This document shows positions 1 to 64,000 of a DNA stretch of 64,000 nt, in pieces. The notes under the pieces are model-generated. The model saw only the letters and a program-made list of their open reading frames with translations. It was not told the DNA's origin and ran no database searches. This DNA is from Agarophyton chilense. Its lineage: Eukaryota; Rhodophyta; Florideophyceae; Gracilariales; Gracilariaceae. A program made the translations under genes and the position numbers. Numbering within the stretch: the stretch's first letter is position 1; every line of letters begins with the position of its first letter. The stretch covers positions 310,001 to 374,000 of the forward strand of contig JARGXX010000129.1 in the NCBI GenBank assembly GCA_030374765.1, written 5' to 3'.

Positions 1-240
1 ATTTTTGGGCGGGATGATTGTTGTTGGGAGCCACTTGATGCTGTCGTGTTTGTCTAGGTTGTTCAGTTCCGTTTCATGTGCCTTTTTCCACTGTACAGCG
101 TCTGAAAACTGGCGGGATTGGGATAGATTGGCTGGCGGTGACGTATTGATGAGTATATCTCGTGGTATGGGTTGGCGTTGTGCTGCTCTTGCTTTTAATG
201 CTGTTGTGGTGAATGCTCCAGGATCTTGGTCTCTATTGTA
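1..240 (-). pseudogene. start of Copia reverse transcriptase, cut by window edge
   Basis: On the minus strand an open frame to base 1 contains the motif AVQWKKAHETELNNL followed by a tryptophan block ending in PPKN. This is the conserved entry to the Copia RT domain (W..A...E...L....W). The polymerase motifs proper would be to the left of the window. Confidence 0.65.
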
Positions 241-360
241 AGTGTGGAAATCCTGCACTCTGATGGATTGGTACTGTTGGGTGCGCATATTAAGGATAGC
301 TATGTGCCTGAGGGATAGCGGGTACATGTATCTGGCCGGTTCTGCGCGAGGTTGGAGTTT

Positions 361-1103
361 CTATTTGGGAGCGTATACGGGTATGGTGCCGAGTTCTCTA
401 AATGTGAATAGTCGTTGGATATCCGGTGCATTGCCGTACCAAATCTTGTACGGAGATGTATTGGTGGATGCGAGATGGACGAGGTTGTATTTGAAGATCG
501 TATCTCGAGCAGCATCCTCCCAGTATTGGTCGCTGAGAATGGCCGTGTGTAACAGCGCTCGCACCGAGCTCATGATTGTTTTGTTCATGCGTTCTGCTAT
601 TGAATTCTCTTGCGGTTGATGAGGGCTGCGAAGGTGGAGCTGGACCTGGTGAGTGTTGTAGGTTTGTTGCATTTTGTTGGAGGTGTATTCTTTTGCGTTG
701 TCTGCTCGGAAGTAAGTGAGGGGATGGTGCATGCTATGGCGTATGTGGTGAAGTGTGTCGTTGATATGTTTAGGGATGTCTTTGCGGTATTTGGCAAAGT
801 GTGCCATTGTGAAACGGCTGCGTGCGCCGATTACAAGGAGCATGTGATTTTTGCCATGTGTAGAAGTTCGTTTGACGGGACCACAAGTATCAGAACTGAC
901 GTAGGCTCCGCTCCGACGGGGTATGCATGATATTTCGGTTTGTGTGGTGCTGGGGCCAACTTGGCGCGGTTGCATGCGGTACACGTCAATTTGTCGTGTG
1001 TGGGGAACTGGGTGGGCATGGTGGAGATGAGTCTTTTGTTGGCTGTGAGTTCTAATTTTGCTGGGTGTGCGTGATTCAATGTGATGTGCCAGTTGTGTAC
1101 CAT
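361..1103 (-). pseudogene. Copia integrase (zinc region plus DDE core), frameshifted
   Basis: The frame from 1103 has the pre-integrase zinc pattern: WHITLNHAHP supplies the histidines and CTACNRAKL the CxxC. A second frame (984 to 361) carries the catalytic core: first D in SSDTCGPV, second D in RADNAKEY and the E in PQENSIAERMNKT, followed by the usual W...A...YN block (DQYWEDAARDTIFKYN) and PYKIWYG, which is strongly conserved in Copia integrases. The two frames overlap between 831 and 984, showing a frameshift between zinc region and core. The catalytic triad itself is unbroken. Confidence 0.85.
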
Positions 1104-1649
1104 TGTCTGTTTGTTGGTTTGTCTGTGTGATTTTGTGGGGTTGGGTTGTTTCTGAAGGTCGTGGATGGTGAGCCTGTTAGTCGGAGAGCTTAGGACTGGT
1201 GGTGCTGCTTCAGTTTCTTTTGCTGATGCACTAGGAGGTGTGGAGGCGGTGCTGTCTATCGGTCGTGGTGGGGATGTGGAGATCTTGGTTGTTCAATTTT
1301 TGTGGGAAGAACGTGGTTTATGTCCTATTGTTCGCGCTGTGTACGTCTTTGTATTGTCAATCATTAAGCCCTTAAGTCGATACTTCGACTTTATCCATGG
1401 TGCCTTCGCCATTATACGTGCTGGATGCTTATTTATGTCGATGATATATCCTGTGCTTGCAGTGAATGCGATGAGTCCATAGCGGACTGCAAGATCTTAT
1501 ACCAATAGCAGATTGTATCGAATGTGACAGTTGGCCACCGCATTGGTGCGAATGGGTTGCTTACTCTGGTCGGGGAGTATGCTGATCGTTCCATGATGTG
1601 GGCACTCGGTCTGTGTGTTGGTGGCAGTAGTGGTTAGAGTGGGGTTTTA

Positions 1650-1830
1650 AATTTTGTTCACGGTGGCAGTGGGGAACGTCACATGTGTTGGGTGCGCTCC
1701 GCTGTCTAATACGAACGTACCATTGTTGTCATTTTCATCTTCTCTTGTTATATCCGCCTGTGGTGGTGGGTATGGTATCTGTGACTGTGTCGGAGCGGCA
1801 AAGAATGAGAGTATCGGCGGGAACGGGTAA
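1650..1830 (-). pseudogene. Copia aspartic protease segment
   Basis: The motif FVLDSGAHPTHV is the catalytic D-S-G loop of a retrotransposon pepsin-like protease, which cuts the Gag-Pol polyprotein. It follows an acidic linker (DITREDENDNNG) and precedes the integrase region by several hundred bases, as in Copia Pol. The frame stops soon after the motif (near 1647), so the second half of the protease is lost or shifted. Confidence 0.65.
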
Positions 1831-1884
1831 GGGTAAGGTGTATAAATGTAATGGGCTTGAGGTTGTATTTGGGATGTCGACGGT

Positions 1885-2660
1885 CTTGACATTCTTCGTC
1901 AGTGTGGACTGAGGGAATGCTGAGTTCCGTGTGGAAACAACAAGAGATGAAACCGGGGGGTAATCGGCGTTGAGTGTATGTGCCTCTGCGAAACTGTCCG
2001 TAGGGTTGGCGGAATTGGCCGCGGCCTCTCGGCATGTAGTCCCTGGTGAAAGGTCGTGGCCCGTAGTTCCCGGTGAATGTCGTGGATGATGAGGTTTGCG
2101 GCGTAGATTCATGTACAATCAGGTAGAGGGAATAAAGCTGTTTGAAGCTGATAACGAATTCTTTGATTTTTTGCGGTTTCTGGAGGAGAATTGGTCCTAG
2201 TACTTGTTTCTTCTTGTTTAATACTTGGATATCGAGCTGCAATCATTCCTTGTCGTATATTGGTGTGAGCCTTAACGTAATCTTCGATGCTGGTGTTGGC
2301 AGTGAAGGTGATATTCTTGGCTTCTGTCCTGAGAAACATGTGATCGTTTTTTGTAGATTGATTGATAGGATCTATGATGTCATGGGTGAGATCATGCGAG
2401 GTAGGGCGATCTTTTGGTACGAGTAGTAGGCCGAGGATCTCGGAAGGTACACTCCTTAGAATGGCTAGAATGGCTGATAATAGTTTTGACTTCAGGTTTG
2501 TGTGTTGTTCTAAAACTACAGGGTCGGTGGGGAGAGGTGTATTTCTGGAAAGGTGTTTTGTTTCTTTGATGGGTGTAGTGTATGTTTCTAGAGCCAGAAA
2601 CCATGGTGCGTGGTTCATACTGTCGAGTTGTGGGAGCTTCGGTTGTCTGTCGTTTCTCAT
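1885..2660 (-). pseudogene. Copia Gag, frameshifted
   Basis: The first frame (2660 to 2109) has the look of Copia Gag: an opening block with conserved tryptophan (NHAPWFLALETY), a helical middle and the motif EDYVKAHTNIRQGM, typical of the region before the nucleic-acid-binding part. A second frame (from 2242) supplies an Arg/Gly/Gln-rich tail and then a C-x2-H-x8-H-x4-C cluster at about 1885-1945 that resembles the variant zinc knuckle seen in several algal Copia elements. At least one frameshift separates the two halves, so no intact Gag can be made. The Gag would coat the element RNA in virus-like particles. Confidence 0.7.
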
Positions 2661-2908
2661 CTGTGAATATTGTGTGATGTCTTGCGGAGAATGATTGTCG
2701 TTGTCTTCCTAGATTGAATTTGGGTATAGTTCGGCTGTTATGTCGTTGGTGTCTTTGGTAAATTGCCGTCAGAGTCGACGGAGAGTGCATTGGTCGGTGA
2801 GATTCGTTGTGCGTGTTGAGTGGGGGTCGTGAGGGTGTTTTGTGTCAGGGTGGAAGAGTGAGTATGTGGGGGGGGGGGGGACTGGATTGCTTACGGCGTT
2901 TTTTCGTT

Positions 2909-2922
2909 GCGGTCCCATAACC
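2909..2922 (-). other. Copia primer-binding site of half-tRNA type
   Basis: Read on the minus strand the site begins GGTTATGGGACCGC. Its complement contains CATAACC, i.e. the initiator-tRNA anticodon CAU followed by AACC. This matches priming from an internal anticodon-loop fragment of tRNA-iMet, as known for Drosophila copia and yeast Ty5, and not from the tRNA 3' CCA end. It lies directly next to the inferred LTR end. Confidence 0.5.
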
Positions 2923-3181
2923 TGTGAGAGGAAGACTCTCTCCACGGGTCTACACTACCTCGTCTGATGACCCTTTTGGGGAATCGAAAGGCTGGTTACG
3001 AATGCAAGGGGTCATGTAGGTTGTAATTATTCAAATTCTGACACCCTCTGTCGTGTTTTGTTTTTCCGATACGACAGAAGCAACCTGGGGATGCGTAGGC
3101 TCGAAGGGACGCCGAGAGCGCGTTGGAGCTACAGTATTTATACTGACAGGTGGCGTCAAATGACGACGCCCTGATCAAGCA
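2923..3181 (-). repeat. probable 5' LTR of Copia element I (outer end tentative)
   Basis: On the minus strand this segment ends in CTCTCACA directly before the primer-binding site, as an LTR ending in CA should. A TATAAATA box lies near 3134-3142 in minus orientation. A TG-starting outer edge at 3181 is possible, but the outer end is not fixed because the partner LTR is outside the window. It is not similar by eye to the LTRs at 3722-4088 and 10786-11146. Confidence 0.4.
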
Positions 3182-3721
3182 AATTATATCTTTCTCTGTG
3201 TGCTTCTGGACTTCTTTAATAAAGAAGGCTGTGCGGAAGCCAAGGAAGATGCACTTCTTAACCATTTAACTCCATCTTACTCTAATCATTCTACCCCTAC
3301 ATTTCCCTTCAACCTATCCAGTAGTCTCGACTTCCGCGCTCTACGGTCTCTGCTAGTCAATCAGCTTTAGACCGACAACACTACCATAGAGGAATTCACA
3401 GATTGTACGAAACGTATTTCGCATTTCGCATCTAGTGACCTGTGAAAGTGTATTTTTTGGAAGAGAGATATTTTGTAGAACCTGAATGTACAAAAAAATG
3501 AAACCAAAGTATAGCATTAGATCTATCACGGAGCTTTTTATTGGAAAAAGTATGGTACACGAGGAGCCCAACATGTTTTAAGGCTTGTAAACTTCGTATA
3601 TCAGATGACTAAAAGTGATAACATTTTAGAGGAGTAAAAATACAACTCGACAAATAACAACAGATATAATGACTAAGCCACTTGACATCAAATTGATAGA
3701 TAAACACTGCGATGCTCTTGG
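3182..3721. other. no gene seen
   Basis: AT-rich DNA between Copia element I and the lone LTR. Short frames occur on both strands, but none has a recognisable motif. Part of it may still belong to the 5' LTR of element I. Confidence 0.4.
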
Positions 3722-4088
3722 TGTCTCTTCAATTGAGAAAGTCTGATCAGACAAAAGAAAGATTTGGAGTATTGTGAGCCTTGGGTTGGAAGCCTCCTGG
3801 GTAGTGAGATAGATACAAGACTACGCATTGGGGGGGTCTGAGAAGGAACTGTCATGATCATTGTTAAATGATCTACAATGGTGGATAGTGAGACCGTTGG
3901 CACAAATGCGGTTATGAGTTTTTGCTATTTTCCATATGATATTTTGGTGCAAAAATGTGTTATTAGAACTACTAGGATTTACTGTTTGATCTTTCCTGCG
4001 TCTCTATTGAGAGGAATACATAATGGTAAAGCTGAGGGGTGTGAACACTCAAAGAAGTGAGTAGTTAAGCCTCTTTCGAATTTCATCT
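3722..4088 (+). repeat. solo LTR of Copia family II
   Basis: This segment is the reverse-complement relative of 10786-11146. Matching landmarks include GCACAAATG, AATGATCATGACAGTTCCTT, CCAGGAGGCTT, GATCAAACAGT and TCCTAGTAGTT, in the same order. It begins TGT and similarity stops at about 4085-4088, exactly where the other copy meets a primer-binding site. Here no primer site or Gag follows, so it is best read as a solo LTR left by LTR-LTR recombination. I saw no clear target-site duplication. Confidence 0.7.
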
Positions 4089-6139
4089 AAGTTTTTGTTG
4101 TTATTCTGATTCATCAGTCGTAATCGTCCAAACTATCCGTCATAAACACAGTTCGATGAAAAGAAGAAGGCTTTTGCTTTCTTTTATTTAAAAATCTTGA
4201 GATTATGCACCGCGCTTTCGACAGTACGAATAGAGTATAATAGATGAAGGTTTTGTATAATTTGAGTGCTACTGCTGAAAAAACTGCGTGAACAATTATA
4301 CTTTCGATTTACCGGCAAGTCTTCGTTGTTAGTTTCTGATGGCCTTTTTCGTTCTTGAGTGTCAATAATTTTGTTGTTGAAAAGGATCTATAAAGGTTTT
4401 CGGAATCACTGAAGGGTTGTACTGCAAGACCTTGAGGCTATTCATATTGAATATTCTCAGTTTCTGGTGCGAACACTTGGTCTCTTCTATGAAGACTAGG
4501 CGAAGAGAAAGGTCTCCAGAAAAAAGCGTGAAACAAAGGTATTTTTCATATGTTCACTATTCGGGTTTTCTATTCAGCGCTCCAGTTTTAGAATTGTTAG
4601 GCTATTCTTCAACCACTTCTTTTGTACATTTCCTCTCATTGACTACATGACAGCTCGCTACGCTCGTACTATTACGCTTCGCAATTTTAACTAAGTACTA
4701 TTGACAAGGTAAAAAATAATAATTTTTTGACAACAACATTTCAATTTTTAATACGAAGCTATAGTGTTTTAAACTACCACGCGATGGCATCCGAGCGACT
4801 TAACCAAAACATAACTAAGTCCCAGCCAGCTCACCCCCACTCCCCAAAAAACCAATCCTAGACCAAAACCCATTAAATTCCTACAACCAAGCCCACTACT
4901 ACTATCCAAACTAAACTTCCTTCTGACATAGGTTCCAAGCTCTAAGTTGATATTCCAGGAGACAGTTTTCTGTTATAATGATTTTTTCAGAAAACTGATT
5001 CCGAATGTCCGAATTCTGCGAGTCGGGTGAAGAATTCTGACGAACTGACTTAAACGAAAAACGATTTTCGGCTTAAGTTTTCACATGATAATCCACCTGT
5101 CCTTTTACAATACTTCACGCAGGGTTAAAGGGGAGAGCTATGATCGATCTAACACTGGGGAGGGGGGCAGGTAGTCGACCAAACGCAGAGGCGTCAATTT
5201 TTCGTCAAGTCTCCGGAAATAATAATCCCTACGCAGGTTCTGGATTAAAACAAAACATTGCCCGAAATTATTTCATTCTAAACAACCGTTCTAGCCGTCC
5301 CAGCGTCCTAGTGTTCTCATATCATTCAAGAATGTTTGTTTTCTAAAGCACTGTTGCTCAAAGGTCCAGACATGCAAATATCATTCACATATCTTCGTCT
5401 CTTTGGTGGAGAGAACCCCTATCGTAGAGCTGGTTCTTTGTTCCAATCCAGTCCTAGAACCAAACTCTTTGTCCTGCAGGCGCAACTAGTTCTCTCAATA
5501 TTTTTTGGTTGGATTTTATTTCTAAGTTTCTAACGGGACCGAGTTCTACTACCCTTCAACAGTTCAAGATTGTCTAGTTTGAAAACATTTCATACTTGTA
5601 GTAATACCGTGCTATGAAGAACACAATACAAGTATGTATACAATGTAAATGGTTTAGAAGTAGAAAGTGTTATGAGAGCAACACGGATGGGTAAACATTT
5701 TGAAAGGTTTATGGTATTAATATCTTTGCTCAGCAGAAGCATAACGCTGATAGAATCCCGAAATAGATCAAATGAGAGAGATGCACTGAAGAACAAGCTT
5801 CTTTCGGAGCTGTAAATAGTGCAGTGGCATATTATTCCTTGCTGAGTTCATCTACTCAGCACCACTCACGAACGAGGCGGTAGATGACCAAAGATCCCAA
5901 TTTGGCAGAACCTACCGTGGTGTTTCCTTTTTCAGTGTGTGTTCTGTAAGGCATCATCACCAAAAAAAGGTGGCCCGTTTGATGCTACACAGCGATGCTC
6001 GATATTCTGCGCACATTTCCTCACAGTATATGAAGATCGTGAACGAAGCCAGTTCCGATTATATTTTTTCCAGCAAACTCACCGCTCATAGGAAATTCTG
6101 AATCTCCAACAAATAGATACAGGGAAAAGCAAGTGAAAA
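4089..6139. other. AT-rich intergenic DNA, no gene seen
   Basis: Two kilobases of AT-rich sequence with only short frames lacking family motifs. I see no RNA gene and no repeat with an obvious partner in the window. The last 100 bases presumably hold the 5' flank of the gene at 6140. Confidence 0.4.
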
Positions 6140-6667
6140 ATGTCTGCTGGGATTCCACACTCTAATGACGGTTACTCAAAGACGCCTTCAGTAACTCGGT
6201 TCTTCTTCACTCTAAGCTTTTTGACCATCTCTATCGTATCAGCAGCAACCTGGACACGGCCACAACAGACCCACGAAAAACAACCCTTTCAACAACCGAA
6301 ACTTGTGCTTGTGCCCTCTGGACGCTTAGGTATTCGTCAAGCAATCCAAGAAATACATCTGGAAAACAACGCAGACATATGCATTGCTCGATACAGACAT
6401 GGATTCTCGATACGATGTGATGGAATGGGCCGGAAGTCGGCTTTTTATGTAAATGGGAAATTGGTACACAAAGAGTTTAGAGCACCATTCCACATAGCAG
6501 GAAACAGCGGCCGCAACATCATAGCTCCTTGGGTTTCGTATCCTAATCGTGGAGTCATCACTTGCGTTTTGGATGGCGGTTCTAGTGTTTCTATCAAGTT
6601 CAGGATGAAGTGCTTGCGGAGATGGAAGCGCCGAGGTACTTCAGCATTGTTGGCTCAAACTCTGTAG
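6140..6667 (+). CDS. hypothetical secreted or membrane-anchored protein, 175 aa
   Basis: The frame starts in a good context (GAAAAATGTC, A at -3) and runs 175 codons. After about 18 polar residues comes a hydrophobic segment (FFFTLSFLTISIVSAA, about residues 22-37) that could be a signal anchor or late signal peptide. The rest is a compact, cysteine-poor domain with a patterned block (ARYRHGFSIRCDG, then FYVNGKLVHKEFRAPFHIAG, then PW) that looks beta-rich, ending in a basic tail (KCLRRWKRRG). I do not recognise the family. It is convergent with the MCM4-like frame 575 bases downstream. Codon content and the long open frame in AT-rich surroundings favour a real gene, but no homology supports it. 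Confidence 0.5.
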   Translation: MSAGIPHSNDGYSKTPSVTRFFFTLSFLTISIVSAATWTRPQQTHEKQPFQQPKLVLVPSGRLGIRQAIQEIHLENNADICIARYRHGFSIRCDGMGRKSAFYVNGKLVHKEFRAPFHIAGNSGRNIIAPWVSYPNRGVITCVLDGGSSVSIKFRMKCLRRWKRRGTSALLAQTL

Positions 6668-7242
6668 ACACTTCTGTCTTTGTTGCCACATTTCTTCGGT
6701 TAGCTCTTGTGTAGGTCGAAGAGCTAGTATGCATACCTGAATTCATTGTCTTTATTTTTCAATGCTTTTTTTGCTTTAGCATGTTTCTAAAAGCTAGCGA
6801 CACAAATCTGTTGACTCGAGCATCTCAAGCCTTTCCGTGTCCACATCTGCAAGATCGCGTCACGTTTCCATTGTCATGTATTGTAGATCTCGAGTAAGGG
6901 AAATAATAAGCGTCAAAAAGGGACCTCCCAGTATGTATCAATACTGAACCTCTGCGAATTCTAGGTCTTGTATTTCTTTCAAAATATCCGCATGGATCGT
7001 CAACGTCACCACATACTGGGCTCTTTATTTGGTTGTATTTACGAGATAATTCACTCGGTACATTCACACTTCGCTCATCAACGGCGGCAAAGACATCGAC
7101 ATATTTCGCCTCTTATCTTTCGACTCTCTATATCTCTCGAGTATTGCGCTAACATTTCTTACATGCCTTTGTCGCACATGACTGCGAATTAGTTGTTGAG
7201 GATTCCATAGCTATTACTTGACATGAAAGTTCCGCAGACGAA

Positions 7243-7929
7243 CTAAACAAGTTGTACAAGAGTACCACGGTGGGTTAACACAACTTCCTCCTTTTGCTCT
7301 AAAGTTCTCAAGGCTTCTCGAAGATCTCCAGGATTGATAACTGCATCCGATGTTTCCCGCAATGCTGCCAGTAGCTTGCTCGTGGGTAGGCCGCTGTCTT
7401 GTGATATTGCTCTGAGCTTTTCAACGATTGCACGTTCCAAGAAATTCGACATGGTGTCGCTACCTCTTGACTTTCCTGCTGCAAAGAGATTCATATCGAT
7501 CTTACCTGTATTCGGATCCAGGGCTGACATCCGAAGTGCACTCTTCACCAGCCTCATAGCCTCCTGGACGTCTTCCTCTTCTACTTCATTCTTGAGCTGC
7601 ATCCTTGCGTGTGCCTCAGCTAGACGAATCAATGATTCGAGCTGGCGTGGCGTGGCGCTTATAGTTCCACCGCCTCGTCCAACAGATCTCATCTCGACAT
7701 AACCACTCACGAGGGCATCTGCTGCGCTTTCAGTGAGCTTTGGATCAACTGCCTCTCGTGAGTACGCTATATATTCAGTCAGGGTCTTAGCGCTGAGAAA
7801 TTTTCCGCCGACGTACGACGGAGCGGTAGGCATTTCATCGTCGTACTCCACTCGTTCCCAAGGCCGTAGTATCTTCGTCTTTCGCACTGGAACCCTCATT
7901 TGGCTGTTTCTCGTGTCTGCTATTATCAT
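7243..7929 (-). CDS. MCM4: MCM4 C-terminal fragment (AAA+ lid plus winged helix), 228 aa
   Basis: MCM4 is one of six subunits of the eukaryotic replicative helicase. From about residue 50 the protein follows the C-terminal part of MCM4: TLTEYIAYSREAV, then the hallmark PRQLESLIRLAEAHAR (lid and sensor-2 helix), EDVQEAMRLV, ALDPNTGKIDMN, and a winged-helix end (DLREALRTLEQKEEVVLTHRG). The ATPase core with Walker A, Walker B and arginine finger is absent: nothing resembling it occurs upstream on this strand within the window. Family members are about 850-900 aa, so this is roughly the last quarter behind an unrelated N terminus of about 50 residues. No internal stop or frameshift is seen. It is either a truncated duplicate that stays open by chance or constraint, or a separate short protein. 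The family assignment is strong; function is unknown. Confidence 0.75.
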   Translation of the reverse strand: MIIADTRNSQMRVPVRKTKILRPWERVEYDDEMPTAPSYVGGKFLSAKTLTEYIAYSREAVDPKLTESAADALVSGYVEMRSVGRGGGTISATPRQLESLIRLAEAHARMQLKNEVEEEDVQEAMRLVKSALRMSALDPNTGKIDMNLFAAGKSRGSDTMSNFLERAIVEKLRAISQDSGLPTSKLLAALRETSDAVINPGDLREALRTLEQKEEVVLTHRGTLVQLV

Positions 7930-8114
7930 AGTTCTTGAAGAATTGCAAGCTGAATTTGTGAATGTACCGCGTAACGAGAACTATGAGCACAAACTTGGGT
8001 TTGCAGGGTCCCCGGGCGCTGTCGCCAACGGAGCTGGCAGAGCTCGGGGCCAATGAATAGCAAAGCGGTTGGAGTAGATTGAGTAGACGACAGAACCCAG
8101 ACGCAGTGTAGGAG

Positions 8115-8126
8115 AAATATATATGG
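8115..8126 (-). promoter_or_regulatory. possible TATA box for the MCM4-like frame
   Basis: On the minus strand CCATATATATTT lies about 190 bases upstream of the start at 7929. A TATA element at such a distance is plausible with a leader of about 150 bases, but AT-rich runs are common here and no transcript evidence is available. Confidence 0.2.
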
Positions 8127-8147
8127 GGAATGGGAGGGAGGGAGAAG

Positions 8148-8200
8148 CAATTTGGGATTCCATATTCAACCATATTGGTTGAACATGTAATCCCAAATTG
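8148..8200. repeat. 53-bp foldback: 24-bp arms, 5-base loop
   Basis: CAATTTGGGATT at 8148-8159 is the exact reverse complement of AATCCCAAATTG at 8189-8200, and TTCAACC at 8165-8171 of GGTTGAA at 8177-8183. The 5 bases between the blocks on each side pair at three positions. The result is an imperfect 24-bp stem around ATATT. It lies about 220 bases upstream of the MCM4-like start and may be a tiny foldback element or a footprint of one. Confidence 0.8.
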
Positions 8201-8847
8201 CGCAATAACAAAAATTTAGCAGCTTTGATAAAACTCAAAATGAGGCGTGAGAAATCGTCTCTGAAAAGACCGTACCAATTTGTATGCGAGTTTCTACTGC
8301 ACAGTGTGCTACCTCCACACACCTATTGAGAAGAACACTAGACAGATTCGGAAAGAAAAACGATGTCCATAATCGGCTGCTTGGCCCAATAAAACACTAA
8401 AACGGCAGATAGACAGATCGCAGATCCGTCAAACAAAAATCACCCGAAAAAGGTGCATGAAATTTTTTTGGCCACTTCTCTGGAGTGTGGCGTATCCCAA
8501 CTCACTCCCATTGAAGAACCTTCTCGGAAAAAGGAAGAAACGTCTCCACTACAACATTGTTGCCTTTAGCTGTCGCTTTTGCAGATTAATAAAGATCTGG
8601 AAGGCATTTTCGCATGATCTCTCCTGAAATCTTTTATTTCGAACGCCTTCAAATGCTACATTAAACCTAACTCGGCTTCAAAAATTACATTTTCTACCGA
8701 AAGTAGTTTGTGCATCGGGGTCTTTATGCGTCGTTCTGTGTTCAACAGAAACCAATCTCTTTGTTTTCAAAACCTCTGTTTTGTGCACTCCCTGCGTACA
8801 TGGAACTTCTCTTTTTGTCTCTAGCTTGTGCCTATTCGACAAAGAAT

Positions 8848-8867
8848 TTGACCTCATATGAGGTCAA
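8848..8867. repeat. 20-bp perfect palindrome
   Basis: TTGACCTCATATGAGGTCAA is self-complementary over all 20 bases. Perfect palindromes of this length are rare by chance. It could be a dimeric transcription-factor site, but there is no adjacent gene to assign it to. Confidence 0.7.
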
Positions 8868-9547
8868 GCGCCGGCTGCATCAAATACAATATAAGTCGTT
8901 CTTTCTGAGCTAGTCTACGACTTTTTACAAAGCTGAACTTTGAAATTCCTTTCCAAATCACACAGAAACGTATTTAAGTAGCATGTTTGTAGTACAAACC
9001 GCCATGACAGCAGAACAGCAGCTTAACAATGTGTGAGCCATAGAGGAGCCAAATAACAACGGGTTCGAACATAGCTGAATTTACATAAACTCTAAAACTT
9101 TAATTGAAACTCAACTAATTTATGCAATTGCTAGGTCTCATAACGTTTACAAACCTTCTTTAAAAGCAGACAAAATTTGATTAAATCTGTTAAAAGAGCA
9201 GTTCCGACATAAACTAACGTATATCTAGCAGGTTAAAAAAACGCAGATTAAGTCAATAGGAAGCTCATGATAAATCGATTTTTTGTTTTGGTTACATCAA
9301 AACATGCACTTTACTACCAAATTTGAATGTTAACATGTCTGTTTACATAAAAATGGCTTCTTTTCACCGAAACACCTTGCAACATTTATAATTAAGATAT
9401 ATATATATATTTTTTTTAAGCCGATTTGGAAACATGTCATTACTCAAATTTTGAAAGAGCTCGCCGTGTTTGTATCGTTATCTGGCCATTCTTCATTCCA
9501 AAGCCCCCTCTGGTGCCGATCTTTAAGATTCCTTCATCACAGAGCGC

Positions 9548-9796
9548 TTAACAATATATAAGTACCTCACCCATCTCTGGAATGAGCAGTACTTTTCGAA
9601 AATTAATACTATGCGTGAAGGTGTCTGACCCACCTCTTTCAGTTGTGTGAAGTACTGCATTTCCGACGAACGCAGCGCTCACAGTGCTTGGATCCCCAAA
9701 AACGATGGTCTTCTTTTCTACTTGTCGAATATCTCCGAGCTGCGAGAAATAGTTCACATTGGACTGCGGAGCACCGGAATTAAAAACGATCTCCAA
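9548..9796 (-). pseudogene. Copia family II protease, catalytic Asp replaced
   Basis: The frame reads like a Copia aspartic protease: VFNSGAPQSNVNYFSQL corresponds to the usual LDSGA.. loop with its downstream F..L, then VFGDPSTVSAAFVGNAVL to the G(D/N)GS....G.G.. strand, and INFRKVLLIPEMGEVLI to the ..NVLYVPGL..NLLS strand. The catalytic aspartate of DSG is Asn here, so the enzyme would be inactive. It lies left of the Gag relic on the same strand with correct Copia order and spacing. Integrase and RT are not recognisable further left. Confidence 0.7.
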
Positions 9797-9904
9797 TCAA
9801 TTTTTCTGATCCGAGCCGTGCGAAGTGAGAAGCGTTGAACGATGTGCGGTATCCTTATGAGTCCCCATAAAACCCCACTGCTGTGACTAGAAGTAGATTT
9901 GAAT

Positions 9905-10740
9905 CTTAGTCCAGTACAGTTTTTGGCAATGTGTACTTTCTTCCGGCATGTCTAGCACATTTGGGTCTCTTTTTTATTTTGTTCTCTTCTATTACCTTAC
10001 CTTTGATATGTCCGGAGAGCGTTCTCAGTCTTAGCACGACTTTCGACTTTACCTAATGCTTTCCGTTCCTCAAATTGTTGCAGCATTCGGGCGGACACAC
10101 TCTCTCAATAAATATTCGAGTGTATCGTTTTCAGTGCGGCTACAATACTACCATACGATGGTGTACTCTTGTCGCCAAACGAGGGAAGAAAAATAACCAC
10201 CTAAATTTCCTCGACCAATGCCGTATTTATTCCTGGGAAGTGATTGAATACTTTCTCAAACAAATCGATTTAGTCCTGCATCGCCTGTTCATTGCACTTC
10301 ATTGGTGTTCTCTTAGTCTGTATTTGAACCTTCGAGACAACCTTGGAGAGAAAATACCTGTCTCCGAGACTTTTTCACAGTTGGAATGGATTGTGTTGCT
10401 CTTTAGCATATGAGCGCAGGTGTTTGCCACCAGCGCTCTTATTAGAATTGACCGAGCCTTAGTCAAATCCAGATTCTCCTTTGCAGAGAGCTCTTTGTTG
10501 TCGTCCAACGTCAAACCTACGACTTAATCCTTAATAAATCGGTAAAAACTATCGGTTTCTAATAGAGCTTCAGTTTGGGCTTTCCACAGAAAGAAATCTT
10601 CTTCATTCCGGCCATGAATCTTTACTATGCGCTTGGATTCATCCATAGTAACAGACGTGGGTACATCGAAGTTTAACGGAACGATAGATCTAGTACGAGA
10701 CACAAAGTCGACGAAAAGACTCTGAACATTTGGGAGTTAG
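9905..10740 (-). pseudogene. Copia family II Gag, several in-frame stops
   Basis: Read on the minus strand, the segment around 10685-10520 gives KIHGRNEEDFFLWKAQTEALL, a classic Copia Gag entry (W..A...L), stops once, and continues from 10514 with LTLDDNKELSAKENLDLTKA and RSILIRALVANTC. Near 10080-10200 comes a shifted frame with IVAALKTIHSNIY, a stop, then ESVSARMLQQFEERKAL, the usual Gag helix. At 9909-9960 a zinc knuckle of the form C-x2-C-x4-H-x4-C is present (one stop codon between its two first cysteines). Stops and frame changes mark a dead copy. The primer site and LTR lie just to the right. Confidence 0.7.
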
Positions 10741-10768
10741 ATTGAGACAAATCGGGAGCGCAGAGCAA

Positions 10769-10785
10769 GGACTGCGCTCATAACC
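10769..10785 (-). other. primer-binding site of Copia family II, half-tRNA type
   Basis: On the minus strand GGTTATGAGCGCAGTCC follows directly after the end of LTR similarity. As in element I, the first seven bases are the complement of CATAACC, the initiator-tRNA anticodon loop, pointing to internal tRNA-iMet priming. Confidence 0.55.
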
Positions 10786-11146
10786 AGATAAAATTCAGAA
10801 GAGGGTTGACTATTCACTTCTTCGTGTTTTAAACCACTCAGCTTTACAGTTACGTACTCTCAATAATAAAGATCCAGGAAGGATCAAACAGTCTATCCTA
10901 GTAGTTATAATTACACTCATTTGGACCAAAATGTTTCATAGAAATCAGCAAGAACTTATAAATGCATTTGTGCCAACAATCTCATTATCCAAATTGTAGA
11001 TAATTGAACAATGATCATGACAGTTCCTTTTCAGAACCCCAGTGCGTACTCCTGCATCTGTCCCAACACCCAGGAGGCTTTCAACCCAACGCTGACCATA
11101 TTCCAAGTAATTTCACGTGCTTCTAATCTTCGGTAAAGAAATAACA
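10786..11146 (-). repeat. 5' LTR of Copia family II
   Basis: This is the partner, in opposite orientation, of the solo LTR at 3722-4088. On the minus strand it starts TGTTATTTC, has a TATA-like CATTTATAAG in the middle and ends next to the primer site. The two copies differ by many substitutions and small indels, so both are old insertions. Confidence 0.7.
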
Positions 11147-14100
11147 CGGTTGCTGTCCTATAGAAGAGCTAGATTGCAGCACTAACGAGTCACGTCTCGT
11201 GAAAACGCACGAAGTGCAAGTGACAAAGGTCGTCTGAATGAAAGGGCGTAAGCCAGCACAGTAATCAAAATGTAATCCTATCTTAATTGTGCGAGTTCGA
11301 CATTTCCCCTTCTTGACCTTAGTAGCATGATAATAACGTAAAAAGAGTCATATCCACTTTGTAGTAGACAACAATCCTACGCCGTCATGAATTATTACGA
11401 GACAACTTCATCACCTTGTGGGGAGACATAGAGGGAGAAACCCCCAAAACCTATTTCGGATTTCAATTATAAACGAGTGATTTGTTCTATAAGCATTTAA
11501 ATGGCTGCAACCTGAATGTACTTGGTTTTTAATTCTGGCCTGCCACCTCTGATTTCGAAACGTCAGATCTATCAGAGATTGTTTTCCTAAAGAATGTCAA
11601 AAAGGTATACAGCTTTTGAATTGAAAGAGCGAATACTTTTCTCAATCTGACATATTTTAAGAAAAAGAGAAGATAGATTGTTTCCCAGTCAATTTTCAGC
11701 GGACTATAATCCAGATATAAAAAAGGGGGGGCTTTCTTTTCTAATTTATAATTGTCAAAGACTACAATATAACTTTTATTGTTTCTTGGAAAACTATGGT
11801 CTACAGATGGCTTTTTGTAATACACAAATGCAACTTGAATTGAACTTTCTAGATAGTTGTGGGACTTGATATGGAATCCCTTCCATTATCAGTATATTGT
11901 AAACGTCATATCCGTTTAAATTTAATTAGAAAACACAACGCGTGTGGCTACAACCCAAGGAGACACAAACAGTAGATATGCTCTCAAGAGTACAAGCCCA
12001 GGATAGAGCAAATAGAAGAAGTCGAAGAGAGACGTCAGAAAGAAGGAATGTAATGGGTAGAGAGTGCAAATTATAAAAAGATCAATATATATGTGGCAGA
12101 CAAAGGCCAAGGTATAAAGATGTGATGTAAAAAATGAAAAGTGTAAAGTCCTATACCACGATGTAAAGACTAAACGTGTTTATCGCGAACGATTTAGAAA
12201 ACAGTATTGTTCTCTTTTCTTACCCCGGCACGATGATGACAACTTCTATAATACACTGGGAGATTGTGGTCTTCGGGGAACTTGATATCGCATACACGGC
12301 ACCAAAAGTCATTGTTGTTGTAATGAGCGCTTCATAGTGTATTTTTGTGCCTACTACCGCCTTGGTTTAACTCTAATTGACGCTAGCTCTGCAATTTGAT
12401 GCTGCAAATGGCACAGCGCTTCAGGGAGAGTTTAGGAGATGAAAGAAAGTGGCGAAACTTCTCACGCTGAGTAAAGATTCGGATAACGTGGCGGCCACGC
12501 AAGTTGCTAAAGGGTTTGGTAATTGGTGAACCGTCGGTAAGGGACTTGGCTTCTTTGGTGATGCTGACGGCTTACACTCCCGAATTGGAATCTCGCACAG
12601 TTGAACATTCGCTCGAAGAAAATGCGCACGTTGGCACTATATGAAAGACAGACAAAATTTTGTACTTGCACACAATAACAAAACAGCAGTGAAAGTCACT
12701 TACTCTTGAATAAATGCAACATGGCCGTAGAGTGTGAACCCTACGTAGTATCATGCGGGTCTGTTAACAACAGGAGGTGCTAAACAGTCCCACGTGCGTG
12801 ACGGGTTCACAGAAAGGGTCGGCGCAGTCGCTGTAGAAAGAAACCCCAACCCCCAAGTAAAGGAAGAAAAAGAAGATAGTTGATAGGAAGTGAGGCAAAG
12901 ACTGTGCTAAAAGATAGTTTTGGTGCCAAAGGAGGGGGTGTGGTGAGCCGATTTTGTGGAGTTGACTTGACCAGAGTTTGTCGGAGCCGACCAAGGTCTG
13001 CTTAATAAAGACAATTTGGAGGAAGCTCGGCGCGGGATGTCGTGCGGCTTTCGGTCCGGTAGCGGCAAGCCTGTCCTAATTGCGCACCGTACTGGACTCA
13101 GAACGCATTTTCGTTTCGTACTGAATTTGTGGCTCTTAATTGGTTCTTTTTACAGCGTTACGTCTAAATAATAACTTACCTACCATTTTAGTTGAGTGAA
13201 TCTGTGAAACCGATGCTGATCGATTACTTTTGTATACAAGAAGTGGCACGCGTCTAACTCGTTCGTTTTTAAAGACTCACAAATATGTTAAACATGAAAA
13301 TTTTACATGTGATGGTTTTACGGCTTTCAAATGGTGTATGTGACTGTTGCGCATCAGTAGGGCCCCGCCCGAAATAGATGGAAACAAGTATCCAAGAAGG
13401 TCTTTAATGCTGGGGACATCAAAAATCTGATTAGAGGGTTTCTTTTTTTGGAACGTATAAATGGTGAATTGCTAGGGTTCTTTAGGCCTTCGTTCCTCTC
13501 CTATCATAAACTGTAGCTATTTAGTATATATATAACTCCACTTCTATATTAATCTCTGGCACGGAAGCAACGAGCCTTCAATCTTTGTTTCTGAACTGCT
13601 TTGACTGCCTCCACCAAGCTCTCACTGTATCTAGGATACCGCTTGCCCCAACAATAACTCTCCCGTGTCACAGAAAAGAATAATTTCAAACAAGGAATTG
13701 CAAACAGTTTTAGATGACTAATACCAATACGCTGATCGTGATAATGTATCTGAATGGTTTACCTAAAAGCTCTACAGGCTTTTAGAAGAGCATTTTTGAG
13801 CTTTCTAATACAATGCAGGTCATATTTGTGGTCATCAAATGCTTTTGCGGCCATAAATGAAACGTAATCAGTTTATTCACTCAAAAAAATGCCTTAAAAT
13901 AGTGCCTTTTAGATCTTCTCTGATGTATTGGCGACAAAAGAATCAGTCTCTACATCATTAGAATCAGAAAGGTAAAATCTCACTGAGAATGCGACAAAAA
14001 AGTTGGATTACCGATAGGCATACATAAGTGTCGTTAGCGACTCATATGTATGCATACGCTTACTTGCTTCTGTATATTTTTTGTGGCTTCCAATATATAG

Positions 14101-14340
14101 AATAGAAGCTCGACAAAAGTGCAATGCGTCTTCTTCCAAAACTGATTCTTCTCCTTTCTCCCGAGTGTACCATAACGATACAAACTTGCAAGCCATACTA
14201 AAGCTACAAGCTTAATAAAATATGACGGGACCAGCCTTCAAGCCGTGTCACAGTTAAAAGCTTAGTTTGACGTACTGTAGTGATACTTAGCCATATCCAA
14301 ATTACTTAAAGCTATTTTGACAAACTTCAACCTAAAATTT
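11147..14340. other. AT-rich DNA, no gene seen
   Basis: Three kilobases without a frame that carries a recognisable motif on either strand. Composition is AT-rich and patchy, as in the rest of the repeat zone. Old unrecognisable transposon DNA is the likeliest content. Confidence 0.4.
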
Positions 14341-15250
14341 GACACATTATAAACCCCTGAGAGCTCTGCTATCTCCTAATGAGTGAAAGCAAAGACTGGA
14401 AACCATAAGAAAACTTTTTAAAACTCTGATCTCTCGTAATTGTAGGACAAGGCTTGGAGCGGAGACACCACGAAGATGTTCGGGATCTTCCTCTCTTGAG
14501 AGACACGCCTTAGGCGGAGGAGACGCGTCCCAGCGGATCACAGAAACAGAGCCACTCTGGAAAGGCACGACGATGTCGGGTGTAAGACCGAGGCCAATCC
14601 GGCGGGATATACCTAGAGTGTTTAGGTGAGCACGGCACAGTCCGGGGTGTGACGAGTCCTAGGCGGAGCGGTATCACGGCGATTGTCGGAAAAAGAGCGA
14701 GGAAACACGCGTATGAGGTGGACGAGCGATGTGAGTGAGGCGGCCACCCACGAGAGCCAAAAAGGAGAACAAGAGGAAACGGGGGCGAACCCCTATACAG
14801 GGGCGAGACAACGACAAGTGTTGGTGATTAAATATGAACGCACGGTGGTGGTAGCACTCTGGTCGACAGAGGGGTGGATGAACTAACGTGTAACAGGCGC
14901 TCACGCAGTATGCGGTGAAGACGCGCCAAAGGCGAAAAGTTTAGAGCCAAGACTCCCTCCTTGGGTTCTCCCAAGAGGGTTTTTACTGGGGAGCAGTGCT
15001 CAACCTCCTAAGTAGTGTGGCACGTGGCCCCTGACAGTGGGCGCGCGCCCGAAAAATAGACACTAAATAGCGATAGCGTATCTAAATAAATACTAAAAAT
15101 TACTAAATAATACTAACCATTAGGTACAACCTGGGCCACGTGTGGCACGCCTCGCACTCGAGCGTCGGCATCCGTGCAGTCCACGTGTTCCACCATTGTG
15201 CACTTCCGGTCCTAACCGGCCGTCAGCACGCAATAGCGGTATAGCTTGTC
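14341..15250. other. GC-rich island, possible retroelement leader or LTR
   Basis: This block is visibly richer in G+C than its flanks and lacks a long credible frame. On the minus strand it shares short stretches with 34200-34860 on the plus strand, for example CGCCCCTGTAT followed by a G run, and TGGCTCTGTTTCTG against GGGCTCTGTCTCTG, in the same relative order. This suggests two copies of one repeat, perhaps the leader and Gag start of an LTR element, in opposite orientations. The similarity is weak and judged by eye. Confidence 0.3.
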
Positions 15251-15391
15251 ATAGCCCAAGTTATTCCTCAAGCGAGCGAAACCTCTAAGTCCTGCGAAGA
15301 AACCCCCATGAAGGGCATTGTCCTTCAGTAATACATATGGTAGCATCGATATTTCATCCCACGCCTTTGGAACACTCATCTCTTTTCATCA

Positions 15392-15895
15392 ATGAGGCCA
15401 GTAGTTTGTCAAGCAAAACTTGGAAAGCGCGTTGGTTCATCTTCCCATTTTTCGAACGCCAGAGTTGAGCCTGTCAACTCAAACCCAGTACGCAAGCTAG
15501 AACTTGGAGAGACCTCTCAAGCCATCGCTCCTTCACCTAGAGTTGTCGTCCACAATCCAACCAATTCAGTTTACTCACCATCTGTTGCCACCGCTGTTAA
15601 TACCTCAATCTCGATAGAAGAACGCCTGAACCCAGCTGCACTCATTCAGACGGCCAAGGAACAGCAGAATACAATGGAGCTTCTCGTTTCGAAAGTTGAA
15701 GCGATTCAAAACCAGATTGTTGCAAAGCTTGAATCTAAATCTCCTTCAGCCACTACCATAAGCCCAAGCACAAGTACGCTTTGGCCACCTACTCCAAATA
15801 ATTTCACCAGCTCTGCTCTTTCTCCGTTCAGCATTTTGAAATCGTCGATCTTCTCTTCGTACCATGGCTGCGACAGCGAGAAAACATCAGTATAA
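15392..15895 (+). CDS. hypothetical Ser/Thr/Pro-rich protein, 167 aa
   Basis: A 167-codon frame beginning ATGAGGCCAG. The N-terminal 80 residues are polar and unstructured. Residues about 85-115 (RLNPAALIQTAKEQQN and MELLVSKVEAIQNQIVAKLE) form a plausible amphipathic coiled coil, and the rest is Ser/Thr/Pro-rich. No family is recognised. It lies in the repeat zone, between the GC-rich island and the Tc1 relic, and could be the Gag N terminus of a retroelement or an orphan gene. Confidence 0.3.
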   Translation: MRPVVCQAKLGKRVGSSSHFSNARVEPVNSNPVRKLELGETSQAIAPSPRVVVHNPTNSVYSPSVATAVNTSISIEERLNPAALIQTAKEQQNTMELLVSKVEAIQNQIVAKLESKSPSATTISPSTSTLWPPTPNNFTSSALSPFSILKSSIFSSYHGCDSEKTSV

Positions 15896-16274
15896 ATTCG
15901 CTAGTTTATATCACGAATTCGGAAGGTCACTATCCTGTATCCTAGTACAGTCAGCCCAATTTTGAAGCATCAAAAATGTTTCTATCCGTAGCGCGCAATA
16001 CAAATCGGCAATACAATGATGACGACCACCCCCCAGCAGAGCAAGGCACCAGCAATGACTTCGTGTATTGTAGGCATCATGCTCTCCTTGTAGGACATAC
16101 AAATTTAAATATAGAAAACGAAGTTTACATATAGCGACGAACTTCAATAACATCAATTGCAGTCTAAAGAGCTAATAGTGCGCTTTTTTGAACCTTTAAC
16201 AGTATGAAAGAGCTTCATAGTCTATCCAAAGCCTGGTCACAGTCTCAAGAACCCCTTCTGTCCTGACTTCACGA

Positions 16275-17280
16275 AACTGCCTCGTGGTCTTCTTTTTACA
16301 GAAGTTGAAAAGGGTGAGATTGTAGCCCATGATTCCCATCTCACGTCGCATCTGCAAATTGCTGGTGAAATCGGGCAGCACCGTAAAAATGTGCAGCAAT
16401 TCTTAATGAAACCCAAGAAGTCTCAACAGCGTGAATAGAAACCGAGGAACCAGAACATCACCTAGAAAGACTAAACGCACCTTCATTCGAGACATCACTA
16501 TGAACCCATCGAGAGCGAATGAAGTACAGAAAAAGTACAGTCTCAAAAAAAAACCGTGCTCCGTATTCAACATATAGTACAGGAGGTGCCGTACCTAAAT
16601 TATAAGAACATGAAGTCTGGACCATATATGAAAGATGGTCACAAAAAGCGCCTTTTTGGGCGAAGGAAGAGCCCCGTTGGAACGCTGTGACATGGAAGAA
16701 AGTTCTATTTTTGGATGGAAAGAAATTCAAGCTTGATGGTCCGGATGGCCTAGCAACGTATTGGCATGATCTGCACAAAGAGCCTACTATTTTCTCTAAA
16801 AAAGTTCAAGGTGGGGAATCGCCAATGATTTGGGGTTGTGTTTCGTACTATGGAGCAGGATCACTAACTTTTTTTAATGGTAGAGTGAATATGGCTCAGT
16901 AAAATGAAGTATTGGAAAAGGATCTTCTACCCTACGGTAGTCAAACTCTAGGGGAAAACTGGACGCTTATGCACGAAGGGGCTAGTCCCCACAGAGCTAA
17001 TGTGACAAAACAGTGGTTAAAGGACCACAATGTAGACCTTTTGGACTGGCCGGCGAAGAGCCCAGACTTGAATGCTATAGAAAATGTCTCGGCCTAGCTT
17101 GCCAGGCATGTCTACAAAGATCCCAAGCAGTTCGAAATTGTGGAGGAACTGGCCAACACTGTAGAGTACGTGTCGAATTAATTGCCGGATTTACTCATTG
17201 AGAAACTCTACAAATCGATTTCATAGCATTTGATTACAGTTGTTGAGAAAACGCGTGGAACTAGGGGCTATTGAAAACTT
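16275..17280 (+). pseudogene. Tc1/mariner-type transposase relic
   Basis: Read on the plus strand the segment carries the whole Tc1/mariner plan in fragments. First is a helix-turn-helix part (EVEKGEIVAHDS, LQIAGEIGQHRKNVQQFL), then the DDE domain. VLFLDGKKFKLDGPDGLATY has the first D and the LDGPDG motif, SPMIWGCVSYYGAG the conserved W-G block. LMHEGASPHRANV stands where the second catalytic D (QQDNA.PH) belongs and has Glu instead. WPAKSPDLNAIEN is the third motif. A stop follows at the end of that motif (17095), and the C-terminal part (ARHVYKDPKQFEIVEEL) continues in the same frame, broken again by stops. Several frame changes lie between the two domains. I could not identify flanking inverted repeats or TA duplications. 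Confidence 0.85.
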
Positions 17281-18305
17281 TTAATCGACGTTTAATGAGT
17301 TATGCTGTCATAATATTTTGCTGAGATATATATACTACGTTTAATGTTTACCACACTTGCCCGCTTTGCTTGGGCCCCCCTAAATGCGATTTTATCTCGG
17401 GGAAGTAGTCAGAGAGAAGGAAAGGCAGCCGCACAACGGTTTTCGGCACAAGGCGAATGTTTTTGAAAGAGCTTCTATTTTTCTTTACGAGATCTCAAAA
17501 TTTTGTTCACTGTATCACAGCTACTCAGAAGATCCTAATTTCTGCTTTTCTGTTAATTTACAACGCAGATATCCTGTTTTCAAGGGTCACTCGTGACCCA
17601 GTTTCATTCTGCACTCTCGAAGGACTCCTGCACCACCCCCGCCTCTCATTCCAATTATCTGTCACTTCGCAACAACAGCCAAAAATATGTCAGGTGTCCG
17701 TCAAGATTGCAGAGCAAAAAACGTAGCAAACTCACCAGTTCATCATAATGAGGGCCGCCGAAATAGGGTTCCCATGTTAGCAACCAGAAGAAGACCAAAC
17801 ACACCAAGCCAACGTAGCGCGCCGCTTACCTCCAAATCGCAGCCCACTCACCCACTCACTCTCCACCCCACGCCGCATCACCCATCGCTCCCCTCACGCT
17901 TCGCCCTCTCGAGAATGACCACAAACAGATTCAAGGCCCCAGATCAACATAGACCACGTACATCCCAATCGCAAGCTGGTCAACACTTTCCCCCCAGCAC
18001 CGCATCCCATCACGTAACCCTCCACTCGCGCTCCGCCCGGTCGCACATAAACATACGCCAAGCCAAGACTGGTGAAGTGCACGCGGAAACGTACACAATA
18101 CTGCTTCTCACGCACCTCGAAAAGACGGAAAGGCCACCAGGTCCTGCCGACATCATATCACAAGATCTAAAGAGTCCACTACCACTCACCCAGTCACTAG
18201 GAAGACTCCACAACTTTACTCACAATCAACAAAAGTATACGCCGCCGCTCAAAAAATATACAACTTTGAATATTTTCATTCCAACCCACTTTCTAAGTCC
18301 CATAC
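17281..18305. other. 5' flank of element A, no gene seen
   Basis: From about 17.7 kb the plus strand turns C/T-rich, which marks the left part of element A. The frame 17687-18370 is proline/serine/threonine-rich without a motif and looks like a by-product of this composition. I looked for a terminal inverted repeat matching the right flank near 29.3 kb and found none I would defend. Confidence 0.35.
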
Positions 18306-21300
18306 ATGCCGTGTTTGTCGTGCCGCACGACTTGTTCGCGTCTCTGCCGTGTCTCTGGCGCATCAATTGATCTTGGTGAGTACGCGTGATAAGTTTAAAA
18401 TCTCCCCACCGTCCTTGTCCTACATCTTCCTCACCCCCAGCCTGTATATATTCTCTCCCTCCCACATCCTCCTACATCTTTCTCACCTCCCCGATTTACA
18501 TTCCCAGATCGCGCGCAGGGACCCTCCATACCATGCAGCTTTGTCGCTTCCCAAGGTGCACCTTCCAGACAAAAGGCCGCACCTCACACTAGCGCCGGTG
18601 ATGCCAATGCACCGCCCGCAACCCCTTCCTCGACACCACCCCGAAGGATGGCATTCAATTCCCACTGCGCACGAAGCGCCCACGCGTCCAGACCGCAAAC
18701 ACCCGCTCCGTCCGGGTCTCAAACCGCCTTTCCGACAACGTTCCGCTGGTAGAAGAATACGAGTATGATACCAGCCAGCTCGCTCTGGCCATACGCTCCA
18801 CAGACGCCGCCCACTTTATCTATGCTTCTCTTGGCTTACCTTCTCCCAGCCCTCGCCCACCCGTGAAGCTCGATCCCATCGTCTCCTACAACTCATCCAT
18901 CGGCACCAAGCTCGGCAATCTCAAAGCTGAAGAACTCATTACCCTCCTCAGGGACCACGACTACTTCCAAACACTCATCCAACAGGTAACCTCCGTCTCC
19001 CACTGCCTTCACTTTCATTTTAAACTATTGGAGGACCCTGTCGGCTCCATCGGCTTCAAATCCACAACCGTTCGTCACTATCCCTCAAACATCACTGCAA
19101 CTCTCTGCCTCAAAAACCCCGTCGATGTCCTTCTCCAGCAACTTCGCTACGCCTCTCGCGCAAACACCTTTTTTTACCCCGTCAGACAATGTTATTCAGA
19201 TGGTTTTCCTGCACACGCTCCTCCCATGGTTTCACAACTCGACACATGTGTCTATCCGGACCTTAAAAACCACATCCTCCACTCTCAAAACCCAGATGTT
19301 ATTCGGCACACCGCCGACATCACTGGAAAAGAATGTTTCATCGGATTCATCCCGCTCTATTCAAAGAAGTCGTACATCTCCCTCAAAAGCTCCTCTATCA
19401 CCTCCTACCCCATTCACATCACCCTTCTCAACTTTTCAGACTCTTTCCGCCGCCATTGCATCTCCCGCAACTACACCTTCCTCTGCTACTTCCCCACGTC
19501 GTTCGACGTCCCTTCCTCCCCATCCGACGAGGACTTTATCGAAGGCCACTCCTTTTTCTCAGCCATCAGTCGCATCAACGGAATGGAACTCATCCAAGAA
19601 TCTCTACAAACCATCCTCGAACCCCTCACTGCAGTGTCCCTCAAGGGTATCCCTTTCCGTGATGAAGAACAGGTCATCGAATAGGGCCACCCAATCATCG
19701 CAAACTATGCTGAAGACATCCCAGAAGCAAATGACATCCTCGGCATCGTACAAGGCACAAAACCATCCATGCCCTGCCACAGATGCCTCACACCTCGCTC
19801 CGACCTCAACCTCCACCTCACTCCTCTATCCCCTCGAAACGCTTCCCACACCTATCACCTCAGAACAGCACACGACGCTCTTCTCAAAGATGCCAAAGAT
19901 GCCGAACAACTTCGCCGACCGCGCGCAGCAAGAACTCTCAGAGACCAAGCAGCATCTCTCCTCCGCACAAACTTCTCTCCGCGTACAACTCCTTCTTCGA
20001 AACACACCTCCTTCTTAGCACATCCCCACTCCTCTTCCCATACTCTATCTTTTCCTTCGAACCACTTTACAACTTCCATCTCGGTATTTTCAAATTCGTC
20101 AAACTGGCAACCATCGAACGCTTGAAGTCCGACAGCCTTTTCACCACTGTGGCGTCCTCCAACACCTCCTCGAAATCATTAACATCCAATCGAAGCTCCC
20201 TTCTCACCCACGCAAACAACATCCTCGCAGATATCGAAGCCGACTTCTCCGCACTTCGACTGCACATCTACTTCTTTACAGCAGACAAGACCAAATCCCT
20301 AAACATGTTCTTCACAACGGACGGCATCGAAGGTATGCTCGAGGCAAATGACTATCGCGCTGTCGACATGGTCTTCCCCTTCAAAGATGCCTTCTTCGAC
20401 CGTTGCTGCGGTGAAGTTGACACCGCCTCCATCATACCCATCTTCATGGCATACGCAGACCTCTTCACCACTGCACTGCACCACAACACCACCTCAGAAT
20501 AGGGAGACTAACGACTTTGCGCCCTCCAGGAACTCATCAATCACTTCAAGTCTCTCTGCGTCTCCGTCCTCGTCCCTTTGCAAGCTTTTTACTTCGGAAT
20601 ACTCAAGTTTCACCTTCTCGACCATATCATTTCTGACATCGAACTATACGGAGGTCTTCAATTCACTGACGCCGGCGTCTACGAACATGCACAACTCCTC
20701 TTCAAAAACCACTATCGCCGCACATTCCGAAGATCTTCAACCGCTCCCAGAGAAACAGTCCACGCAGTCAAACTCACGGAAGACTTCCGAAACTCATCCG
20801 ACATTCCCCTCCACCTTTTCTCCTTCTCAAACTCCTCCTCCCGTCGTTCTCGAAGGCTTTCCATGGTCAGCGACGGTACCACCGTCCTCTTCCGCGATAT
20901 CACCAACGGAAAGAATTACCTCCGTGCAACCCAAAACTGCTCTAATGCCTTTCTCTCAAACATCTTCACCTCTTTTACCTGCTCTTTAATCACCCAAATT
21001 TCACTCGACGCCATTTAACCCTTTCACGACTTGTGCCTCGAAGCTCTCGGACTCTCTTTCTCTTTCCTGTCTCTCTCCTCCCTTCCCTTCTCCCTGGTCC
21101 ACTCCGCCTTCGTCCACAGAGGGTTCACCCCCTCCTTGCAAGACATATACAAAACACTCAACTGCATCCGTTTCAGAGAACCCCCAGTCCCCGTCATACA
21201 GAGCATATTAGCCACATCCGCCTCAGGTCCTTCCCAACTTCCAAAGATCTCCCACATTTTCTTCTCCGGTACTCCACCATTTAACTGCAAGTTTCCCACT

Positions 21301-21727
21301 GTTTAGGTCTGCAAGCACCTCGCCCTTCTTCGGTTTCCCAAAAAGATGAAGATCCTGACAAATGCAAATACGCTTTCGTCCGCTTCTTCGAACTCACAAC
21401 ACCCCTCGATGACGTGGGTGAAACCCTAAAGTGCATCACCCTCCGTTGGGCAACAGACGACTAACAGGACCACACCATCCTCCCCGCTGGAAACAGAATG
21501 ACAAGCTCTGCCTTTTATGTCGCACCCTCGTTCGGTCTTGTTTCCTTCTCCGCCATCATCAGTTCCGTCCATCTTGTTCGCCAGAACAACCCATCACGCC
21601 CTTTCTCCCCGCCTCTCCCCTGGCATCAACATCGCTTCTATATCAACAGATTCTACCTCGAACCACGAGCGAGAGCTTATATCTCTACAAAAGATTCAAC
21701 TTTAAGCAAATGAAACCCATATTCTGA
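18306..21727 (+). pseudogene. Plavaka/CACTA-like transposase A, broken
   Basis: The parts read in order. Exon 1 (18306-18375) encodes a short Cys-rich start (MPCLSCRTTCSRLC). After a 132-base intron, residues follow in one frame, shift once near 18640, and run from about 18645 through 19684 and beyond. Family blocks are FIGFIPLYSKKSYISL, then YPIHITLLNFSDSFRR with YTFLCYFPTSF, GTKPSMPCHRCLTPRSD (CxxC), a frame change near 19975, LYNFHLGIFKFVK (the LHN.HLGI block), KFHLLDHIISDIELYGG with YEHAQLLFKNHYRRTFRR, and a C-terminal YAFVRFFELT and FYINRFY segment in a third frame. Stops interrupt at 19682, 20500, 20509 and 21016. The block order matches the transposase of element B and fungal Plavaka elements. 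Not functional as it stands. Confidence 0.7.
18376..18507 (+). other. predicted spliceosomal intron in transposase A
   Basis: CTTG^GTGAGT at the 5' end and TTTACATTCCCAG at the 3' end are near-consensus splice sites. The 132 bases are C/T-rich and contain stops in the transposase frame; removing them joins the Cys-rich start with the downstream frame. Confidence 0.55.
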
Positions 21728-21738
21728 TAATAAAGTTA

Positions 21739-24350
21739 TCACTCATCAACAATATCTTGTTTACCTCCGCCTTCCACCCCGTCCCCCTCCCTCTTCTTCC
21801 CTTCCTCTTTCGCCCACCACATTTCTTTCTCATCCACTAGCAACTCCCTAAAATCGCGATCTTCAGGCATACAACGTCCGAAGTAGCAATTAAATACACA
21901 AACGAGATAAGTAATCATATCCTCCAGAAACACCTCGTACCGAACACCCGGGTAAAGCAGTGCGTTCAACGACATCCAACACGCACCAGTCCCTTCACGT
22001 TCCACATTTCCCAGCACTTCAGTCGGGTTCTCAACCTTCACACTATGTTTCACAAGCGCCTCTCCATATTTCTCTTCCACCTTCCTTCTTGCTGCCCATA
22101 AGATATCCTCCACAGCAACCGGCAGATGATTCGCATACAGTTTCGAAAACAGCATCTGTCACTTCCCTTCTCTACCCAAAACCTCATCCAACGCCTCTAC
22201 CACAGATGCAATCCATGCATCCAATCGGACTAGATGCATCACACTTCCATCCACATACTGTGTCTCCCCTTCCCTTCACGGTTGCTCCACATCGTACCCC
22301 ATAAACAATATCACCACCTCCATACTCAATCCGTTCTGTAAGTACAAGTCACCCGGGTCATCCGCATTCTTTGTCGAGGTCACATCATACCCTGCATAAC
22401 ATATGTTTTGCAGTTTGTCCAACCTCCACGCAGACATGACTGGCTCCCAATTCGTGTCTTTCGGCAACAACTTCTCCGGAGCCTTCATCTTCTGCTCGTC
22501 ATACAACACACTCAGTTCTTTATCATCCTCGTTTGTCGGTTTCCTAACAAGTAGAGTAAACCCCAGACCCTGAAGTATTCTATCCCTCGCATTCTGTTTC
22601 GGCACCCCCACAGCATCACAGAGAGCCTGTTTCATCCGCTTCTTCAAACACGTATCCCTTCTCAACCCCTCTTCACACTACGTTTTCGTCCCCATCCCTG
22701 CAATCTTTCTCCATATCGGATTCTAAAAATCTATCCGCACCACATGCAACAACATCTCATCACTCCCCCCTCAAATGACGTAGTGTAGGCCTTCGGTCCT
22801 CGCGAATGTCTTCCTATTGCCAGCTCCATAGGGTCCAAAGGCACCATCTCCTTTTCATCTATTCTCAGAATAATCTGATTTCTTCCCACCCTCACTTCCT
22901 TTGCCCTGTTCGACCAGACTCGCTCCGGTTCCCTCTTTCCGAAGCACAATTCACTCGTCTCCTTCTTCGCATAACGCAGTATGGTCTCGTACACTCTCGA
23001 TACTACTCCAATAACTCGCATGTCCACTACAATTTCGTACCGTTTCCGACCCCCCTTCACTTCTTCGCCACCCACTTGTCCTGGTCGACCACGAAGAATC
23101 TCTTGCAATGACGTTAGAAGCATGTTCTTTTTCCTAAGTTCGCCCTCCAGCCTTTTCATCTCCCTGTGTTCGAGTGTTAAGCTTAGTTGCAAACGTGTGT
23201 TGTCATCCCTTGCCCTTTTCAGTTCCCCCTTCATGTCTCCAAGCTTAGCAAACAGCTGATTCCGCCCCATAAACTTCGATTCACCATACTCCATCTCCTT
23301 GTGTTAGCTTTCCTTCCCCGGGCGAATTGCATCCTCATCCTTTTTCTTCTCATCCCCTCCACTTTCCCAGAGTCCCTCTCATTTTTAAACCTCCCCTCCC
23401 TTCCTTCACTCTGTCACACTCTGGTTTTTCCGAGTTCTCCCCGCGCACACTCGGTCGTTTGACCCCTCAGCGTCTCCGTGTTCGAAACTCCTCACTGCAT
23501 GATCCGGAGTCGGCCGGAAAGAAGACCGTTCCATTGATCTGCCTGCCGGGACTATGCGAATCTGTACTCCCTTCCTTCTAAAAACGACTCCTTTTCCCTT
23601 AGGCTTCGTCTCTACACGTTCCTCCACGTTCACACTTTGTACGGACCATGAAAAACGAACTTGGCCTTTCTTCCGTCCCCTATTCTCACCTCTTCCTGGA
23701 AGTATTTCGTCATTTGCTTCTTCCAAGACGTGTCATTTTGAGAGAGCAGTGGCTTTGCGTACTTCATTCATTCCTGAACCATCCTCTTCTGCCTCACTGG
23801 CGTATCCTCTGTCATGGAAGTTAGTGCAATGGGAACGACTAAACTGTCGCCTTTTTGCTTCTCTCTCGATCTCATACTCTTCGTCATTAGCTAAGGTTCG
23901 AATGTCGTGAACGCCCCAATTAGGAGTTACCAGACCTCTCGGCTTTCTTTCGTTCATCCTCACCACCTGGCTCACAGTACCTTCCGTTGCAGACGACGAA
24001 CGCCCTTTCTGCTCCTTTTCTTTCAATGTTCCCACGATGGCACTTTGATGCCGCCTCCCCACTACTTGTAACCCGGATCGCGGCGGGCCTCTTATCCCAT
24101 CCCCGTCCCGGCCTTCACCCTTGGTCGTACCGCTTCCTGTTTCACGGTTTGCACCTTCCGTCTCCCCAACACTCCTTCCGTCCATTCTTTTCCAACGCTT
24201 TTTTCCCATTCTGCAAAACCCAACCCGACTTAGAGTACTTGGGAGACGAGTGGGAAGAGTGACTCGGTGAGGGGACTTCGTGAAAAGAATATAACCTTCA
24301 GACATCTGTTTTCGAAAAAAACAATTTTCGAAAATCCCGCCAGGAAACAT
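21739..24350 (-). pseudogene. element A unknown gene 2 (coiled-coil protein), many in-frame stops
   Basis: From 24350 to about 22731 the coding sense stays in one frame although stops interrupt it (about 23733, 23406 and three between 23295 and 23405). It then switches frame near 22730 and goes on to 21739 with two more stops (22276 and about 22158). The first third is basic and low-complexity. At 23294 a coiled coil begins (FAKLGDMKGELKRARDDNTR, then LEHREMKRLEGELRKKN). The last third is globular (LPKDTNWEPVMSAWRLDKL, LSMEVVILFMGYD, CWMSLNALLYPGVRYEVFLE), with a lysine-rich end. I do not recognise the family. It is tail-to-tail with transposase A, 11 bases apart, which supports a common element. 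Coding sense is purine-rich. Confidence 0.55.
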
Positions 24351-24576
24351 GAACTGAACACAAACTTAGCCTACAATGGAAGAATCTGAAACCGTGTTTC
24401 GTATCTTTTTTTTTCTCCTTTCTTACTCACATTCCACAGAATCTGAGACTTTACGTATCCATGTATCGTAGACTTCGCCTTTTTCAGTTGACCTGCACTT
24501 CGAAGCCGTTTTTCACAGGTTAAAGGATTATTGGAAGCTTTACAACTAAGTATGGTAGGTACAGAACATTTAATCC

Positions 24577-25128
24577 TCATTGTTCTGCGCTATTACTACA
24601 GGTAAGAAGACCTCGAAACCTGTTTCTGAAAATATAATCCTTCCCGTAACGTAGAAACAGCTCTTCTCCTACCATTTTATCGCGTGTTGCTCTCACACTT
24701 CGTAGAGTGTAGCCCACAATCTTCGGCTTCGACAACGTAGACGTCCCCGGAGGGATTTCCACACTCGCTGTCCTCCATTTGCTGGGGTATCCTTCGGCAA
24801 AGTCTTTCTCCTCGTCGCCATCCAGATAAAGTGGTTCATTAATGTACCGTACCATACAAAACGGTGCAGAATCAGTCTATACCCTTGCTGCCTTCTTTCC
24901 TCCATCACAAGTCGGCAGTTGTTGAAAAACCACACCATTGGCTACCACTTCCATGTAAAACTTGAAGAATCGCGAAACCGTAGCTCCCATGAGTCCCACT
25001 CCATACATAATGTGATTCTGCGTACGTATACTAATGTCATGATACACGATAGTTGCATAAAAATGTGCAACAGCCTCGCCTTTCGTGAACTTCCATGCAT
25101 GAAACAGCCCAAGCCCCTCCCAGCCCAT
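24577..25128 (-). pseudogene. SET-domain methyltransferase-like gene in element A, one in-frame stop
   Basis: SET domains transfer methyl groups from S-adenosylmethionine to lysines, usually in histones. The start MGWEGLGLFHAWKFTKGEAV matches the SET opening (G.GLFA...F.KGE.I, then Y). Around codon 94 RYINEP stands at the place of the R(F/Y)INH motif, and near codon 154 GEELFLRYGKDYIF matches the closing GEEL..DYG..Y motif, with a pre-motif VRATRDK. The SAM-binding and substrate-tyrosine elements are thus at both ends and spacing is normal for a compact SET domain. A single TAG (24877-24879, codon 84) interrupts the frame between the halves; no frameshift is present. An upstream TAA fixes the start. 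It is divergent from unknown gene 3. It could be a captured host gene or an original part of the element. Confidence 0.65.
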
Positions 25129-25347
25129 CCTCCTGTCCTCTTACACGTATTGGCATTCATTCACAATCTCTTACCCACCAGCAATGATGCGAAGATGCGG
25201 TGAGAGGAAACGATAGAGAAGGTGTGCAAAGTATGATCGCAGACCTTTCTCCCTTACGCGAATACATTGAGATCATGAACCCGAAATGAAGGGAATCGTT
25301 CAAACGCGAAGAAAACCTCGAGCAGCGTTCGTTCCCCTTCTCTGCGC

Positions 25348-28300
25348 ATGTTTCTGTTCGCGACCGTCGGGGACAGGTCCAGCAATTTAGTGACCTTTAT
25401 TGAACGGCTACAAACCCAACGGGCGTTTATTTCAGTTGTCAGCGCGCCCTGCTTTTGGCGACCGTCTGCGAGAGGTTCCGTGAAGCTTCAAGCGATAATC
25501 TATCGAAGGGTTCACCTGATGCTGCGCAACAACCCAAACGCGGAGAACAGGAGGCTCAGTCGGAGGTCTCGGAATCCGAAGCCGCCTGTTACGGCTTTTA
25601 GTAGGAACGACGCAATGCCTACAACGCGCAGCGGTGCAACGCAGGCGAAAAAGGTAGGAACCCCAACATGGAAGCCGAAACCTGACGGAGAGGTGCCTCT
25701 GTTGGTGGCCACGCCGAAAAATGGGAAGATGGTCGTGGGGATCGCACTTGTGAGGGATGCGGTTGATGCCACCGGCGGGTTTACGAAAGATTTGGTGAGA
25801 GAGTTGAATGGTCACAAACTGGTCGGGAAGGCGAAGGAGAAACTCGTGGTGGTATGGAAGGTGTTGATTCAGAATGGGAAAGATATGGATTACCCGTATA
25901 CGTTCAAAACTACAGATACGGTGCCGAGACCCCCGGGAGACATGGAGAGCTACTCTTTCTATTGCTTGGACGTGAACATGATGAGTCATTATGGTGACCG
26001 ATCGGCCAATTTTTCACTGAATCCGCCATCCGCTCTGTCTGCACCACCAGCCAAGAACCCTTCCGCCAAGAAGGTGAAGGTTCACAGCCCAGCGAAGGCG
26101 AGGAGAATATCTGAGCTTCTTAGCTCGAGCGACGACGAGGAAGATCAGGTACACCTCTCATCTTTGCGTCCTAGCTTCAAGACGACGAGCACCATCGGGT
26201 AGGCCAAGTTTATGACATTGAGAGATACGATCAAAGGACGCATCTCGACTCCGTCGAAGCCCCCCCTGAATCCCGCCGGAGGCAGTGGGCTAAAAGCATT
26301 ACACACAAAAATCCCAGAGAGAGCTGTTATTCGGCCACCAAAGGCTTCGGCGATTGCTTCCAGTACTGGTGGCGACGGTGGTGAGAGCCAGGTAGCGTAT
26401 CAGGCTGAAGTGGCAGAAGCTTTTGTAGAGGGGGGACACAGCGCCCTGATGCAAGTGAAATCCACACAGCCGCCTGTTGAGGGCGGAGAGGGCAGTGAAG
26501 ATGAAGAGGTGCAGTTCGTGGGATCGCGGGTATTGGCTACGGAGTCTAAGGTTGACTTGTTCGATAAGGGGGATGAGCTGTATTTCGATGATATCGACGA
26601 AAGTCTACTGGACTCAGAGTTTAACATGAACGACTACACATACGAAACGTATGTCGTGGACATTCGCCTGATTAAGATTCTTGGAGAACGGTGTTCGAGA
26701 GTTCAACGAGGACCACAAGAAAGAAGTAGAGGCGCAAATGGAGCTCTAATGAATATTGGGGTCTGTTGGAAACGTGAGTGTCACGATTCTGGGTCCGAAG
26801 AGGGCAGGAGACAAATGGTTCGATGGGAATCGAATCGTCGTGGAGTGTTGTTTGGTGGACGGCCTACATCGCTTGATTCTGTACCTAGAGCGCATGGAGG
26901 GGAATGCCAAAGTCCGAGATATCCTGCGCCAGCTGGCTGTCTTGTTCCGAAGAAGGAAAGATGGGCAGCCCATGACCATAGGTGATGTGATATCGATTGG
27001 AAATGCCCTCAACGATACGGTTGCTGCGGCATGGGTGATGTCATTTCGAGACAAACTGCATTCCAGTCAGTCGTTTATGCGAACTCTTCAGAATGTGGAC
27101 TTGAAGGAAGTGACAGGCACATTGTTTCGTGGTGCATTGTTGAAGAGCAAGGTCAAAGGGTCAACAGAAGCAAGGAATATGTTGCACTTTGCGGACCTCG
27201 GTTTGAGAACGTACCTAGACAAGGACTTTATGACCAGGAGGAACGAAATGTGCTTGAAGTACCCCGAGCTGGAGATTGCGCACTTTTCGAGTGAGACGTT
27301 CTTCAAACTGAGAGAGAACACTACGGCGTTGGCGCTGGAAATCCTGCATGAGCGCTATGACGTTTGACGGGCATCGAGAGGGACTCCGATGGGCAGCTTT
27401 CAGGACATGAGTTTGCATTTCTTCAGATGTTGCAAGCAGACCTATGAGCTGTGTGAAAATGTGTAAAAGATGAACAACATAGGGCTTCCGAACGTGTTCA
27501 ACACGCAACTGGAGATAGAAACCCTAACGATTACCGTCCGCGAATATGTCACCAGACATACCGCACGACTGGAAAGGGCGGTCATTTCTGATATGTGGGA
27601 AGAAAAGATATCGAAGAGCCTCCCGCATCTGAAGAAGAAGCTGGAAACAACGTTTGATGTGGACTTTCAACCTTCTGCTCCGGCCCCTATTCCTTTCACT
27701 GCATCTTCTATCCGTGTAACTCTTCCAACCCCGCAATGGCAAAGCGATGTTCAAGAGATTATTGAAAGCTTGGGACCGAGGTGGAGTAAGGAGAAGGCTC
27801 AGAAGAACATGAAACAAGGTGGAGCGGCAGCACTATTATCTAAAGAAACCACACTTGAGAAGCGGAAAAGGAAGGTGCCCAAAGCAACCGAAGAGGAGAA
27901 CACCGAGGAAGCGGTGGAGGAACATGTGCCGAAAAAAAAGAAAATGGGCGACGTTCCTGACTTTGTCATCTACATCCTGCGGCAAAAGCAAAGACGTGAG
28001 TTTGGTGACTTCCTTAGACAGAATAAATTAATTTTCTTAAGTGACGAAGAAGACTATGACGAAGACGATCCGAACGATCATAACAAGAAGAAATTCGATG
28101 ATGAAGTTCCTCAGATTCTCCCAGAATGGTTGGTGAAGTTCGAGGAAGATAGTGAAGTGGGTAACTCGGATTGGGTGAAGTACGTGAAAATGTTCCCCAG
28201 AAGGTGGCCACCAGCAACTGAGAATGTCAATAAAGGCATGTACGCCTGGATGGACAGGACTCACCTTTGGAAGAACCATCGTGCCCACTTGCTTCGCTCG

Positions 28301-28747
28301 AACGATGTACGGGGTTTTCATGATGCATTTTTCTTGCGTGGAGCGTTCCAGAAGCTCTACAACGTATGGAAACAGGAGAGGAAAGCGTCTGGAGAGCTTG
28401 TCGCTGTACTGAAGGAATATGACCGTATCAGACTCTGGGAGCGGGCCATAAGCAAGGACTACTATGCAATGGTGTACTTTGCGAAGAAAACTGGCGAACT
28501 GAAAAAGCGTGAATTCTGTGTGTTGAAGGGGTTTGGAGTGGATGACGGGATCTAAAACCAGGTCTATTTGTGGAGCGAATTGATGGATGGTGATGGGAGT
28601 GAGGAGCTGCTTGGGTTCTTCGACGAGTACTTCTATCGTCAAGAACATCTTCGAGAAGCAGAGAATCGTCAGTGCTTAAACCCATTTTCAATACGGGGGA
28701 GGCAGCTGTTGAAGCAGGCCGACTCACAGGGTCCACCAGGTATATGA
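25348..28747 (+). pseudogene. element A unknown gene 3, about 1,100 codons, four stops and one frameshift
   Basis: A likely start is ATG at 25615 (MPTTRSGATQ), although the frame is open from 25348. The sense stays in one frame to about 26740, shifts once, then remains in one frame to 28747. It is interrupted by TAG at 26200, TGA at 27365, TAA at 27464 and TAA at 28553. After a basic start comes a domain of about 120 residues (LLVATPKNGKMVVGIALVRD). It is followed by an acidic serine patch (SELLSSSDDEED), a helical middle (LHRLILYLERMEGNAKVRDI, FRDKLHSSQSFM), a Lys-rich nuclear-signal-like part (KRKRKVPK, VPKKKKMG) and a C-terminal region with WMDRTHLWKNHRAHLLRSND. No family is recognised. 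Coding sense is purine-rich, as in gene 2. Confidence 0.55.
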
Positions 28748-29552
28748 CGACGCGGAGGGGAATTGCGGACGAGAAATGGAGAGAGCGGCGGAGACTCGCT
28801 GGGTGGTGAAGTGGCGTGCTATGTTGGATGCGCGCATGGGTCAGATATGTGTGTGATTGGGATTGGAAGACAATAGGGAGGCGGAGCATAAGATGTAGGC
28901 ACCGAAGACTAGAGGTAGAGTGCTGTGTACTGGTCGAGGCTGCCCTCGGCAGGAGCTGCATACCGGCTTTCAGACGCTGACAATCCTGTAGAAGCTGAGA
29001 GTTGGGCGTTGGTAGGGAAAGGTTGATAAGAAAGAGGATAAGAGAGGAGAAGAGTTTATGGAGGGTACTACAAAAAGTGGGGAGTCGTTTGAAGTAAATG
29101 AGAACAGGATTGATGATAAGATAGATATTGTGGACGTGAGAAAAAGAGGTTGAAGAAGAGAGAAGGGAGTATACTGGACGACTTTTACGAGTTGCCATTT
29201 TCGGGAAGGGAAACGCAACCTTCGCTCAAATGATCGTTGTTGTAGGAGGTATCGTGATGATATAAATCGATGTGGGGGGGGGGGTTTGAGCCACACCCCT
29301 GTTATTCACATCTAGCGTCTGTCATCCAAACATCCATAGTAAAGTAGCATCGTCTTGCGCATTCGTTTCACATCCATAATTTACAGAGTTTAGTTCTAGA
29401 AAATGAAACGAAGTCTAGCTGGCTCTATAAAAAATCAACAAAAATTGCGTCTGCATCTGCCATGGGTCATTTTTCGCAGATTTTTTGCCGTATATCTTAC
29501 CGTATATTATACAAGCTGCTAATACTAGCTCTCCGAAAACAAAGACGAAATG
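28748..29552. other. purine-rich right flank of element A, no gene seen
   Basis: The plus strand is G/A-rich to about 29.2 kb and ends in an 11-G run at 29274-29284; then composition returns to the AT-rich background. This break may be the right end of element A. The long minus-strand frame here (29198 to 28428) is low-complexity and overlaps gene 3 in antisense, so I do not call it. Confidence 0.35.
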
Positions 29553-29804
29553 CTATGAAATACCAGGGAGGACATCATAGCGAGCATCTGTGACACTCCA
29601 GTTACCGCAATGAGGATAAGACTCTATGCTCACAGTACCGTCGACAACCATTTTGGGAGCTATTTCGCGAGAGCCTTGCTTGAAGAGGCACACGTCCATC
29701 AAGGTTGTTCGGAATTCGAATTCATCTCTAAGCTCCACGGCAAAATCGCGCGAGATAAAATTAGAAGTACAGTCACCTTCTGAGAGTATTTGTGCCGTTA
29801 ACAT
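29553..29804 (-). pseudogene. Ty3/Gypsy protease fragment, catalytic motif lost
   Basis: The frame matches the retropepsin-like segment between Gag and RT of Gypsy elements: TSNFISRDFAVEL corresponds to the ..HNFIS...A..L region after DSGA, KMVVDGTVSIES to the middle strand, and NWSVTDARYDVLPGIS to the F.V.DL..YDVILGM end. The catalytic DSG is replaced by EGD, and the frame stops where WL should follow. Neither Gag (right) nor RT (left) can be read nearby, so only this fragment survives. Confidence 0.55.
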
Positions 29805-31620
29805 ACCAAAAAAGATACTTTTTTGATCCCCTGCTTTCTACATGCGCTTTTTTCGTTTCTTGAACACTCCACCACAATGGTATGGGTTGGAGTGCTTGTT
29901 TGAAAGATAATCCTCACAGCTGAGGTAAATTTTCTGGTAACTCTTGGAAAGTTCCTAATGGTACGACAACACCTTCTGATTTTTGCAATACCTGAATATT
30001 TCATATAAAAGAAGGCCTAGATTTATGAAAAAGCTGTCAAAGATAATACTAACTCTCATTCAAACTGTAAAGGGATCACAGACTGTAACCTAATCTCTAC
30101 AGCGCGTCTATACCAAAATGTGGTTCAGAATGTTCTGTACAATAGACACAAACGAAAGCATGCGGTAAAGTTCCAGGCCATCACTACCTCCGAAGGACTC
30201 ATTTTACATGCACATGGATTGACAGAGGCCCGAAGACCTGATTGATTTATTAACTTCCGCATTGAGACGGACGAATCATTGGTAGATCTATTTTTTTCAA
30301 TTCCGAGATGTGTTTTGTGAATGGCGACCAATTATATAGCACGAAGGTGTTCTTAAAAGTCGCATTTTTGCGGTCTACTCTGTCACCGGCTCAAAAAGGA
30401 TTTAATAAATCCATTTTGAACGTCAGGATAACGGTTGGGTGGACGTCTAATAATTCCACACTTTACTAGGCAACACTTGGCAACAAGAAAAAAAAAATTA
30501 AGCAAAATCCCAATAATTTCTTTGTACATCGAAGCAATGCTACTAAGAAAAATCAAGAATTGCGTGTATTTGGACCAGATATTTCAATTATGTGCATGCC
30601 CACCTTTCTATTTATTTCAAAATCTTTCCCATACAAAGCAAAACAACGATTTTGTAACATTTGGACCGCTTTCGAACGGCAAAGCCCAAGTTCGTAGAGA
30701 GCTAATGATTGCAGTGAGCGAGTAACTAATACACTCGCCGTATAGTTCAAAAAGAACTCATTCTCTTTTATCAGAGCTGATGAATTGCTCTTGAAAGTTT
30801 TTATACCTATTGTAGATGGTCTTTCCATTAATCTCATTAGTAGGATTTGGATTAATATTTGCATTCCTAGCCACTTTTTTGGACAAGCCAACTTTTTGCC
30901 ATATTTTTCCATCTTTGTCTTAACGGCTGAAACTTTTCGGACGATAATTAGATCATCTGTGTAATAAAAGATCTGTTTAGTTTACTATTGTCTTTCCCGG
31001 TTTCAATGCAATAGTACTTTTTTGTTGACAGAGCTACTGACCACTTACTAGAGTTATTCGGAAGAAATTGGCTGTTTCAAAGCCTGCGTATGTGAAGTTT
31101 GCTTTGTAGATGTAGATTTGGAGGTTGGTGGGGCGGTTGTGGGTGGAAGAACGACGATGGCCATTGATGGTCTGATACGGAGAAGTGGGTGGGGCTTGCT
31201 TGGTGGTGTGGAGCAGCTAGCAATGTTACAGGTTGCCGCCAACTACTGGCGTGGGTTGCAGAAAAACTTTTTGCAAACTGCTCAGTCTTTTGAGGAATTC
31301 TGCAATTACTAGAAAACCAAAAAATCAAATTAGAGAGGCAGTAAAAGGTGGGGGGTTCGGCAATATCTGGACAAAACCGAAAGAATCCAAGGTATCTCGG
31401 TCAAAAACCAACCGAACAGCGCCAAAATGGTGTCGAGAGAATCGCCACACTTGTCGTGCTTTTTAGGAGAAAGTATAGAATACAGCAGACAGTCAATAGG
31501 CTGATGAATAAATAAGCAGTGTAACGCTCTGAGAACGGTCGAATTGCGCGCATGATCGGACAGTCACGGCGCGTTGGCCTAGTAAATTTGCTTTATTTGA
31601 AACGAACAAAAGCTTGCATG
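29805..31620. other. repeat-zone DNA, no gene seen
   Basis: AT-rich with short frames. A minus-strand frame at 30553-30912 (119 codons) is helical and basic at its start but carries no motif I can place; it may be a transposon remnant. No RNA gene is visible. Confidence 0.35.
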
Positions 31621-32641
31621 TCAATCATAGAGCTGCTTCCTGACCGATGCCCGACGTCTTTCGATGGTTCGCTTCAACTCCATCGGACGTTTCCTCGCTT
31701 TGAACTGTTCAACGCTCATAATGCTGAGGATAGATCGCCCGCGGTCGCGATCAGCGTGAACGGATGAGCCTGCTTTAAGCTGCAGCTGAAGACTCTCGTC
31801 AACAGTGCGGGCTCGCGCGAGCTGTTTGCGGCGTTCCGAATCTCTTCGTAGGACATCTGTATCATGCTTTGCGCGTGCCATATCCATTGCAGTTTCTGAC
31901 TCCAATACGGAAACACTAGTTGTATCTACGTAGCAAAAGTCCATAATCTGAACATCCGAACCTAAAACCATTTCCTTGTAGTTTATGCATCGCTTTTGAA
32001 ACGATGCTCCCAGTTCCGCTACCGACAGCGTCCTGTGTAACGTAGCATTTGCAGATAGTGGTACAAAAAGGAATCACTTAGGAGCGACGGTCCAAAACTG
32101 CCCGACGAAAGCTAGCCTTAATAACCTCTCTTGTAAATGAAGCATAGAACGCCTTGCGAAGCAGCGCCATAAATAAAAACATACCAATGTTAGTATAAGA
32201 ATTACTGAGGGTAACTTCCGTGCTAACCTTGTTCAGATGCGACTTAAAAGAAGAAAATATCAAAGCATTTATCGGCTGTGACTTTCCAGTACTATGTGCT
32301 GGGAGTGCAAATGAAATTATGATGTTCCTGTACGACAACTCAAGAACAGAAAGTGATATATGCACTCTATATGCATGGAACACTAGCAAAAGCTTGCGAA
32401 AACCAGCGAATAGATCCTGAACATAGTCCATAGAACGTTTAGCCCAAGCCCTAAAATTAACCGGTGCAACACCACCGGTCTCTGCATGAGTCGAAATCAC
32501 AGCCCCTATTGATAAGCAGACCATTGGAGTCTTTTGTACTGCAAGACCATTTCGGATGACGGTGCGATAAGGAATTATTGTTTCTTTTAAAACCACAAGA
32601 AGGGGTCCAATATCTCCAGATCCACTGAAAACAGTCATCAT
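31621..32641 (-). pseudogene. pogo-like (DDE) transposase relic
   Basis: The minus-strand frame 32641-32078 matches the DDE domain of pogo/Tigger-type transposases: PVNFRAWAKRSMDYV, then HAYRVHISLSVLELSYRNII where LLLDGHSSH...VLEL...NNI stands in the family, then FALPAHSTGKSQPINALIFS where LPPHTTH.LQPLDVGVF stands, then SFKSHLNKV. The catalytic D of the DGH motif and the final D are replaced, so the enzyme is dead. After a gap with a frame change, 31971-31621 gives an acidic/basic helical tail (ARAKHDTDVLRRDSERRKQL) fitting the C terminus. The DNA-binding N terminus should lie to the right (32.65-33.0 kb), but I cannot read it. Confidence 0.6.
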
Positions 32642-34199
32642 AGTAACACTTTCCTTGTAGCCATATTAGTTGAGTGCCATGTCCCGCGCTCCACCTCTCG
32701 GGAAAAGACGCCGCAATGAGAACGCCCCTGTGATGTCCTTGTCCGGTGGGCCACCAACTTCTTCGATATTGAAAATACGTTAAGCATCAATTATACTCTC
32801 CTCCACAAGCTTCTCCACTTTTTCGAAATGATGCGTCAACTTTTTGCATTTATTGCTTTGAAACGCTTTCTTTCCTGCCAAAGTAGACGCGCGAAGGACA
32901 TTTTTTCCTTGTGATGTTTTCAAAAGCTTCGCAATATATAATTTGAAATGTTAGTGTGATGAAATGGTAGAGCAAGTTGTCGGTCGGGAGGAAGATTTGC
33001 CCAAAAAGTTTGGATGGCTTCGCAAAGGTGATGGTTTGTAAGGAGTATGACGCATTTTTCGAAGCACATCAAGAACGATATAATTCATTGTTCTTCTTGG
33101 TCAAGAAGGCCACCCCGACGTTCCAATTTTTCGTTGCGGAATGTTTTCTTTCAGTAGTGAAGTGTAGCTCGATGAATACCAAATTCATTCGAAGTAAGCC
33201 GGTAGGAACAATTCCCTGCTAATGAATGGAGTGTCTGGGTTATGGCCAATCCACGGGACTGGTTTGCTACGACAGGCATTGTTTTGATACCTGCAGAGGA
33301 GTGGTTCTATTCTGATGAAGACTGTTGAGGTCAACCTATCGATGTGAGTAATTTGCATCTGGTTGCAAGGTCTGTCAGTTGAATCTTTTGAAAAGCCTGC
33401 CGTATCTGGTTTTGAAGGTGCTGAATCCAAAACTATGGTTAACTTTTCAATCTACATCGCAAATTTCAGGATTTCACGTGTACAGCCATGTACAACGTTT
33501 TCGCCATGTCTGCGCCGGGAGTAACGACCGACGCCAGGACTCCGCATGGCATTCCACGTCTGGCGCCATGGCCAATTGTACAGGACTCTCCCCACGGGTA
33601 AGCCACGAATAGGCCCCTACAATCGCCTTGGAGGCGGGTTGGAATGATGTGACATCAGCGCGGAGAGGCATTAAAGGCATCGAACAAGAAAAGCTGATGG
33701 TCCGTCTCACGGGCTATTCGGATCGGTTCTCACAAGCAAATGGCCCGCTCAGGTTTAAATGGCACCAAATGGTCTCGTAGTTTACATTGATCGCACTGCA
33801 TCGCTCCTTTATGATTACGTCAATATAAAATAAATCGCTGCGCTTTCCAGAAGTTTGTGTAGAGCAACGCCCAGTTAGGGGATACTTGAAGATGCAACTC
33901 ATAGAATGAGGGTTGAACCCTCCGAGGGTTATGACTATGATCCCCTCTAAGGTGTGCTGAGGTGGCCCAATTTTCTGGTTAGAGTTCGCCTATGAAGAGA
34001 AGATTCGGATGGCCCATGGTTGGATTGGCCCCGTGGTACACGTGGCTTAATTTCGGCACCGATTTTCGGATATATTTGTTAGAACGTTGGACTTTTGGGC
34101 CCTGACTGTGGGATCTCCACGTGTAAGGCCCTGAGCAGGTGTGCGCTGCTGTAATTAGTAGAGTTTAGTTAGCGGGCCCTACTTAGGGAGACCAGATCT
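32642..34199. other. repeat-zone DNA, no gene seen
   Basis: Short plus-strand frames around 33.4-33.9 kb read on through several stops with scattered tryptophans and might be old transposon coding sequence, but I cannot assign them. The segment 33.9-34.2 kb has LTR-like GC-rich character without a partner I can align. Confidence 0.3.
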
Positions 34200-34860
34200 C
34201 ACAGTCCGAAGCTCAGAGTAAATGGAAACGAAGGTTGGTCTTCGATACCTTTAGAGGTTCTTCGTCGCCATCGTTTCGGCCTTACAACCCGGAACGGGCT
34301 CTGGTTAGCAACACCTGCGTAAGGACACGACTCCACTTGGAGAGTGCGCACGTTTGGGTTCCGTGCAACCACCCCCTTGGGACCGCTTAGACGACCTGCG
34401 TGCACGATAACCCGTGGGGGTTTTGCTTACTTGTTGCGTGCTTTTTGTGTTTCCTTTCGAGGACAGGTTTTCGCCCCTGTATTGGGTTTCTTTTGTTGTT
34501 TCGCCCCTTTTCTGGTTCTCGGGTCCGGTGCCTGCTAGTGCCCGACTCTTGCCACGTTTTTCCTCCTCGCCGGGTTTTCCCCCATTCTTTGGGATGCCCA
34601 TACCCATTCCCGACCCAACGGTTTCTACACCTCACCTCCGTCGGTACTGCCGGAATCCCCCGTGGAAGTTACACCCCACACTACGGGTGGAACGGAGGGC
34701 TCTGTCTCTGAGTCTGCCTCCCCCAGGGAGCAAGGCTTCGAACACCTTGAGAGCACTTACCGTCGCCGGGTTTTGCTCCACAGTTTGCAAATGCTTCTTC
34801 TATCACGTCTCTTCCGCTTAACATATGCCTTTTTTTCATTCCTTCTACCAATATGAAGAG
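34200..34860 (+). other. GC-rich block, possible second copy of the 14.3-15.2 kb repeat
   Basis: C/T-rich on the plus strand with overlapping open frames in all three phases, which suggests composition and not coding. It shares short ordered stretches with the minus strand of 14341-15250 (see that entry). It may be the leader or Gag start of an LTR element. No protein motif is recognised. Confidence 0.3.
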
Positions 34861-34987
34861 AGACCGTCTCAACTTCTTCAATCTCAGTTATAACAACAAA
34901 AAAGTGCGGCATTGCGCAGCTCTCACATATTATAAGAAACGCGTAATGCTGCACTTGTTAACACCTGAATAAGCGGGCCATCATGTT

Positions 34988-35266
34988 TCACCGGGTTACC
35001 ATGCTGCAATCAGGCTGGCAAATCTTATCTCGATGCCACTCTGTGGCGTCTATGTATAGACGCCACAAAATGCTATGCAGTATATACTTCACAACTTCAG
35101 TCCACACTCGCGCCAAATCTTGCTGCAACGTACGCGGCGATTGTGACCAAATCTTTGCAATGACGACGACGCTAAAACGGGCATCTCCTCGCAATAACCG
35201 CTTCTTCCATTCCTTTGCAGTAAATATTCGAGCTACCTTTCGTGCCCAATATATAAATGTGTCCAT
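34988..35266 (-). pseudogene. possible Harbinger-type transposase N-terminal fragment
   Basis: The 92-codon frame reads AKEWKKRLLRGDARFSVVVI followed by AKIW, a linker, and ILHSILWRLYIDATE. This resembles the N-terminal region of PIF/Harbinger transposases (F...FG.S..V...IW ... PKHLLWALLFLK.Y.TE). The DDE part is not visible to the left. The match is partial and could be chance. Confidence 0.3.
35042..35067. repeat. 26-bp perfect hairpin (11-bp arms, 4-base loop)
   Basis: TGTGGCGTCTA (35042-35052) and TAGACGCCACA (35057-35067) are exact reverse complements around TGTA. The stem is GC-rich and stable. It lies inside the possible Harbinger fragment and may have arisen by a foldback insertion or local inverted duplication. 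Confidence 0.8.
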
Positions 35267-35786
35267 GCGCTACTGTCCAGGAAATATCCAGTCTTGAACT
35301 ACCTCAATCCTTCTCTCATGATGTGTCCAATGTATCACCTAAAATCAGGACCGAGTAAACGTAATCATGTCAGCAAGCAAGCAACGTTAGCAGTGAGAAA
35401 GACAAGTTATTGAGGAAAAACATACAGCGAGCACCAGAACTTCTCTCAAAAAGAAGGGTACCAGATACGTATCTCAGAACCAAAATCATCGCGTAACACT
35501 TCGAGAATCGCAAGAACTGTATTGCTCTTCATTATATTCACCAATCGATCTGTTTATGGCCAACCTACTGTGGCCCCAACTTGTAGTTAAGTATGTGCGC
35601 GCATGATTGACCAACGCAGCCGAACAACCAAATTGAGAGAATGATTCACGCAACCAGGCGTTTTGAGACAGCATGTTAGTAACCATTTCAGACCTTTCTA
35701 ATCGAAGAAAGTATTTGTATAAACTTACGAAGACTTGTTTTCAACAGACGTTCTGGGGTTCGTCTGAACCGCATCGGGAAGAACGC
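35267..35786. other. no gene seen
   Basis: AT-rich DNA with short frames lacking motifs between the Harbinger-like fragment and the tandem duplication. Confidence 0.35.
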
Positions 35787-35932
35787 AATGAAGTCAGCTC
35801 ATGGATTGGTCAGGTTCCTGGAGCGTTCTGATGGCAAATTGGCATGCAAATACAATACGAATGAAGTCAGCTCATGGATTGGTCAGGTTCCTGGAGCGTT
35901 CTGATGGCAAATTGGCATGCAAATACAATACG
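35787..35932. repeat. perfect tandem duplication, 2 x 73 bp
   Basis: The unit starting AATGAAGTCAGCTCATGG at 35787 is repeated without a mismatch from 35860 to 35932. Identity of both copies in otherwise decayed DNA indicates a very recent duplication, or an assembly artefact. Confidence 0.9.
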
Positions 35933-36242
35933 AACTCACCTTCTTCCTGTTCAATAGACGCCCGTTTCAACCATATGTCAAGGAGGCCATGTGAACTCGT
36001 GCGAAAGCACAAGATATTAAAAACCTACAAACCTTCGCAAAAGAATCCGCGCACGCACCTTACATCCGATTCACATCGTTTCAGTACCAATTCGAGCTGC
36101 CCCAGGTGTCTTGCTGCGATCCACTGCCATGAAAGGCCTCGTCACAACCATTGCTTCGTCGCGCAGTGCCCTTGGTCCTAGTGACTCACATTACCATCAA
36201 ATCTTCGAGAGAAGAACCATCCTCAAATAACGTTGACAAGCA

Positions 36243-36410
36243 ATGACAGATCTTCTCAGGCACGTGCTCGACTCAATAACGCAAGCCCAAACGTTGTGTT
36301 GCGGATGGGTGGAACGCTGGCCGGAAAAGGCGGGCGACGACTTTATCGGCCTTGTCGAAACACTTAAAGAGCTTGCCAAATCACGACATTTCTCAAGAAT
36401 TATACATTGA
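36243..36410 (+). CDS. short orphan frame, 55 aa
   Basis: ATG at 36243 follows an in-frame TGA and opens a 55-codon frame with a balanced, helix-forming sequence (LLRHVLDSITQAQTL, DDFIGLVETLKELAK) and host-like codon choice. Its stop overlaps the 3' end of element B gene 2, on the other strand, by 11 bases. It may be the 5' exon or the remains of a gene cut by the element B insertion. No family is recognised. Confidence 0.25.
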   Translation: MTDLLRHVLDSITQAQTLCCGWVERWPEKAGDDFIGLVETLKELAKSRHFSRIIH

Positions 36411-38496
36411 ACTCGTTGTGATTACAGAAGCTGTAAGAGAAGGGCCCAAGCTCCTTTGAGCTGGTCGCCTTGTGGACATCCGAGCAAGACATTTGGGCAT
36501 CCCTACGTTTTTCAAAGCCCACGACCGTTTCCCTCCATCTCTGTCGAGCCTCTGTTCTCTTGGCTTCACCTGCATCGCCGCTCAATTTCATAGCCCTCTC
36601 ACCAAGCTCACTGCACATTCTTCCAAGCCAATTCACACCCGGTGCTTCGTGATGCCCAATTCGGAAGTCGCTTGTCTCCCATTCCCGTCCGTGAGCGTTG
36701 GTACTTCCGATCAATCGGTTTGCTAGTGCGGCGCACATGAGACCAATCATCTTCTGTTTCCCCTCATACTCTACTTGAGCTGCACATTCGCCTGGGACGA
36801 GTTGGAAGAGTAGAGGTTGCACGGCACTTGAGGTATAATCTCTCACAAGGTACATGCAGCAGGAAGCCAATTGTTGCAACTTTACCACATTTTCTGGTGC
36901 TTCTCCGACTCGAAACGTTTTCTTCACAGCGACGACAAATCTAGGAAGGCCCAACGGCGACGAGGAAGAGGCACGGTATGCCCCTTCGTCGATGCTCTCG
37001 GCTGAGCCGAAACAGGACTTCGGAGATATGGCAGGTGTGTGCTCAGTGTATGTTTTCATGAATTACGATTTCTCGGTGCTATGGACGCTCTGGATATTCG
37101 CACGGATCAGTGCTCCAATGCTCTCCACGTTTGCTTGGAAAAACGTCCTGGCATGTGAAATAAGCTCGGTAGTCAGCTTCCCACAGCAGCTCTCTATCGA
37201 AGGCACAAAGAGTTCCTCGAAAAAAGCTGTCGGATCTAGGAACATCTTGTGAAGCTGCGAATCGGTGCTTTTGATTTTTGTCACAATCAGGTTGCCAAGA
37301 TAGCTTCCCGTTTTCCTTCCTTTGGCTTTTTTCATGGCTTTTCCCCACAGAATCGCTAGGGGACAGAAGATGGTGTCATCAACGGTGCGGCAGCCAGGCT
37401 GGCTTGCTGTGCAGGAGAACGAAAGGACTTCGCGAACCTTTTTGTCGTGTTTCTCAGAAAAGAAGTGCTTGAAATTTCCACAGAGCGCAACTTCGCATTG
37501 ATCGTCTGTTAGTTCCGTCGACGCTCCGGATAATGTGTGGGATGGAAGCTGCCTAGCTGGTCCCGTTTTGATTGTTTCTGAGAGGTCACTAACAAAATTC
37601 TTCAGCCCCTCAACCTCTAGTCTGGTAACATCCCCAAGCTGAAAGAGTTTCTGCTGCTCTTTGTGAATGGTTTTCTGCAAGCCCTCAATTCTGGTGATGC
37701 TTGCATGTTTTGCTATCACAGAAGATAGCTCATGTAGAAATCTGGAGCCATGGTGCGCATAATCATTCATGCTTCTTCCTCTCAGTACAGTGCTCCGGTT
37801 TTCATCAGGTGTATATCCTGGAACGTACGGCTCTGCTGCATGCCTTCGGAACTCAGCAGGGGGACCAATGTCGTCACGGCTGTGAGGCACATTGTCGTCC
37901 CTACCATGAACATCTCCGGATGGTGTAGTGTAATTATTATCGTAGTCCATCCTTGCGAGGCTATTGGTGGACAGATTTTCCGGTCTTTCCTGTCTTGTGG
38001 GCAGTTATTGATGAACACCGATACCCATTCCAAGAATTGTAGTCGCCCTCTGCTCTTTGCGTAATGACGGGAGCATTCCGACTTGTTCAGCCGTTTGTCT
38101 CTGAGCCAGTCGCCCCCGAGAAGCATCAATATTGGAGGTTCCGTGTCCCTGCAAACCCAAGTACGTCGTTGATCTGTACGCCGTCACTCCATTATCGTCG
38201 TTTGCGGGAATAAATGCATCTGGAAGAGAAGGAACTGAAGGAGGATGCATAAATGCGAGGCATGCTTGGTGAATAGGCCACTCTGCACAGTTTCGCTCCA
38301 CGGAAGCCGCCGTATGACGATGGGAGACAGCCTGAGAAACTCGGGGTGTATTTCGAATGCCGCCGTTGCGCTCCGAAACACGGGCACCATGTCGGAGGAC
38401 GCCACGCTTTCCTATTGAGCACGAAGGGGGCAGTTGAGAAATATTAGAAGGTAAGGGGAGGTTATCTCTCTGCGGAAGCATAGCTATTCGAAACAT
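36400..38496 (-). pseudogene. element B companion gene, 699 codons, two in-frame TAA stops
   Basis: Three consecutive open stretches (38496-38005, 37950-37063 and 37059-36400) lie in exactly the same frame with no coding gap. They are separated only by TAA at 38005-38007 and TAA at 37063-37065. The N-terminal 160 residues are low-complexity. The middle has a short coiled coil (IEGLQKTIHKEQQKLFQLGD) and a globular part with cysteines (FSCTASQPGCRTVDDTIFCP, LFVPSIESCCGKL). The last part contains FVVAVKKTFRVGEAPENVVK and an Arg/Glu-rich helix. I do not recognise the family. Either the two stops are young nonsense mutations or they lie in introns I could not define; no convincing splice sites flank them. 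Its place next to the transposase suggests a second transposon protein. Confidence 0.5.
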
Positions 38497-38858
38497 CGTT
38501 CAACAGAAGGGCTCTGTTGTTTTTCTGGGGAGAGGTTTGAACAAAACCGTGAGGTACACCTTTTATCACAGTTGCTGAAGCGAAAGGATGGGGATTTTAA
38601 TACTTCTATTTATGTACTATTGTGCAATGCAACTACTCGACAGCTTTACTCGTCTCTCAGGTCGAAGGCGACGTCCAGGGGAAGAAGTTGTTGTAAAAAG
38701 AACGCTGCTCGCTGTTTTTCGCGCTCTGGGGCAAGCCTTCCAACATCTCTCCTTTCATTATGGCCAGATCGCGAAGAGGCTTGTCCCTGCTCGATCTCAC
38801 CCCTGACCGACGATCCTCTTGAGAGGTCATTTACGACTTCAAGATTTGTGGTCGTATG
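38497..38858 (-). other. spacer between the two element B genes
   Basis: 362 bases without a credible frame. It should hold the 3' end of the transposase transcript and the 5' flank of the companion gene. Confidence 0.4.
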
Positions 38859-41800
38859 TCATAAGTCTGGCACGATCGAAACCGGCCGAACGACTTCATG
38901 AACAGGGACGACAGTGTGCACAAAGCTGCCTTCACAATTTTGCGCCCATTGCAAGCAATGACAGCTGTATCGCTCAAGTAGCTCATCGGTGGCATGCTGC
39001 CATGTTGCTTCGACGTCATTCAGATTATTTGTAATACTCGCAGTTGACTTCGTCAGCAGTCTGATCAGAAGCCAAATTGAATTCTTTTCCTGCAAAGACC
39101 GGGCGTCGAAGGGATGGAAGAAGATGAGGCGCACTTGGCCGAGAGCATGCTCGCCACCAGTCTTGGTCTCGATGAAGTCATGCTGTGGAAGGCTGTTGTA
39201 GAAAGACGGAGATGAGCGAATAATTCTTCTCACCTGCTCGGGAGGCGCGCTCGGCACACTAGCTCCTTCGCCGGATGCAGGCATCCATGGAAAGTGGGCG
39301 GGAACTCGAATGCTCTGCTTGATTTTCATCTTTCGTACCAAGAAACGAAAGGACCCGGGATCTTCCCGTGGATACGTTTTTTTCAGCAATGAAGTGAAAG
39401 ATGCGGCACACATTTCGTCTAGAAGTGCTTCATTGACTGTTTGCACCTTAAGCTTCACTCTTTTGGTCACTAGAAGGAATGGGTGGTCGTCTGATTTTTC
39501 TTCCTGTCGCTGCGATCGTGTTTGTCTGCCTGAAATGAGGCGTTCGCCTCTTTCGCGGCTCGAGGCAGACCTAATTGGGTACATGGAGGCCAGTACGCCG
39601 AGTTCTCTGGTTGTCGATTGGATTGCTACGCTTTCCTCAGCTTCCGATCTTTTTGAGGTTCTGTTGTAGTCAGCTCGTGTTTGGACGTGATGAGATTCAC
39701 CAGCCTGCGCGTCATAATTACTCAGCAGCCCACCGCTCTTGATGTCCCTCGCAATGTGAGCGTAGAGCTGATGAGCCTTCATCGTCCCAAGAGCGTCTTC
39801 ATTGCCGCCGTCGCCATTGGAAACCCGGCCTCTTCGAGACGCTCCAATAGATACTTTGTGCGTGTTGTAGAACCTATTCGTGAGAGCCGTCACGTCTTGT
39901 TCCACTCTGGCGTACAAGAAATATGAGACGTGTTTGATAAGTCGGCAATAGTGGTGAAGCTCTATGTAAGAGAGAATGCATTCCAGGAGATGGAACATGA
40001 CTTCAGGTGTTCTGTTGGTGGTCACGCCCTTACAAGCTCCAATGAAAATGAACAGCAGCACGCACAGTGAGGACTTGTATTGCTGAGACGCCATGTTGGT
40101 ATGGCTCTCGACGATGATCCTTCCTTGGCTAGGCAAGCGGAACATAGAGCTTTCGGCACAACGTGGGAGGTCGCTTTGATGCTTGTTCACAGTGGCCACG
40201 ATCTTTTCAGTATCGGATGCACCGAGACGGTGAGCGAAGTACTTTTCGATGCCATGGAGTATGTCTGCCGTTATGCCAAGGTCGAGGTTATGCAAGCTTT
40301 CAAATTTGCAGAACGCGTGAAGACCGAACTTGTTGCTTTGAAAAACTCCACGGCGTCCGCCCGCAGCGTCTTGCCACGGCACATCGAAGTTCATTTCATG
40401 TCTTTGCAGCAACGACGACGCCGGCACCCTCAAACTGTACTTCTTCAGTAATTCCTGACGCGCGGTCTTCGTATGCTGCGTTGGGAGTGCATCATACACT
40501 TTCCGTAAGAACGTAGATGTCTTGAGCTGAAAGGCGCATTCGAGTTGACTCATGGATTCTCGAGGGACGAAACAACGGAAGCAAGGGTAAATTGTCCGTA
40601 ACCCGTACTTCATACCGAGGAGAACGGCACCCTCGGGGAGATCTGCAACGATAGAGAAAAGCAATGGGGTAATGGTCTGTTTTCCAGATCCAGGAAAGTG
40701 CACTTCGATCTTCAAGTTCGGCTCAAGAGGACTGAGAAGGCTTTCGAGCGTCTGTTGGATAGCGTTGGCCCGTTCTAATCTTGTTAGCTCCTTCGGCATC
40801 ATACGGCCGTCCCTTCTAATTACCGAAACAACGGGAATCATTCCAACGTTGATTTCCAGTCGGCGCTGGACACGACGCGAAAAGCAGAGGAGGTAGAGCA
40901 CAATTGGATACATCGGCCGTTTGTTCAAACGAGTAATATTTGCCTTGTCTACGAATAGTTGTAGAGCCCTTACTCTCAATCCCGGAGTGCGGGCCTTCTC
41001 GAGTATAGACCGTTCCAAGAATATCAGATCGTCGGCTGTTTGAAAGTCATGAACCACTCTTTGTCCAGCTACATTAAAGAGAGGACCGCAGCAGAGTGTG
41101 AGGTCTCTATCCCAGTCAAGATCAGAAAGTTTGAGAGCGTTAGAAGCCCTGAAGACGCTACAAATAGCGTCCGGCAGAAAAGGAACAAGGGCATTATCCA
41201 CCGGTACCTCTGGTCGAGGAGGCAGAATTTTATGCTTGCGCCAGCGGCCGTTCTGGGGAAGTAGTTGCTGTTGCCGTGCAAAATGATCCTCCCGAAAGGC
41301 TTTCGCCGTCTTCCATTTTTGTAGAACTTCGCTCTCGTGAGGAAGGGATTTAAAATATTCTGTGGTCATAGATCCAAAGAGCACGATGTTGCAGGGACCA
41401 GACGTGAGAATAAACATTGCAGCCTTATACTGCTGCTCAGTTCCGAGTAGATCGCGTGTTTGGCTTTCTACATACCGCTCTGTTTCGTTCTGTACAAGAT
41501 GTGATTCTTTCGATCTTGAATGTATTTCAAAGTCTTCCAAGTCTACAGTATTGCATGCTTGTGCATTCGAGTTCTGGACTTCGGGTGGGAGCGAGTCTTC
41601 GCTCAACTCCCTCGAATGAGATATCTGTGCATCTGGGCTGGCGTCATGAGCATCATGCTCGGCATTTTGTTCTTCACTTTGTGCTCTATCGACATGCAGT
41701 AGGTCGTTGTCGTTTACGAATGTATCATTGTCGCCGTTTACATCGGGTCGGGCAAATGCTTTAGATGAATATATGTTCCCGGTATGTAAGAGTGGTTCGC

Positions 41801-42032
41801 TGCATTTTAGGCTGTGAATGCGGAAGTTGCTGACGCGTCGGTACACCTTACCGCAATTTTTGCACTCCATTGGGCAGCGTACCGACTGCCCGTCGGAGGG
41901 TACATCCAAGGACTTGGTAAAAACGACGGGTATGTGGTGATAATGTTGCTTTGCCTTTCGTTCCTGAGGCTCAAGAGCGTACATTGTTTTACCGGTCCAC
42001 GAGACTGCGATGGCGCGTGGCCTTGGGTGCAC
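38859..42032 (-). CDS. Plavaka/CACTA-like transposase B, 1057 aa, frame intact
   Basis: The enzyme would cut and reinsert the element as DNA. Residues 57-77 form a C-x2-C-x12-H-x3-C zinc finger (CKNCGKVYRRVSNFRIHSLK then C), as in fungal Plavaka proteins. After an acidic linker the family blocks follow. They are DLTLCCGPLFNVAGQRVVHD, VDKANITRLNKRPMYPIVLY, LLCFSRRVQRRLE, VADLPEGAVLLGMKYG, then YPCFRCFVPRE (CxxC), and CKFESLHNLDLGITADILHG (the LHN.DLGI block). MKAHQLYAHIARDIKSGG and NYDAQAGESHHVQTRADYNR with TSKR come after these. No stop or frameshift occurs over 1057 codons, in contrast to all other transposon genes here, so this copy is young or recently active. Catalytic acidic residues cannot be assigned by eye. 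Start choice is tentative. Confidence 0.75.
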   Translation of the reverse strand: MHPRPRAIAVSWTGKTMYALEPQERKAKQHYHHIPVVFTKSLDVPSDGQSVRCPMECKNCGKVYRRVSNFRIHSLKCSEPLLHTGNIYSSKAFARPDVNGDNDTFVNDNDLLHVDRAQSEEQNAEHDAHDASPDAQISHSRELSEDSLPPEVQNSNAQACNTVDLEDFEIHSRSKESHLVQNETERYVESQTRDLLGTEQQYKAAMFILTSGPCNIVLFGSMTTEYFKSLPHESEVLQKWKTAKAFREDHFARQQQLLPQNGRWRKHKILPPRPEVPVDNALVPFLPDAICSVFRASNALKLSDLDWDRDLTLCCGPLFNVAGQRVVHDFQTADDLIFLERSILEKARTPGLRVRALQLFVDKANITRLNKRPMYPIVLYLLCFSRRVQRRLEINVGMIPVVSVIRRDGRMMPKELTRLERANAIQQTLESLLSPLEPNLKIEVHFPGSGKQTITPLLFSIVADLPEGAVLLGMKYGLRTIYPCFRCFVPRESMSQLECAFQLKTSTFLRKVYDALPTQHTKTARQELLKKYSLRVPASSLLQRHEMNFDVPWQDAAGGRRGVFQSNKFGLHAFCKFESLHNLDLGITADILHGIEKYFAHRLGASDTEKIVATVNKHQSDLPRCAESSMFRLPSQGRIIVESHTNMASQQYKSSLCVLLFIFIGACKGVTTNRTPEVMFHLLECILSYIELHHYCRLIKHVSYFLYARVEQDVTALTNRFYNTHKVSIGASRRGRVSNGDGGNEDALGTMKAHQLYAHIARDIKSGGLLSNYDAQAGESHHVQTRADYNRTSKRSEAEESVAIQSTTRELGVLASMYPIRSASSRERGERLISGRQTRSQRQEEKSDDHPFLLVTKRVKLKVQTVNEALLDEMCAASFTSLLKKTYPREDPGSFRFLVRKMKIKQSIRVPAHFPWMPASGEGASVPSAPPEQVRRIIRSSPSFYNSLPQHDFIETKTGGEHALGQVRLIFFHPFDARSLQEKNSIWLLIRLLTKSTASITNNLNDVEATWQHATDELLERYSCHCLQWAQNCEGSFVHTVVPVHEVVRPVSIVPDL

Positions 42033-44701
42033 AGCAATGCTAACGCGGTGGCGTCCAATCGCCTGCGCGGGAGGTCAGCGCAGAGTAGTCACACTGCGTC
42101 ACGTTGTCACTCTAAGCATCCATTCATGACAACCCCTGGAGCCGCTACATCCGGCCATGGCCGTTTCCCCCACCGCCACGTCTTCCCATGAAGGAGTTAA
42201 CGGCGAATGCATGGCGAAGGGTGCGTAAAGGAATGAAAATATTGATTTTACCACACAAACAGCTCAAATCCCCAAATGGGGGATCCTCCCCCACTTCGTA
42301 CCCAATGGGGGCACTTGGCTCAATAGCTCATACTATGTAAAATCGGCTATATATTCCTAAAGCGGGGGAGTCATGGGTGCCATAGCCAGGAACGGGGACA
42401 AAAGCATACAGGAAAGACTAAAAGGACGGGTGGGTTAGGGAGGGAGAAAACGTACTCGGCGAGGACAAAGGCATACCAGCAGAGGTCAGGTTGGGGACGA
42501 CCTCTGCCGGTGTGTTATCACCTTGACTTCCACAGCGTCCACGTGTCAGCCGTGTATATTTTCATTACAAAAAACCTTTCGGTCTTTAGTAGGATATACA
42601 CGAGAAATCCCAAACTTTGCGATGTAGCCATAAGTTTTGGAGGAATCTGACAGTTTTAAGTCGAAATATGAAGTATCAAGATATTTAGCAAATTATTTAA
42701 TTTTAGATATAATTTCTGCGTCCAGGCATTAGCGTCGCTTTCAAACAATGCTGCACCCCCCCATAGCGTAATGTCGCTACTGTTGCACCAGGCCTGAACA
42801 CCACAATCCTTTCCCTCCCATATAATTCTTGACATACTGCACTGGGACTCGCCACAACACGTAGAGCGGATGGTGGTGCAGCGGAGTGATGCATTTGTGT
42901 CAATATACTTGGGGGGGAGGTTGTTGTGCCTAACGAAGAACACGAGTTTTTTGGCTGTCCACAAAGACAGGCGGGAAGGACCGAACGCTGGTGTATGGGC
43001 ACAGGTCAGCGGCGTGACCAGTTTATTGTCGAGATGAATAATTAATGTCGAGCTGGATGGGAACAGCTCTACAGTCCCCTTGTTGTGAAGTAGAAAAGAA
43101 GCTGCATGGAGGAGGGATGTATCTGCACAGTGATTGTTCAAATCATCGATAAACCGGTTTCGATAACAACTTGTGGAAGAGCGCCTGAGCATAAAGATCA
43201 CCACCTACTGTATCTGTTTGTAATTACGCATTCACATTGTAGGACCTGCTCTCCATCGAAGAGAGCGCTCCAAAGGAGCCACTAGACGGGTTTTTTTAGG
43301 GGTTTTCTCGGAGGGACTACGCTTGGGTCGGATGACGATGCAGACTACGGACCGATTCATTTGCCTTAACTCGCCGAGGATATGAGGGTTGGGTGGAAAG
43401 GACGTCGTTAATGGTTTCTTTGGCGGAAAACGCGGTACACGCGAAGCGCCTTGTCGTGGTGTGCCCCTTACCCGATGATCTCTAGCTAGAGGTTTTATGA
43501 AGAGGTGCAGTGAAGAGAAAGGCGCTAAACATCGGAAACGAAACGATTCTGCGGTTGAGTGCACCTTAGGGACATATTGCTTTCCTCGTACTATACGTAG
43601 TAGCCCTGTGATTGTAGCACGGCTATTGGTTTATAGTTCGTGACCACTGTACAAGGATAGGTGTTGTAAGTGTCTGGGCACTTAGCAACCCCCGCGATAC
43701 GAAATGACATTTCGTATACGCGTTCGTAAAGCAGAGAGAGAGAGAAAGAAATAAAGAAGAGAGACAGAGGCACTACCCTTCTAGCAGACGAGATGGAGTG
43801 CAAGCTTGATCTTTCGGTGATACAGCAAGATTCAACTACAAGAATTTGTCCACGCTTTCATTTCGCTTGGAGAATTAACCACCGTGACCTGAAACCCAAG
43901 ACATTCGGCCAGTGCGACATCCAGAGAGGATTCTGTGCGCATTAGCCAGGCAGTTTATCTCTGTGCTTCTTCGGTATCCATTGCCTGCCGTTTCTTTTAT
44001 GCACCCAGTTTCCTTCTTCCCATAAACTAATGTTAAACGTTGCGGATGTGACGTTAACGTGAAAAAATCTGCCTATCATGAAGGTAATTGACGCTTGTGA
44101 ACCAACCCACCTCGCCGTAGAGAGTTGCCATCTGAAAGAGAAAGAGAAAGTAATCAAGACCGGAAACAATGAGGCAAATATCGTCCAGGAATCTGGTCTT
44201 TGTGAAACACGGGTAACATACTGGAGGAGAGAAATAAAAAAAAAGAGGCAAACCTCCGAGCGTCTTGGAATTAGGACTTCGAGCAGTGCTCTGGACATTA
44301 TAGAATTCTCGGCCTTCTTTAACACAGAGAACTACGTCTAGATTATGATTGTTTTCGGTCAGAATGAGAGGGAGAAGTGTGCGATAAAAAAATACAGTTT
44401 CCGTGAGAAGAATATGTACTACACGCATTACTTTGCTAAGAGTTCTGATAAAAGCACATGTCACTCTAGAGTGCTCGAGAAGCATGTTTGCAAGCAGGAG
44501 AGATGGATGCATTGGTGGACTATCTAAATATGAGTCACAAAAAGTATGGGATGCAAAGGCATATTTTCGAACATTTCCGCTTTACCTGCAGCTCGAGATT
44601 GTCAGACTGTAGTGTTCTTGATGCACTTATTCTTTATAGATATGCCGCACTCTTGCCGATCATGTTCTCAGGTCGCTGGAAGTTGCTGATCTCCTTTAGA
44701 A
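42033..44701. other. boundary zone between element B and the gene block
   Basis: Apart from the weak frame at 42656-43204, I see no gene. A hairpin of GCAGAGGTC (42479-42487) and GACCTCTGC (42499-42507) lies here. From 43.2 to 43.6 kb composition is GC-rich again; 43.7 kb has a short GA-rich run. The last 200 bases before 44702 should hold the promoter of the ACC-synthase-like gene. Confidence 0.35.
42656..43204 (-). CDS. hypothetical protein, 182 aa (weak)
   Basis: A 182-codon frame rich in cysteine and threonine (RCTTIRSTCCGESQCSMSR) with patterned hydrophobic residues. No signal peptide at the predicted start and no family motif. It lies in the transition between element B and the gene block and could be an orphan gene or noise. 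Confidence 0.25.
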   Translation of the reverse strand: MVIFMLRRSSTSCYRNRFIDDLNNHCADTSLLHAASFLLHNKGTVELFPSSSTLIIHLDNKLVTPLTCAHTPAFGPSRLSLWTAKKLVFFVRHNNLPPKYIDTNASLRCTTIRSTCCGESQCSMSRIIWEGKDCGVQAWCNSSDITLWGGAALFESDANAWTQKLYLKLNNLLNILILHIST

Positions 44702-45991
44702 TTGTCTTTGAACCTGCATCACGGGTCTTCAAAATCCATGGCTCTATCCATTCGAGGTGAAGCTACTGTCCGTGAATATTGGGACACGGATGCAGACCAA
44801 CGATGGCATCCAGATAAGCTGGAATCTGAGATAGAAAACTTTCCATACGTGAAGAATCTCTCTCCAATTTCTAGTTCTGTGTCAATGGCGCTTGTTCGAA
44901 AACGCTTAGAAACTCTTCCCAGTTTGCCTTTCGCCGAACTCGCATACGACATTCTTCATGGATCAAAACGAACTCGCGAACTGATAGCATCCTTTTTGTC
45001 AAGAAAACTCGTTAAGGACCCAGTCTCTCCGGATCAAGTGGTTGTCTTAGATGGAGCAACAAGCATTCTTAGCGCAATTGGGATTTGTCTAGGTGAGGAA
45101 GGAGATCGTGTTATGGTACCATCTGAATACAAGCATGAGTTGTCTTTCATGTTCGCCTGTAGAGCAAAACTTGAAACGGTTTCTGTATCATGTACTGAGT
45201 ATTCGAAATCTGCTCGCGACTTTGTGCGCGGAATTCAAGCAGCATGGGAAGACTCAGGAAAAGAAAGCTCAAGGATCCGGATGATTTATGTGGCATACCC
45301 CAATGTTTACGGAGCTGGACTAAATCCGGGATGTGACACGGAGGCGATGATCTTAGATAACATCATTGCCTGGGCTACATCTAAGGGGCTACATACAATC
45401 GTTGATATTACGAACGCCCTCAATGTAGTTGATGGTGAGAACGTCGGCAGTTCTTGGAACGGGATAGCTGCACGTGAAGATGTTCACATCATTTGGAACG
45501 TCTCAAAGTTCTTCAATATACCCGGGGCTTGTTTATGCACGTTGACGACAGGAAACAAGGCCTTGCTCGAAATTCTCGCTAGGAAACTGAGTATCTTTGG
45601 ATCTACCAGCAGACAATCGCAATGGGTGATTCAGCACTTGCTTTCAGATGCAAGTTTTATTGATGTCTTTGTCGAGGAAAACCAACGGAATTTGCTGACA
45701 GCCTACAACCTTTGCGTTAAAGAGTTACAAGCGATTGGTATTCCGTACCGTGTTGCATCGACCGGGTATCCCATTTTGCTCGATCTTGCTGGTTGGACCA
45801 ACCACAGTCGCGACGACTGCGGAACTGGATTAAATCGCTTTATTCGACAATGCGACATACTTGCCTCAGACTGTACGGGTACAAGATCAGGACTTTTGAA
45901 GGACATTTTTCTTTACTATGCTGGAGCAACTCCAGAAGAACTGAAATCAGTTCTCCGGAGTTTAAGAGCTCACATACAGGGGTCAAACTAA
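44702..45991 (+). CDS. ACC-synthase-like PLP-dependent enzyme (aminotransferase class I/II), 429 aa
   Basis: The protein shows the fold-type I aminotransferase plan in the ACC-synthase-like variant. After an N-terminal LSIRGEATVREYW and a region aligned with the helix before the active site come DILHGSKRTRELIASFL and VSPDQVVVLDGATSILSAIG, with LGEEGDRVMVPSEYKHEL, the phosphate and aromatic-stacking region. Then AYPNVYGAGLNPGC (the usual NP-G segment), VDITNAL where the D...Y of the cofactor pocket stands, and NVSKFFNIPGACLC with the PLP lysine at residue 269. ACC synthases make the ethylene precursor in plants; related proteins in algae, fungi and animals often lack this activity, so only PLP chemistry on an amino acid is inferred. 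No transit or signal peptide is obvious. It ends 123 bases from the end of the convergent CTR9 gene. Confidence 0.7.
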   Translation: MSLNLHHGSSKSMALSIRGEATVREYWDTDADQRWHPDKLESEIENFPYVKNLSPISSSVSMALVRKRLETLPSLPFAELAYDILHGSKRTRELIASFLSRKLVKDPVSPDQVVVLDGATSILSAIGICLGEEGDRVMVPSEYKHELSFMFACRAKLETVSVSCTEYSKSARDFVRGIQAAWEDSGKESSRIRMIYVAYPNVYGAGLNPGCDTEAMILDNIIAWATSKGLHTIVDITNALNVVDGENVGSSWNGIAAREDVHIIWNVSKFFNIPGACLCTLTTGNKALLEILARKLSIFGSTSRQSQWVIQHLLSDASFIDVFVEENQRNLLTAYNLCVKELQAIGIPYRVASTGYPILLDLAGWTNHSRDDCGTGLNRFIRQCDILASDCTGTRSGLLKDIFLYYAGATPEELKSVLRSLRAHIQGSN

Positions 45992-46114
45992 TTATGGAAA
46001 CTACACAATTCCTGTTTCGCCCCCACGCCCACCGGTAGATTCGTGAAAAGCAATCCATCTGTCTGGCGATGTCTTCATCTATGCTTCTCCCGTGCTCGGT
46101 ACTCGACATTTTCG

Positions 46115-49100
46115 CTACCGGTCGCTCATATTATCATCTTCGTCAGACAAGGATACTTTTCTTCGTTTTGCTGGCCTTGTCTTCTCAACAACTTCTTCCT
46201 TATTTTCTTCATCCTTGCCGTCGACCTCGAGTTCTCCGTTGCCCGCGGCATTTTCCTCAGCAGCATCCGAATATTCGCTACTGGAATCATTCTCACCACT
46301 GCCTTTTGAAATTGCCTTTACTTTATGTGAAGATCCTTTCCGTTTTCCTTCATATCCATTTTCGCAGTCCTTCCGCCTCCTTTTCCTTTTCGTTTTTGGC
46401 CTTGGTTCTCCATTTTCTTCTCCGCTTATTGAATCATCTTCATCATCTTCTTTATCTCTTCGACGCTGTTCTTCCTCTTCTTGCATGAATTTTCGTTGCT
46501 TCTCCAAAGACTCATTGAACGCCTTGACGAGCTCTTCTTCTTTCTTGCGCTTTTGCTCTTCTTCAGCTCTTTTCTTTTCTTCTTCTTTGCGCTTCATGTC
46601 TTTAACTAGAGCGGCTTTTGCTTGGAACTCACGCTCCCTGTCCTCGGCGCGAATTCTTGCATTTCGCACGTTAACATCGTGTTTTTTGGCCTGCTGGCGC
46701 ACATATCTTTCGAGGTTTTGAGTGCTTGATCTTGAAACTCTAGTCTGAGATAATGCTTCATGATGAGGACCAGAGTACTTCATTGCATTTTGCAAAGCGG
46801 TTCTACTCTCCTCGAATTCCGACTTGGCTAGCTCAAGCTCTCCGAGTCTGCTAACTGAGACTGTTGCCCGTTCTGTGGCGGCCTCCAAAAGAGCATAGCC
46901 AAGGTTGAACCAGGCCACAGCACTTGAAGGCCTCAGCTTGACTAATTTCTGTAACTTGTTGGCACTTGCTCTGAATTGCCGTGCCTCAAATAATGCCCAG
47001 GCAGAGTATAAGAGAAGTTCACAGTGGCTTTGAAGCGCCTCGGGGGATTCTGATTCGTTTGTCTTTTCAAGAGCATCAGAGTACAACTTGTTGGCCTGCT
47101 CATATAGGGCTCTGGCGTTGGTTAAAGCACGTGCACTCGGTCGCCCATTTTGGCGCATTGACTCCCGGATCTCACGATTTCCAAGCAACACATGTGTATG
47201 TGCAAGGTTAACTCGCGCTACCTTTTCAGGATTAGGTCCAGATGCGGCTGCTTGAAATGCATCGCGAGCATCGTTTAACATCTTGCTTTCAGCAAAGTAC
47301 ACGCCAGCCCCATTCGCTGCTGAGGCGTTTCGGGGATTTCGCTTCAACATAGTAGTTAATGGTCCACCAATATGGTTGATGAGAAATCGAATTCTTCTTT
47401 CCGGAAGGAGATCATTCAGAAAACGATGCATGAACCCGGCAAATGTCAACGCCAGATAGTCGCAATCGTGTCTATGTTTCTCCAATAGATCCTGGGCCTT
47501 CTTGTACATCCCGTGATTCTTTTCTCCCTGTTTGAGGTACAGGGTGGTCAAGTATGCCACAGCCATAGGTCTGCTGTATCGATCTTTCATTGCCTCCGTG
47601 AAGTAAGCTTCTGCCTTCTCATATCCTTCAGGTTTGGACATGGATATCACTCCAAGTCGTATTATGACTTCATTGTAAAGCGCATCATCTTTGGTAAAGC
47701 GCTTGTAAAAATCCGTAGCGCTTTCCAAATTACCGGCCAACTCCTGGAGTCTGCCTCGGTTGTAGGCAATTGCACTGTTTTCTGAATCTAGGTTGTTGTC
47801 AATGTTCTTCGCAACTTTTAGAGCTTCGTCTACGTTACCAAGTCGGGCAAGTAAAGAAGATAGGTTGTTCCAGATTTCAGGATCGACGTTTCGCTTCTCT
47901 AGAGCCTCAATGGCCTTTCGATACAAATCAACGGCTTCCTGAGGGTGGTATTCCTCCACTAGACCCGCCAAAACAAACAATGCTGGAACATCCTTCTGAC
48001 CACCATCCGCAGCTATACCTCTACGGAGAAGTGCAACTGCCCTTTCATATATTTCACCGCCGCGAGCTTTGCCTTTCTGAAGCCTGATCAGTATTCTTCT
48101 ACCAAGCATAACCCCCAGTGCTCTTTTCGCGATGGCACATCGTTCGTCGACCTTTAACACACGTTCCAAACAGTCTTGGGCCACAGCCTCATCCTCTTTC
48201 GATTCTGATGCAAGTTTCAGCATACCAAGTCGCAAGAGTACTCCAGGATTTACTTTGCCTTCAAGTTTCTTGGCCTGTTCGAAAGTGTACATTGCTTCTG
48301 AGGTACGGTTCAAATGATGCAATGCTCTGCCATGCTGAAACAATGCCTCAGCTTTAACTGCACTCTTGAATCCTCCGAACAAATGTCCTACGCTATGACC
48401 AGGTAAGCTCTCGCCAAGCTGCACAGCTCTTCTCGAACAGAGCTCGGCTTTGTCAAAGTGACTACCTGAAAAATAAAACTGTGACGCAATGCACAAGAAG
48501 CGTGGGTCATGATTGCCCCCGATTTGAAATGCTTCTGATAGCGTGTATGCAATGACATCAAGCGACGATGGGGCACGATCTGCCAATTCAACAAGAGCGA
48601 GAATATAAAGCGCTTCGAGACGTTCTTCTTCAGGGCTGTCACGTACTGCAGAAATAGCCCGCTTCGCTACAATTCGAGCGTTGTTCAAAGAATTATCGCG
48701 ATACAAAGCGTATGCAAGACCAGTCCATACGCCAGGCGGACAAAGATTGCTTCGCAACGCAGAAGTTAGCAGGGCTACTGGATCCTTGTCTTTTGAAGGT
48801 TTGTTGAGTACTAAGGCGGCGAGACCAATGGCACCAATCACCAGTCCATTGGCCATGGCATGGTCAAACCATGTTGTAGTGCCGACTTTGCCGCCATGTA
48901 GCTCAGCCCATCCTCTAGCAGTCCAAACAGCGGGGTAATCCATGTCGAAATTCTCCGCGCGTGCGAAGACGTCACCGGCATTTCTCAGAAGTTCTCGACG
49001 CTGATCGGGAGCAAAGCTTTTTTCAGCTTGCATTACGTACGCTCCACCAAGCGCAGCAAGTATATCTAGTCTGGTGATGGAGTCCTCACCAGTGAGCATA

Positions 49101-49441
49101 TTGTCAACATCATCAGTCGCGGCTTGTTCAAGCACAGTGATCCCAGAGCTCCAGTCGCACGAATGAAAGTAGGCTGAAGCGACGGCATGCCAGGCAGACC
49201 GAGATGCTGTCTCAACTTTGAGTAGCTGTATTACATCGTACGGATTGCTTGGAAGAGACTCGGGAGATATCGCGACATATTCTTCTGCACCGCGGCATCG
49301 AATGTATATTGGTGCGGAGTTTGTTGACGGTTTGCGACTTTGCGGTGCGACAGTGGACGACTCATCCATACTGGGTGTCGTTTTCGGTTCAGCCTTCTTC
49401 CGTTTGCAAAGTATAGCCGAAAGATGATTTTCCAGCAGCAA
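46115..49441 (-). CDS. CTR9: CTR9, TPR subunit of the PAF1 transcription-elongation complex, 1108 aa
   Basis: CTR9 is the scaffold of the nuclear PAF1 complex, which travels with RNA polymerase II and promotes histone H2B ubiquitylation and H3K4/K36 methylation. The length fits the family (about 1,080-1,170 aa). The N terminus has PLP-independent CTR9 features: IYIRCRGAEEYVAISPESLP and DVIQLLKVETASRSAWHAVA. Tandem TPR helices follow from about residue 80 to 840 (e.g. AVWTARGWAELHGGKVGTTT, DPEIWNNLSSLLARLGNVDE, NAANGAGVYFAESK-type A/G patterns). The C-terminal 200 residues are a long charged coiled coil (KDMKRKEEEKKRAEEEQKRK) and acidic/basic tail with a nuclear signal (KTKRKRRRKD). The frame has no intron. 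ATG at 49369 (MDESSTVAPQ) is an alternative start that would remove the first 24 residues. Confidence 0.92.
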   Translation of the reverse strand: MLLENHLSAILCKRKKAEPKTTPSMDESSTVAPQSRKPSTNSAPIYIRCRGAEEYVAISPESLPSNPYDVIQLLKVETASRSAWHAVASAYFHSCDWSSGITVLEQAATDDVDNMLTGEDSITRLDILAALGGAYVMQAEKSFAPDQRRELLRNAGDVFARAENFDMDYPAVWTARGWAELHGGKVGTTTWFDHAMANGLVIGAIGLAALVLNKPSKDKDPVALLTSALRSNLCPPGVWTGLAYALYRDNSLNNARIVAKRAISAVRDSPEEERLEALYILALVELADRAPSSLDVIAYTLSEAFQIGGNHDPRFLCIASQFYFSGSHFDKAELCSRRAVQLGESLPGHSVGHLFGGFKSAVKAEALFQHGRALHHLNRTSEAMYTFEQAKKLEGKVNPGVLLRLGMLKLASESKEDEAVAQDCLERVLKVDERCAIAKRALGVMLGRRILIRLQKGKARGGEIYERAVALLRRGIAADGGQKDVPALFVLAGLVEEYHPQEAVDLYRKAIEALEKRNVDPEIWNNLSSLLARLGNVDEALKVAKNIDNNLDSENSAIAYNRGRLQELAGNLESATDFYKRFTKDDALYNEVIIRLGVISMSKPEGYEKAEAYFTEAMKDRYSRPMAVAYLTTLYLKQGEKNHGMYKKAQDLLEKHRHDCDYLALTFAGFMHRFLNDLLPERRIRFLINHIGGPLTTMLKRNPRNASAANGAGVYFAESKMLNDARDAFQAAASGPNPEKVARVNLAHTHVLLGNREIRESMRQNGRPSARALTNARALYEQANKLYSDALEKTNESESPEALQSHCELLLYSAWALFEARQFRASANKLQKLVKLRPSSAVAWFNLGYALLEAATERATVSVSRLGELELAKSEFEESRTALQNAMKYSGPHHEALSQTRVSRSSTQNLERYVRQQAKKHDVNVRNARIRAEDREREFQAKAALVKDMKRKEEEKKRAEEEQKRKKEEELVKAFNESLEKQRKFMQEEEEQRRRDKEDDEDDSISGEENGEPRPKTKRKRRRKDCENGYEGKRKGSSHKVKAISKGSGENDSSSEYSDAAEENAAGNGELEVDGKDEENKEEVVEKTRPAKRRKVSLSDEDDNMSDR

Positions 49442-50013
49442 TTAGCCTCATGCGACTAAAGAACACAAAGAAGAAAGTCTCCTCAAACTTCCTAATCAGC
49501 TCTATACATACACCCAACTCCGGAACAAATGAAGGTTTCTCTGCATAACCCATCACGTAATTCTCTACAATTACGTACACGCGCGAGAACAGCAAACAAA
49601 AATGTAGCAAAAACAACGTGGGGAAGACAAAAAATTAACATGTTAAATCCGACTTCAAATCAAATCCTGGCATGAATTTCACCGCAGACCCTGTGTCGTC
49701 ACCACATCAGCTAGCTGGCGGTCCTTTACATTATGACATTCGCATGTTCATCCGCCCGAGTTCACAATGTGCCCCATCCTTGCACGGGAAAGCATTGCTC
49801 CCATATTCATCCACGAAGATGCATCCTTTCTTCCAAAAATCCTACTGTTGAGCAACAGGAGAGCGCAGTCCTTTTAGTCGAATTAAGTTACAAAGTTAAG
49901 TTCCTCTACGAAACATTCGTTTTCGAAATGGAGGCTGAAGCCGTCAAGAACAAGGGACGTTCGTATGCTCGAGAAAAAGCCCAGTCAATGAAGCCACAGC
50001 CGATAACCCTCAT
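49442..50013. other. spacer between CTR9 and RF3 genes, no gene seen
   Basis: 572 bases with the 5' flank of CTR9 and the 3' end of the RF3 gene. A plus-strand frame (49733-50059) has no motif and is overlapped by the RF3 3' end; I do not call it. Confidence 0.5.
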
Positions 50014-51741
50014 TTATTCCTCCGGTGCAAAAGCCCAAGGTTTCAGCTCTACATCGTGATCGGCAAGCAGGTTGTTTAGACCCCAATCATTCTTGAATAG
50101 AAGAACAGGCCGCCCCCACTGATCTTTTGCGCAGAAAACGCCAAACAGCCTACCGCAGCTATCAACCACCTCCCAAGGGTCTCCAGGACCCACTACCCAT
50201 CTAGCTACGGTGTACGGCATGGGATCTAAGCGGCTGTCGACATTGTACTCATCTTTAAGCCGCCGTTGCACAACTTCAAATTGCAGCTGCCCAACAGCTG
50301 CAAGTATAGGATCTTCATTCCCCTCATCCTCCCTCGCCCGCAGCAGTTGCACAGCACCCTCTTCCAATAATTGGTTTAAGCCCTTGCGAAAGTTCTTGTA
50401 AGCGGATGGATTCGGGTTTTGGAGATACGCAAATAACTCTGGGCTGAAGCTTGGAATCCCTGGGAAGCTAACCTTTCCACCGGTATAAACCGTATCGCCA
50501 ATAGCAAACACGCCCGGATTATTGAGGCCAATGACATCGCCAGCAAACGCTGTGTCAACTGTGTATCGCTCTGCCGCGAATAAACCCTGCGGTCTGGTGA
50601 GCGCAACTGTTTTTCCATGTCTTGCATTGTTAACCTTCATTCCCTTCTCAAACTTGCCGCTGAAAATGCGTATGAACGCAAGGCGATCTCGGTGTCTAGC
50701 ATCCATGTTGGCTTGTAGTTTGAAAACCTGCCCTGTGAAATGCTCACCATCTGGAGTGACAAGCCCTGTAGAGCTCTCCTTGGAAGGGGGGCAGCGTCCC
50801 ATCTCAAGGAACGAACGGAGGAACAACTCCACTCCGAAATTGGACATGGCAGAACCGAAAAACATGGGTGTGAGGTCTCCATTGAGCACGGCCTCGTAGT
50901 CCCATTCGTTGCCCATTTCGTCGAGAATCTCAGCGTCTTCCAGAAGTTGGTCGTACAGCTGGTTGCCAATATGCGTTTTGAGCGAGGGGTCGTCTAAAGA
51001 GAGCGTGGTGGAAAGAGCTTTCTTCCCGCGTTGAGCGCGCTCGTATATATGAACCGTACGCGTAGAACGCTCGAAGACGCCATGAAAGCGATCTCCATCG
51101 CCGATGGGCCAGACGACCGGGTAGGTAAGCAAATCAAACTCGCGCTCGATCTGGTCGGCTATTTCAAAGGGACTCATGGCGGGACGGTCCATTTTGTTGA
51201 CGAATGTAAACGTAGGCAAGGTGCGCATTCGACAGATCTCAAATAGCTTGCGAGTCTGGGGTTCGAGACCCTTAGCGCCATCGATGAGCATGATAGCATT
51301 GTCGACAGCGGCCAGAGTTCTGTAAGTGTCTTCCGAAAAGTCGGCATGTCCAGGACAGTCGGTAATGTTGATACGCTTACCCTGAAATTCGAAAGTCATG
51401 ACGGCGGAGGTGATGGAGATACCGCGCTCCTGTTCCATGGCCATGCTATCTGACACGACACCTCTTTGCGCTCTTCGACTGCGGACTGCGCCAGCCTGTT
51501 GGATGGCGCCGCCATAGAGCAGGAGCTTCTCGGTGAGAGTGGACTTGCCTGCATCTGGGTGGGAGATTATGGCGAGATTACGACGGCGGGCGACCTCAAG
51601 CGCGATGTCGGTGGCGACGGGAGCGGCGGTTGCGCAAAGGAGAGCTGTACGACGTTTGTGGGGGGGGGGAATGCGAAGCGGTGTAGCGCCCAAGAAGAGG
51701 AGAGCTGCCATTTGGGGAGGGAGGGAGTGCAGGCGTAACAA
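50014..51741 (-). CDS. prfC: peptide chain release factor 3 (RF3), probably plastid-targeted, 575 aa
   Basis: RF3 is a translational GTPase that ejects RF1/RF2 from bacterial-type ribosomes after termination. GTPase motifs are complete: HPDAGKST (G1, residues 61-68), DCPGH (G3, 128-132), NKMD (G4, 182-185), and the conserved [14 protein letters not shown] before G3. RF3-specific stretches follow ([35 protein letters not shown]), and the end ([20 protein letters not shown]) is characteristic. Bacterial RF3 has about 529 residues; the first 50 here are extra and rich in Leu, Pro, Arg and Ala, like a transit peptide. Plastid location is inferred because bacterial-type termination occurs there; the mitochondrion is an alternative. 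The ATG at residue 11 is a second possible start. It is head-to-head with RPL10A. Confidence 0.93.
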
Positions 51742-52325
51742 TCACGGTGATGCTCCCGAGCGTTCTCGGAAAGCGGAGTGCGCAAGCGCACTGCATGCGC
51801 TCAAGTGCATGCCGTGCACGGTGTCCACGTGGCAGATTCCGTATGGGCGCGCGCCATGCCCGACTCTTTCTGCCGTCTTTGAGTTGTACGAAGGGTATAA
51901 TGCTCCACGCGCGGCCATGCAGCCGCCGCTGCGCTGCGCAGCTCAATGAAACCGGATCACATACACCCCAAAAACTGCCGTATGCGCGCTTTTTTTTGAT
52001 CCTGAGTTGATGCCCCAAACAGATCCAATGTGGCGGTCGTCGTCCAGAGCTACCACCGACGACCAGCTGCCGTCGCACTGCGTCGCTGCGGCGGCCGGCG
52101 CGGATGTTTTACAGGGCCGAGGCGACGCTCCGTTTGCATCAGAAGTCCGCCCCCCCCCCTTCTCTCGTTCTCTCCCTATCGCCGATCTGTCCTTCTTCGT
52201 GCTTTCGCTTCGTCATCGTTCCCGCATCTCCTTCACCCGGTTCGCGACCAGGTCTTGTCGCAGGCCTTCTTCGGCGTTTCCACGCTTCTGATCTACGACG
52301 CGTGCTTCTCCTAACTTTGCTAACA
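51742..52325. promoter_or_regulatory. divergent promoter region RF3 / RPL10A
   Basis: 584 bases between two starts facing away from each other. A C/T-rich stretch on the plus strand (about 52148-52200, TTCTCTCGTTCTCTCC) lies upstream of the RPL10A start and could be part of its leader; pyrimidine tracts are common at ribosomal-protein transcription starts in several eukaryotes. No TATA box is obvious. Confidence 0.35.
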
Positions 52326-52979
52326 ATGAGCTCTAAACTGCCTGCTGCCACTGTGCGCGATGCCGTCGCTGAGATTCTTGCCGAAGCTCAAGAGAAAAAA
52401 AGAAACTTTCAAGAAACCATCGAACTGCAAATTGGACTCAAGAACTACGACACGAAGAAGGACAAGCGTTTCGCGGGCAGCATCAAGTTACCAAACGTAC
52501 CGCGCCCCAACATGAAGGTCGCCATCTTGGGAAATGCTGTCCACGTCTCTGAGGCAGAAAAGATCGGCATTCCGGCCTATTCCACTGACGATCTCAAGAA
52601 GTTTAACAAGCAAAAGAAACCTATCAAGAAGTTTGCAAAGAAGTACGATGCCTTTCTCGCAAGCGATTCAATCATCAAGACCATCCCAAGGATATTGGGT
52701 CCAGGTCTCAACAAGGCTGGAAAGTTTCCAAGTTTGCTCAGTGCCAGTGACTCGATGGAAGAAAAGGTGAGTGAGATCCGGTCCACCATCAAGTTCCAAC
52801 TCAAGAAAGTGCTGTGTATGGCTGCCGCCGTGGGGCATGTAAATATGCCTGAAGATGAAGTGACGGCCAACATCATCTTGGCCGTCAACTTCCTGGTATC
52901 CTTATTGAAGAAGAACTGGCAGAACGTGAAGAGTTTGCACGTAAAAAGCACTATGGGCAAGCCGAAGCGCATTTTCTAG
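52326..52979 (+). CDS. RPL10A: 60S ribosomal protein L10a (uL1), 217 aa
   Basis: This is the cytosolic uL1 protein that forms the L1 stalk at the ribosomal E site. The length of 217 residues equals the usual eukaryotic size. Typical stretches are [84 protein letters not shown] and the end [13 protein letters not shown] at 52326 (ACAATGAGC) is chosen because the family starts MSSKL..; the frame is open upstream to 52104, but that part does not resemble the family. No intron. The gene is convergent with the UEV gene, with 407 bases between the two stops. Confidence 0.96.
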
Positions 52980-53386
52980 GTAGCCATTAAACGGCGGGAA
53001 TCATGCACTCTACGACGTTGTATAGTTGTTCATCGGTGTTTTGCTAACGCGCCGCAAACCAACTTGTCAGCTACTGACTTGTATTGTCAAAAGTTCACAA
53101 CTATGGGAGGTGCTGGTAAAAACACCCCTCTTTACGAAGTAGCTACTAGTACATCATGGTTTTGCAGGCCGTCTATATCCGTTACTCGAAGTGCATTCTA
53201 AACAAGTCAATTGCGTGTGTTGTTCAGTCGTTTACATCTATAGTGTTCCGTGTTGCAACCATGCTCAACTACCGTTAAACGCAACGCCCCCTAAATGAAA
53301 AGAAACTGTCCCTGAAGCGTTTGGCAACGATGCGACCGCAATGTTTGTGAAGAATAAAGTATGCAACGATCGCTTGTGCGCAGCTT
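52980..53386. other. convergent 3' region of RPL10A and the UEV gene
   Basis: 407 bases with no credible frame. It must contain both polyadenylation regions. I could not identify clear AATAAA signals. Confidence 0.45.
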
Positions 53387-54149
53387 CTAAAATTCAGTTC
53401 CCTCAGGCGGTTGCGGCAGCCTGCGGTTGTGCGACGAGGCCATTTCCTTTCGTAATTCTAGAAGCAAGGTCTCGATGCCATAGTTTCGTGACCAGTTGCG
53501 AAGAATGTGGCATCGAGCGGGATCGACGTTGCCGGTGTGCCTTGATACGGAGTGCATGTTGATCTTAGTTATAAATCGAATGGAAGGCGGTTGGGTGGGG
53601 TATTTATCGCCACAAACAATGGAGAGGGCGAAGATTTTGTTCTCGAAAACAGTCTGTCGGGGCGGTGGACAAGAACCAGATGGTTAGACATGCAAGACAT
53701 GGTGCGACACGTACAGCGACGGCGACATTCAAAAACACGAGTGGTGGTGCGGAGCGTCGCGATGACATATTTCACTGGACGCGCTCCATGGGCAGAGGAG
53801 GCACAGAAGATAGGCGCTTTAAAAAAGGCTTGCACAAGCAAAACGCAAAGAGAGAGAGGAGCTTACGTTTATGGGACCGAGGATTGTGCCGTTCCATCTT
53901 GAGAGCGTAATGTCATCGGCATCTTTCAAACCGTAACTGACGGAGCCATCGCCGACTCCATGTTCGCCACGCTCGAGCTCTTCCAGTAGACGAAAGCTGC
54001 GCGGCACTACGCGCGGGAGGGAATTAAACGATGGCAAAGCGTGAGAGACTGACAAGAGTGTAGCAACAAGTGCAAGCAAGAAGAAGCGGTGAACACAAAA
54101 GCTTACCTTCCACGGAAGATTCGCTAACGCCACGTGATCGAGAGTTCAT
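53387..54149 (-). CDS. UBE2V: ubiquitin-conjugating enzyme variant (UEV1/MMS2 family), three exons, 163 aa
   Basis: UEV proteins lack the catalytic Cys and pair with Ubc13 to build Lys63-linked ubiquitin chains in DNA-damage tolerance. Exons: 54149-54107, 54048-53867 and 53653-53387. Introns are 58 bases (GTAAGC..CTTGTCAG) and 213 bases (GTAAGC..CCCGACAG). Exon 2 gives [20 protein letters not shown], then [20 protein letters not shown]; exon 3 gives [20 protein letters not shown] with [11 protein letters not shown] and ends [12 protein letters not shown]. These match the family throughout. A Cys in [13 protein letters not shown] lies two residues nearer the conserved Trp than the Ubc catalytic Cys does, so the catalytic residue is absent as expected. 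Read without splicing, intron 1 yields a false signal-peptide-like start (from 54133). The first exon and start are the least certain part. Confidence 0.85.
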
Positions 54150-54778
54150 GACGGATGCGCGCGACGATGCGAAGCGCGAGGCAGGCGCAACAAAAAGCGG
54201 GGGGACAGCGACGCGCACACGGTCCGAGCGAGGCACACAGGCGGTGAGCGCGGCCATGGAGGCGGGCGACACGCCAGTCAGTTGCAGCGACGCCAACGCT
54301 TCGGCTGCACGCGGCGGCGACACGCGGCGCGTGCTCAACAAACGAGCGCTGTAAGACGTGCGACGCACTGTAAGGCGCGCGCTAGTGTAAAGAACAGGGG
54401 ATGACGTGCAACCGGCGCCACACGGCGGCGGCGAGTGGAGAACCGATCCGCGCTCTCTCTTCACACGTGGCTGAGGGCTGTGTGCCGCGCTGCTCGGGCG
54501 GCACTGGTGGTCTCACGTAGAATCGTATCTATGGCCACTGTCGGTGTGTTGCGCGCCCCCGTGCACTTTCGCTCCATCCATCCCCCTTTCCCGCTTTCAT
54601 TGGCGCCTCTCCCCTCTCTCTCCCCTCTCCCTCCCTCCCCCTCCTCCTCTCCCCCCCCTCCCCCCTCCCTCCCCTCCCTCCCCACCCTCCCCACCCTCTT
54701 CTTGCCTCCTCTCTCTCCCTTTCTTTTGCGTCGACTCGCTGCTGCCAGGTGCTCTCTCCCCCCTCGCCTCCTCGCGCC
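54150..54778. promoter_or_regulatory. divergent promoter region UEV / myristoylated protein, with pyrimidine tract
   Basis: 629 bases between the two starts. Bases 54593-54728 of the plus strand are almost pure C/T (CTCTCCCTCC-type repeats), ending about 50 bases before the ATG at 54779. It is most likely in the leader or core promoter of the downstream gene. Long antisense frames over this tract are compositional. Confidence 0.45.
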
Positions 54779-57700
54779 ATGGGAAACACCGTCAGTAGAA
54801 GTCACATCCGCGACGCCGAACGCGGCGTTGCCAGGACCACGCGCGAGAATACGCGCCGCAACGCCGTTCCCGTCCCAATTCCGCCGCAGCCGCTCTCGCT
54901 GTCTTCCACAAGTACTGACTTGCAGTCCGAATTCATCCCCCAATACGCCCCCCGCTCTATTTCCTTTCCCGACCATTCCGCCGCGCCCGAACGCGCCCCA
55001 CATGATGCGCATCGCCTCCGCCTTCACGCTGGAGCCGCTCCGCCACTCCCCGCCCCTGCCACCAGGCGTCGCGCCAGGCACGTTTCCGCTGACTTTCCGT
55101 CCGTCGCTCCTGTGACGCACACCGCCTCTCCTTCCGGTCGTTCCAACTCTGCACAGGACTCGCTTCTCGCAATTGCCCCTGCTCATCCCCCTTTGATCGA
55201 TCCCACGCTGCCCGCTACTGTCTTTAGCCAGTGCCACGCCGCACGCACTCAGTCGCCATTGCGCGTCGACAAACCTCCTCGCGCTCGCAAAGTGGTCAGC
55301 TTCAATGAAAATGTGCACGTCGTCACGTATCCTTGCGACAACTCCAGTGGCTACTCCTCTGGTGGTGAGCAGCCTCTCGAGGCCAAATATCCTGCCAAGG
55401 CCCGAAGAAAACGTGGAAGAAGTGTCTTTCGGCTGTTGCACAGAGTCGCTGGCCTTGAGCCAGAACCTTCTGGCTGTTTCTCGGGTCAATATGACGCTTG
55501 CTGTGGTTTGCTCAACACTGACGCAGACAACGCCTGTCAAGATTCTCCTCCACGCTCTCAAGTTGCTCAAACGCGCAGGCTCGATTACCAGTCTCCGGAA
55601 GGACAGCCGCAAACTACGGAAAACGACCGCCTATCATACAAAACCAAGAATCGAAAGATCGCCAAAACCTCAGCAGACACGCAGTTCCTTGTCGAAGGCG
55701 ATCCTGTTGCCGATGACTTCGACTATACCGAGCGTCAGGATTCGCTCGATGAGCCTTCCAATTTTTTCGAGCCGCGCAATTTCTCCAACGAAGGTCCTAT
55801 ACCAGAACCAGCGAACCGTTCCAATTCGTCTTTCGATATTTCTCCTCTGTGGCAGCGCCTGAAACATGTCGATGAACTGGACGATATTGATAACAATCGT
55901 CGCCCTCCGCCCCGCAATGTTGAAATGGAGGACGACGATGAAGTTAGACCAGTGCCACAACCAGCTCAGCGTCCCAAACGAACTCATGACTTAAAGCTAT
56001 CGTCCATATCACACTCCCGTCGCAATCGACATCTACCGAAACCAACGCGCGTGAATTCCACCTCAGTATCAGCCTTGCGGACACCAGACCGCCAATCTAA
56101 AAGAAGCCTGGATGCTGGGCTAGAGGGTACGACTAGCGATTACGGAGCTCCTGAACTTGAAGATGCATCCGAGCAATCGCTCCCACCACCAGAATTGGAT
56201 GGAGCTAGTGGCATTACGAAAACGAGGTCCTTGGGCCTTTCAGTCACCAACTCTGATCTACCGACTCCTGTCCGGTTCCCGCGCTCGGTTTCGGCCTCTA
56301 AACCTCCATTACCGCGATCAAAGTCTTCTGCAGGTGACTCAGAACCATCTTTTGTTGCTTTGTCGGCAGTTAATCACAAGTCAGTTTCTTTGCCGTCCTC
56401 ATCGGCCCACCCAAGCATTCCAGTTAAAGTTCAGGGTTCGGACCAATCCCATACTGTAGGGCCGCAGCAAGATCGGAAGCGATTACCATTTCTATCGAGT
56501 GACGATCCCCTCGATGCAAAGAAACCGCCCCTTCCCAACCGCAAGACATCTCAACTTGCGGAGGAGAAGAAGACATTTATGCAAGCCATTGCGCATGCAG
56601 AGAATGTTTTGCAAATACCTGCTGACGAAATAACTCACACTACTATCATTCCCATTCCTCAGCCTCAGTCGAAGAGCAGAAATACCTTCGAAAAAGGATC
56701 TCAGACTCTCAGCGCTATCATGAAAGGCACCAAGGGCGATGAGGTTCGTTCTGATATCGAAATTAAGCCTGATTCATTTGGAACATTAAGCTCACCGCTC
56801 ACTCCAGATTCCAAGACAGAAAAATCGTTCTCATTCAAATCGTTTCAGAGTGTTTCGAAGGATACTGTGAACCCACCACGTTCAGCAGAGCACAGCCTCG
56901 AAACCCCGGAGGCCTTATCAATGCAGTTGTCAAAAGCATTTAACAGGCACAGCGTATCTAGGTCTTCACCATCGAAAACAGAGGAGAAGCTTACAGACAG
57001 TTCATTCGATCAAACAAAAACAGACCGCTCGGTACCGACAGTTCGAACATCCGAAGCAAACCCATCTCGGGGAAAGGTGTTAGCAGCCCGTCATTGCGAC
57101 GTACAGGAACATCAAGCACAAGTAACGGAACAACAATCAAGCGAGATGATGGCGTCAATTCCCGATGGCCAGAATACCCATGTCGAAGAACGAGAAGTGC
57201 AGCCCGTTGATGACTTTGTTGAGGTTGATCCAGGGCATCACTTTTCGGAGTCCAATTTTGCCACTTCTTTCGATAATGAAAATAGCGCACCATCGGCTGG
57301 GAATATCGTTCCGACACTTGTAGATCCGAATGCAGCCGAACCGGTTGCTTTATCCTCGGAGGGTTTCCGTCGCTATAGAAAAAGAATCAGCGCAAGCGTT
57401 TGCCACGCCTATGCAGAAGACGAATCTTTGATGTTTTCTGCTCTAAAGGATGAAGATCAGCTCATCGATGAACCGCAATCGAAGCCCGTTATCCCGAAAG
57501 CTAGATCTGCATTAAGATCCAATTCAGACGTTATAATTCATGCGGGAGTGGACGTTTTCGAAGCTGCAAACCGTGCCGCAGTAGACATTAACGCTTTGGT
57601 CGAACAGTCGAAAGAGAATGAGTCAGCCGCAGGAAGCTTGAACGGACTTGACTTAGAGCCAGTCGCACTACCAGGAGATGATGATTACTCAGTTGCGCCA

Positions 57701-58882
57701 ATGTCACCCCTGCAGAATTATATTCCTGTTGCCGGTATCTTCTACGGGAATTCGTCTCCATCAGACGAAGCATTGTCCCCCGATGAAAGTGGGTACGATA
57801 AGACTGGAGCGCCAGAGTACCCTGAGTACCAGGTGCTGAGAAATGTAGAAAATGAGAACGAAGACTCAGTGTTTGGCTCTGAGCCGAACACTCCTGTGCT
57901 ACAAGAAAGCAACGGGTGGCGGGATGCACGACCTAAGAGATCTCGGGACCTCAGCGAGCAGGTGCGAGATTCTGTCGCGGTTCAACTAGCTAGCCTATCA
58001 TCTATTCATGGAGGTCGTGGGGCAGGTGATCGAACAACCGGGAAAATGGTCCCTGAAGTCCTCTTACGTGATTGGTCCGGAACTACTCCTATCGAACCAA
58101 CTGTGGAAGTAGTTGACTCGGCACCCAATTCTCGGTCTTCAGAATCACATATCTTCCACACAGACCGGATTCCTCCAGGGATGCAGAGGAAAGCTGCCGG
58201 TTTTTCTCGAGCTGGGGTCAACGCCAGTACGGAAGTCCGCGATAGACTCCAGGGCGCAAAAGATCGCCTCCTTCGTGTTTCACATCACAGGAAGGTTGAA
58301 GAACGTTCAATGCACAAGCAATCTCAATCTCACAGAGGGCATGTTTCGGGGCGGTTTACAAAAACAAGTTCCGTGCATCGCTCTATTGGCGATGCAGTTA
58401 ATCAAAGTGAGGGTTCAACTATGAGGAATGCGTCTTCCTCAAATGGAAGATCAGGCCAAGGGTATTCGATGGCTTTTGAACGTGGTCATCATTTTAAAAG
58501 TAGCGATCGAAGTCGAACTTTCGAGCCAGCTCTCCCGAAAGCTTTCGCAATGGACCCAGTTTTGCAAGACTTTCAAGTGCCTGTGACACGGAAATCCTTG
58601 TCGGAAGCTGGAGGCAGGAGCCGAGGACTACATCAATCTACCTCATTTCTGGATGAAGAATCCTACGCGGGAAACACTCAGGGTGCAAAAAAAGCGGACT
58701 TGGGTTTCAAGTCGTCCGGCAACGATGCGCGACCAGTTCACCTGCCATCTAATCGAAGGCTGGTGTCTGACGTGGATCATGCTTCTGGTGCAACGAGAGA
58801 GGAAAGCCAGGCCTTCAGGGGTGTAGTAGGAAGACTTGTTAACAGAATGCAAAGTGCAAAGCGCATGCTGTCAACTAGTTGA
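54779..58882 (+). CDS. large disordered protein with N-myristoylation signal, 1367 aa
   Basis: The ATG at 54779 gives MGNTVSRSH, a textbook N-myristoylation start (Gly2, Ser at position 6), so membrane attachment is inferred; the frame is open 10 codons further upstream, but that start is less likely. The rest is Ser/Pro/Asp/Glu-rich and looks disordered along its whole length, without a catalytic domain. Two better-ordered islands are RKVVSFNENVHVVTYP at about residues 168-185, which contains a K-x-V-x-F pattern like the PP1-docking RVxF motif and its following HxVxY-like strand, and the C-terminal block EVRDRLQGAKDRLLRVSHHR and GVVGRLVNRMQSAKRMLSTS. No intron or internal stop over 4.1 kb. 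I do not recognise a family. A membrane-bound scaffold or phosphatase regulator is only a guess. Confidence 0.75.
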   Translation: MGNTVSRSHIRDAERGVARTTRENTRRNAVPVPIPPQPLSLSSTSTDLQSEFIPQYAPRSISFPDHSAAPERAPHDAHRLRLHAGAAPPLPAPATRRRARHVSADFPSVAPVTHTASPSGRSNSAQDSLLAIAPAHPPLIDPTLPATVFSQCHAARTQSPLRVDKPPRARKVVSFNENVHVVTYPCDNSSGYSSGGEQPLEAKYPAKARRKRGRSVFRLLHRVAGLEPEPSGCFSGQYDACCGLLNTDADNACQDSPPRSQVAQTRRLDYQSPEGQPQTTENDRLSYKTKNRKIAKTSADTQFLVEGDPVADDFDYTERQDSLDEPSNFFEPRNFSNEGPIPEPANRSNSSFDISPLWQRLKHVDELDDIDNNRRPPPRNVEMEDDDEVRPVPQPAQRPKRTHDLKLSSISHSRRNRHLPKPTRVNSTSVSALRTPDRQSKRSLDAGLEGTTSDYGAPELEDASEQSLPPPELDGASGITKTRSLGLSVTNSDLPTPVRFPRSVSASKPPLPRSKSSAGDSEPSFVALSAVNHKSVSLPSSSAHPSIPVKVQGSDQSHTVGPQQDRKRLPFLSSDDPLDAKKPPLPNRKTSQLAEEKKTFMQAIAHAENVLQIPADEITHTTIIPIPQPQSKSRNTFEKGSQTLSAIMKGTKGDEVRSDIEIKPDSFGTLSSPLTPDSKTEKSFSFKSFQSVSKDTVNPPRSAEHSLETPEALSMQLSKAFNRHSVSRSSPSKTEEKLTDSSFDQTKTDRSVPTVRTSEANPSRGKVLAARHCDVQEHQAQVTEQQSSEMMASIPDGQNTHVEEREVQPVDDFVEVDPGHHFSESNFATSFDNENSAPSAGNIVPTLVDPNAAEPVALSSEGFRRYRKRISASVCHAYAEDESLMFSALKDEDQLIDEPQSKPVIPKARSALRSNSDVIIHAGVDVFEAANRAAVDINALVEQSKENESAAGSLNGLDLEPVALPGDDDYSVAPMSPLQNYIPVAGIFYGNSSPSDEALSPDESGYDKTGAPEYPEYQVLRNVENENEDSVFGSEPNTPVLQESNGWRDARPKRSRDLSEQVRDSVAVQLASLSSIHGGRGAGDRTTGKMVPEVLLRDWSGTTPIEPTVEVVDSAPNSRSSESHIFHTDRIPPGMQRKAAGFSRAGVNASTEVRDRLQGAKDRLLRVSHHRKVEERSMHKQSQSHRGHVSGRFTKTSSVHRSIGDAVNQSEGSTMRNASSSNGRSGQGYSMAFERGHHFKSSDRSRTFEPALPKAFAMDPVLQDFQVPVTRKSLSEAGGRSRGLHQSTSFLDEESYAGNTQGAKKADLGFKSSGNDARPVHLPSNRRLVSDVDHASGATREESQAFRGVVGRLVNRMQSAKRMLSTS

Positions 58883-59192
58883 CCCATGCATATATGACTG
58901 CCTTGCGGAAGACCGACTCTGTATATATTCGCTAAAGCATGTACAAACTCTTTCATGTGCGCGTTTTACAACAAAAGCGTGATTTGTCGATTCGCAATCT
59001 TCGGTCATTTATATGCTCTTTTTAGCTCATAAACAAGGGGTAAATCTGTCGGGCAACAACGCCATTGAAAGGCACGATATCTCTGACTACAAACTGTACA
59101 TCGGAAGACATACACAACCAGCCCAAAGTTTGCCGAAAGTCACATCACAATCGAACGCTTCTGCATTCTCAAACTGTTACTCTTGAGTTAAC
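58883..59192. other. convergent 3' region, no gene seen
   Basis: 310 bases between the end of the 1367-residue protein gene and the end of the small membrane-protein gene on the other strand. AT-rich, with TATATATTCGC at about 58921. The presumed 3' ends of both transcripts lie here. Confidence 0.4.
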
Positions 59193-59507
59193 TTACGCGG
59201 GTCCCACCATACCTCCAGGCACAAAATCACGCGCGAGTGACGCCAGAATGGCAAGGGCAAAGATTGCGAACATGATAGCAAAGCTGGTAACTCCCCAAAA
59301 AGAGTATTGTCCGCCTTCCTTGTCCAAAGAGGAAAGCTCCTGAGGCTTTTTGTCATTGTTTGTGTCACTCATACGCAAAACTGCTCGGCGAAATCGAAGC
59401 GGAGATGATGGAGAGCTTTCGGGCCTCGATTGAGTCGAACGAGTATTTCCGGCCAAAAAAAACCGCGTTTCGCCTAGAGCTAGAGGTGAAATTGAGATAA
59501 ACGCCAT
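59193..59507 (-). CDS. small single-membrane-span protein, probably plastid-targeted, 104 aa
   Basis: The first 45 residues are rich in Ser, Arg and Ala with few acids (PLALGETRFFLAGNTRSTQS, RFRRAVLRMS) and look like a plastid transit peptide ending near LRMS. A soluble spacer of about 20 residues follows, then WGVTSFAIMFAIFALAILAS, a clear transmembrane helix, and a short tail ARDFVPGGMVGPA. Size and plan fit nuclear-encoded thylakoid or envelope subunits, but I cannot name the family. At the stop the sequence CCCGC^GTAAGT is a consensus 5' splice site, and an acceptor-like GAGAATGCAG follows about 40 bases later; splicing would only change the last residues. Confidence 0.6.
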   Translation of the reverse strand: MAFISISPLALGETRFFLAGNTRSTQSRPESSPSSPLRFRRAVLRMSDTNNDKKPQELSSLDKEGGQYSFWGVTSFAIMFAIFALAILASLARDFVPGGMVGPA

Positions 59508-60451
59508 GCTTTCAAAACGACCACAGACAGTGTTGCTGAATGTGAACTCCTATTAGTACCGGGCTTTGATACAGTCTGCTGCTCCTCGTGTGATTTTTCT
59601 ATATGAAAAGAGAACTGAGATGCTGTGGTGTTCACCAGAAAACTCTAACTTGTTTCGAATAGCCACCGCATTCCTCGCGGTGCGTGAAATCCCCGACACC
59701 ACCCCACGAGGCACTTGCAGTGTACACTACAGGCTCCCACGGAGGTGAGAAATGCATCTGGCTTGAGATCTATTTCATTTTTTCCCCCTTTTTTCGTAGA
59801 AACGCGCAGAATTTGCTAAACCAAATCAATTTGTCGTCTTGTCGATCATTGCCATTTATGCTTTCGATCTTAGTGACGATCCCACCTTTCTTCGATGTTC
59901 ATGGAAAACAGTGCACGGCAGAAAACGAGAAAGGTTTGAGAGAAGCAAGCGCTCAACAGATCCCTTGAAAAGAATAGCATGTACGGACTTTTCATCGACG
60001 CCAACTCCGAATCCACGGAACACTCTTGATGTCCGCTACTCGGCTGCTCAACTGGCTGTTTTGAGGCTACAAATGAAGGCGTACAGATCTACGTGTCCCG
60101 TTGTTGGTATTTCTCGGAAGATATGTAGCTGCACTAACGGAAGGTGTGCGTAGAGCAGGTTGTACGTATCTTTCAGCCGTATATTGTCGTAATTTAGCTC
60201 CGAGTTTCACTAGTCTTTCTACAAGAGCGGAGCTTGGTTTCTGCAACTCTTTACCCTTATTTAGCATGTGTTGACTTTCTTCTAGAAAAAGGAAGCGCAG
60301 CCCTAAGATCTAGGACATCGCATGGCACATCCGACTGAAGGCACAATGGTAGGCTCGGTCCAAGGAGTTTGTTTAGTACCCTTAGTTTAACACTATACCC
60401 TGCGCTTCACTAGATTGCAAATAAGCAATATCAGAACAACGAACTCGAATT
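59508..60451. other. intergenic, no gene seen
   Basis: 944 bases with overlapping short frames on both strands and no motif. It contains the 5' flank of the small membrane-protein gene. Confidence 0.4.
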
Positions 60452-61519
60452 CTAAACAGTATTTAGAATAAAATCGTTTCTCGGTTTGAAGGGCGAGTCA
60501 GTAGTTACTCGAAAGCCCTTGTTTTCCACACATGGACAGTTTCCGTTCGGCAAAGCATCTCCAGTTGGTTTGTATCCCACAATGTCCTCCTTGTTACACC
60601 AAGTTGTACCCAACACATCACACATAGTCCGAGGTGAAGTACTTTCCTTTTCCACACACTCGCCTTCAACCCCTGGAATTGGTGCGTATAGTTTTCTGAT
60701 TCCGACATCTTTTTGAGAACAACGGCAACCGCATTTCATGATTATCTCAGAGATAAACGCCGCAGCTCGCGTTTCTGTCTTGCTCTTCTGTAAAACCGCG
60801 TACATAATGACGAGTGTGTCAATGGCTTCTGTGAAAGATGCAGTCATGCGACAACGTTCCGATTCCGGATTATCCCGACCGAACGGACAGTTCACCATCT
60901 CGTTGGAGGCATAATGACCTCCAGGCACATATTGAGAACCGTTTGCCTTTAAACCCATTTGAGTCATAGCTGCGCCGACCACAGTGTAGTTTTGGGGCTC
61001 AAGTAAGGTTCGGTTATAGAACTTAAGTGTTGGCTTCACAACCTCAGCTCCCCTCAACCCGAAAATTGCCATGCTTTCCTTCCATCCGTCACCAGATTCA
61101 ACCCCCGGTTCGGCGTCAATATCGTCCAAATCGATGGTAGTCGGTTGGAATGTCCACCCGTTTGTTGTGATTACAATAGCTTGCATCGATTCATACACCA
61201 TTTCGCCTCCTTCCTGCTTAATCAGACATTCGTCGTCAGATAGCAATGCTTCGTGGCCTATAAGAGTGTAATTACCAGCAAACTGATTACCAGTCGGGTT
61301 CTGAGAATTTCCCTTGCAGTTGTTAACATCGATTCTGGAAGCTTTGATCTCTCGGAAGCCATCAATATCATCAAACGTTTGAACCTTATTGGGGGCTCCC
61401 AAAATCTGATGAACGGGAATGTACTTGGAACAAGTTGACTCAGCTTCACCGAAATTGCCAAAGACAATGATGCCAACTGCGAGAATGAGAACTGGAGAGT
61501 ATAGTTTCCACGATGACAT
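60452..61519 (-). CDS. secreted cysteine-rich glycoprotein, 355 aa, unknown family
   Basis: Residues 1-27 are a typical signal peptide (LYSPVLILAVGIIVFGNFGE, then A-E-S). The mature part has about 15 cysteines, with a cluster KCGCRC in the second half and NCPC close to the end. Potential N-glycosylation sites include NYT, NRT and NGS. This points to a secreted or wall-associated protein stabilised by disulfides. Recurrent patterns such as QIIVFGN-type hydrophobic strands and AFISEIIMKCGC suggest a folded beta-rich domain. No family is recognised. The start is fixed by the signal peptide; the frame has no stop or shift. Confidence 0.7.
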   Translation of the reverse strand: MSSWKLYSPVLILAVGIIVFGNFGEAESTCSKYIPVHQILGAPNKVQTFDDIDGFREIKASRIDVNNCKGNSQNPTGNQFAGNYTLIGHEALLSDDECLIKQEGGEMVYESMQAIVITTNGWTFQPTTIDLDDIDAEPGVESGDGWKESMAIFGLRGAEVVKPTLKFYNRTLLEPQNYTVVGAAMTQMGLKANGSQYVPGGHYASNEMVNCPFGRDNPESERCRMTASFTEAIDTLVIMYAVLQKSKTETRAAAFISEIIMKCGCRCSQKDVGIRKLYAPIPGVEGECVEKESTSPRTMCDVLGTTWCNKEDIVGYKPTGDALPNGNCPCVENKGFRVTTDSPFKPRNDFILNTV

Positions 61520-62493
61520 TTTGAAAGCGATGGATAAATTGTGTTCGACTGGTACTGTTGGATAGGTTTGACTTCTCTTGAAGGCTGCGTTCGGTAAATG
61601 GACAGGGACATTGGTGCTCCAGAGGCTTTTATACCGTTCACCTTTCGTCTTTCAGTGATCAAAACATTGGAAATAGCTGTAGAGGAAATGATTCGAAGCT
61701 TCCATGAGTCTAGGGTTGTCACAAGCTTCCATTTTACACAAGTTGGAAGAACACATGTCCCTCAAGAATTCGAAGGCAAGTGTTGATGAGAACATACTTA
61801 TTATCGGTATTGCAGAGCGCAGCGAGGCTTGTCACGTTCGGACCCCATAGATATCTCTCTGGTGGAAGAAGCGGTAGCTCCCATGTACTTGAAATTTGAC
61901 AGGGACCAGACAAGCGGCGGGCCATTTACAAAAACCAGATTCCTTAAGCTGCGCACGGCACATATTTGTTCCAATTATCAACCTCCTGTAATGGACAGCG
62001 TGACCACGAATACGAAAGCAACAACACGGACAAAAGATCCGGCACGGAGAGATTATCTGTTGTGCAAGGTTTGAGAAAGCAAGATTGAACGATGCAATAT
62101 ATTGCGTCCCTACTCTAGAGTAGATACAGGACCAAGATTATTCATGCTGGACAGCCGAAGTTAATAACTTAGTATTGGTAACGGATGAGTTCTTTGATTC
62201 GAATTCGTCTTCGTAGAGATAACTTCTTTATGGGTTTTCGTGCGGTTTGCGTCCAACTCATTCTAACTACAGGCCCCGAGCAGTCGTTTGAAAGTATTCA
62301 GAAACATGCAATGAATAAATGCAACAAGTTTAGGAAATCAATGACTTCTGGGTGCACATAGGCAAAAGTAAGGCAAGAAGAGGAAGTAAATGGAAGTCAG
62401 GTTCTTTGATATTAAACATTTCTCTTCAGTTACTGTAGGGATTACTGTGGCCAAGGGGTTTAGGAGTTTTTCAGGGTTTTCACTGACCGAAAG
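61520..62493. other. intergenic, no gene seen
   Basis: 974 bases between two minus-strand genes. It holds the 5' flank of the secreted-protein gene and the 3' flank of the next. Short plus-strand frames carry no motif. Confidence 0.4.
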
Positions 62494-63891
62494 TCATGTT
62501 TGCATCAATGGAGTTACGGAGGGTACTTCCCAATTACTCCAGTTTGATGCCCATTGTGATCCAAGCTGTGGTAATGATGTGCTGGAGAAACAACTACTCT
62601 TTTCTTGGATCAGATTGACGAACGTTCTCGCCCAGTGTATTCGTTCCATACTGGGGCATAAGAGACCCACACAGGCGCGATCGTCACATTGGACTTTTGA
62701 TACTTCCGAACATCCTTTTGGTGACGGGACGTCGTCGTATTTCCATAGGGCAGATAAAACCTGGGCAAAGTTCATAATGGATCGGATTCTTCGGGAGCTT
62801 GGCCATGTCTCTTCAAAGATAGTGGCTTCTTTCAGATGACTTTGGTCAAAAGAGCAGAGGATCTTCCATTGCTCTTTTAATTTCTCCAGTTCTTCGTCGT
62901 CCTCGAACCAAGTCCGCAGTCTGCGCTGATGATGTTGAAGAAGAATTCCAAATTCCTCCTCAGACATATCAGCCAGTACATCGGCATAAATGGGACGTGC
63001 TTTCATCGGTAGATCAGTATCTACCAATATCAAATTATTCTCAATGTTATCGATCTCTTGAAGCTCTTCGAAGAAAATTTTCTCCATCTTCTTTGCTTTG
63101 CGATTTTTGGATGGAATTCCTGATGATATTCCCATGATTCTTCTTCGCCAATCATTGCTTACTGAATCAAGAATCTTGGATACAACAGTAGCAGCACCTC
63201 GTGCGCGGCGAACGGAGACAAGATGAATCGTCAGTAGTTTCCACTCTTTTAGGTGCATGGAAAGCAATAACTCTATTCCATCAGTCTCGTGGCACACGCG
63301 CGTCTTCAGTGCAACGCCCCAAGCAGTAACATGATTTTCCGTCAGTGAGCGAGTTAGCCTCAGACTTAAAGCAAGAATTGAATTTCCTATTGAATGGACT
63401 AAGCCGTCGACGCTTTCGCCTTCGGCGACAAGTTTGACCATTTCGGGTTGTGCCAGTTCTTTAAGAAGACTGGCTATTACATCAACACATATTCCTCGAA
63501 GGAGATAGAAAAGTACTAAACTTGAAATGTCTAGATGTTCTCTCTGCTTCCTACTTGCTTCTGCGTTGCGGTGATTTAGATGCTTTCGATGCTGATTTCC
63601 TTGAAGCAATACTTTTTCTGTCGCAGTCTGCACTGGTGTTTCATGAGAGCTTAATACCCCTTCCAAAACTATCTTAGAGATGTCTTCCTCTGGGTCGAAG
63701 ATACCATATCTATAAGTCGAAAACCATTCTTCTGTGTATTTATGCAGAGCTTTCAAACTACATCGGGTTTCCATGATACGTGGCAGTCGATCGAACATGT
63801 TTCTTGATAACCCCAAACTGCGAGAACTGGTGTTCGACTTACATCCTGCGTCAAGCTCCGGATCGTTGCCATCGAAGCGTACAAGCCCCAT
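62494..63891 (-). CDS. unrecognised helical protein, 465 aa
   Basis: A TAA directly before the ATG at 63891 fixes the start unless an upstream exon exists. The protein is mostly alpha-helical with repeated hydrophobic heptads (SSLVLFYLLRGICVDVIASL, LVHSIGNSILALSLRLTRSL), a basic segment (PSKNRKAKKMEKIFFEELQE) and an acidic/helical later part (ADMSEEEFGILLQHHQRRLR, FEDDEELEKLKEQWKIL). No signal peptide, no zinc or nucleotide-binding motif. I do not recognise a family; an all-helical scaffold is likely. It is on the same strand as the two genes before it, but the spacing is too wide for any operon-like relation. Confidence 0.6.
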   Translation of the reverse strand: MGLVRFDGNDPELDAGCKSNTSSRSLGLSRNMFDRLPRIMETRCSLKALHKYTEEWFSTYRYGIFDPEEDISKIVLEGVLSSHETPVQTATEKVLLQGNQHRKHLNHRNAEASRKQREHLDISSLVLFYLLRGICVDVIASLLKELAQPEMVKLVAEGESVDGLVHSIGNSILALSLRLTRSLTENHVTAWGVALKTRVCHETDGIELLLSMHLKEWKLLTIHLVSVRRARGAATVVSKILDSVSNDWRRRIMGISSGIPSKNRKAKKMEKIFFEELQEIDNIENNLILVDTDLPMKARPIYADVLADMSEEEFGILLQHHQRRLRTWFEDDEELEKLKEQWKILCSFDQSHLKEATIFEETWPSSRRIRSIMNFAQVLSALWKYDDVPSPKGCSEVSKVQCDDRACVGLLCPSMERIHWARTFVNLIQEKSSCFSSTSLPQLGSQWASNWSNWEVPSVTPLMQT

Positions 63892-64000
63892 TTACGGCAA
63901 TCGCTCTTCCATTGAGAAGAATGCTAAGACGCGAGGGACCAGTTTGTCTTCCTCTTGAAGTTCGACACATCGTGTTTCCGCATAATTATCTTCTTGAAGA

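Follow-up and report, generated by a model that had tools for sequence, protein, structure and literature searches.

The 64,000-nucleotide stretch of DNA analyzed here (the window) raises the question of whether a transposase gene, a SET-like stretch, and two long genes belong to one mobile element and, if so, what a SET sequence does there. That the four lie side by side, as the initial annotation had proposed, was borne out by tblastn and by open reading frames (ORFs). Together they are probably best explained as the decayed remains of one large Plavaka-type DNA transposon, of the cut-and-paste kind, in a red-algal genome, and the element anatomy described below is very likely correct. An earlier comparison with fungal elements was off the mark, since nine matches to light-harvesting proteins identify the host as a photosynthetic alga, almost certainly a red one, and rule out a fungal host. 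For the one light-harvesting match that was compared, the nearest relative is a chain of the red-algal complex PDB 7y5e.

The broken transposase gene occupies positions 18380–21701 of the forward strand. tblastn with the transposase of a related copy, c61, returned two overlapping pieces (18380–20026 and 19975–21312) at 72–75% amino acid identity and a C-terminal frame (21339–21701) at 76%; there are seven stops within 18380–21312 and one frame change near 19975–20026. The Plavaka assignment was upheld through relatives: the Pfam Plavaka profile PF18759 scored 73.7 bits with c61 and 82.2 bits with a sister family whose transposase is ~52% identical to that of the window's branch, while the window's own fragment, coming from a broken copy, scored 20.7 bits, below the cut-off of 26.3. 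The initial annotation had grouped Plavaka with KDZ elements; passages of PMC12730594 place it instead in the CACTA-like CMCT group. The marker of this CACTA/EnSpm-like clade is a pair of motifs, C(2)C and H(3-4)H, between the second D and the last E. In the transposase frame a CxxC (CHRC) can be seen, and the H motif was not located. The transposase would be the protein that moves the element.

Comparison with genomic copies by blastn replaced the limits first assigned to the element (18306–28747) with a recognizable extent of about 17641–29547 on the forward strand. Homology begins at 17641, which corresponds to coordinate 1673 of copy c21, about 1.5 kb inside the left terminal inverted repeat (TIR) of c21; the left ~1.5 kb of the window element is missing or unrecognizable. 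The right subterminal region (29013–29547, forward strand) is common to copies c107 and c128b, and its last ~260 bp also occur in c13, c21, c61, c75a, and c75b. It ends in the right TIR (29526–29547, reverse strand), which reads TAGCTCTCCGAAAACAAAGACG in the window and CGTCTGTGTTYTCGGAAAGC in the family. The TIRs that bound the element are ~25 bp long and begin with CGTCTGTG; the termini of the family are CGTCTG..CAGACG. Genome-wide, the TIR pattern was found 245 times in forward and 243 times in reverse orientation (≤3 mismatches), and the reversed control gave 0. Both TIRs are in view in c21, c61, c75a, c75b, and c128b, and the window has the right one only. Plavaka elements make target duplications of 2–3 bp. 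Four of these five two-ended copies have identical 2-bp flanks, the fifth not being assessable; going by flanks this few and short, the element probably makes 2-bp target duplications.

Gene 2 (21823–23273, reverse strand) is broken and shows 37–38% amino acid identity by tblastn to a 585–amino acid ORF (L039:6074–7831), for which no Pfam family was found above cut-off. Its upstream part (23274–24025, reverse strand) was recognized by blastn homology to c-type elements, which ends at base 24025, a point reached by the match in 9 of 10 copies. Gene 3 (25279–28555, forward strand), delineated by ORFs and tblastn, is split over several frames, possibly by introns; window positions 25708–26061 equal C128:335708–336061, and intact relatives have a 1247–amino acid frame. 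At its N terminus gene 3 is homologous to L039:618–1217(−) and is also a paralogue of the N terminus that gene 2 has in c-type elements, an N-terminal module being common to both genes in the window's branch. Besides the stops in the transposase, the window copy has two in the SET stretch and five across the pair of gene 2 pieces that were compared. GC skew is negative from 18 to 25 kb and positive from 25 to 29 kb, so the common strand composition noted at the outset holds for the transposase, gene 2, and SET but not for gene 3, where the skew flips.

The SET stretch (24616–25167, reverse strand) is interrupted by one TAG and one TAA. It is 65% identical to the SET remnant of copy c71 and, over 164 amino acids, 39.6% identical (E = 2e-28) to residues 869–1032 of a 1043–amino acid protein encoded at locus L039. 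This intact protein, encoded by a sister family that is younger and resides in this genome too, combines a CcrM-like N6-adenine DNA methyltransferase with a C-terminal SET domain. Judged by sequence, the window stretch is the C-terminal end of such a larger methyltransferase-SET gene, its methyltransferase part being absent in the window and partly kept in c107 (matching residues 465–584). The “SET gene” of the initial annotation is real as SET sequence but is only what is left of a fusion gene.

The two halves of the fusion were assessed separately. The Pfam SET profile scored 23.4 bits with the L039 protein and 25.9 bits with its relative at L040 (cut-off 22.4); the c71 remnant fell below it (17.6 bits, E = 0.0053), and the c107 remnant gave no Pfam SET match. 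The SET motifs N..V and GEEL..DYG are present, with DYI for DYG in P0014, a Chondrus crispus protein, and EEEV for GEEL in L040. By profile and motifs, this part qualifies as a SET lysine methyltransferase domain with putative histone-lysine activity. In the methylase part, a DPPY motif lies ahead of an F/AxG SAM motif, both conserved, and the N6_N4_Mtase profile and the fold fit; it belongs to the beta class (CcrM-like) of N6-adenine DNA methyltransferases. The upstream pieces of c107 and c13 had no Pfam match, so their reading as methylase rested at first on the motif only and was later upheld by the intact relatives. Among the matches listed in a structure comparison, which the methylase filled, there was no SET chain. 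Residues 1–366 of P0014 form a helical N terminus.

Homologue searches with the c107 methyltransferase-SET remnant found none at E ≤ 0.001 among 959 candidates, and those with the 1043–amino acid protein using words from its first 500 residues likewise yielded none (0 of 7995 scored). Residues 440–1043 retrieved 49 proteins from 5811 candidates, of which 34 were aligned. A family-alignment search of viral contigs found at least 150 relatives and kept at least 80 loci; the matches listed lie within residues 433–733, the methylase part, and no SET part was seen among them. SET-remnant copies gave dN/dS values of 0.61 to 0.96 in the five pairs listed, which points to decay after insertion. Of 44 copies scored, 31 are interrupted by one or more stops within the region that matched.

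Whether the genes travel together was estimated from 113 SET matches: 4 of window type, 62 dispersed, 34 of contig-end type, and 13 low-scoring fragments that were excluded. Around the 62 dispersed methyltransferase-SET copies, which represent the sister family, a search of 9 kb to either side found gene 2 downstream, with the strand unchanged, in 59 cases (absent in 3) and gene 3 upstream, with the strand reversed, in 52 (absent in 10), the order being that of the window. For gene 3, 58 sister-family and 20 contig-end matches out of 140 were used, the rest being c-type, window-type, or second pieces; another search feeding these counts gave 77 matches (75 of 345 candidates scored), with 2 second pieces excluded. 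An exact inward-facing TIR lies within 20 kb upstream of 40 of the 62 copies; at the other end of the sister-family element, where the transposase lies, no TIR was located. One more TIR site, near the SET place C25, lies outside the expected position. Among sister-type transposase places, 7 of 10 have SET within 12 kb and 3 do not (of 561 candidates, 47 were scored, and neighbors were counted for the 10 matches at 51–56% identity). The sister-family gene exists in 40 near full-length copies at 98–100% identity, and 11 elements retain the whole 1043–amino acid frame; this family has spread very recently. Window positions 20000–21000 occur at at least 40 genomic places, including the window itself (40 of 209 candidates scored), which together with the recurring gene order is more than chance would give.

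These counts support the earlier grouping of the four genes into one element. Compared with c-type copies, the window copy has undergone a rearrangement in which 25220–26080 is inverted (blastn match in 9 of 10 copies), as might be expected if unrelated neighboring repeats or a segmental duplication had been mistaken for an element. That explanation is barely credible: c107 shares the window's right half (from 20413 on) in the same order and with the same end, the sister family has TIRs and constant orientation, and the recurrent gene order and TIR placement at SET copies refute separate repeats.

The initial annotation had made the presence of SET beside other transposase copies a test of the grouping, and here the outcome was divided: the association holds in the sister family, where the methyltransferase-SET gene is regular, but not in the family closest to the window. 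Window positions 24050–25200 occur at only four genomic places at the DNA level, and all four window-type SET copies sit in element sequence; the window SET sequence was absent from all 10 close transposase relatives compared. The window's SET sequence is thus dispensable for the spread of that transposase branch. This absence, and the Rieske/PaO and TsaD matches that c61 carries instead of SET, seemingly picked up by c61-type elements, would suit SET and genes 2 and 3 being host gene fragments captured by chance. We regard such capture as highly improbable, since a sister family with a transposase ~52% identical has all four genes, with intact frames and with their order and orientation unchanged, and the same capture occurring twice by chance is not credible. 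The recurrent gene neighborhood largely refutes chance capture of SET and of genes 2 and 3, and for SET that reading was rejected.

An 1141–amino acid methyltransferase-SET relative occurs near contig ends. At L040, one such contig-end stretch, no transposase or gene 2 match was found, suggesting that the enzyme can persist outside a recognizable Plavaka unit. Near contig ends it is paired with a gene 3–like gene, with a gene for an OrsD-DEAD helicase alongside in the one such stretch that was read; the cassette may therefore pass from one mobile element to another or have found a use at the ends of chromosomes. For P0014, annotated in Chondrus crispus as “adenine specific DNA methyltransferase,” a transposon origin is suggested but not shown.

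The intact sister family encodes four proteins: the transposase, gene 2, gene 3, and the 1043–amino acid methyltransferase-SET enzyme. Its anatomy, fixed gene order, intact fusion, conserved catalytic motifs, and recent spread are observed; the role that follows is putative. The fusion protein would write 6mA on the DNA of the element's own copies and place a methyl mark on the histones over them, most likely creating a permissive state in which the transposase gene is kept expressible. A chromatin role serving the element is reasonably probable; that the marks are permissive rather than repressive is suggested more tentatively. With somewhat greater reserve still, we propose that the transposon encodes a mobile dual writer, a single polypeptide that would methylate both DNA adenine and a histone lysine in the chromatin of the element itself. 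It would join a DNA mark of bacterial type to a histone mark of eukaryotic type, and genes 2 and 3 would be conserved with it as its partners in a portable cassette for chromatin control.

The fusion might instead write repressive marks (6mA with H3K27- or H3K9-type methylation) that limit copy number, in a self-restraint likened to the autoregulation of other transposons. In a profile comparison EZH2 was the best match among SET chains, though a weak one, and the persistence of 40 near full-length copies fits a tolerated element. However, the same profile also matched KMT2C (H3K4) and SETD8 (H4K20), making the match undecisive, and passages of PMC12695648 tie 6mA across eukaryotes to permissive H3K4me3 chromatin, via MT-A70 enzymes of another class. 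We therefore consider self-restraint rather unlikely. Less probable again is that the adenine mark favors hemimethylated, newly replicated copies for transposition. Bacterial Dam provides such licensing for Tn10 and IS50, and bacterial members of the CcrM-like beta class, to which this enzyme belongs, act on hemimethylated DNA; licensing would, however, leave the SET domain unexplained.

Several known systems resemble the proposed dual writer in part. Giant EnSpm/Plavaka elements with accessory genes were reportedly found in the red alga Bostrychia by Petroll et al. in 2025. The fungal Plavaka elements, including the TET/JBP-bearing PlavakaB, in passages of Kojima 2025 (PMC12730594) share the transposase, an epigenetic accessory enzyme, and probably the 2-bp target duplication; here, the host is an alga and the accessory is an adenine methylase–SET fusion. 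No TET/JBP dioxygenase was found among the ORFs scanned with Pfam, which covered part of the frames. The fungal termini given there are TGT..ACA (PlavakaA) and CATCA..TGATG (PlavakaB), as opposed to CGTCTG..CAGACG, and by its termini the element falls under neither group. The Bostrychia elements, as mentioned in passages of PMC12477816, are alike in host group, giant size, and possession of several accessory genes. The same passages describe Sola1-1_Ec32 of Ectocarpus, a giant DNA transposon encoding a 1104–amino acid ParB-like and DNA methyltransferase protein: an N4/N6-type methylase accessory likewise lies on the strand opposite the transposase, but the transposase superfamily differs and the reported additional domain is ParB-like, not SET. 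Phytophthora HarbingerS and MuDR transposons (cited in PMC12730594) carry a SET histone-methyltransferase gene; they belong to other superfamilies, and the passages of that source mention no DNA methylase fusion. Amoebidium Plavaka giant repeats, whose genes have hits in red algae or dinoflagellates according to passages of PMC11244446, are reported there to include tyrosine recombinases, unlike the element here. Bdelloid N4CMT (passages of PMC8885841; PDB 8s9m), a host gene with a chromodomain, marks transposons but, unlike the fusion, is not transposon-borne.

Red algae are already reported to have giant elements with accessory genes, DNA methylases among them, and SET genes are on record from other transposons, as far as the passages of these sources go; what is unusual here is a Plavaka element with a putative DNA writer and a putative histone writer fused into one. 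Among the titles, opening lines of abstracts, and passages covered in the literature, no methylase-SET fusion on a Plavaka element was described. If active, the fusion would tie 6mA to histone methylation naturally, within one chain, on a selfish element that spread very recently. Two questions could then be put to the test in one organism: whether bacterial-type 6mA has a role in the chromatin of eukaryotes other than through MT-A70 enzymes, and whether it is by writing marks, not erasing them, that transposons evade silencing or bring it about.

The host genome (80 Mb, 135 contigs; window at C128:310001-374000) was searched with a 1-kb piece of the window transposase. At least 40 places were found, the window itself included, among the best 40 of 209 candidates scored; the others are 82 to 88% identical to the window. 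Ten copies were fetched with flanks and compared. A light-harvesting-protein search of the same genome gave nine matching stretches, all above the cut-off; for the best of them, the nearest structure is one chain of the red-algal complex PDB 7y5e (E 1.1e-68).

Two full-length copies, c21 (19.4 kb) and c61 (18.9 kb), are 99% identical and end abruptly in terminal inverted repeats (TIRs), a 24/25 bp pair in c21. Identical 2-bp flanks, probably target duplications, are present in four of the five copies with both ends in view; the fifth has a degraded end. A genome-wide scan allowing up to three mismatches found the TIR 245 times in forward and 243 times in reverse orientation, and its reversed control not once. 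The window copy retains the right TIR (29526-29547). Its likeness to other copies starts at 17641, ~1.5 kb inward of where the left end normally lies. Comparison of the left parts of four copies with window positions 1-18500 (E 0.01) gave short internal matches only. Elsewhere, five TIR pairs delimit units of 10.99 to 11.00 kb (C68:3638636/3649608, C71:753139/764106, C79:653829/664803, C80:1427209/1438180, and C105:1189916/1200887), and this near-equal spacing suggests a homogeneous, probably young subfamily.

The window copy comprises a broken transposase (18380-21701, +), gene 2 (21823-23273, −), a SET remnant (24616-25167, −), and gene 3 (25279-28555, +). In 9 of 10 copies, the match to the window reaches base 24025 and then runs on into the region encoding the gene 2 N-terminus; past this base, that region is lost from the window, and the SET stretch stands there instead. 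Window gene 3 starts with a paralogue of the gene 2 N-terminal part in the opposite direction. Both versions of this module, gene 2 type and gene 3 type, are present in copy c128b (G000:C128:448757+), where the paralogous modules opening the two genes (7887-8456 and 9101-9635) lie head to head, as if produced by inverted duplication around a shared promoter. Outside the element, the window holds a further, distant Plavaka-like transposase match (39612-40964, −; 24% identity over 506 columns, E 2e-9) and a DDE_1 transposase fragment (32078-32665, −; 29 bits versus a Pfam cut-off of 22). GC skew is +0.33 to +0.36 and AT skew about −0.3 over positions 1-3000, ending abruptly; the element at 18 to 25 kb has the opposite GC-skew sign.

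At the DNA level, window positions 24050-25200 occur at just four places in the genome, all inside element sequence: the window itself; c107, which has the transposase from window position 20413 on and the same order and right end as the window; c71, with SET directly after the transposase; and c13, in which SET is next to the right end. As copy c107 shows, the gene of the SET stretch formerly extended upstream: there, the continuation carries a methylase-like motif. A protein-level search yielded 109 more SET matches, many within long open frames. One such locus, L039, holds the gene set of a sister family, in the order gene 3-like (−), 1043-aa frame (+), 585-aa gene 2-like (+), and transposase (−), which, once flipped, is the order of the window. 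Its transposase is 44 to 53% identical to that of c61 in the compared parts. The 1043-aa protein matches N6_N4_Mtase (66.9 bits) and SET (23.4 bits), both exceeding Pfam cut-offs, and the window SET remnant is 39.6% identical to its SET end over 164 residues. The sole named organism among homologues of this methylase-SET protein is Chondrus crispus; taken with the light-harvesting matches, this makes the host probably a red alga.

The initial annotation had grouped the SET gene, genes 2 and 3, and the transposase into one element whose genes should recur together in the same order, and the sister family bears this out. Over 62 dispersed places of L039-type SET genome-wide, gene 2 lies within 9 kb of SET in 59, always downstream on the same strand; gene 3 lies within 9 kb in 52, always upstream on the opposite strand; and both are near SET in 50. 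SET was found within 12 kb in 7 of 10 sister-type transposase places (the 10 being among 47 scored of 561 candidates). In 40 of the 62 places, an exact, inward-facing variant of the TIR is found no more than 20 kb upstream of SET, compared to ~0.7 places expected by chance, since this variant has 88 sites in 79.8 Mb. The TIR of the opposite end was not located in the sister family.

At least 40 copies of the methylase-SET gene are 98 to 100% identical over nearly the full 3129 bp (best 40 of 70 candidates scored). At the protein level, 13 of 44 matches are stop-free in the matched part (best 44 of 232 candidates scored), 11 of them with the full 1043-aa frame. These near-identical copies and stop-free frames show that the sister family moved recently, although the other 31 of the 44 scored copies are damaged. 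The window branch, judged by its sequence, is old. The window and c61 transposases differ by dN 0.145 and dS 0.229, and five pairs of SET copies have dN/dS of 0.61 to 0.96. For the window and c107 transposases against that of L039, dN/dS is 0.26 to 0.45 with dS close to saturation, indicating that the transposase was formerly under constraint.

Rieske and PaO oxygenase domains take the place of SET in c61, together with a match to TsaD, a tRNA threonylcarbamoyl-transferase (L016:4997-6304 and L015:8607-9434). Most of this cargo DNA is common to c21 and c75a; compared to the SET copies, the same element lineage bears differing predicted cargo. A second methylase-SET family (1141/1130-aa genes and relatives) occupies 34 places, many with identical scores (C10:2505, C10:14542, C95:2983751, and 31 more), with stretches at L040:2157-5582 and c95 6956-12583 (L019/L020). 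At least 18 of the 34 are 25 kb or less from the end of a contig, and 16 have a divergent gene 3-like frame of up to 1415 aa on the opposite strand, no more than 14 kb upstream. Downstream of the methylase-SET gene in c95 is a 1876-aa frame that, scanned as two halves, matches OrsD and DEAD/helicase-C; a transposase copy of the type seen in the ten fetched copies lies ~8 kb off, and its likeness to other copies stops before this frame. Protein comparison of L040 with the transposase and gene 2 gave no match, and one simple scan of the c95 stretch revealed no telomere repeats. The contig-end family, with its gene 3-like frames and, in c95, the OrsD-DEAD helicase frame, is possibly a subtelomeric element.

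As expected from its family, the transposase would move the unit via the TIRs. The motifs of both catalytic centers are kept in the methylase-SET protein, and the plain reading is that it would write 6mA on DNA and methylate a lysine. The most likely beneficiary is the element, because the gene travels with the transposase in a kept order. A permissive mark is favored by analogy with the eukaryotes covered by PMC12695648, where 6mA goes together with permissive chromatin. The SET matches are uninformative on this direction.

In 2025, Petroll reportedly attributed growth of the Bostrychia genome to giant Plavaka elements. SET genes, DNA methylases, and giant accessory-gene units on transposons are already known kinds. 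SET genes are described in HarbingerS and MuDR elements (PMC12730594), and PMC12477816, which cites Petroll 2025, reports both ParB-DNA methylase proteins and giant elements with accessory genes among the transposons of algae, red algae included. In a figure of PMC12115072, the contig map of the Asparagopsis bromoform cluster includes an “adenine-specific DNA methyltransferase” and a “site-specific DNA-methyltransferase.” These methyltransferase genes raise the possibility that the bromoform gene cluster of Asparagopsis may be located in or near such an element.
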